Source: Aquabacterium sp. (GTDB taxonomy: Bacteria > Pseudomonadota > Gammaproteobacteria > Burkholderiales > Burkholderiaceae_C). Taken from it: a DNA stretch of 32,628 nt. The stretch spans positions 1 through 32,628 of the forward strand of contig JAKLLB010000049.1 in the NCBI GenBank assembly GCA_023150345.1, given 5' to 3'. The stretch's first letter is position 1, and each line of letters begins with the position of its first letter. The notes below the pieces were generated by a model. It was not told where the DNA came from. It worked only from the letters and a program-made list of their open reading frames with translations, and made no database searches. Both the position numbers and the translations under genes were made by a program. Below are positions 1-32,628 of the stretch, one piece after another.

Positions 1-367
1 GGCGCAGCTTCACCAGGACCTGCGGCGCGATGCCGGGCCTGCGGAAACTCAGGCCGTCGTCGGTGAGCAGCAGGGACTCGGTGTCGACCTCGTCGGACAG
101 CGATTCGCGTACCGCGGCCTGTTCATCGAGCTCGCGCTGGCGGGGCAGCGGCAGCGGGCGCGGGTGGTCGATCTCGGCCAGGCGGCGGTCGCGCAGCCGG
201 TGCACGGGCCCCACCGCGCGCACGAACAGGTCGTGTGCCGCATGCTGGCGCCGCTGCTGCTCGCGCAGGCGCTCGGCCTCGCGCGCGGCCTCCAAGGCGG
301 CCTCGCGCCGAGCGCGCTGCAGCGCCTGGTGCACGGCGCCGAGCTCGGCCAGGCTGCGCACCTTCAC
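1..367 (-). CDS. Smr/MutS-family protein, N-terminal part (cut by window edge)
   Basis: About 122 residues are visible before the frame runs off the left edge. The GTG start overlaps the radC stop codon (GTGA), so it is probably translated by coupling to radC; a second GTG two codons later is an alternative. The visible part has an Arg/Glu/Ala-rich helical stretch (residues about 5-45). It is followed by a segment with VGPVHRL, then [20 protein letters not shown] and VLVKLR. That arrangement is typical of the region just before the Smr domain in stand-alone proteobacterial Smr proteins, where a LDLHG motif follows. The Smr domain itself would lie outside the window, so the nuclease-like function cannot be verified here. 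Family assignment rests on recognising the pre-Smr region. Confidence 0.72.
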
Positions 368-1038
368 ACCAGCCCCCGCTCGGCAAACGACACCACCGCA
401 CCCTGGCCCACGACCAGGTGGTCGAGTACGCGCACATCGACGAGCTGCAGGGCGGACTTCAAGGTCTGGGTGAGGTATTCGTCGGCCCGCGACGGCTCGG
501 CCAGGCCCGAGGGATGATTGTGCGCGAGGATCACGGCGCCGGCATTGAGCGCCAGCGCACGCCGCACCACCTCGCGCGGGTAGACACTGGTCTGTTGCAG
601 GGTGCCGCGGAACATCTCGTCCCACTTCAGCAGCCGGTGCTGGCTGTCGAGGAACAGCACGGCGAACACCTCCTGCGCCAGCCCCGCCAGTTGCAGCTGC
701 ACGTAGGCCTTGACCTCCGCCGCGCCATGGAACACGGGCGCCTCGGCCAGCCGCTGGGCGATGCCGCGGCGCGCCATCTCCGCCACCGCGGCCAGCTCCG
801 CCTGCTTCGCCGGTCCCAGCCCCTTGAGCCCGCGCAGCTCGGCCGGCGTGGCGCGCAGCAGCCCGGCAAAGCCACCGAAGTGAGCCAACGCCTGTTCGGC
901 CAGTGCCAGCACGCCCTGGCCGCGCAGCCCGGTGCGCAGCAGCAGCGCCAGCAGTTCCGCGTCGGCCAACGCGGCCGGGCCCAGTGCCTGCATCCTCTCG
1001 CGCGGGCGCGCGGCGGCCGGCAAGTGCTTGATCGACAT
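364..1038 (-). CDS. radC: RadC family JAMM/MPN+ domain protein
   Basis: A 224-residue protein, the usual RadC length. The N-terminal third carries the UPF0758 helical/helix-hairpin-helix region ([15 protein letters not shown] and [13 protein letters not shown]). The C-terminal domain carries the JAMM metalloprotease-like signature: His173-x-His175-Pro-Ser-Gly with Asp186 downstream, which would bind zinc. The biochemical role of RadC is unsettled; the old link to recombinational repair is not secure. I chose ATG at 1038 because an upstream in-frame extension to 1167 has no family resemblance and would run into the divergent fkpB gene. The stop overlaps the next gene (GTGA), so the two are probably co-transcribed. 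Confidence 0.93.
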
Positions 1039-1102
1039 GGGTGGCGCCCCTCCAGGCGCGGGGCGCTCCGGGCGCCCGGTCCGCCAGGCAGGCGGCCACT
1101 CG

Positions 1103-1108
1103 TAAAAT
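1103..1108 (+). promoter_or_regulatory. Possible -10 box for fkpB-ispH
   Basis: TAAAAT lies in the 118-bp gap between divergent radC and fkpB, about 48 bp before the fkpB GTG. It is the only A/T-rich hexamer in an otherwise GC-rich spacer. No convincing -35 element is seen, so this is tentative. Confidence 0.35.
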
Positions 1109-1156
1109 GGCCGGCAGTCTAGTCGCACCGGGCAGCCGCCGCTGTCCCCCAAAGGC

Positions 1157-1599
1157 GTGAACACCATTCAGGAGGGGTCGTTCCTGACCCTGCACTACCG
1201 GCTTGCCGGATCCGACGGCGCCAGCGTCGTCAACACCTTCGACGGCCCGCCGGCCACGTTGTCGATCGGCGCCGGCCAGCTGTCGCCGGCGATTGAGCAG
1301 CGCCTGATCGGGCTGGCCGAAGGCGCACAGGCCACCTTCACCCTGGAAGCAGGCGAGGCTTTCGGCCAGCGCAACCCCGAGCTGCTGCAGCGCGTGACCC
1401 GCGCCATGCTGGCCGAACTGGGCGACCCCGAGGACACCTACGAGCCTGGCGAAGTGGTGGAGTTCTGCACACCCGACGGCCAGGCCACCTACGCAGGTGT
1501 CGTGCGCGAACTGGGCGACGACTGGGTGCTGTTCGACTTCAACCACCCACTGGCCGGGCAGCCCGTCACCTTCGAGGTGCGTGTGATCGGGGTGATGTG

Positions 1600-1600
<1 letters not shown>
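1157..1600 (+). CDS. fkpB: FKBP-type peptidyl-prolyl cis-trans isomerase, FkpB/SlpA type
   Basis: A 147-residue cytoplasmic FKBP of the SlyD/FkpB group, which catalyses proline isomerisation and has chaperone activity. It begins [15 protein letters not shown]. The FKBP core (residues about 5-70 and 125-147) is interrupted by the insert-in-flap domain (about 72-120, beginning [11 protein letters not shown]). There is no His-rich tail of the SlyD kind. The start is GTG. A purine-rich stretch (AAAGG) lies just before it at 1151-1155, which is close for a ribosome site. It overlaps ispH, and fkpB-ispH is also the order in E. coli, which supports the FkpB assignment over SlyD. No signal peptide. 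Confidence 0.9.
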
Positions 1601-4010
<2,410 letters not shown>

Positions 4011-4054
4011 TGTCGCGGTCCCTGCGTCACCTCGGGCAGCACCCGCGCATGCGA

Positions 4055-4060
4055 TAGAAT
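4055..4060 (+). promoter_or_regulatory. Probable -10 box of the tRNA-Ser promoter
   Basis: TAGAAT in the context GCGATAGAATGGGC, about 38 bp before the mature tRNA 5' end. This position would suit a short tRNA leader. The -35 region (around 4032) does not match TTGACA well, so the call rests on the -10 and location. Confidence 0.45.
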
Positions 4061-4097
4061 GGGCGGCTTCACTCGGCGACCACGAGTGCAGCAACCC

Positions 4098-4189
4098 GGA
4101 AAGGTGGCAGAGTGGTCGAATGCACCGGATTCGAAATCCGGCGTACGGGTTCTCCCGTACCGAGGGTTCGAATCCCTCCCTTTCCGCCA
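4098..4189 (+). tRNA. tRNA-Ser (anticodon CGA)
   Basis: The acceptor stem GGAAAGG/CCTTTCC pairs perfectly over seven bases, with discriminator G and an encoded CCA end (4187-4189). The anticodon stem CCGGA/TCCGG encloses the loop TTCGAAA, giving anticodon CGA, which reads UCG serine codons. The T arm is GAGGG-TTCGAAT-CCCTC. A long variable arm (GTACGGG...CCCGTAC) confirms the class II serine-type tRNA. The gene lies between serS and a strong terminator. Confidence 0.97.
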
Positions 4190-4205
4190 GAACATCCAGC
4201 GCATG

Positions 4206-4228
4206 CGGGCCCTTCGGGGCCTGTTTTT
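4206..4228 (+). terminator. Rho-independent terminator after tRNA-Ser
   Basis: GGCCC (4208-4212) pairs with GGGCC (4217-4221) around a TTCG tetraloop. The stem is extended by G-T and C-G pairs and followed directly by TTTTT (4224-4228). This closes the serS/tRNA-Ser transcription unit and isolates the downstream catabolic operon. Confidence 0.9.
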
Positions 4229-4423
4229 ATTGGTGACGCGTGTCACCGTGCCGGCGGCGCTGGAACAAGCCCGATCGACGCCGCGCCTTTTCCTTGGTGA
4301 TTGGCGCCCGGTGAGCGCATCGATGGCGCCGGGTCGGCGCCGATCATCAGGCGCCCGGCGCTTGCCGGGCCACTTCCGACGCGTCACCCGATCTGTGGAA
4401 AACACCTAGCGACATCGGCATTC
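4229..4423. other. Intergenic region upstream of the catabolic operon
   Basis: No gene seen. It holds a small inverted repeat GGTGAC-GCGT-GTCACC (4232-4247), several GC-rich potential hairpins around 4305-4370 (for example CCCGGC-GCTT-GCCGGG), and an A/T-richer patch near 4391-4410. That patch is the likeliest place for promoter elements of the operon, but no clear -35/-10 pair is visible. Confidence 0.4.
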
Positions 4424-4465
4424 GCATCCGATAACGTATACATTAATGAATGCGTTATCGGATGC
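4424..4465. promoter_or_regulatory. 13-bp perfect inverted repeat enclosing the first start codon of the operon
   Basis: GCATCCGATAACG (4424-4436) is repeated exactly in inverse orientation at 4453-4465, with a 16-bp spacer. The palindrome GTATAC (4436-4441) sits at the left arm/spacer junction and resembles the GT-N-AC core known for GntR/FCD operators. CATTAATG (4441-4448) is a second small palindrome. The first ATG of the lactonase gene (4446) lies inside the spacer. The site could be the operator of the FCD regulator encoded by the second gene, or, if transcribed, an RNA hairpin with the start codon in its loop. That it is regulatory is inferred; the symmetry is seen directly. Confidence 0.7.
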
Positions 4466-5441
4466 CCCAATGGGCCTGCCACTGGATCCGGGACGGCTGT
4501 CCTGGTGGGGCGAGTCACTGGTGCGCCCCGAGTGCGTGCTCGCGACGGCGGACGGCAGCATCTATACCGCCGACTGGCGAGGTGGTGTCGTCCATCGGGC
4601 AGCCGACGGCCGGCAGCGACTGATACGAGGCGAATTGCCCAGCGGGCAGCCCGTACAGCCCAACGGAATCGCGCTGATGGCCGACGGCACGTTCCTGGTC
4701 GCTCACCTTGGCGCCCATGACGGCGGCGTGTGGCGCTTGACCCGAGACGGTGAAGTGACACCCTGGTTGCGCGCAGTCGATGGTGTCGACCTTCCGCCGA
4801 CGAACTTCGTGCTGTCGGACGCTCAAGGCAGGGTCTGGGTCACGGTCAGTACTCGGCACAGGCCCCGCGCTGCGGCATATCGGGGCGATGTCGCCGACGG
4901 GTTCATCATCCGCGTCGACGGGCGGGGCGCCGAGATCGTGGCCGACGGACTGGGCTACACCAACGAAGTCGCCATCCATCCCGATGGAACCTGGCTGTAC
5001 GTCAACGAGACGTTCTCGCGCTGCCTGTCGCGCTTCGCCCTGAGGCCCGACGGCTCGCTGGGTCCGAAGGAGGTCGTGGTTCGCTTCGGCATCGGAACCT
5101 ATCCGGACGGGCTGGCCTTCGACGAGGCGGGTCACGTGTGGGTGGTCTCGATCGTCAGCAACCGAGTGCTGCGCGTTGCGCCCGATGGTCGGGTGGTGAC
5201 GTGGCTCGAGGACTGCGACGCGACCCATCTGGAATGGACCGAAGCGGCCTGGGCCGCGGGCACGATGGGCCGCGAGCATCTCGACACGACGGCGAGTCGC
5301 TGTCTGCGCAACATCTCCAGCATCGCCTTCGGCGGGCCCGATCGGCGTACCGCCGTACTCGGGTGCCTGCTCGGCGATCGGCTGGCCACCTTCAATGCGC
5401 CGGTTGCCGGTGCAATGCCCGCCCACTGGAACTACCGATGA
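4446..5441 (+). CDS. SMP-30/gluconolactonase/LRE family lactonase
   Basis: A 331-residue six-bladed beta-propeller hydrolase of the SMP-30/gluconolactonase family, which opens sugar lactones to aldonic acids in a metal-dependent way. Family features include VRPECVLATADG near the N-terminus, PNGIALMADG, TNEVAIHPDG (Asn173) and YPDGLAFDEAGHVWV (Asp221). The family's metal ligands (a Glu, two Asn, an Asp) have counterparts at these points. No signal peptide, so a cytoplasmic role is expected. ATG 4446 lies inside the inverted repeat and has no Shine-Dalgarno; ATG 4470 (MGLPLDPG) is the alternative and also lacks one. As first gene of the operon it probably hydrolyses the lactone made by the Gfo/Idh enzyme or imported from outside. 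The substrate is unknown. Confidence 0.85.
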   Translation: MNALSDAPMGLPLDPGRLSWWGESLVRPECVLATADGSIYTADWRGGVVHRAADGRQRLIRGELPSGQPVQPNGIALMADGTFLVAHLGAHDGGVWRLTRDGEVTPWLRAVDGVDLPPTNFVLSDAQGRVWVTVSTRHRPRAAAYRGDVADGFIIRVDGRGAEIVADGLGYTNEVAIHPDGTWLYVNETFSRCLSRFALRPDGSLGPKEVVVRFGIGTYPDGLAFDEAGHVWVVSIVSNRVLRVAPDGRVVTWLEDCDATHLEWTEAAWAAGTMGREHLDTTASRCLRNISSIAFGGPDRRTAVLGCLLGDRLATFNAPVAGAMPAHWNYR

Positions 5442-6118
5442 ATTCCGCACCTTCCGCTCCAGTTCCATCCCTGGTCGACGCCGCCTACGAGCAGATCCGA
5501 TCGCGCATCCTGGACAACGTCTGGCCGCCTGGCCATCGCGCGCTCGAGCAGGAAGTGGCCCTCGCTCTGGGGATGAGCCGCACCCCGGTGCGCGAGGCGC
5601 TGGTGCGGCTGCAGGTCGAGGGGCTCGTCGAGGTCATTCCGAGGCACGGCATGCGCGTGCTGCCCGTGTCGCCGATGGACATGGGCGAGATCTACGAGAT
5701 CCTCACAGCACTGGAGTGCATGGCAGCCGAGCGTCTGGCCGCCCAGCACCCAGATGAACAGTCTCTTGCCCCGTTGATTCAAGCCACCGACGCGATGGAT
5801 CGTGCGTTGCTCGCTGATGACCTCGATGCCTGGGCCCGTGCGGATGAGCAGTTTCACGCCCAGCTCGTCGAGCAGGCTGGCAATCGAAGGTTGCAGGCGA
5901 CGGTGTTGAACCTCTGGGACCGCGCACATCGCGCACGCATGGTCACGCTGCGGCTGCGCCCAAAGCCGGTTGACTCGACACGAGAGCACCGGGAGCTGGT
6001 CGAGCGGCTGCTCGCGGGCGACGCCGAGGGCGCTGCTCGGGTCAATCGTGCCCATCGCCTGCGCGCGAGCCGCGAGTTGATCCAGATTTTCGAGCGCTAT
6101 CGCCTGGCGCAGTTGTGA
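5438..6118 (+). CDS. GntR family transcriptional regulator, FCD (FadR-C) subfamily
   Basis: A 226-residue regulator. The N-terminal winged helix (residues about 12-75) includes GHRALEQEVALALGMSRTPVREALVRLQVEGLVEV, a standard GntR recognition helix. The C-terminal FCD ligand domain (about 85-215) shows the metal-binding pattern: Asp-EQF-His, then TREHREL, then NRAHRLRASRE. FCD regulators usually bind a pathway acid and release DNA. The ATG overlaps the lactonase stop (ATGA), so it is made with the operon and probably autoregulated through the inverted repeat at 4424-4465. I rejected longer in-frame starts because they lie inside the lactonase gene. Confidence 0.93.
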   Translation: MNSAPSAPVPSLVDAAYEQIRSRILDNVWPPGHRALEQEVALALGMSRTPVREALVRLQVEGLVEVIPRHGMRVLPVSPMDMGEIYEILTALECMAAERLAAQHPDEQSLAPLIQATDAMDRALLADDLDAWARADEQFHAQLVEQAGNRRLQATVLNLWDRAHRARMVTLRLRPKPVDSTREHRELVERLLAGDAEGAARVNRAHRLRASRELIQIFERYRLAQL

Positions 6119-6128
6119 GCGGCCAGCC

Positions 6129-7202
6129 ATGAAGACCTACGACATCGCGGTGCTGCCGGGCGACGGCATCGGCGTCGAAGTGACGGACGCAGCCCTTGCG
6201 ATCCTGCGCGCCGTGGAGCCTCGCATTGCTCGCCGCTTGGTCACCACGGTGCATCCCGCTGGAGCAGCGCACTACCAGGCCACGGGCGCAGCACTTCCGC
6301 CCTCTACCCTGGACGCGTGCCGGCGCGCCGACGCTGTCTTGTTTGGCGCCATGGGCTTGCCCAATGTGCGCGCGACCGACGGCACCGAGATCATTCCTCA
6401 ACTCGATCTGCGCTTCGCACTCGACCTGTACGCCGGTGTGCGCCCGGTGCGGACCTGGCCCGGTCTGCCTGTACCGCTCGCCGATCCCCGCGCGGCGCAG
6501 ATCGACCTCGTGCTCGTGCGCGAGAGCACGGAAGGGCTGTTCCATGCCCGCGGTCGCGGCCGGGTCGAGGGTGAGGCGGCTTACGACACGATGAAGATCT
6601 CGCGAGCCGGCACCGGCCGTGTGTGCGACTTCGCACTCGCGCTGGCTGCCAAGCGCCAGGCGCAGGGCCGCCCAGGCAAGGTCACCAACGTCGACAAGGC
6701 CAATGTCTTCACGTCCATGGCGTACTGGCGCAGCGTCTTCATCGAGCGTGCCCAGGCCTGGCCCGCGGTCGCCGTCGAGCACGTCTATGTGGATGCGATG
6801 GCCCTGAACCTCGTCCTGCAACCCTGGCGCTACGACGTCCTGGTCACCGAGAACATGTTCGGCGACATCCTGTCCGATCTCATCGCTGCGCTCGTGGGCG
6901 GCATGGGCATGGCGCCCTCGGCCGACCTCGGTGACAACCACGGCCTGTTCCAGCCTGCGCACGGGACGGCGCCCGACATTGCCGGCCGTGGCATCGCCAA
7001 CCCGAGTGCCATGGTGCTGTCGCTGGCCATGATGCTCGACTGGCTGGCCGACCGACATGCGGATGCTGCCCTGGCCGACGGTGCGCGGGCGATCGAGTCT
7101 GCATTGCACGGGGCGCTGGTCGACGCCGGCGTTCGCACGCGGGATCTGGGTGGCACCGGCACCACTGCCGATGTCGTGCAAGCCGTTCGGGAGCGCTTGT
7201 GA
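6129..7202 (+). CDS. Isocitrate/isopropylmalate dehydrogenase family protein
   Basis: A 357-residue NAD-type beta-hydroxyacid oxidative decarboxylase of the LeuB/TtuC/DmlA family. It starts YDIAVLPGDGIGVEV. The substrate loop reads VRESTEGLF, unlike the leucine-biosynthesis pattern (VRELTGG), so it is not a typical LeuB. Catalytic Lys190 (TNVDKAN), metal ligands Asp222, Asp246 and Asp250 (ENMFGDILSD) and the NAD loop AHGTAPDIAGRGIANP are all intact. Known relatives act on tartrate, D-malate or similar 2-hydroxy acids. In this operon it may oxidise, and perhaps decarboxylate, a sugar acid. It starts 10 bp after the regulator gene and overlaps the next gene (GTGA). Confidence 0.9.
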   Translation: MKTYDIAVLPGDGIGVEVTDAALAILRAVEPRIARRLVTTVHPAGAAHYQATGAALPPSTLDACRRADAVLFGAMGLPNVRATDGTEIIPQLDLRFALDLYAGVRPVRTWPGLPVPLADPRAAQIDLVLVRESTEGLFHARGRGRVEGEAAYDTMKISRAGTGRVCDFALALAAKRQAQGRPGKVTNVDKANVFTSMAYWRSVFIERAQAWPAVAVEHVYVDAMALNLVLQPWRYDVLVTENMFGDILSDLIAALVGGMGMAPSADLGDNHGLFQPAHGTAPDIAGRGIANPSAMVLSLAMMLDWLADRHADAALADGARAIESALHGALVDAGVRTRDLGGTGTTADVVQAVRERL

Positions 7203-8236
7203 CAGGCGCACGCGTTGCGTTGGTGGGTGCCGGCTACTTCGCGCCGTTTCACGTTGCGGCATGGCACGCGTGTGGCGCGCATGTCGTCGCCATCGCGGAC
7301 CGAGATGCGACACGGGCGAGGGCGCTGGCAACGGCCTGGGGCGTTTCCATCGCGACGGACGACGCGCACGAACTGCTGCGGCGCACGTCGGCCGATCTTC
7401 TCGACCTGGTCGTGCCGCCAGAGTCGCAGGGCGCGTTGGTGCGGGCCGCGATGGAGCGCGGCCTGCCGACCATCTGCCAGAAGCCCTTCGGTCGCGACCT
7501 GGTCGAGGCAACCGACCTTGCGCAACTGGCCGATCGCAGTGGCGTCGCACTGGTGGTGCACGAGAACTTCCGCTTCTCGCCGTGGTACCGCGAATGCCGG
7601 CGGCTGGTCGACTCAGGCGTGCTTGGCCAGCTCTATGGCGCTGCGTTTCGGTTGCGCCCGGGCGACGGCCAGGGTGAGTCCGCCTATCTGGACCGGCAAC
7701 CCGCGTTTCGCACCATGCCGCGCCTGTTGGTGCGCGAGACGGCCGTCCACTTCATCGATGTGTTCCGCTACCTGCTGGGCGAGGTGCGCGCAGTGACGGC
7801 GCGGCTGCGCCGCCTGAATCCCGTCATCGCAGGCGAGGACGCAGGCGTCGTGATCTTCGAATTCGACGACGACCGCACAGCGGTGTTCGACGGCAACCGA
7901 CTGGCCGAGCACCCCGCAAGCGACCTGCGTCGCACGATGGGCGAGATGTGGCTGGAGGGCGAGCGCGGCGTGCTGCGCCTGGACGGCGAGGCTCGGCTGT
8001 GGTTCAAGCCCTTCGGCGGCGACGAGCGTGAGCACACCTATGCCCGCGGCGCTGCCGGCCCCTTCGGCGGTGCTGTCGCATCACTGCAGGCGCACGTGCT
8101 GGCGCACCTGCGCGACCCGTCGCAACCGTTGGAGAACGCTGCGCGCGACTACCTCGCCAACCTTCGCGTGCAGGACGCGATCTACGAATCGCACCACAAG
8201 GGCGCACGCGTGGCGCTCGATGCCGATGCGAGCTGA
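7199..8236 (+). CDS. Gfo/Idh/MocA family NAD(P)-dependent oxidoreductase
   Basis: A 345-residue protein with an N-terminal Rossmann fold (RVALVGAGYFAPFHVAAW, then VVAIADRD) and a C-terminal Gfo/Idh/MocA alpha/beta domain. The conserved EKP motif appears as QKP with Lys95, the usual proton-relay lysine. The HxxD catalytic pair is His184/Asp187 (AVHFIDVF). Members oxidise sugars, often aldoses to lactones, or sugar alcohols. Next to an SMP-30 lactonase, the simplest role is aldose to aldonolactone oxidation. The GTG start overlaps the previous stop (GTGA). The substrate is unknown. Confidence 0.9.
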   Translation: MTGARVALVGAGYFAPFHVAAWHACGAHVVAIADRDATRARALATAWGVSIATDDAHELLRRTSADLLDLVVPPESQGALVRAAMERGLPTICQKPFGRDLVEATDLAQLADRSGVALVVHENFRFSPWYRECRRLVDSGVLGQLYGAAFRLRPGDGQGESAYLDRQPAFRTMPRLLVRETAVHFIDVFRYLLGEVRAVTARLRRLNPVIAGEDAGVVIFEFDDDRTAVFDGNRLAEHPASDLRRTMGEMWLEGERGVLRLDGEARLWFKPFGGDEREHTYARGAAGPFGGAVASLQAHVLAHLRDPSQPLENAARDYLANLRVQDAIYESHHKGARVALDADAS

Positions 8237-8258
8237 CCACCCTGACCAGGAGACCACC

Positions 8259-9254
8259 ATGAACGCCAAGACCCCTTCAACCGTTGCCCTGGCGCTTGCG
8301 GCCTTGCTCGCCGCGCCGACATCGAACGCGCAGACCGTGCTGAAGTTCAGCCACACCGACCAGCAGGAGGGGGGGCGCCAGAGTGCGGCCATGCTGTTCG
8401 CGCGCAAGGTCGAGGAACTGACGCAGGGGCGCTACAAGGTCCAGGTCTATTGCTGCAGCCAGCTCGGCAACGATCCGAAGAACATCGAGCAGCTTGCACT
8501 GGGCGGCATCGACTTCACGGTGTCGTCCACCGGCTCGTATGCGCCGCACGTGCCCACGCTCAACCTGATGATGCTGCCGTATCTGGTTGACGACTTCGAG
8601 CAGGGCTGGAAGCTCTACGACGAGTCGAAGTGGCTGCGCACTCAGTTCGACAAGGCACCGGCCAAGGGCTTTCGCTTTCTGGCCACCTGGGAAGCGGGCT
8701 TCCGCAACATGACGACCAAGGATCCCCTGGGCTCGCCGGCCGATGCCAAGGGCAAGAAGCTGCGCACCTTCCCGAACGAAATGATGCGCTGGACCCTCGA
8801 GGCTGTCGGCTTCAGCATCCAGATCATGCCGTTGCCCGAGGTCTACCTGGCCATTCAGCAGGGCGCCGTGGCGGGCCAGGAGAACCCGGTCGACACGATC
8901 TTCTCGAACAAGTTCTACGAAGTCGCGCCGCACGTCACGCTGACCCAGCACGTCTACAGCCCGATTCCGCTGACCATCTCGGAAAAGACCTGGCAGAAGC
9001 TGGCGCCGGCCGACCAGGCGGCGGTCGTCGAGGCGGCTCGCATCGCCGCGCAGCACAGCCGCCAGTTCGTCCGGGCCATCGAGGACAAGCAGCTCGCGGC
9101 CATGGCCGCCAAGGGCGCCAAGGTCGCCCGACCGGCGGTGGGGCCCTTCCGTGAAGCGGTGCAACCCGTTTACGCCAAGGCCAAGGACAAGTACGGCGCC
9201 GATGTCGACGCGCTGCTCGCCGACGCGAAGCTCGTGCGCAAGGCGGTCAAGTAG
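8259..9254 (+). CDS. TRAP transporter substrate-binding protein, DctP type
   Basis: A 331-residue periplasmic binding protein. The signal peptide spans about residues 1-24 (cleavage after SNA). The DctP fold follows: LKFSHTDQQEGG, GGIDFTVSSTGS, then GKKLRTFPNE and QQGAVAGQENPVDTI. Arg169 matches the conserved arginine that clamps the carboxylate of the ligand, so the cargo is probably an acid such as an aldonate. A good ribosome site (AGGAG, 8248-8252) lies just before ATG 8259. Two adjacent cysteines (VYCCSQLG) near residue 65 are unusual for a periplasmic receptor. It is followed by the matching membrane subunits. Confidence 0.94.
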   Translation: MNAKTPSTVALALAALLAAPTSNAQTVLKFSHTDQQEGGRQSAAMLFARKVEELTQGRYKVQVYCCSQLGNDPKNIEQLALGGIDFTVSSTGSYAPHVPTLNLMMLPYLVDDFEQGWKLYDESKWLRTQFDKAPAKGFRFLATWEAGFRNMTTKDPLGSPADAKGKKLRTFPNEMMRWTLEAVGFSIQIMPLPEVYLAIQQGAVAGQENPVDTIFSNKFYEVAPHVTLTQHVYSPIPLTISEKTWQKLAPADQAAVVEAARIAAQHSRQFVRAIEDKQLAAMAAKGAKVARPAVGPFREAVQPVYAKAKDKYGADVDALLADAKLVRKAVK

Positions 9255-9264
9255 GTCCGCGCCC

Positions 9265-9783
9265 ATGCCCGCAACTTGGCTCGAACCGCTGCCGGCGGCG
9301 CCCTGGCCCGTGCGCGTCGTCGGCCGCATCGTCGACTGGAGCGTCATTGCGATGGGCGCCGGCATGACGGCGCTCGTCTTCCTCAACGTCAGCCTGCACC
9401 TCCTGGGTCGTGACCTGGCCTGGGTGACCGAACTGGGTGAGCTGCTGATGGTGTGGGTGACGTTCCTGGGCGGCGCCTGCGCCGCGCAGCGCGGCATGCA
9501 CATGACCATCACCGAGTTCATCGACAAGCTGGGCACGCATCACCGTCGCTGGGCCGACGCCGCGGTGCAGTTGCTCAGCCTGGTCGTGCTCGTCGTGCTG
9601 GTGCGCTACGGCTGGGCGCTGGTGCAGGGCAACTGGGGCAATGAGCTCACAGTCCTCGAGTGGCCGATGGCCATCCAGTACATGGGCATGGCGATCGGCG
9701 TGTCGCTGATGGCCGTCTTTGTCGCCTGGGATCTTGCGCAGATCGTGCGCGGCATCCCGCGCGACCGCCGCTACCCCAGCTGA
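9265..9783 (+). CDS. TRAP transporter small permease, DctQ type
   Basis: A 172-residue inner-membrane protein with four hydrophobic segments (residues about 24-46, 58-75, 98-118 and 138-160). It has the DctQ features WVTELGELLMVWVTFLGGA and RRGMHM-like text (QRGMHMTITEFID). It pairs with the large permease that follows and starts 10 bp after the receptor gene. Confidence 0.93.
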   Translation: MPATWLEPLPAAPWPVRVVGRIVDWSVIAMGAGMTALVFLNVSLHLLGRDLAWVTELGELLMVWVTFLGGACAAQRGMHMTITEFIDKLGTHHRRWADAAVQLLSLVVLVVLVRYGWALVQGNWGNELTVLEWPMAIQYMGMAIGVSLMAVFVAWDLAQIVRGIPRDRRYPS

Positions 9784-9792
9784 GACCGCGCC

Positions 9793-11082
9793 ATGCTTGC
9801 CCTGACCCTGTTCGCGGTGTTCTTTGTCGTGGCACTGGCTGGGGTGCCGCTGCTGATCGCGCTGCTGGCCACCACCTTCGGGATCATCGTCGCCGCGGGT
9901 CTGGGGCATCCGCTGGAAACGATCGTGCTGTCGTTCATCGGCGGCGTCGAGCCGTTCATCCTGCTGGCCGTGCCGCTGTTCATCTTCGCCGGGGAGTTGC
10001 TGGCGCAGGGCGGTGTGGGCAAGCGCATCGTCGAGTTTGCGCGCGTGCTGTTCGGCTGGTTGCCCGGTGGCCTGGGGGTCGTGACGGTGATGAGCTGCAC
10101 GATGTTCGGCGGTGTGTCGGGCTCGGCCATCGCCGATACCGCTGCGATCGGCTCGCTGGTCATCCCCGCCATGGTGGCGCGTGGCTACTCGCGCGGCTTC
10201 GCCGCCGCGCTGCTGGCGGTGGCCGGCACGATCGCGCTGCTCATGCCGCTGTCGATCCCGTTCCTCGTCTATGCCTTCATCTCGGGCGTCTCGATGCGCA
10301 GCCTGTCGATGGCAGGACTGTTGCCCGCCATCGCCTCGGCGCTCGCACTGGCGGCGGTGTGTGTCTGGCAGGGCCGGCGCACCGGGGTCGATCGAGGCGG
10401 CGAGCGCAGCACGCCGGCGCAGATCTGGGCCGCTACGCGGGCGGCAGGCCCCGCATTGGCGATGCCGGTCATCATCATTGGTGGGATTTGGAGCGGGCTG
10501 TTCACACCCAGCGAGTCGGCGGCCATCGCCGTCGTCTACGGCCTGGTCGTCTCGCTGTTCTACTACCGCGATCTCGACTGGCGGCGCATCCCGCAGCTGA
10601 TGCTCAGTGCCTTCGTCACCAGTGCCACGGTGATGCTGGTGATCGGCGCCACCGGGGCGCTGGCGTGGCTCATCACCGTCGAGCAGGTGGCGGCGCAGAT
10701 GGCGGCCTGGGTGCAGGTGGTGGCCACGCAGCCGTGGATCTTCCTCGCGTTGTTCAACATTTGCCTGCTGCTGCTGGGGGTGTTCATCGAGCCGCTGCCG
10801 GCCATGCTGCTGTCGGCGCCGCTGTTCCTGCCGCTGGCCCGGCACTTCGGCATGGACATGGTGCACGTCGGCGTCGTCATGACCGCCAACCTCGCCATTG
10901 CGCTGTACACGCCGCCGGTCGGTGGCACCTTGTTCGTCGCCGCCAAGCTCGCCCGTGTGGGCATAGGCGAGATCTCGCGGCACCTGGGCGCACTGATGGC
11001 GGCCACCATCACCGTCGTGCTGCTGGTGACCTACGTGCCCGCGCTTTCCCTTTGGTTGCCGCGTCTGCTTCACGGGGGTTGA
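9793..11082 (+). CDS. TRAP transporter large permease, DctM type
   Basis: A 429-residue multi-spanning inner-membrane protein, the sodium-coupled transport subunit of the TRAP system. It is hydrophobic throughout with about a dozen membrane helices. Family motifs include GVPLLIALLATTFG, FIFAGELLAQGGVGKRIVEFA, MFGGVSGSAIADTAAIGS and the C-terminal YTPPVGGTLFVAAKLA. Normal length. It completes the DctPQM set and starts 9 bp after DctQ. Confidence 0.95.
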   Translation: MLALTLFAVFFVVALAGVPLLIALLATTFGIIVAAGLGHPLETIVLSFIGGVEPFILLAVPLFIFAGELLAQGGVGKRIVEFARVLFGWLPGGLGVVTVMSCTMFGGVSGSAIADTAAIGSLVIPAMVARGYSRGFAAALLAVAGTIALLMPLSIPFLVYAFISGVSMRSLSMAGLLPAIASALALAAVCVWQGRRTGVDRGGERSTPAQIWAATRAAGPALAMPVIIIGGIWSGLFTPSESAAIAVVYGLVVSLFYYRDLDWRRIPQLMLSAFVTSATVMLVIGATGALAWLITVEQVAAQMAAWVQVVATQPWIFLALFNICLLLLGVFIEPLPAMLLSAPLFLPLARHFGMDMVHVGVVMTANLAIALYTPPVGGTLFVAAKLARVGIGEISRHLGALMAATITVVLLVTYVPALSLWLPRLLHGG

Positions 11083-11091
11083 GGTCCGTCC

Positions 11092-11376
11092 ATGCATTGC
11101 ATCACCGTTCGTTTCGAGATCCGTCCTGGCTGGGAGCAGGCCTTTCGGGCGGCGGTCGTCGCCAATGCCCGGCAGTCGCTGCACAGCGAGCCCGGCTGCC
11201 GGGTCTTCGATGTCGGCGTCGACGCGACCGGCCACGCCTTCTTCCTCTACGAGCTTTATGACGACGAGGCTGCATTTGCCGCCCATCTGCAGACGACGCA
11301 CTTCAAGGCCTTTGATAGTGAGGTCGCGCCTTGGGTCCTGAGCAAGGCCGTCCACGCCTGGAGCCGACTGGAGTGA
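11092..11376 (+). CDS. ABM-domain protein (antibiotic biosynthesis monooxygenase / LsrG-like)
   Basis: A 94-residue single-domain ferredoxin-like dimer-forming protein. It has the family pattern CRVFDVGVD, YELYDDEAAFAAHLQTTHFKAF and His70. The family contains quinol monooxygenases (YgiN) and also LsrG, which isomerises a phosphorylated keto sugar (phospho-AI-2). Sitting between the transporter and the DUF1537 kinase, an LsrG-like isomerase role is plausible here, but the sequence alone does not decide between these. GAGGT lies just before the ATG. Confidence 0.85.
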   Translation: MHCITVRFEIRPGWEQAFRAAVVANARQSLHSEPGCRVFDVGVDATGHAFFLYELYDDEAAFAAHLQTTHFKAFDSEVAPWVLSKAVHAWSRLE

Positions 11377-11416
11377 GCGCGTGCCCGCCAGCCATGCCGC
11401 ACGCGACGGATACGCC

Positions 11417-12694
11417 ATGAGTCTGCGCCTGGGCTGCATTGCCGACGACACCACCGGCGCCACCGACATCGCGAGCAGCCTCGTCGGCGCGGGGCTGCGC
11501 GTTCAGCTGGTGCACGGGCTGACCCCGGGGCCAGATCCCGACACGGCCGACGCGATCGTCGTCGCGTTGAAGTCGCGCACGGCGCCTGTCATGCAGGCGG
11601 TTGAGGAGTCGCTGGCAGCGGCTCGCTGGCTGCGCGCGCGGGGCGCACGGCAACTCGTGTTCAAGATCTGCTCAACCTTCGACTCGACACCGCACGGCAA
11701 CATCGGCCCGGTCGCCGATGCCCTGCGCGAGCTGACCGGGGCGAGCCGGGTCGTCGTTGCCCCGGCGTTGCCGGTGAACGGACGAACGGTGTACCAAGGG
11801 CACCTGTTCGTCGGCACGGACTTGCTCAGCGACAGCCCGATGCGCCTGCATCCACTCACGCCGATGACCGATGCCAACCTGGTTCGCCTGCTGCAGGCGC
11901 AGGTCGGGCCGGACCTGGCAGTCGGGCGCCTGCCGCGCGCCGTGACGCACGGCGGCCCGGACGCCGTTCACGGGCACCTGGATGCGCAGGCTGCCGGCTA
12001 CGTCATCGCCGATGCCATCGACGACTTCGACCTGGCTGCACTCGCGCGTGCCGTGCATGGCGCGCCGTTGCTGGTTGCATCTTCAGGGCTGCCCGCCTAC
12101 CTGCCGCAGGCCTGGGGATGGACCGCGCGGCCCGATGCCGCCGTGCTGCCGCGCGCCGGCGGGCGTGCCGCGATCGTCGCCGGCAGTTGCTCGGCGGCCA
12201 CACAGGCTCAGCTGGCGCACTTCCTGCAGGCAGGCGGTGCCGGGCTGGCCATCGATCCGCTGCGCATCGGGTCCGTGGCGCAAACCGTGGCCGACGTCAT
12301 CGCCTGGTTCAATGCGCAGCCGGTCGAACGTGCCGCGCTGGTCTACGCCACCGCTTCGAGCGAGGCGGTGCAGCGCGTCCAGCAGGCACTCGGCGTCGAG
12401 CGAGCCGGGCTCGTCGTCGAAGACACGATGAGCTCGATCGCGCGGGGCCTCGTGGCCGGCGGCGTACGCCGCCTGGTTGTCGCCGGTGGCGAGACATCGG
12501 GTGCGGTCCTGCGTGCGCTGGGTGTGGCCAGCCTGCGCATCGGCGGCCCGATCGACCCCGGTGTGCCGTGGTGCCATGGGGTCGCCGAGGGTTGCGGCGG
12601 TGTTGGTGTGCACCTGGCGCTGAAGTCGGGCAACTTCGGCGGCACCGACTTCTTCGATCGCGCGTTCGCGTGCCTCGACCGGGATTGCGCATGA
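11417..12694 (+). CDS. DUF1537 four-carbon acid sugar kinase (OtnK-like)
   Basis: A 425-residue two-domain kinase of the DUF1537 family. It phosphorylates C4 (sometimes C5) acid sugars or their keto forms, for example 3-oxo-tetronate in OtnK. The N-terminal substrate domain starts RLGCIADDTTGATDIASSL and contains FKICSTFDSTPHGNIG and APALPVNGRTVYQGHLFVG. The C-terminal nucleotide domain ends with VAGGETSGAVLRALGV. All these motifs are intact, so it looks active. I chose ATG 11417 because conservation begins there; an in-frame GTG at 11381 would add 12 unrelated residues. The stop overlaps the aldolase start (ATGA). Confidence 0.92.
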   Translation: MSLRLGCIADDTTGATDIASSLVGAGLRVQLVHGLTPGPDPDTADAIVVALKSRTAPVMQAVEESLAAARWLRARGARQLVFKICSTFDSTPHGNIGPVADALRELTGASRVVVAPALPVNGRTVYQGHLFVGTDLLSDSPMRLHPLTPMTDANLVRLLQAQVGPDLAVGRLPRAVTHGGPDAVHGHLDAQAAGYVIADAIDDFDLAALARAVHGAPLLVASSGLPAYLPQAWGWTARPDAAVLPRAGGRAAIVAGSCSAATQAQLAHFLQAGGAGLAIDPLRIGSVAQTVADVIAWFNAQPVERAALVYATASSEAVQRVQQALGVERAGLVVEDTMSSIARGLVAGGVRRLVVAGGETSGAVLRALGVASLRIGGPIDPGVPWCHGVAEGCGGVGVHLALKSGNFGGTDFFDRAFACLDRDCA

Positions 12695-13356
12695 ATCGCA
12701 CCATCCATGCGAAGGCGGCCGAGGAGATCTGTCGCATCGGCCGATCGCTGTTCGACCGTGGCTACGTGCACGCGACGGCCGGCAACATCAGTGTGCGGCT
12801 GGACGAGGGCATCCTGATCACGTCGACCGATGCGTGCCTGGGCCACATCCAACCGAGTGAACTGGCGTGGGTCGACGCCGCGGGTGTGCAGCAAGGGGGG
12901 TTGCCGGCCAGCAAGTCGTTGCGCCTGCATCGTCGCATCTACGATGCCGACCCCGCTGCTGGCGCGATCATCCATACGCACAGCACGCATTTGGTCGCGA
13001 CGACCCTGCGCGGCGTGTGGACGCAGGCCGACATCCTGCCGCCCATCACGCCCTACTACGTGATGAAAGTCGGCCACGTGCCGCTGGTTCCCTATCATCG
13101 CCCGGGTGATCCGGTCGTCGGCGACCACGTGGTGACGTTGATCGGCGAACACGCCGAGCGCGGAACGCCGCTGCGCGCGGTGATGCTCGATCGGCTGGGG
13201 CCGCAGGTCTGGCACCGCACGCTGGGCGAAGCGGCTGCGGTTCTCGAAGAACTGGAGGAGACCGCGCGGGTGTGGGCGCTGGCCGGGCGTGATGTGTCGC
13301 CGCTGCCCGAGGCACGCCTGGCGGAGTTGCACACCGCCTTCGGTGCGCGATGGTAG
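12691..13356 (+). CDS. Class II aldolase/adducin homologue (OtnC-like) with altered active site
   Basis: A 221-residue protein that aligns along its length with OtnC (3-oxo-tetronate 4-phosphate decarboxylase): GYVHATAGNISVRL, STDACLGHIQPSEL, ITPYYVMKVGHVPLVPYHRPGD and EELEETARVWAL. Two zinc-binding histidines are present (His95 and His97 in IIHTHSTH). The catalytic Glu of the family (SKE motif) is Ser76 here (SKS), and the third zinc His (ANHGP motif) is Leu169 (DRLGP). Both changes are clear in the nucleotide sequence. It may be a pseudo-enzyme, use different chemistry, or bind metal with another residue such as His175. It ends the operon, 9 bp from the convergent GNAT gene. Confidence 0.88.
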   Translation: MNRTIHAKAAEEICRIGRSLFDRGYVHATAGNISVRLDEGILITSTDACLGHIQPSELAWVDAAGVQQGGLPASKSLRLHRRIYDADPAAGAIIHTHSTHLVATTLRGVWTQADILPPITPYYVMKVGHVPLVPYHRPGDPVVGDHVVTLIGEHAERGTPLRAVMLDRLGPQVWHRTLGEAAAVLEELEETARVWALAGRDVSPLPEARLAELHTAFGARW

Positions 13357-13365
13357 GTCGTCGCC

Positions 13366-14238
13366 TCAGCCCAGCACCCGCTGCCGCAGCCGCGCCGTGC
13401 GTTCGAAGAACGCGGGGTCGAGCACCATGCCGGCTACCACCAGGTCGCTGCGGCGGCCGTCGGGTTCGCGCAGGTAGCCGCGCAGGGTGCCTTCGACCTC
13501 GAAGCCCAGTGCCACAGCGGAGTCGATGGCGCGCTGGTTCTCGGGGTAGTAGTGGGCGGTGAGACGCTCGATGCGGGCGCGTTCCGCCAGGAAGCCGAAC
13601 ATCAGGTGCGCGGCCTCGGCATAGGCGAAGGGGCCGTGGTCGCCGTGGATGCCGATCAGGCACTCGGCGCGGCGTTGGCGCAGCGAGATGTTGACGATGC
13701 TGACGAAGCCGGCCTTGGTGCTGCCGACCTCGATCGTCCAGTGCAGCGCCTGCGATTCCGACGGGATCGCGGCCTGTTCGTTGCGCAACAGGTCTGCCAG
13801 TGCGGCGTCGTCGGCCGGCAGGGGAGCAGCGCCGCGATGGAAGTGGCGCATGAACTCGGCGTCGGCCCAGCAGCGCCGCACCAGTTCGATGTCGTCGGGT
13901 CCGCGACGCACCAGGCGCACGCGCGGGCCCTGCAGCGGCGCCCACCAGAAGGGCTCGTGTTGCCAGGCAATCTGACGCAAGGCCGGGTCGGGTATGCGGG
14001 TCAGCGCGCGCGCGAGCAGCGCGCGCGCTGCAGCGTACTGGCCGCCGCGCCGCAGGTGTTGCAGGTGGGCGGTCAGGCGTGTGGGGCTGTGGCCGCCGGC
14101 TGTTGCCGCGCCGCCGGGCGCACCCGGAGCTGTCCGCGGCTCGGGCGCGGCCTGCGCCGTGTCGCCGCGGTCGGTCGTGTCACCGGCCTTGCCGCGATCG
14201 GTGCCGGTGGCGACAGGGTTGACAGGTGGGCGGTTCAT
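13366..14238 (-). CDS. GNAT family N-acetyltransferase with long N-terminal extension
   Basis: A 290-residue protein. Residues about 115-285 form a GNAT domain of the RimJ/RimL-like type: GPRVRLVRRGPDDIELV, HWTIEVGSTKAGFVSIVNIS, ECLIGIHGDHGPFAYAEAAHLMFGFLA and YPENQRAIDSAVALGFEVEGTLRGYL. This would transfer an acetyl group to an amine on a protein or small molecule. Residues 1-55 are rich in Pro, Thr, Gly and Ala and look disordered. Residues about 58-90 form a short helical region (LTAHLQHLRRGGQYAAARALLARAL). This extension is longer than usual for the family. The substrate is unknown. Divergent from the Spy-like gene. Confidence 0.85.
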   Translation of the reverse strand: MNRPPVNPVATGTDRGKAGDTTDRGDTAQAAPEPRTAPGAPGGAATAGGHSPTRLTAHLQHLRRGGQYAAARALLARALTRIPDPALRQIAWQHEPFWWAPLQGPRVRLVRRGPDDIELVRRCWADAEFMRHFHRGAAPLPADDAALADLLRNEQAAIPSESQALHWTIEVGSTKAGFVSIVNISLRQRRAECLIGIHGDHGPFAYAEAAHLMFGFLAERARIERLTAHYYPENQRAIDSAVALGFEVEGTLRGYLREPDGRRSDLVVAGMVLDPAFFERTARLRQRVLG

Positions 14239-14347
14239 GGCAAGCAGGCGTTCGGTCGGAGTGCAGGGCGTTTGGCGGTCTGCGCGCAACCCGCGCATCC
14301 TTCGGCTGGATGGCGATCGTAGCCGACGTGCCGCGCGACCCGCCCCC

Positions 14348-14362
14348 TTTACCCATCTTTAC
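14348..14362 (-). promoter_or_regulatory. CpxR-box-like site
   Basis: On the minus strand this reads GTAAA-GATGG-GTAAA, two GTAAA half-sites 10 bp apart, which is the published CpxR box pattern. It lies 76 bp before the Spy/CpxP-like ATG. A CpxR-like regulator is encoded two genes downstream, so autoregulation of the module is a natural inference. Confidence 0.65.
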
Positions 14363-14437
14363 GGCCCCGACGATGGCGCTTCAACCCCCGTTCCCACAAT
14401 CACATCCATCGCAACCCTGAAGACCGAGGTAACGACG

Positions 14438-14977
14438 ATGAATGCTCCGAAGACACGTATGGGATTTCCGTGGCGGGCCGTGGTGGCCACGGCAGCGCTG
14501 GCGCTGGCTGGTGGTGTGATGCAGGTTGCGCAGGCCATGCCCGAAGGCGGCATGGGCCGGCACGGCATGGGCCACCACGGCATGGGCCCCGGCGGACACG
14601 GCCCGATGATGGGGCGCGCCCTCGAGGCGGCAGGTGCCAGCGCCGAGCAGCGGGCCAAGATCCAGGAAATCATGAAGGCCGCGCGCGAGGATGTGCGCAA
14701 GACACACGAGGCCTCCGGCGACCTGCGCGCCCAGATGCGGCAGCTGATGAACGCGGCCACGGTCGATGCACGCGCCGTGGAGACCCTGCGCCAGAAGATG
14801 CTGGCCGAGCACGACGCGGTGAGCAGGCGCATGACGCAGGCCATGCTCGATGCCGCCGCCGTGCTCACGCCCGAGCAGCGCCAGAAGCTGTCCGAGCAGA
14901 TGGGCAAGGGCCGCGAGATGATGCAGCGCCACCGCCGAGAGCGCGAGCAGATGTACGGCCCTGGCCCGCGCCAGTGA
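14438..14977 (+). CDS. Spy/CpxP-like periplasmic protein (Met/His-rich)
   Basis: A 179-residue secreted protein with a signal peptide (residues about 1-33, ending AQA). Residues 34-59 are very rich in Met, His and Gly (for example GMGRHGMGHHGMG), a likely soft-metal-binding segment. The rest is helical and charged, with the LTPEQ motif at 143-147 that marks Spy/CpxP-type chaperones and heavy-metal-resistance proteins. It probably protects or senses the periplasm under metal or protein-folding stress. GAGGT at 14426-14430 supports ATG 14438. It precedes a CpxR/CpxA-like pair and follows a CpxR-like box. The C-terminus is Arg/Met/Glu-rich. Confidence 0.87.
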   Translation: MNAPKTRMGFPWRAVVATAALALAGGVMQVAQAMPEGGMGRHGMGHHGMGPGGHGPMMGRALEAAGASAEQRAKIQEIMKAAREDVRKTHEASGDLRAQMRQLMNAATVDARAVETLRQKMLAEHDAVSRRMTQAMLDAAAVLTPEQRQKLSEQMGKGREMMQRHRREREQMYGPGPRQ

Positions 14978-15037
14978 CCGGACCCAGGGGCGCACGGCAT
15001 GGCCGTGCGGCACACCACGTTTTCTGACCAAGGGCTT

Positions 15038-15078
15038 CGCTCCGGCGGCGGCAACGCACCGGAGCGCTTTTTCTTTTT
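15038..15078 (+). terminator. Terminator-like hairpin between the Spy-like gene and the response regulator
   Basis: CGCTCCGG (15038-15045) pairs perfectly with CCGGAGCG (15059-15066) around a 13-base loop. It is followed by CTTTTTCTTTTT (15067-15078). It ends only 13 bp before the response-regulator ATG, so it could terminate most Spy-like transcripts and let a fraction continue into the two-component genes. Confidence 0.8.
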
Positions 15079-15091
15079 GCATACTTGCGCC

Positions 15092-15799
15092 ATGAGTGCT
15101 CGCCTGCTGCTGATCGACGACGATGCCCGCCTCACCGCGATGGTGGGCGAATACCTGCGTGGCAACGGCTATGCCGTGGACACCGCCGGCAGCCTCGCCG
15201 CCGGTCGCGAAAGACTGCGTGCGGGCAGCTACGACGCGCTGCTGCTCGACCTGATGCTGCCCGACGGCGATGGGCTCGACCTCACGCGCGAACTGCGGGC
15301 CGATCCGCGGTTGCGGCGCATGCCGTTGCTGATGCTCACCGCTCGCGGGGAGCCCCTGGACCGGGTGATCGGCCTGGAGCTCGGTGCGGACGACTACCTG
15401 CCCAAGCCGTTCGAGCCGCGCGAACTCCTGGCGCGGGTAAAGGCGCTGTTGCGTCGCAGCGAGCCCGACGCGGCGCCAGACGATGTGTTGCGCTTCGGTC
15501 GCCTCGAGATCGACCTGGGCGCCCGGCAGGCGCGTATCGACGGCGCGCCATGCGACCTCACCGGCCACCAGTTCGACCTGCTGGTGGTGCTGGCACAGAG
15601 CGCGGGGCGTGTGCTCACGCGTGACCAGATCATGGATGCGCTCAAGGGCCACCCGATGGAGGCCTTCGACCGCAGCATCGATGTGCACGTCTCGCGCATC
15701 AGGGCGTGCATCGAAGACGACCCGAAGGCACCCAAGCGCGTGCTCACCGTGCGTGGCACGGGCTACGTGTTTGCCCGCAAGCAGGACGTCGACGATTGA
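15092..15799 (+). CDS. OmpR-family response regulator, CpxR-like
   Basis: A 235-residue regulator. The receiver domain (1-120) has the acidic pocket DDD (9-11), phospho-acceptor Asp53 (LLLDLMLPDGDG) and Lys105 (LPKPF). The stretch MLTARGEPLDRVIGLELGADDYLPKPF closely resembles CpxR. The winged-helix domain (about 135-230) ends RVLTVRGTGYVF as in OmpR/PhoB proteins. ATG 15092 follows the terminator U-tract directly and has no visible ribosome site; in-frame codons farther upstream lie inside the hairpin. The stop overlaps the kinase start (TTGA). Confidence 0.93.
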   Translation: MSARLLLIDDDARLTAMVGEYLRGNGYAVDTAGSLAAGRERLRAGSYDALLLDLMLPDGDGLDLTRELRADPRLRRMPLLMLTARGEPLDRVIGLELGADDYLPKPFEPRELLARVKALLRRSEPDAAPDDVLRFGRLEIDLGARQARIDGAPCDLTGHQFDLLVVLAQSAGRVLTRDQIMDALKGHPMEAFDRSIDVHVSRIRACIEDDPKAPKRVLTVRGTGYVFARKQDVDD

Positions 15800-17208
15800 A
15801 GTCGCTGTACCTGCGCATCTGGCTCACGGTGGTCGCCACACTGGTGCTGTTCGCACTGGTATCGAGCTGGGTCTGGCAACGCCATCTCGACCAGGAGCGC
15901 GCCCGCTTCGAGACGGCTGCCACCGAGCGCCTTGCCGCCTGGGCCGAGTTGCTGCAGCGATCGTTGCCACCATCCGATGCACCGGCGGCCCAGCAGGCCG
16001 AGGCGCTGCGTGAGTGGTCCTTGCGGCTGCGAGTGCCCATGGCGCTGGATGATGCGCAGGGCCAGCGCATCGCCGCGTCGCCGGCGTTCATGCGTCGCGA
16101 GGCCGACGGCATGGCCGCGATTGCCGTGCCGCTGGACGATGGCCGCACCCTGTGGGTGGTGCGACGGCTGTTGCGCCGGGCCGGAACAGGTCCTGGCCCC
16201 GGACTTGGACCGATGTCGCAGACCGGCCCGCCCATGACCGGACAGGACCGCCCCGGGTTTCCGGGGCCAGGGCCCGGCATGATGGAGCCACCCGGCGCGC
16301 GCATGCCCCTGGCGCCGCTGTTGGGCATGTTCGGCGCGATGTCGGCCTGGGGGCCGGTTGCACTGCTGTTGTTGCTGCTGCTGGCTGTGGCCGCGGGGGC
16401 CTATCCGGTGGTTCGTCGGCTGACCCGCCGCCTCGAGGCACTCAAGCAGGGCGTCGAGGCTTTTGGGGCAGGCCACCTGCAGCAGCGGGTCGACGAGGCG
16501 GGCCGCGACGAAGTGGCCGCTGTCGCAGTCACGTTCAACAGGGCCGCCGAGCGCATCGAGAGCCTGGTCCGTTCGCACCAGAGCCTGCTGGCCAACGCGA
16601 GCCATGAGTTGCGATCCCCGCTGGCGCGATTGAAGATGGCGGTGGCCATGTCGGTCGACGCGCCGGCGCCGCAGAAGCAGCTTCTGCGCCAGGAGATCGA
16701 CACCAACATCGCCGAGCTCGATGCGCTGGTCGAGGAGGTGTTGCTCGCCAGTCGGCTCGATGCGGCGCGTGAGACACCGCAGGACGAAACCATCGAGTTG
16801 CTGGCGCTGGCCGCCGAGGAGGCCGCCCGCGTGGACGCCGAGGCGCATGGTGACTCGGTGGAGGTGACCGGCAACGAGCGCCTGCTGCGGCGCGCCTTGC
16901 GCAACCTGCTCGAGAACGCCCGGCGCTACGGCGGCGACGACGTGGCGGTCGAGGTCAAGGCCATGCCGGGCGGGGGCGCGCTCGTGCGCGTGTGCGACCG
17001 GGGCCCGGGGGTGCCGAGTGCTTACCGCGAGCGCATCTTCGAGCCCTTCTTCCGGTTGCCCGGCCACGCCGAGCGCGAAGGCGGCGTGGGCCTGGGTCTG
17101 TCGTTGGTGCGCCAGATTGCCCAGCGGCATCGCGGCGACGTGCGGTGCGAGCCGCGCGAGGGCGGCGGCACCTGCTTCGTGCTGAGCCTTCCGACTCGGC
17201 GCGCTTGA
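15796..17208 (+). CDS. Sensor histidine kinase, CpxA-like
   Basis: A 470-residue inner-membrane kinase. The start is TTG 15796, overlapping the regulator stop. TM1 is at about 8-27, a periplasmic sensor region at 28-184, TM2 at about 185-205, and HAMP at 206-260. The H box has His270 (ASHELRSPLARLKMAV), Asn374 is in the N box (RNLLENARRYGG), and the G boxes include DRGPGVP and GVGLGLSLV. The end of the periplasmic region (about 127-182) is strikingly rich in Gly, Pro and Met (for example GPGPGMMEPPGARMP). This echoes the Met-rich segment of the Spy-like protein and suggests metal or chaperone sensing. It should phosphorylate the adjacent regulator. Confidence 0.93.
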   Translation: MKSLYLRIWLTVVATLVLFALVSSWVWQRHLDQERARFETAATERLAAWAELLQRSLPPSDAPAAQQAEALREWSLRLRVPMALDDAQGQRIAASPAFMRREADGMAAIAVPLDDGRTLWVVRRLLRRAGTGPGPGLGPMSQTGPPMTGQDRPGFPGPGPGMMEPPGARMPLAPLLGMFGAMSAWGPVALLLLLLLAVAAGAYPVVRRLTRRLEALKQGVEAFGAGHLQQRVDEAGRDEVAAVAVTFNRAAERIESLVRSHQSLLANASHELRSPLARLKMAVAMSVDAPAPQKQLLRQEIDTNIAELDALVEEVLLASRLDAARETPQDETIELLALAAEEAARVDAEAHGDSVEVTGNERLLRRALRNLLENARRYGGDDVAVEVKAMPGGGALVRVCDRGPGVPSAYRERIFEPFFRLPGHAEREGGVGLGLSLVRQIAQRHRGDVRCEPREGGGTCFVLSLPTRRA

Positions 17209-17242
17209 GGCGGCAGCCACCACCCGGCGCCGGCGCGACGCC

Positions 17243-18646
17243 TTACGCGGGCTGCGCTGTCCCGGATTGCGCTGCCGCGCGCGCCTTTTGGCGCCGCAGC
17301 ACCACGACCAGCAGCAGCGTGAGCGCCACGGCGGCCACCACCAGCCCGGCGGTCGAAGCGATCCAGAAGCCGCGCGCGCCTTGCCAGGCCGCAGGCGCAA
17401 TGCGCCACGGATCGAAGGCCAGGACATACCCACCGCCCAGGCCGATGCCGCCCAGCGACAGGGTGTAGATCACCAGTGGCAGGGTGGCGATGCGCCACGC
17501 GCGCAGCACGAAGGCGGCCGCGGTCTGCGCCGCATCGGCAGCATGAAAGACCGCCACCCAGGCCACCAGTGGCGCGGCAGCGGTCACCACCGCGGCGTTG
17601 TTGGTGTAGAGCTGCAGCACGGACTCGCGCAGCACGAACACGGTGCCGCCCATCACCGTGGCCACGAGCAGCGCGAGTTGCACGCCGTGCCAGCCGATGC
17701 GACGTGCGTCGCGCAGGTCATCGGCGCCGATGCGCTGCGCCACCAGCGTGCTGGTCGCGTTCGACAACCCCAGCGGCGCCATGAACAGCAGTGCCACCAG
17801 GTTGGCGGCGATCTGGTGGCCGGCCACCGGTGTTTCGCCCAGGCGGGCAATGAAGATGGCCATGAAGGCGAAGCCGGTCACCTCGATCAGGATGGCCAGG
17901 CCCATGGGCACGCCCAGGCGCAGCAGGCCCTGCAGCGATGGCCGGTGCGGCCTGCGCAAACGGCCCCCCAGTTCGAACCGTGCGTAGAACGGGTCGCGCG
18001 CAAGCACCTGCCAGGCGATGGCCAACTGCAGCCACATGGCAATGGCCGTGGCCCAGCCGCAACCGACGACGCCCAAGGCCGGCAGCCCCAACGTGGGCGA
18101 GCCTGTGACCAGCAACCAGGACAACGGCACCTTGAGCGCGAGGCCGCCGAGCTGCAACGCCATCACGGCCTTCGGGCGCGAAACGGCGACATTGAAGCCG
18201 CGATACACGGTGAACAACAGCGCCGCCGGCAGCGCGAAGGCCAGCGCGAAGAGGTAGCCGCGTACCTTGGCGGCCACTTCGGGGCCGGCGCGCGACATCC
18301 AGAGGAAGGGCTGCGGGAACAGCAGCAGCAGACAGCCGAACACGGCCAGCGCCAGTGCAATCCAGGCCGCCTGGTGGGCCTGGTGGCCGGCCTCGTGCAT
18401 GCGCTGGGCGCCGTAGAGCTGGCCGACGATGGGACCGACGGCCAGCACCACACCCATGAACCCCACGAACACGGTGACGTAGGTGGCCGCACCGACAGCC
18501 AGCGCCGCCAGGTCGGTGGCCGAGTGCCGCGCCACGAGCACGGTGTCCACGGTGCTGAAGCCCAGCACCGCCAGCTGGCCGACGAACACCGGCCAAGCCA
18601 GCGGCACGATGCGCCGCACGCTGCCGGTGAAGCCGGTGCCGCTCAT
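17243..18646 (-). CDS. MATE family multidrug efflux transporter
   Basis: A 467-residue inner-membrane exporter with twelve predicted helices in two repeats, of the NorM/DinF superfamily. It uses a sodium or proton gradient to export cationic compounds. Family text: PLAWPVFVGQLAVLGFSTVDTVLVARHS, then GPIVGQLYGA, and in the second half GVPMGLAILIEVTGFAFMAIFIARLG, VAGHQIAANLVALLFMAPLGLSNATSTLVAQRIGA. ATG 18646 is 16 bp after the rhlE stop, so it is probably in the same transcript as rhlE. The C-terminal tail is basic. It converges on the sensor kinase gene. Confidence 0.93.
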   Translation of the reverse strand: MSGTGFTGSVRRIVPLAWPVFVGQLAVLGFSTVDTVLVARHSATDLAALAVGAATYVTVFVGFMGVVLAVGPIVGQLYGAQRMHEAGHQAHQAAWIALALAVFGCLLLLFPQPFLWMSRAGPEVAAKVRGYLFALAFALPAALLFTVYRGFNVAVSRPKAVMALQLGGLALKVPLSWLLVTGSPTLGLPALGVVGCGWATAIAMWLQLAIAWQVLARDPFYARFELGGRLRRPHRPSLQGLLRLGVPMGLAILIEVTGFAFMAIFIARLGETPVAGHQIAANLVALLFMAPLGLSNATSTLVAQRIGADDLRDARRIGWHGVQLALLVATVMGGTVFVLRESVLQLYTNNAAVVTAAAPLVAWVAVFHAADAAQTAAAFVLRAWRIATLPLVIYTLSLGGIGLGGGYVLAFDPWRIAPAAWQGARGFWIASTAGLVVAAVALTLLLVVVLRRQKARAAAQSGTAQPA

Positions 18647-18662
18647 GGGGTGAGGCAGAACC

Positions 18663-20081
18663 TCAGCGGCTGTATCCGCCGCGCCGCGGGCCCGCGGGCT
18701 TGCCGTGGCCGCCCTCACGCGAACCGTGCGGGCCGCGCGGGGCGCCGAACGACTTGCCGGCAGGGCGGCCACCGCCGCGCGGCGGCGCACCCCGGCGGTC
18801 GCCAGGGCGGAACGCCGGGCGCTCCTGAGGCGGCGGGGCCTTGGGCTCGAGGCCGGGCACCACGGCCGCAGCAATGGGCTGGGTGGTGAAACGCTCGATG
18901 CGGCGGATCATGCCGACGTCGCGGCGCTCGGCCAGCGTGATTGCCAGGCCGGTGCGGCCGGCGCGGCCCGTGCGGCCGATGCGGTGAACGTAGTCTTCGG
19001 CCTTCATCGGCAGGCCGTAGTTGATGACGTGGCTGATGGTGGGGACGTCGATGCCACGGGCGGCGACGTCGGTGGCCACCAGCACGCGAAGCTGGCGCTG
19101 GCGCAGGCCCTGCAGCACACGGTTGCGGCGGCCCTGGGGCATGCCGCCGTGCAGGGCGGCCACGCTGTGGCCGATTTCACCGAGCTTCCAGGCCAGCTCG
19201 TCGGCATCGCGCTGGGTGCTGGTGAAGACGACGGCCTGCTCCACTGCGCGGTCGGCCAGCAACTGCTCGAGCAGCGCATGCTTGTGGTGCAGGCTGTCGG
19301 CCCAGTGCAGGCGCTGCTCGATCTGCGTGTGGGTGTCGGTGTGCGTATCGACGGCGATGCGCTGCGGTTCACGGGTGAGCTCGCGCGCCAGGCCGCCGAC
19401 GTTGCCCGCGAAGGTGGCGCTGAACATCAGCGTCTGGCGCTGCGTCGGCAGCGCCTGGGCGATGGTGGTGATGTCGTCGATGAACCCCATGTCGAGCATG
19501 CGGTCGGCTTCGTCGAGCACCAGCAGTTCCACCTGGGCCAGCACGGCGGCGCCGGTGTTCATCAGGTCGAGCAGGCGGCCCGGGGTGGCGATCAGCACGT
19601 CCAGCGGGCTGCGCAGAGCCTTGAGTTGGGCGTGGTAAGGCACGCCACCCACCACATGCGCCACGCGCAGACCCTGCACGCCGTAGCCATACTGGGTGCA
19701 GGCGCGGGAAACCTGAAGCGCCAGTTCACGCGTGGGCGCCAGCACCAGCACGCGCGGACCGCTCGGTTGGCCCTTGGCGCGCTTCTTGGCCGGGTCCAGG
19801 CGTGCAGTCAGGATGCGCTGCAACGCCGGCCATACGAAGGCGGCGGTCTTGCCGCTGCCGGTTTGCGAGGACACCAGCAGGTCGGCACCGGTCAGGGCGA
19901 CGGGCACGGCGCGGGCCTGGACGTCGGTGGGAGCGGGGTAGCCGGCGTGGCGGATGGACTTGAGGATCTCGGGCGCGAGGCCCAGCTTCTCGAAGCCGGA
20001 ATCGGCTTGGGCGGCGGCGGGGGCGGCGCCGGGGATGAAGTCGTCGGCCTGCGAGGGCTCGGCGTGGAAGTCGAAACTCAT
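18663..20081 (-). CDS. rhlE: DEAD-box ATP-dependent RNA helicase, RhlE type
   Basis: A 472-residue RNA helicase. It has the Q motif (FEKLGL...GYPAPTDVQ), Walker A SQTGSGKT, motif Ia APTRELALQ, DEAD (VLDEADRMLDMGF), SAT (FSATF), ARGIDVP and the HRIGRTGRAG motif VI. The C-terminal 75 residues are a disordered Arg/Gly/Pro tail, typical of RhlE proteins that bind RNA and help ribosome maturation or mRNA decay, often in the cold. DTHTDTHTQ at the domain linker is an odd His/Thr/Asp repeat. A long untranslated leader with a hairpin lies upstream. The MATE gene follows in the same direction. Confidence 0.93.
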   Translation of the reverse strand: MSFDFHAEPSQADDFIPGAAPAAAQADSGFEKLGLAPEILKSIRHAGYPAPTDVQARAVPVALTGADLLVSSQTGSGKTAAFVWPALQRILTARLDPAKKRAKGQPSGPRVLVLAPTRELALQVSRACTQYGYGVQGLRVAHVVGGVPYHAQLKALRSPLDVLIATPGRLLDLMNTGAAVLAQVELLVLDEADRMLDMGFIDDITTIAQALPTQRQTLMFSATFAGNVGGLARELTREPQRIAVDTHTDTHTQIEQRLHWADSLHHKHALLEQLLADRAVEQAVVFTSTQRDADELAWKLGEIGHSVAALHGGMPQGRRNRVLQGLRQRQLRVLVATDVAARGIDVPTISHVINYGLPMKAEDYVHRIGRTGRAGRTGLAITLAERRDVGMIRRIERFTTQPIAAAVVPGLEPKAPPPQERPAFRPGDRRGAPPRGGGRPAGKSFGAPRGPHGSREGGHGKPAGPRRGGYSR

Positions 20082-20382
20082 CGATCACTTTCAACAAAGG
20101 CAGGCCGCGCCCGGGTGGCAAGGGTCAGCCACGGCAAGGCACGGCCGCGGGCCACCGCGATGCGGCGGGTCCGCAGGTGAAGTCGCCAAAGGGAGCGGAT
20201 GACGGTGCAGCACGGTGCACCGGCCAGGCCCGAACGTCTGGAGCGACGGCATCGCCGCCAACCAGGCCTCGAGACTGGGTTGTGTCCCTGCGCTTGGGTG
20301 GCAGGGCCCGGCTCGATGAGGGTCAGAGGGGATGAACGAACAACGCTGACCGGACGGGGTGCCCGATCAGCGTCGAGCCGCA
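20082..20382 (-). promoter_or_regulatory. Long 5' leader of rhlE with stable hairpin (20344-20372)
   Basis: About 295 bp lie between the possible promoter and the rhlE ATG with no credible gene. CGCTGA/TCAGCG plus CGG/CCG (joined by a T-G pair) form a ten-pair stem with a nine-base loop at 20344-20372, close to the presumed transcript 5' end. Long structured leaders are known for cold-induced helicase mRNAs; here that is inference. The hairpin has no U-tract, so it is not a good terminator for the GMC gene. Confidence 0.5.
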
Positions 20383-20388
20383 ATTATG
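20383..20388 (-). promoter_or_regulatory. Possible extended -10 promoter of rhlE
   Basis: On the minus strand the sequence is TGGCATAAT, a TGN-CATAAT extended -10 element, in the only A/T-rich spot of the 363-bp GMC-rhlE gap. No good -35 is seen. Confidence 0.45.
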
Positions 20389-20444
20389 CCACGACGCGAC
20401 GATTCATGCTGCGCTGCAGCGTGAAGTGATGCCGGGCCTGGCGC

Positions 20445-22043
20445 TCAGGCCGTGCGTGCGGCCGCCTGGATCATGTCGACGGCCTTCTCGCCGATCATGA
20501 TCACCGGCGCGTTGGTGTTGCCGCTGACGATGTGGGGCATGATGGACGCATCCACCACGCGCAGCCCCTGCAGGCCGTGCACGCGCAGTTGCGAGTCGAC
20601 CACGTCCATCGGCCCGTTGCCCATGCGGCAGGTGCCCACCGGGTGGTAGACGGTGTCGGCATAGCGCCGCACCCAGCGTTCGATGTCGGCGTCGGTCTGC
20701 AGGTTGGCTGAGGTGGCCAGTTCGCGGCCGCCCAGTGCCCGCAGCGCCGGCTGCGACAGGATGTGGCGCATCACGCGAACCGCGCGCACCATCCGCTGCA
20801 CATCGTCGGCATCGCCCAGGAAGTTCGGGTCGATGCGCGGCGCGGCCATCGGGTCGGTGCTGGCCAACTCGAGCGTGCCGCGGCTGCGCGGGCGCAGCAG
20901 GCACACATGGCACGAGTAGCCGTGGCCGAACACCGTCTTGCGTCCGTGGTCGACGAGCTTGCCGATCACGAAGTGCAATTGCATGTCCGGCGTGGCGGCA
21001 TCGGGGCCACTGCGCAGGAACCCGCCAGCTTCTGCAAAGTTGGTGGTGTAGGGGCCGCGGCGCTCGTCGCGCCAGCGCCGGGCCGAACCGATGGCCTGCC
21101 AGGCGGCCGAAAGCGACAGGCCGAACAGGTCCTTGAGGTGCGGCGCGTCGACGACCTGCACCACGTCGATGTGGTCGTGCAGGTTGCGGCCAACGCCGGG
21201 CAGGTCGTGCACCACGGCCACGCCGTGGCGTTGCAGGTGCGCGCCAGGGCCCACGCCGCTGAGCATCAGCAGCTGGGGCGATTGCAGTGCGCCGGCAGCC
21301 AGCAGCACTTCGCGATGCGCGCGCACCTGGCGCAGGGCGCCACCCTGGCGGTACTCGACGCCGATCGCGCGCCGGCCTTCGAACAGGATGCGGGTGGCCT
21401 GCGCGCTGGTCAGCACGTGCAGGTTGGCGCGGCCGCGGTGCGGCGTGAGGTAGGCCTTGGCGGCGCTGCAGCGCTCGCCGTTGCGGTGCGTGACCTGGTA
21501 GGGACCGATGCCCTCTTGGTCCAAGCCATTGAAGTCGGGATTGATCGCATGCCCGGCCTGGCGGCCGGCTTCGATGAACGCGGCCGTGTGGCGGTTGGGG
21601 TCGCACAGGTCCATCACGTTCAGCGGCCCGCTGCTGCCGTGCAGTTCGTCGCCACCACGCTCGTTGTGCTCGGCGCGCTTGAAGTAGGGCAGCACCTCGT
21701 CGAAGGACCACCCCGGGTTGCCTTCTGCGGCCCAGGCGTCGTAGTCCTGGCGCTGGCCGCGGATGTAGATCATGGCGTTGATCGAGCTCGAGCCACCGAG
21801 GACGCGACCGCGCGGCTGGTAGCCGCGGCGCCCGTCGAGGCCGGGCTGCGGCACGGTCTCGAAGCCCCAGTTGATCGAGCGCATGCGGGTCATCAGTGCC
21901 AGGCCCGCAGGGCAGTGGATGAGCACGCTGTCGTCGGGGCCGCCGGCCTCGAGCAGGCACACCTGGACAGCGGGGTCTTCGCTCAGGCGTGAGGCGAGCA
22001 CCGCCCCGGCCGAGCCGGCGCCGATCACGATGTAGTCGTACAT
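20445..22043 (-). CDS. GMC family FAD-dependent oxidoreductase (alcohol/choline dehydrogenase-like)
   Basis: A 532-residue flavoenzyme. The FAD-binding motif is DYIVIGAGSAGAVLASRLSE at residues about 3-22, followed by the GMC signature GRVLGGSSSINAMIYIRG. The catalytic His467 lies in VYHPVGTCRMG and the partner residue is Asn511 (GNTNAPVIMIGEKA), the His-Asn pair seen in choline-dehydrogenase-like and AlkJ-like members. It would oxidise a primary alcohol to an aldehyde, passing electrons to the respiratory chain. The substrate is not deducible. ATG 22043 has a strong ribosome site (GAGAGGAG), which decides against the longer upstream start. No signal peptide. Confidence 0.92.
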   Translation of the reverse strand: MYDYIVIGAGSAGAVLASRLSEDPAVQVCLLEAGGPDDSVLIHCPAGLALMTRMRSINWGFETVPQPGLDGRRGYQPRGRVLGGSSSINAMIYIRGQRQDYDAWAAEGNPGWSFDEVLPYFKRAEHNERGGDELHGSSGPLNVMDLCDPNRHTAAFIEAGRQAGHAINPDFNGLDQEGIGPYQVTHRNGERCSAAKAYLTPHRGRANLHVLTSAQATRILFEGRRAIGVEYRQGGALRQVRAHREVLLAAGALQSPQLLMLSGVGPGAHLQRHGVAVVHDLPGVGRNLHDHIDVVQVVDAPHLKDLFGLSLSAAWQAIGSARRWRDERRGPYTTNFAEAGGFLRSGPDAATPDMQLHFVIGKLVDHGRKTVFGHGYSCHVCLLRPRSRGTLELASTDPMAAPRIDPNFLGDADDVQRMVRAVRVMRHILSQPALRALGGRELATSANLQTDADIERWVRRYADTVYHPVGTCRMGNGPMDVVDSQLRVHGLQGLRVVDASIMPHIVSGNTNAPVIMIGEKAVDMIQAAARTA

Positions 22044-22120
22044 GGGGCTCCTCTCGTTGTCGCCCCTGTCGGTCCGCGGCGGCTCGCGCCGTCCCACCCG
22101 GCCGCCAGGGTGTGCGATCC

Positions 22121-22126
22121 ATGATA
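22121..22126 (-). promoter_or_regulatory. Possible -10 box of the GMC gene
   Basis: TATCAT on the minus strand, in a short A/T-rich patch of the 121-bp gap upstream of the GMC start. No clear -35. Weak call. Confidence 0.25.
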
Positions 22127-22164
22127 TCGATCGCCCCTGGTGCTGCCGGGTGCCCGGGTGTCGC

Positions 22165-25100
22165 CTAGGTTCGAGCCCCGCCTCTAGAACGAATGCGGGT
22201 TGCCCCCCATGGGCGGCGCATGAGGTGGCGTACCCCCTGCAGGACGTCGTCGACGTAGGTGAACACCACCGGGATCACCAGCAGGCTGAGAAAGGTGCTG
22301 GTGATGAGGCCGCCGATGACCACGATGGCCATGGGCGCGCGGAAGCTCGGATCGGCGCCGAAGCCCAGTGCGATGGGCATCATGCCCGCGCCCATCGCGA
22401 TGGTGGTCATGACGATGGGTCGTGCACGCTTGCCGCAGGCATCGAGCAGGGCGTGCCAGCGGTCGAGCCCACGCTCGCGCCGTGCGAGGACGACGTAGTC
22501 CACCAGCAGGATGGAGTTCTTGGTGGCCACGCCCATCAGCATGATCATGCCGATGAGCGAGGGCATCGAAAGCGCCGTGCGGGTAGCGAACAGCGCGAGG
22601 AACGCACCTGGGATGGACAGCACCAGCGCGGCCAGGATGGTGACGGGCTGGATGAAGTCCTTGAACAGCAGCACCAGCACGGCGTAGATGCACAGCACGC
22701 CGGCGGCCATGGCGACAGCAAATCCGCTGAAGAGGTCGGCCATGGCCTCCGCGTCGCCCACCGCAGCCTTGCGCACGCCGGGCGGCAGGTTGCGCAGGCT
22801 GGGCAAGGCGTCCGCTTGCGCTTCCACCGTGCCCAGCGGTACGCCGTTGAGCTCGATCTCGAAGTTCACGTTGCGCCGCCGGTCGTAGCGTTCGATCTGC
22901 GCCGGCCCGGCTTCGATCGACAGGCTGGCCACGTTGCCCAGCATCACGGGACCCCGCGCGCCGGGCACCGGCAGGCGGGCCAGCAGTTCGAGGTCTTCGC
23001 GTGCGCTGGCGGGCAGCCGCACCACCACGGGCAATTGGCGCTGGGCCAGGTTGATCTTGGCCAGGCCCTGGTCGTAGTCGCCGGCCGTGGCCACCCGCAG
23101 CACGTCGGCCAGCGTGGCCGCTGTGACCCCCAGATCGGCCATGCGGGCGTGGTCGGGACGCACGATGAGTTCGGGCCTCTGCAGGCTGCTGCTGGAGACC
23201 ACAGCGCCCACGCCCGGCAGGCTGCGCAGCTCCTGCTCCACGCGGCGTGCGTGCTCGGCCAGCACGGCGCCGTCGTCGCCCGAGATGGCGAGGATGAACT
23301 TCTCGTTCGAACCTGCGAAGCCGACCTTGATGCGCGCACCGGGAAGCTCGGACAGCGCCTGCCGCAGTTCGCCCTCGATGGCCTGCTTCGAGACACCGGG
23401 TCGCTCGCCGCGCGGACTCAGGCTGATGGTGAGCGCGGCGCGGCGCGGGTCGCCGCCGGCCTGCGGCGCGAAGGGATCGCCGCCGGCGGTGCCGCCGCCC
23501 ACCGCGGTGTACACCAGACGCACCTGCGGGTGCCGGGCCACCACCTGGCGTGCGCGTTCGGCCAGGGCCACGGTGTCGCTCAAGCGTGCGCCCGGTGGCA
23601 GCGTGAGGGTCACCTGGGTCTGTGACAGGTCGTCCGGCGGGATGAAGCCGGTGGGCAGCAGCGGCACCAGCATGAACGAGCCGACGAAGAACACCGCCGT
23701 GGCCGCCAGGGTCGCCAGCCGATGGCGCAGGCACCAGGCGGCCCAGCCCTCGTAGACCTGCAGCCAGGCCGGCGTACGACCTGCATCGACCACCGGCTTG
23801 AGCAGATAAGCCGCCATCATCGGGGTGAGCATGCGCGCCACGACCAGCGAGAAGAACACGGCGATGGCCGCCGTCCAGCCGAACTGCACGAAGAACCGGC
23901 CGACGATGCCCGTCATGAACGCGGTGGGCAGGAACACGGCGATCAACGTGAAGGTGGTGGCGATGACCGCGAGACCGATCTCGTCGGCCGCTTCCATCGC
24001 CGCGTCGTAGGGCCGCTTGCCGTCGCGCAGGTGGCGCATGATGTTCTCGATCTCGACGATGGCGTCGTCGACGAGGATGCCCACCACCAGCGACAACGAG
24101 ATCAGCGTCACCCCGTTGAGTGTGAAGCCCAGGAGGTACATCGCCGCGAACGTGGGGATGGCCGCCAGCGGCAGCGCGGCGGCGGCCACCAGCGTGGCGC
24201 GCCAGTCGCGCAGGAACAGCCACACCACCAGCACCGCCAGCGCGCCGCCCTCCCAGAGCAGCATCATCGAGCTGTCGAAGCCCTCCTTGGCAGGGGCAAC
24301 GAAGTCGAAGGCCTCGGTGGTGGTGATGTCGGGGTGCGCCACCTTCAACTCGACCAGAGCGGCACGCACGCCGGCTGCCACGTCCAGCTCGCCTGCGCCG
24401 CGTGAGCGGCTGACCTCGAAGGCCACCACGGGCTTGCCGTCCAGGAAAGCCGCCTGGCGGCGCTCGGCAGTGGTGTCGAGCACGCGTGCCACCTGGTCGA
24501 GCCGGATGCGGCGCCCGTCGGACAGCGCGATTTCCATCGCTGCCAGCTGCTGCGCCGAGCCCACGGCCGCCAGCGTGCGCACCGACTGCTCGATGCCGCC
24601 GATGTCGGCCCGCCCGCCCGCGGCATCCTGCTGCGCCAGGCGCAACTGGCGCGAGATGTCGGCGGCGCTGGCGTTCAGCGCCAGCAGGCGCGCCGGGTCG
24701 AGTTCCACGCGCACTTCGCGCGTGAGGCCGCCCACTCGACTGACAGCGCCCACGCCCTTGACCGCCAGGAGGCGCTTGGTGAGCGTGTCGTCGATGAACC
24801 ACGACAGCGCTTCTTCGTCCATGCGTGTCGAGGCCACCGTGTAGGCCAGAATCGGCTGGCTGGCGAGATCGGTCTTGGTGATGACCGGATCGCGCAACTC
24901 GCCGGGCAGGTCGGCGCGCACCCGCGAGACGGCCGCACGCACGTCATCGACAGCCTCCTGCACGGGTTTCTCGAGCCGGAACTCGACGCTGATGATGGCC
25001 AGCCCGTCGCCCAGCGTGGTGTAGATGTGCTTGACGCCCTGCACGGTGGCGATGGCGTTCTCGATCTTGCGGGCGACGTCGTTCTCGAGCTGGTTGGGCG

Positions 25101-25305
25101 ACGCGCCCGGCAGTGCGGCCTGCACCGACACCATGGGCAGGTCGATGTCGGGGAAGTTCTGGATCTTCATGGCCTTGAACGCCAGCAGGCCTGCCAGCGT
25201 GAGGAGCATGAAGAACAGCACCGACGGGATCGGGTTGCGGATCGACCACGCCGAGACGTTCAGGCCACCGGGTGCCCCGGGGCCGGGGGCGGGTGCGCCG
25301 CTCAC
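22165..25305 (-). CDS. RND efflux pump inner-membrane transporter (AcrB/HAE1-like)
   Basis: A 1046-residue resistance-nodulation-division pump with the usual internal duplication: TM1 near residues 25-45, two large periplasmic loops and eleven further helices. The proton-relay aspartates are in TM4 (VVGILVDDAIVEIEN) and the relay lysine is in TM10 (GVATKNSILLVDY). It exports hydrophobic or amphiphilic compounds together with the adaptor encoded just upstream. GTG start overlapping the adaptor stop (GTGA). No outer-membrane channel gene is adjacent, so it presumably uses a TolC-type protein from elsewhere. Heavy-metal (CusA-type) export is less likely because the overall text matches the hydrophobe exporters. 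Confidence 0.93.
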   Translation of the reverse strand: MSGAPAPGPGAPGGLNVSAWSIRNPIPSVLFFMLLTLAGLLAFKAMKIQNFPDIDLPMVSVQAALPGASPNQLENDVARKIENAIATVQGVKHIYTTLGDGLAIISVEFRLEKPVQEAVDDVRAAVSRVRADLPGELRDPVITKTDLASQPILAYTVASTRMDEEALSWFIDDTLTKRLLAVKGVGAVSRVGGLTREVRVELDPARLLALNASAADISRQLRLAQQDAAGGRADIGGIEQSVRTLAAVGSAQQLAAMEIALSDGRRIRLDQVARVLDTTAERRQAAFLDGKPVVAFEVSRSRGAGELDVAAGVRAALVELKVAHPDITTTEAFDFVAPAKEGFDSSMMLLWEGGALAVLVVWLFLRDWRATLVAAAALPLAAIPTFAAMYLLGFTLNGVTLISLSLVVGILVDDAIVEIENIMRHLRDGKRPYDAAMEAADEIGLAVIATTFTLIAVFLPTAFMTGIVGRFFVQFGWTAAIAVFFSLVVARMLTPMMAAYLLKPVVDAGRTPAWLQVYEGWAAWCLRHRLATLAATAVFFVGSFMLVPLLPTGFIPPDDLSQTQVTLTLPPGARLSDTVALAERARQVVARHPQVRLVYTAVGGGTAGGDPFAPQAGGDPRRAALTISLSPRGERPGVSKQAIEGELRQALSELPGARIKVGFAGSNEKFILAISGDDGAVLAEHARRVEQELRSLPGVGAVVSSSSLQRPELIVRPDHARMADLGVTAATLADVLRVATAGDYDQGLAKINLAQRQLPVVVRLPASAREDLELLARLPVPGARGPVMLGNVASLSIEAGPAQIERYDRRRNVNFEIELNGVPLGTVEAQADALPSLRNLPPGVRKAAVGDAEAMADLFSGFAVAMAAGVLCIYAVLVLLFKDFIQPVTILAALVLSIPGAFLALFATRTALSMPSLIGMIMLMGVATKNSILLVDYVVLARRERGLDRWHALLDACGKRARPIVMTTIAMGAGMMPIALGFGADPSFRAPMAIVVIGGLITSTFLSLLVIPVVFTYVDDVLQGVRHLMRRPWGATRIRSRGGART

Positions 25306-26432
25306 TGCGACACCACCTTCACCAGGTCACCATCGGCCAGGAAGGCGCCGCCCGAGGCGATCACCCGCGCATCGCCGGGCAGTCCGTCCAGCACTTCCAC
25401 GCGATCGCCCTGGCGACGTCCGGTCTGCACCTTGGCCATCTGCACCCGTTGGTCGGCGCCCACGCGCAGCACCACGGCATGACCATCGCGCAGCAGCACC
25501 GCGGTCTGCGGCAGCGTGAGCGCCGGACTTCGGCCGAAGCTGAATTCGCCACGCACGAACATGCCGGGCTTGGCGTCGCCCGGCCGCGCAAGATCCACGT
25601 ACACCAGGCCGTTGCGGGTCTGGGTGTCCACGGTGGGGGCCACCTGGCGCACCGTACCCTCGAGCGTCACCCCCGATGGCGTGCGCACGGCGGCCGGCGT
25701 GCCGGGCTCCAGGCGGGCGAGGTCGGCTGCGGCCACTTCCGCCCGCCATTCGAGCCGCCCGCGTCGAATCAACCGGAACAGCTCCTGGCCGGGCTGGGCC
25801 ATGGCGCCCTCGGTGGCCACGCGTGCGGAGATCACCCCGTCATCCGGGGCGACGATGCGGGTCTGCCTCAGCCGCAGTTCGTCGGCCTGCAGCCGCGCCT
25901 GGAGCGAGGCCAGCCGGGCACGCGCGGCTTGCTCGGCGGTGATGGCCTGCTGGGCCTGCTGCGAGCTGATCATCCCCGATGGTTGCAGTTCGCGCGCCCG
26001 GTTGGCGTTGGCCTGCGCCTCCGCCAGCAGCGCCTGCGCTTCGGCCAGGCCGGCGCGGGTCTGGGCCAGCTCGGCATCGATCATGTCGACGGACAGGCGC
26101 GCCAGGAGCTGGCCCCGGCGCACCCGGTCGCCGACCTGGGCCACCACCTCGACCAGGCGCAGCCCGCCGAGTTCGGAGCCGATCACCACCTCCTGCCAGG
26201 CGGCGATGTTGCCGGCAGCAGCCAGCCGTTGCGGCCAGTCGATGCGCTGTGCCGCGACCGTGGTGACGGTCAAGGCCGGACGTGTTGCCGATGCAGCGGG
26301 CCGTGGCGGGGGCGCGTCGGTGCCTTGGGCGGTACCGGTGGCGAGGGCGCCCGCCAAAAGCACAGGCAGCACCGGGTGGAGCCACGAAAGGGGCCACGCG
26401 GTGCGATGTGGCCGGGATGGAATGTGGGGCAT
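25302..26432 (-). CDS. RND efflux periplasmic adaptor subunit (membrane fusion protein)
   Basis: A 376-residue adaptor. It has a hydrophobic signal-like N-terminus (residues about 12-36, ending AQG), a split lipoyl domain (GSELGGLRLVEVVAQVGDRVRRGQLLARL, then RIVAPDDGVISAR), and an alpha-helical hairpin rich in Ala, Gln and Glu (about 118-190). A beta-barrel and a membrane-proximal domain follow (GMFVRGEFSFGRSPALTLPQTAVLLRDG). It links the pump to an outer-membrane channel. No lipobox cysteine is seen. No clear ribosome site precedes ATG 26432. The stop overlaps the pump gene start. Confidence 0.92.
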   Translation of the reverse strand: MPHIPSRPHRTAWPLSWLHPVLPVLLAGALATGTAQGTDAPPPRPAASATRPALTVTTVAAQRIDWPQRLAAAGNIAAWQEVVIGSELGGLRLVEVVAQVGDRVRRGQLLARLSVDMIDAELAQTRAGLAEAQALLAEAQANANRARELQPSGMISSQQAQQAITAEQAARARLASLQARLQADELRLRQTRIVAPDDGVISARVATEGAMAQPGQELFRLIRRGRLEWRAEVAAADLARLEPGTPAAVRTPSGVTLEGTVRQVAPTVDTQTRNGLVYVDLARPGDAKPGMFVRGEFSFGRSPALTLPQTAVLLRDGHAVVLRVGADQRVQMAKVQTGRRQGDRVEVLDGLPGDARVIASGGAFLADGDLVKVVSQ

Positions 26433-26537
26433 GCGCGGGCAGCAGTGGGTCTGACGACCGCGGATCTTGGCACGGCAGCGGCGCGCCTGCTGAAGTACCC
26501 CCGGCGACGAGCTGCCGCGCTGTTGCCAGGGGCGGAC

Positions 26538-26768
26538 TCAGGCCTGCGGCTGAGCAGGGTTGGTGTCGGGCGCGGTTCCGTCGTGCGTGGTGTCGCCAGT
26601 GCCGTCGTCCGGCACCGGGTTGCCGTCCTGGCCGCGCTGCTGCTTCTTCTGCCGCTTTTCTTCGGCCTTGCGCTTCTTGGCCAGCTCGCGCTGGCGCTTC
26701 TCGTACGAGTAGTTCGGGGTCGCCAAGGCGGTGCTCCAACTGTAGGCGTTGACCGCAGCATAAGCCAT
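26538..26768 (-). CDS. Small Lys/Glu/Arg-rich hypothetical protein
   Basis: A 76-residue protein. Residues about 18-45 read NYSYEKRQRELAKKRKAEEK and onward, a strongly charged helix of a type seen in small conserved betaproteobacterial proteins of unknown function. The C-terminal third is acidic and rich in Asp, Thr, Gly and Pro, probably disordered. I chose ATG 26768; the frame stays open to 26969, but the added part has no protein-like character. The true start could also be nearer the NYSYEK segment (no ATG there). It lies 105 bp upstream of the efflux adaptor on the same strand. Function unknown. Confidence 0.6.
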   Translation of the reverse strand: MAYAAVNAYSWSTALATPNYSYEKRQRELAKKRKAEEKRQKKQQRGQDGNPVPDDGTGDTTHDGTAPDTNPAQPQA

Positions 26769-26821
26769 CGCCGACGAAAAGTGAGCCACACCGCACCAGG
26801 ACGGCGCGCGCACGTGCAGCG

Positions 26822-26855
26822 GGCCAAAAGACAAGGCCACCCGTGGGTGGCCTTG
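26822..26855 (-). terminator. Strong hairpin followed by TCTTTT on the minus strand
   Basis: CAAGGCCACCC (26832-26842) pairs perfectly with GGGTGGCCTTG (26845-26855), eleven pairs in all. On the minus strand the stem is followed by TCTTTTGG. This suits a terminator for minus-strand transcription coming from the DUF3016 gene, about 170 bp after its stop. The U-tract is short. Confidence 0.6.
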
Positions 26856-27026
26856 CGGTGCCGGATCGATCGCGGTGGATCGAGCCGGGCTTGTGGGCTC
26901 TGGCGCCGGTAACGGGTTCCGGATTCCGCCCATTGGTGCGGTCGATTCTTCGCCAGGGACGCTGCGCATCCTACGCCCATGGCGCCGATGCGGATCCCCC
27001 GAAATGGGCGGCTGCCCGGGGTCAGA

Positions 27027-27512
27027 TCAAGGTTTGCCCGCGAATCGCTCTCGGAACCAGCGCTCGAGCATGCGGTGCTCGTAGGGCAGATCGCCGTTGC
27101 CGAGTCCGGTCGGGCCGTTCAACTGGTACGCCATGTCGGCAACGCGCTCGGTGCCGCTGGCGATCACGCGCTCGCCTTCGGTGAGGGTGAAACGCAGGTC
27201 GATGCGCGGCCAGTCGACGCTGCCACGCAGCACCCGCACTTCATTGAACCGGACTCGCGGCCAGGCATCGCCAGCCAGGTCCACGTCGAGCACTTCCAGC
27301 GCGAGCTTCTGGCCCTGGGGCAGGTGCTTGGCGGCCAGCTGCTTGATGTGGGACTCGAGCGACTGCAGGACATCTTCGCGGCGCCGGTTGGCGTCGCGCG
27401 CGTCGGTGTAGTTCTGCGGATCGATGAACTTCACCTCGGCACTGGCCGCCAGGGCGGCGGTGGGGCTGGCCAGGGTGGCCAGCAGGAACAGGGTGGCCAG
27501 CGTGACTCGCAT
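27027..27512 (-). CDS. DUF3016 domain-containing secreted protein
   Basis: A 161-residue protein with a signal peptide (residues about 1-24, ending ALA or AALAA). The mature part matches the DUF3016 pattern: AEVKFIDPQNYTDA, LESHIKQLAAKHLPQGQKLALEVLDVDLAG, VRVLRGSVDWPRIDLRFTL and MAYQLNGPTGLGNGDLPYEHRMLERWF. The family has no established function. ATG 27512 has a strong ribosome site (AAAGGAG), which decides against a start at 27608. A hairpin GGCACCG/CGGTGCC (27536-27558) lies just upstream. It is 135 bp downstream of the TonB receptor gene on the same strand. Confidence 0.85.
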   Translation of the reverse strand: MRVTLATLFLLATLASPTAALAASAEVKFIDPQNYTDARDANRRREDVLQSLESHIKQLAAKHLPQGQKLALEVLDVDLAGDAWPRVRFNEVRVLRGSVDWPRIDLRFTLTEGERVIASGTERVADMAYQLNGPTGLGNGDLPYEHRMLERWFRERFAGKP

Positions 27513-27647
27513 GGCGGGGCTCCTTTCGGGTGGCAGGCACCGATGATGCACCGGTGCCATTCCACGTATGAGTCGCCCCTGCAAAGAAAGTTTGCCCGGT
27601 GGACCCACGCTCCGTGGCCACCTGTTCCCGCTCCTATGGGTGGGCGC

Positions 27648-30296
27648 TCACATCGATGCGCGCAGGCTCAGGTAGAACTGACGGCCGTTCTTGTAGAACG
27701 CGCGGGGCTGATCGGGCGAGCTGGCGTAGGACTTGAGCACCGGGTCGTTCAGGTCCTTGCCCTCCAGCGAGAGCTGCCACTGGTTGCTGATCTTGTAGCC
27801 CAATGCGGCGGACACCGTGCCCACGCCGGTCTGCACGATCGCGCTGTTGCGGTTCAATCCGTTGAGGAAGTCCGAGCGGTAGCTGTAGGCCACGCGCACG
27901 TTGAAGCGGTCGTCCTCGTAGTACGCGCCCAGGTTGTAGACGTTCTTGGAGTTGCCCAGCATGCGGCAGTTGCCGGTGCTGGCACAGGCCGAGCCGGGCA
28001 CCTTGCCGGTCTCCTTGCCGTCGGCGTAGGTGTAGTTGGCGTTGACGCCGAAGCCGCCTGCCAGGGCCTGCGCGTACGCCAGTTCCAGGCCACGCACTTC
28101 GGCGGTGGTGTTGACCGCGGCACTCATGTTGTACGGGGTGACCGCGTTGGCCGCCTGGTTGTAGAAGTTGGCCACATAGGAGCCGTAGGTCACGTAGGAC
28201 TTCATGTCGAGCGCGAAGACGCTGGCGCTGAGCATGGCCTTGGGCGCGAAGTACCACTCGAGGCCCAGGTCGAGGTTGTTCGACAGCACCGGCTTGAGCG
28301 ATGGGTTGCCGCCACTGCCGGTGCGCTGGATGTCCTGCAGGCTCAAGGCGCCCAGCGAGCCGATTTCGGGGCGCGCCAGTGTGCGGCTGAGGGCGGCACG
28401 TCCGATCAGGTCGCGCGACAGCTCGTAGCGCAGGTTCAGGCTGGGCAGCACGTCGCTGTAGCTGTTGTCGGTGACCACCGGCTTCCAGGTGGTATTGGGC
28501 GAGCCGTTCTCCACGTGCACGTCGGTCTTGACCAGGCGCACGCCCGCGTTCCCGGTGAGCTTGCCGAACGCGAACTCGCTCATCGCGTAGGCGGAGTTGG
28601 CGCGCTCGCGGATCACGAATTCGTTCTGGTAGGCGTGGTTGGCGAAGGTGACGAAGCGATCGCCCCAGGCGTTGACGGAGTCTGCGGTGAAGGTCCAGGC
28701 GCCATCGAGCATGTTGGCCAGTGGTGCCCCGGGGAATCGGGTGAGCCCGCCCGTGGGCGCGTTGGCCAGGCTGCCTGCGCCGGTGGCCAGCGTGCCCTGC
28801 AGCCACTGCAGGGAGCGCTTGTGGGTGGCGCTGCGCAGGCCGAATCGCACCGTGTGGAAGGTGTCGGACTCGAGCTTGAGCGCACCATCGACTTGACCGT
28901 AGTCTTCGCGGTCGGTGGAGGTGACGTCCGATGCCCAGCCGCCGAAAAAGTCCGCCCCGGTGCGTGGCGAGAAGGTGCCCGCGTTGTCCACGGTGACCGT
29001 GGCGGGAGCCGAAAGGCCGTTGAGCGTGATGCTGTTGCCGGCGTAGGCGTTCCAGACCTCGTAGCCGTAGTCGCGGGCGTGACCCTTGCCTTCGGTGCGG
29101 CCGAGCTTGCCCTTGAACGACAGGCTCTGCGTGGCCTTGTAGTCCAGGTCGAGGTTGGCGAAGGTGCTGGAGTTGTAGGAGCCCGGGCGCGAGATCACGT
29201 CCTGTACCGAAGCGCCCATCTTCGAGCAGTCGGCCACCGGGCAGTTGGCCGGGAAGGCCAGCTGCGTGACCGTGTTGCCCGTGATGGTGTAGCTGCTGGG
29301 CACGGCGCTGTTGGCGTCGCCCGACCAATTGTTCGACAGCACCTGGTAGGGCGAAAGCATGAAGTTCGCGTTGATGTTGTCCGCGTTCATCTTGCTGGAG
29401 AACAGGCTCAGGTCCATGCGCAGGTCGCGGGTGGGCTTGAGCTCGACGTCGACCAATCCGCCGCGGCGGTGGCGCTCCTGCTGGAACAGCACCGAGCCGG
29501 TGAGCAGCGAGATGTTCTTGCCCTTGACCTCGGGGTTTGCCGCCACCCAGGCCGGGGCGAACCAGGTGTCGACCTTGTCCCACCACAGGAATTCCTGGCC
29601 CTGGCGCCGCAGGTGGCGCTTCTCGTCGAAGGCCTGCACCAGCACGCCCACGGTGCCGGCGTCGTTGCGCCAGCTCACCAGCCCCGACAACTGCGGGTCG
29701 GTCTTGCCGGAGGCCTGCGTGTAGGCGGCCTCGACGGATCCCATGAGCGTCAGCGGTGCGCGAAACCCGAGCGGTCGGCGGGTTTCGATGTCCACCGTGC
29801 CCACGCCGCCGCCTTCGACCAGATTCGCCTGTGCAGTCTTGTAGACCGTGACCCGCCCGATCAGCTGCGAGGGAAACAGCGAGTAGCTGACGCTGCGGCC
29901 GCCACCGGTGATGTTCTCGACATACCAGTCGCCGCTGGAGACGGTGTGGCCGTTGAGCGTGGTCAGTGTCATGAACGACGGTGTGCCGCGCAGGCTCACC
30001 CGGTCGTTCTCGCCGAAGCCGCCTTCGCTGCCGCCCGCGGTGGCGATGTTCACGCCCGGCAAGCGCTGCAGCGAGTCGGCCACGTTCTTGTCGGGCATCT
30101 TGCCCACGTCCTCCGCGGTGATCACCTCGACCAGCGACTCCGAGCCCTTCTTCTGGTTCAGCGAGCTCTCCAGAGCGGCGCGAATGCCGGTGACGATCAC
30201 CTTCGATTCGGCCGGTGCGGCCTGCTGGGCCAGCGCAGGCAAGGCCGACAGCGCGAACGCGACAGCCGTGGCGATGGGGGTCAGGGTTGCCTTCAT
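27648..30296 (-). CDS. TonB-dependent receptor (TonB-Xanth-Caul type)
   Basis: An 882-residue outer-membrane receptor. The signal peptide is residues about 1-24 (ALA-QQ). A TonB-box-like VIVTGIR is followed by the plug domain (ESLVEVITAEDVGKMPDKNVADSLQRLPGVNI, then SLRGTPSFMTLTTLNGH). A 22-strand barrel ends QFYLSLRASM with the terminal aromatic/hydrophobic pattern. This subgroup (TIGR01782-like) is common in polysaccharide- and glycan-uptake loci of Caulobacter, Xanthomonas and some Burkholderiales. ATG 30296 has GAGGAG upstream. A divergent UTRA regulator and a GH16-type hydrolase nearby suggest an oligosaccharide as cargo. Transcription probably starts within or near the operator at 30369-30400. 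Confidence 0.93.
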   Translation of the reverse strand: MKATLTPIATAVAFALSALPALAQQAAPAESKVIVTGIRAALESSLNQKKGSESLVEVITAEDVGKMPDKNVADSLQRLPGVNIATAGGSEGGFGENDRVSLRGTPSFMTLTTLNGHTVSSGDWYVENITGGGRSVSYSLFPSQLIGRVTVYKTAQANLVEGGGVGTVDIETRRPLGFRAPLTLMGSVEAAYTQASGKTDPQLSGLVSWRNDAGTVGVLVQAFDEKRHLRRQGQEFLWWDKVDTWFAPAWVAANPEVKGKNISLLTGSVLFQQERHRRGGLVDVELKPTRDLRMDLSLFSSKMNADNINANFMLSPYQVLSNNWSGDANSAVPSSYTITGNTVTQLAFPANCPVADCSKMGASVQDVISRPGSYNSSTFANLDLDYKATQSLSFKGKLGRTEGKGHARDYGYEVWNAYAGNSITLNGLSAPATVTVDNAGTFSPRTGADFFGGWASDVTSTDREDYGQVDGALKLESDTFHTVRFGLRSATHKRSLQWLQGTLATGAGSLANAPTGGLTRFPGAPLANMLDGAWTFTADSVNAWGDRFVTFANHAYQNEFVIRERANSAYAMSEFAFGKLTGNAGVRLVKTDVHVENGSPNTTWKPVVTDNSYSDVLPSLNLRYELSRDLIGRAALSRTLARPEIGSLGALSLQDIQRTGSGGNPSLKPVLSNNLDLGLEWYFAPKAMLSASVFALDMKSYVTYGSYVANFYNQAANAVTPYNMSAAVNTTAEVRGLELAYAQALAGGFGVNANYTYADGKETGKVPGSACASTGNCRMLGNSKNVYNLGAYYEDDRFNVRVAYSYRSDFLNGLNRNSAIVQTGVGTVSAALGYKISNQWQLSLEGKDLNDPVLKSYASSPDQPRAFYKNGRQFYLSLRASM

Positions 30297-30368
30297 GTGC
30301 TCCTCGTCGAGTGGGGCTGCGCGCCGGGCCGCAGCCGGTGGGATGTGCGGCACCGTGCCGCGTGGTTC

Positions 30369-30400
30369 TAAGTGGATACGTACCACTATACTACCACTTA
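30369..30400. promoter_or_regulatory. Operator-like site A upstream of the TonB receptor
   Basis: TAAGTGG (30369-30375) and CCACTTA (30394-30400) form an inverted repeat. Inside it TACCACT occurs twice as a direct repeat 11 bp apart (30381-30387 and 30392-30398). A TATAGT hexamer on the minus strand (30386-30391) could be the receptor's -10 box, so a bound repressor would block it. Confidence 0.65.
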
Positions 30401-30502
30401 ACGATCGCGGTCTACCCGTAAACCCCTAGCCAGCGCCTCCCCCGGCACTCCAGGCGGTGGGTTCTCGCGGGCGACTTGCAGGTCGGGTCGGGCGGGCGGT
30501 TC

Positions 30503-30519
30503 TGGTACGATAGTGGTAC
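30503..30519. promoter_or_regulatory. Operator-like site B upstream of the GntR/UTRA gene
   Basis: On the minus strand this is GTACCACTAT-CG-TACCA, matching site A (GTACCACTAT-AC-TACCA, 30380-30396) at 15 of 17 positions. On the plus strand it contains TGGTACGAT, an extended -10-like element for the regulator gene. The shared motif on both sides of the divergent promoters is good evidence for a common regulator. Confidence 0.65.
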
Positions 30520-30596
30520 TGAGGTCCCGTGGGCTCCGCATTCCCGCATTGCGGCCCCGGGTGCAAGCGGCCCATGCACAGACCCAAACCACACGG

Positions 30597-31358
30597 ATGA
30601 CCCCCGAGGCGACCCCGGGAGCAGCGCTGGCGCAGATCCTGCGCACGCTCGACCCCCACAGCCCCCAGCCGCTGTATATCCAGCTGCAGCATGCGCTGCG
30701 CGATGCGATCGTCCAGCGCGTCCTCGGTCCCGACGAGGCCCTGCCGTCGGAGCGGCAGCTCGCCGCCGACCTCAACGTGTCGCGCATCACCGTGCGCAAG
30801 GCCATCGACGGCCTGGCCGACGAGGGGCTGCTCGAGCGGCGCCAGGGTTCAGGCAACTTCGTGTGCACGCGCATCGACAAGAACTTCTCCAAGCTCACCT
30901 CGTTCTCGGAGGACATGCGCGCGCGCGGACGCACGCCGCGCAGCCAGTGGCTGAAGAAGGCGGCCGGCACGGTGACGCCCGAAGAGGCACTCAAGCTCGC
31001 GATGAGCCCGGGCACGCTGGTGTATCGCTTCAACCGCCTGCGGTTCGCCGACGAGGCGCCCATGTCGATCGAGACCTGCACCATCGCCGCGTATGCGCTG
31101 CCCTCGCTCGAAGCGGTGGGCGACTCGCTGTATGAAGCGCTCGATCGCGCCGGGCATCGACCCGTGCGTGCGCTGCAACGCCTGCATGCGCTGCTGCTCA
31201 GCGATGACCAGGCGCGTTTGCTGGAAGCGCGCCCACGCGATGCGGGCCTGCTGGTCGAGCGGCTGGGCTACCTGCGCGATGGCCGGGCAATCGAGTTGTC
31301 GCAGTCGGTCTACCGCGGCGATACCTACGACTTCGTGGCCGAGCTCAACGCGATATAG
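30597..31358 (+). CDS. GntR family transcriptional regulator, HutC/UTRA subfamily
   Basis: A 253-residue regulator. The winged helix (residues about 20-88) has PLYIQLQHALRDAI, LPSERQLAADLNVSRITVRKAIDGLADEGLLERRQGSGNFV. The UTRA ligand domain (about 105-250) has FSEDMRARGRTPRSQWL, YRFNRLRFADEAPMSIETC and the ending ELSQSVYRGDTYDFVAELN. UTRA regulators usually sense sugars or sugar phosphates. It is divergent from the TonB receptor with matching operator-like sites on both sides, so it probably represses itself and the receptor. ATG 30597 fits the domain start; upstream in-frame extension lacks similarity and overlaps site B. NagR-like control of amino-sugar use is possible but not shown. Confidence 0.92.
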   Translation: MTPEATPGAALAQILRTLDPHSPQPLYIQLQHALRDAIVQRVLGPDEALPSERQLAADLNVSRITVRKAIDGLADEGLLERRQGSGNFVCTRIDKNFSKLTSFSEDMRARGRTPRSQWLKKAAGTVTPEEALKLAMSPGTLVYRFNRLRFADEAPMSIETCTIAAYALPSLEAVGDSLYEALDRAGHRPVRALQRLHALLLSDDQARLLEARPRDAGLLVERLGYLRDGRAIELSQSVYRGDTYDFVAELNAI

Positions 31359-31419
31359 CATTCAGCAGCCTGACTCGCGGGTACGGCTGCCGCCCGTAGC
31401 CAGTTCGTGCCCCGTGCCA

Positions 31420-32304
31420 TCAGAAGTCGCAGCGCGACTCCAGGGGCGGCTGCGCCTCGGGCACGGTGTCCATGCGTGCGATGCCTCCATGGCGCAGCTG
31501 CTGCACCGCCTGCCGTACCTGGCGCGCCGTCAACACCTCGCCGGCGGCATGGAACACCCAGTCCACCTGCATGCGCCAGGTGCGCGGCACCGCTGAGGCC
31601 GGGAGCAATCCGCCCGGCGAGAACCACAGGTTGAAGGCCAGCGCCATCGGCACCACCGGCACGTTGCGCCCGCCATGACGCCCGTGCAGGCGACCATCGA
31701 CGAACATGCGCACGGCATCGGGCCGCACCTGCATCGACAGCGTGTGCCAGCCCTGGAGCGACCCCGGGCGCTCGTGCGCGCTGTTGTGAGCCTGCCAGGG
31801 TTCGACCTGGACGGTCTGCCACGAAATGCCGTACAAGCGCGTGGCCGGGCTGGCCCAGCCGCCGTTGGGCAGGTACTCCCAGTCGACTTCGCTGAACTGT
31901 GGATCAAAGGCATGGCGCAGCGGGCTCACCGCGTAGAAGGCCTGGATCACTGGATCGCCATCGGCGCCCGACGCGGGTTCGTCCGCCAGATGCACGCGCG
32001 CTGCGTAGGTGCCCCACAGGAACTTGCGGCGCTGGCAGATCTGCGCCTGTTCCGTGCCGGCCGGCGTGCCATCGGTGCGGGCCTGCAGCTGCAGCAGGCG
32101 GTTGCCAGGGCGGTTCGGGTCGTCCACGAGCGAGACGCCCCCGCTGGCCCAGCGTGCCCCGGGCACGCCGGGATGGCCGGCCGCGCTGCGCACCTGCCAG
32201 CCGGCAAGGGCCAGGGCTGCCGCGTCGGCATCGTTGAAGTCGTCGAAGAACAGGGCGGCGGGCAGCACCGCGGCCGGTGCGGCCACCACCAAGGCGCTGA
32301 TCAT
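31420..32304 (-). CDS. Glycoside hydrolase, GH16-like (concanavalin-like fold)
   Basis: A 294-residue protein. The hydrophobic N-terminus (residues about 1-19) looks like a signal peptide, though it lacks basic residues at the very start. The mature part starts FFDDFNDAD. A GH16 pattern follows: RKFLWGTYAARVHL, then the catalytic motif Glu139-Val-Asp141-Trp-Glu143 (FSEVDWEY). In the family the first Glu is the nucleophile and the last the acid/base. VPMALAFNLWFSPGG and WRMQVDWVFH match the later strands. GH16 enzymes cleave beta-1,3/1,4-glucans or galactans; the substrate is not readable here. The start overlaps the MFS gene stop (ATGA), so export and transport are coupled. Confidence 0.75.
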   Translation of the reverse strand: MISALVVAAPAAVLPAALFFDDFNDADAAALALAGWQVRSAAGHPGVPGARWASGGVSLVDDPNRPGNRLLQLQARTDGTPAGTEQAQICQRRKFLWGTYAARVHLADEPASGADGDPVIQAFYAVSPLRHAFDPQFSEVDWEYLPNGGWASPATRLYGISWQTVQVEPWQAHNSAHERPGSLQGWHTLSMQVRPDAVRMFVDGRLHGRHGGRNVPVVPMALAFNLWFSPGGLLPASAVPRTWRMQVDWVFHAAGEVLTARQVRQAVQQLRHGGIARMDTVPEAQPPLESRCDF

Positions 32305-32628
32305 GCGGGGTCGGCCTGTGCCGGAGCCGGCTGATTCGCTGTGCTGTCGGGCAGGCGCACGAACCACAGCAGCACAAAGGCCGGGACTCCGCAGGCGATG
32401 GTCCAGAGAAAGAACCGCTCGTAGCCCAGGGCCACCTGGATATCGCCGCTGACCGTCTTGGACAGGATGAAGCCCAGCTGCATCACGCCGGTGCCCAGCG
32501 CATAGTGGGCGGTCTGGTAGGGGCCCGGCGCGACCGCCTGCATGATGTACAGGATCATGCCGACGAAACCGAAACCGTAGCCGAACATCTCCACGGCGAC
32601 AGCCACGCCGGTGTGGGCCAGATGCTCG
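32301..32628 (-). CDS. MFS transporter, C-terminal part (cut by window edge)
   Basis: The last 108 residues of a membrane transporter whose N-terminal part lies beyond the right edge; the frame is open to 32628. The text VAVEMFGYGFGFVGMILYIMQ, GPYQTAHYALGTGVMQLGFIL and YERFFLWTIACGVPAFVLLWFVRLP gives three hydrophobic helices. It resembles the AmpG-like sugar/muropeptide transporters often found next to TonB receptors and glycoside hydrolases. The C-terminal tail is Pro/Ala-rich. A role in taking up the GH16 products across the inner membrane is inferred from context. Confidence 0.75.
   Translation of the reverse strand, partial: EHLAHTGVAVAVEMFGYGFGFVGMILYIMQAVAPGPYQTAHYALGTGVMQLGFILSKTVSGDIQVALGYERFFLWTIACGVPAFVLLWFVRLPDSTANQPAPAQADPA

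Follow-up and report, generated by a model that had tools for sequence, protein, structure and literature searches.

Architecture of the operon

The window, i.e., the whole stretch of DNA analysed (32,628 nucleotides of an Aquabacterium sp. contig), carries a palindromic site followed by ten genes on the + strand between positions 4446 and 13356.

4431..4446, no strand assigned: predicted operator, 16-bp palindrome ATAACGTATACATTAA, consensus TTAAYGTATACRTTAA, proposed from conservation
4446..5441, + strand: SMP-30/gluconolactonase-type lactonase (Pfam SGL, 3.7e-28; start at 4446 or 4470)
5438..6118, + strand: GntR-family regulator with an FCD domain (Pfam GntR and FCD)
6129..7202, + strand: isopropylmalate-dehydrogenase (IPMDH)-like dehydrogenase, Phe-type (Pfam Iso_dh, 7e-92)
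7199..8236, + strand: Gfo/Idh/MocA oxidoreductase (Pfam)
8259..9254, + strand: TRAP solute receptor DctP (Pfam, 9e-72)
9265..9783, + strand: TRAP small permease DctQ (Pfam)
9793..11082, + strand: TRAP large permease DctM (Pfam)
11092..11376, + strand: LsrG-like ABM protein, predicted partner isomerase/tautomerase (Pfam ABM)
11417..12694, + strand: OtnK, 3-oxo-tetronate kinase (DUF1537; NCBIfam NF043035, 504 bits, cut-off 350; alternative GTG start at 11381)
12691..13356, + strand: OtnC (NCBIfam NF043034, 217 bits, cut-off 250; Pfam Aldolase_II)

The ten-gene, one-strand arrangement and its gene order are as described in an earlier sequence-only reading, and each gene is backed by Pfam. That reading had counted four overlapping junctions; with the starts chosen here there are three, each of 4 bp (lactonase/GntR, IPMDH/Gfo, and OtnK/OtnC). 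The remaining gaps measure 9–22 bp, except for the 40 bp between ABM and OtnK (4 bp with the GTG start at 11381).

The lactonase, GntR, IPMDH, Gfo, DctP, DctM, and ABM genes lie on one strand in identical order in 21 fetched loci, which include two duplicates of another and thus leave 19 other loci. Dehydrogenase identity across the same-order loci ranges from 55 to 96%, and because the order is kept in 19 other loci, we consider the gene set to be beyond chance. Shuffled versions are present in alphaproteobacteria and gammaproteobacteria, and the carriers are scattered among Burkholderiales, Rhizobiales, Rhodobacterales, and gammaproteobacteria, with Herbaspirillum sp. YR522 (L041) and Ruegeria arenilitoris (L084) as culturable examples; gene calls in these relatives are model matches on open frames, with models partly built from the same loci. 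A described version of the gene set or its substrate was not found in the open-access literature, in line with the earlier view that the operon is undescribed.

The dehydrogenase and the ABM protein form the core

The IPMDH-like enzyme shares its Pfam family with the 3-isopropylmalate and tartrate dehydrogenases and keeps their Arg, Lys, and Asp positions, but it scores under the cut-off of every NCBIfam model matched and carries Phe138 where LeuB and tartrate dehydrogenase carry Tyr, presumably the catalytic residue corresponding to Tyr139 of the Thermus IPMDH. Among 21 aligned members, R95, R105, R131, Phe138, K190, D222, D246, and D250 are invariant, and the LeuB-like and tartrate-dehydrogenase-like paralogues from our genome (L117 and L118) have Tyr at the Phe138 position. 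The 117 dehydrogenases collected reduce to 113 distinct sequences, comprising 83 with Phe, 29 with Tyr, and one unread by the motif (L080), which a separate residue comparison nevertheless identified as Phe; 21 of the 29 Tyr-type sequences are LeuB-like by motif.

The genes near the 83 distinct Phe-type dehydrogenases include ABM in 41 cases and Gfo in 44, whereas neither was found above the neighbourhood thresholds near any of the 29 Tyr-type enzymes. Sub-threshold matches at Tyr loci reached 80–172 bits for DUF1537 (threshold 250; L029, L030, L031, and L032) and 64 bits for Gfo (threshold 300; L105). Neither ABM nor Gfo is nearby at 31 of the 83 Phe-type dehydrogenases, some of which lie at contig ends and others within long flanks (e.g., in Bradyrhizobium), and the subfamily may therefore include other functions.

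The ABM protein resembles LsrG, the phospho-AI-2 isomerase. Its family profile matches LsrG (3qmq) at 5e-16, second of 21, and its AlphaFold model (pLDDT 97) superimposes on LsrG (2gff) with a TM score of 0.91 at rank 15, below other ABM proteins. Size, fold, and the motifs FDV, YE-Y, and H-TPH are common to both proteins; however, they share only 25–29% identity, and LsrG belongs to another operon and another pathway position.

The sequence-only reading had regarded Gfo/Idh and the lactonase as an aldose-oxidising pair; that this pair defines the pathway is not supported by the comparison of loci. An SMP-30 lactonase alone accompanies Gfo at 32 of the 44 Gfo loci, a metallo-beta-lactamase (MBL) hydrolase alone at nine, and neither at three; the two lactonase-type genes never occur together at these 44 loci. 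A lactonase-type gene without Gfo is found at six loci (L039, L044, L062, L076, L130, and L156). The IPMDH-like and ABM genes are the core, and Gfo with the lactonase is an optional, removable front end, because eight Phe-type loci have ABM with no Gfo nearby and because the layouts GntR-IPMDH-TctC-ABM (L164 and L169) and IPMDH-TctC-ABM (L171, at a contig start) occur.

OtnK accompanies the operon in the chosen carriers, and the standard tetronate route was not found in our assembly

The operon kinase matches the OtnK model well above its cut-off, in contrast to the models for D-threonate kinase (121 bits, cut-off 450) and OiaK (109 bits, cut-off 700). OtnC scores slightly below its cut-off at 217 bits, like the OtnC genes beside LtnD and DenD at L159 and L164 (215–222 bits). 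In the available text of one source, Aldolase_II-type OtnC is described as acting on 3-oxo and not on 2-oxo substrates (PMC12540250). At L028, an SDR gene adjoins OtnC.

Genome-wide searches for OtnK, LtnD, and OtnI covered 32 of 33 genomes picked from the loci, with L076 left out and Bradyrhizobium-type carriers excluded from the picking. OtnK is present in 32/32 chosen carriers, our genome included; 31 are over the cut-off, and in the near relative G019 the gene is split across two contigs. The carriers were hand-picked, 17 of them with OtnK already in view in the fetched locus, while in the other 15/15 it lies elsewhere, over the cut-off; 24/52 sampled relatives without the operon also have OtnK, a background rate that comes from these relatives and not from the alphaproteobacteria or gammaproteobacteria. 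When only the relatives are counted, OtnK occurs in 3/3 genomes whose operon does not include it, versus 24/52 (p=0.11, kinship uncorrected).

The remaining enzymes of the standard route were searched for in our own assembly (94% complete). OtnI gave no match at E<=0.001, with a search control in which one of 14 control genomes was over the cut-off and eight had a match, E. coli among them. The best LtnD match across the assembly reached 205 bits against a cut-off of 350, and DenD is absent among the ten operon genes by the NCBIfam models. The assembly contains one PdxA only, which we take as the vitamin B6 enzyme, and one DUF1537 kinase only. The standard route was thus not found elsewhere in the 94%-complete assembly, because OtnI has no match, LtnD stays under its cut-off, and PdxA and the DUF1537 kinase are single. 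These searches uphold the earlier claims that OtnK and OtnC homologues occur here without LtnD, OtnI, or PdxA2 and that the route differs from the standard DUF1537 pathways; LtnD or OtnI genes that would complete the standard pathway did not turn up elsewhere in this assembly.

The same combination, OtnK without LtnD above the cut-off, occurs in G019 (84% complete), an Amylibacter (G077, L079), and a Paraglaciecola (G073, L066), and in these three genomes and our own nothing exceeded 135 bits for OtnI (cut-off 325). Among the 32 chosen carriers, LtnD is over the cut-off in 19 and OtnI in 14. Eleven further genomes have OtnI-like matches of 252–311 bits, some of which adjoin LtnD and OtnK (G071 and G072), and these are probably real OtnI.

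The dehydrogenase might stand in for LtnD/DenD by oxidising C2 of L-threonate or D-erythronate, with ABM in place of OtnI. The missing LtnD and OtnI of our genome would fit, as would LsrG, the characterised ABM relative, which we take to be a keto-ol isomerase. Such a replacement would, however, be redundant at L164, where GntR-IPMDH-TctC-ABM follows ltnD-denD-otnK-otnC-otnI on one strand, and we regard it as unlikely. Since L164 keeps both ABM and OtnI, a role of ABM as a plain OtnI substitute is weakened.

A predicted palindromic operator may link the operon to OtnK and OtnC

The palindrome is the sole match with up to two mismatches in the window (0 expected) and the sole place with up to one mismatch in the 4.58-Mb assembly. 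In a scan of 36 chosen carrier genomes, with site positions matched by hand to the fetched loci, an operator-type site lies at the Phe-type IPMDH operon in 23. A related GntR gene is near 49 of the 83 Phe-type dehydrogenases, and conservation suggests that the FCD regulator would act on the operon via the upstream palindrome. In G378, the exact operator is located directly 5' of ltnD-otnK-otnC, which would put OtnK and OtnC in the regulon in trans. As LtnD is under the operator in G378 and inside the operon at L034, a tetronate might be the product of the module in some hosts. In G076 (L199), SDR and ALDH genes follow the operator. An exact-operator scan of viral contigs matched 89 stretches, which we attribute to chance given the size of the collection.

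The G378 site also bears on whether the OtnK and OtnC neighbours are incidental to a tartrate-type or D-apionate-type pathway. The relation of the dehydrogenase to tartrate dehydrogenases would suit such a pathway, as would the lack of OtnK in the locus at 27 of the 52 loci with ABM or Gfo. The closest solved structure to Gfo, by both sequence and fold, is 5uhw, presumably a D-apionate oxidoisomerase, although the structure title gives just an oxidoreductase, along with NAD+ and magnesium, and the identity is 27%. The operator before ltnD-otnK-otnC and the presence of OtnK in 32/32 chosen carriers speak against it, and altogether we find this explanation improbable. Tartrate is disfavoured because its oxidation products would presumably give OtnK no use, and a D-apionate pathway is weakened by a kinase of the OtnK and not the OiaK type.

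Proposed pathway

With a probability of about 0.6, we propose that this catabolic operon supplies 3-oxotetronate without the help of LtnD, OtnI, or PdxA2 and that OtnK and OtnC then convert 3-oxotetronate to dihydroxyacetone phosphate. Against this proposal stand the LtnD and OtnI genes of many other carriers, the Phe-type dehydrogenases with neither ABM nor Gfo nearby, the six loci with a lactonase-type gene but no Gfo, and the OtnC score under the cut-off. The TRAP transporter would import a hydroxy-acid. If this is a lactol (sugar-aldehyde) acid, Gfo/Idh may convert it into a lactone whose ring the lactonase would open, as suggested by the families and their co-occurrence. The Phe-type enzyme would oxidise the acid so formed, a step in which CO2 may or may not be released, and the LsrG-like ABM protein may rearrange the product (an enol, keto-ol, or epimer) to 3-oxotetronate. 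According to the known chemistry of their families, OtnK (above its cut-off) would phosphorylate 3-oxotetronate and OtnC (just below) would decarboxylate it to dihydroxyacetone phosphate.

More speculatively, the Tyr-to-Phe IPMDH relative may oxidatively decarboxylate a branched C5 sugar diacid, with ABM protonating the unstable enediol at C2 to give 3-oxotetronate in a direct step. A fuller version, which we hold only tentatively, has Gfo and the lactonase make a malate-type branched C5 diacid from a lactol acid, e.g., 2-(hydroxymethyl)tartrate, an oxidised relative of apiose; an oxotetronate 2,3-enediol would be freed because the enzyme has no enol-protonating Tyr, and ABM would tautomerise this enediol to 3-oxotetronate. 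In diacid enzymes of this family, Arg residues bind the carboxylate, and here three Arg together with the Lys and Asp residues are invariant while Tyr is Phe. ABM is present at 24 of the 25 dehydrogenases with OtnK nearby, and L164 retains it although OtnI belongs to the same run of genes. Of the 52 loci with ABM or Gfo, 37 have a receptor of the TRAP or tripartite-tricarboxylate type nearby, which counts in favour of this version; neither type occurs at the other 15, however, and the ABC transporters in Rhizobium L038 (with a BPD_transp_2 permease) and behind the G045 operator (MalK-type) would suit neutral sugars. To our knowledge, the proposed C5 diacid is not a common nutrient.

It is also conceivable, though doubtful, that the whole pathway is four-carbon: Gfo would convert a tetrose to a tetronolactone and the lactonase would yield the tetronate, after which the IPMDH-like enzyme would oxidise C3 of a tetronate unused by LtnD/DenD (D-threonate or L-erythronate) and ABM would epimerise C2 of the 3-oxo product. 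No carbon would have to be lost before OtnC, and Phe for Tyr suits oxidation without decarboxylation. The LtnD/DenD gene set adjoins the module at L159 and L164, which still keep it, and therefore another acid might be handled there. The best solved relative of DctP is 4pdd (8.7e-48), which we take to be an erythronate-binding receptor, but the sialic-acid receptors are barely weaker (3.7e-46), and the ligand assignment by solved relatives is indecisive. Moreover, the diacid-type Arg residues would be less needed and should drift, yet they are invariant.

Comparison with known systems

If the decarboxylating version of the pathway is true, the IPMDH relative and ABM would carry out an undescribed two-enzyme reaction and provide a new entry to OtnK/OtnC and a new partnership for both enzyme families, with chemistry new to each. 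The operon offers a substrate question, a possible reporter (palindrome and regulator), and a receptor to screen, and it illustrates that family names such as isopropylmalate dehydrogenase and antibiotic biosynthesis monooxygenase can mask a sugar-acid pathway.

The L-threonate/D-erythronate pathway, as outlined in the available text of the citing articles, consists of LtnD or DenD, OtnI, OtnK, and OtnC (Zhang et al., 2016, as cited in PMC12540250 and PMC10580937). On this outline, it shares with the operon OtnK and an Aldolase_II OtnC ending at dihydroxyacetone phosphate; in contrast, our assembly lacks OtnI and LtnD above the cut-off, and the operon has the Phe-type IPMDH-like enzyme and ABM with its own regulator and operator. 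A three-step L-threonate bypass is summarised in the accessible part of the same source as LtnD, 2-OtnK, and 2-OtnC without OtnI (Guo et al., 2024, as cited in PMC12540250). To the extent given there, the absence of OtnI is common to both, but the bypass uses LtnD and an F_bP_aldolase-type 2-OtnC, whereas LtnD is below the cut-off in our assembly and the operon OtnC is of the Aldolase_II type. The D-threonate pathway comprises DtnK and PdxA2 and thus resembles the operon in pairing a DUF1537 kinase with an oxidiser of the wider IPMDH/PdxA superfamily, to which PdxA belongs. The operon, however, has a PF00180 enzyme instead of PdxA, a separate OtnC, and a kinase far below the DtnK cut-off, in a genome with one PdxA. 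The D-apionate pathways, with ApnO and OiaK, likewise combine Gfo/Idh with a DUF1537 kinase for a branched sugar acid; the operon differs in its OtnK-like kinase and in the additional IPMDH-like and ABM proteins.

Operon organization and predicted operator

The operon in the window contains, in this order, genes for an SMP-30 lactonase, a GntR/FCD regulator, an isopropylmalate-dehydrogenase-like (IPMDH-like) dehydrogenase, a Gfo/Idh oxidoreductase, the transporter proteins DctP, DctQ and DctM, an ABM protein, the 3-oxo-tetronate kinase OtnK (DUF1537) and the Aldolase_II-type decarboxylase OtnC.

4431-4446: 16-bp palindrome, the sole site in the genome (at most one mismatch)
4446-13356, + strand: ten-gene operon, with Pfam support for every gene

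The sequence-only reading had placed all ten genes on one strand with four overlapping junctions; the strand assignment stands, and the overlaps number three (4 bp each), with the other gaps spanning 9-40 bp. The window proteins score 504 bits with the OtnK model (cut-off 350) and 217 bits with the OtnC model (cut-off 250). Some 260 bp upstream of the operon is a tRNA-Ser (CGA) gene (4098-4189), and a GNAT acetyltransferase gene follows immediately 3' on the opposite strand (13366-14298). The window also encodes a DEAD-box helicase (18663-20081) and, on the - strand at 22165-26432, an AcrB-like protein and an HlyD-like protein that form an RND efflux pair.

Many of these operons have the palindrome, TTAAYGTATACRTTAA, at their start; its base counts come from 28 sites. 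In 36 chosen carrier genomes, which have an operon with a Phe-type dehydrogenase (Phe138 at the catalytic Tyr position), a search allowing at most one mismatch gives 29 places, spread over 25 genomes, compared with 2 genomes for the same pattern read backwards. When we assigned the places to loci, 25 of the 29 fell at a Phe-type dehydrogenase operon (23 genomes). The other places are directly 5' of ltnD-otnK-otnC in G378, 5' of genes including a DctP-type receptor, ALDH and SDR in G076, 5' of a MalK-type ABC transporter in G045, and at G068:C10. Eleven of the 36 genomes have no site within one mismatch; weaker versions occur in some of their operons (e.g., loci L083 and L084), and none was seen in their other operons. 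We infer that the FCD regulator binds this predicted operator. By eye, we also noticed a perfect inverted repeat with 13-bp arms, GCATCCGATAACG / CGTTATCGGATGC (4424-4436 and 4453-4465), which brackets the operator together with the annotated start codon and is missing in the near relative L022.

A core module with an optional front end

Among 60 genomes (the window's own and 59 sampled relatives), eight carry the operon-type dehydrogenase (G000, the window's own, G012, G016, G019, G025, G029, G037 and G045). A GTDB contig scan contributed the best 80 of 591 loci. Separate dehydrogenase searches gave matches in 23/399 family genomes (E<=1e-110) and 5/369 class genomes (E<=1e-95), counting the own genome in both. 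The order lactonase-GntR-IPMDH-Gfo-DctP-DctM-ABM recurs on a single strand in 19 other loci, part of which have OtnK and OtnC downstream of ABM; L155 and L157 have a TctC-like gene between DctM and ABM. Several same-order loci belong to Burkholderiales, their sequences being identical to those of named contigs from Hydrogenophaga (L035), Brachymonas (L036) and Comamonadaceae (L037). In Rhodobacterales (for example L061, L079, L083 and L084), OtnC-OtnK-MBL-ABM-transporter faces IPMDH-Gfo-GntR, and the order in Rhizobium L038 is ABC transporter-GntR-IPMDH-ABM-HAD-ALDH-OtnK-OtnC.

Among the 83 distinct Phe-type dehydrogenases, ABM is found near 41, Gfo near 44, both near 33 and neither near 31. 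A lactonase-type gene accompanies Gfo in 41/44 loci (32 SMP-30, 9 MBL, none with both; L065, L067 and L170 lack one) and occurs without Gfo in six. The MBL protein is a putative lactonase, weakly similar to known ones (L061, 71 bits against the AidB cut-off of 360). The exchange of SMP-30 for MBL beside Gfo argues that the Gfo product is a lactone. The core is IPMDH plus ABM, and the aldose-oxidising Gfo/lactonase pair proposed from the sequence is an optional front end: eight loci have ABM and no Gfo, including L164 and L169 (GntR-IPMDH-TctC-ABM) and L171 (IPMDH-TctC-ABM, at a contig start).

Locus L039, with neither ABM nor Gfo, has two TIM-barrel isomerase-like genes 3' of the transporter. 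Phe-type genes of Bradyrhizobium-type and related loci (L046-L056, L085) also have no neighbouring ABM or Gfo, and several adjoin a gene that clusters with a zinc alcohol dehydrogenase; they perhaps represent a second function of the subfamily.

The dehydrogenase and the ABM protein

Where LeuB-like (RELTG-IY) and tartrate-dehydrogenase-like (RENTEGEY) enzymes carry a Tyr, this family has Phe138 (window motif VRESTEGLF); the own genome's paralogues of both kinds retain the Tyr. In IPMDH-type enzymes, decarboxylation leaves an enol that takes its proton from this Tyr, and Arg residues grip carboxylates; our literature search on these two roles found no paper. Residues R95, R105, R131, K190, D222, D246 and D250 are invariant among 21 aligned members. 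None of the 29 Tyr-type relatives in fetched loci has ABM, Gfo or OtnK nearby above thresholds, and a weaker DUF1537 kinase match lies near four. Such Tyr-type genes near another DUF1537 kinase were seen at L029-L032 (G020, G008, G002, G023) and in G017; the kinase, below the OtnK cut-off throughout, scores 175-190 bits in G020, G008 and G002 and appears as pieces in G023 and G017. IPMDH-like enzymes may have been paired with such kinases more than once.

A profile built from 25 ABM members finds LsrG at 5e-16 (rank 2), after the putative monooxygenase 3f44 (3e-17). The predicted model (pLDDT 97) has a TM-score of 0.91 to LsrG, and other ABM proteins score higher. Residues C36, D40, Y53, E54, H65, H70 and K85 are invariant among these members, a pattern to be expected if the protein is an enzyme. 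ABM-like genes also occur as a double-length gene of 226 residues (L090:4041-4721) and as two genes in one locus (L076:6981-7813).

Gene content, its conservation, the Phe in place of Tyr, the lactonase exchange, the co-occurrence with OtnK and the operator are observations; the mechanism built on them is a proposal. In it, a hydroxy acid would be imported, a lactone would be formed and then opened, the dehydrogenase would oxidise the acid, ABM would rearrange the product, and OtnK followed by OtnC would act on it. Two chemistries fit best, about equally well. A branched C5 diacid losing CO2 at the dehydrogenase would account for the retention of the Arg residues, for the loss of the Tyr and for the steady presence of ABM. 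The other, in which the dehydrogenase oxidises C3 of a tetronate that LtnD/DenD leave unused and ABM is an epimerase, needs fewer carbons.

Link to 3-oxotetronate

We searched for OtnK, OtnI and LtnD in 32 carrier genomes of our choice, including the own genome. OtnK is present in all 32 (31 above the cut-off, G019 split across two contigs), inside the fetched locus in 17 and elsewhere in the genome in the remaining 15/15. The latter has a probability of about 1e-5 at the relatives' rate, ignoring kinship and with most of the 15 lying outside the groups with a measured rate. Within the 60 genomes, with kinship ignored throughout, OtnK occurs in 8/8 genomes with the operon versus 24/52 without (p=0.005), 8/8 versus 26/52 when truncated pieces are counted on both sides (p=0.008), and 7/8 when counted on neither (p=0.053). 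In five of the eight, OtnK is part of the operon; restricting the comparison to the remaining three gives 3/3 (p=0.11).

LtnD exceeds the cut-off in 19/32 carriers and OtnI in 14/32; OtnI-like matches of 252-311 bits in eleven further carriers, beside LtnD in G071 and G072, are probably real OtnI. Four carriers (G000, G019, G073 and G077) have OtnK but no LtnD above the cut-off and no OtnI match above 135 bits. Furthermore, in L159 and L164 the module adjoins ltnD-denD-otnK-otnC on one strand, with otnI also in L164. On this evidence, 3-oxotetronate is most likely the module's own product, formed from some acid that is neither L-threonate nor D-erythronate. With LtnD within the L034 operon and under the G378 operator, a tetronate may be the product in some hosts.

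Comparison with threonate and erythronate pathways

The own assembly (4.58 Mb, 94% complete) was searched for DUF1537 kinases, OtnI, LtnD and PdxA. It contains one DUF1537 kinase and a single PdxA; OtnI gave no match, and the best LtnD match reached 205 bits against the cut-off of 350. The proposal of OtnK and OtnC homologues without LtnD, OtnI or PdxA2 is therefore borne out in this 94%-complete assembly, in which no LtnD above the cut-off and no OtnI elsewhere completes the standard pathway. DenD, too, would require OtnI in the published pathway. Judged from listings of the open-access literature, we found no paper describing this gene combination. The known systems for comparison are the four-step and three-step threonate routes with their aldolase types, as covered in an excerpt of PMC12540250, and the Brucella cluster, as covered in an excerpt of PMC10580937.
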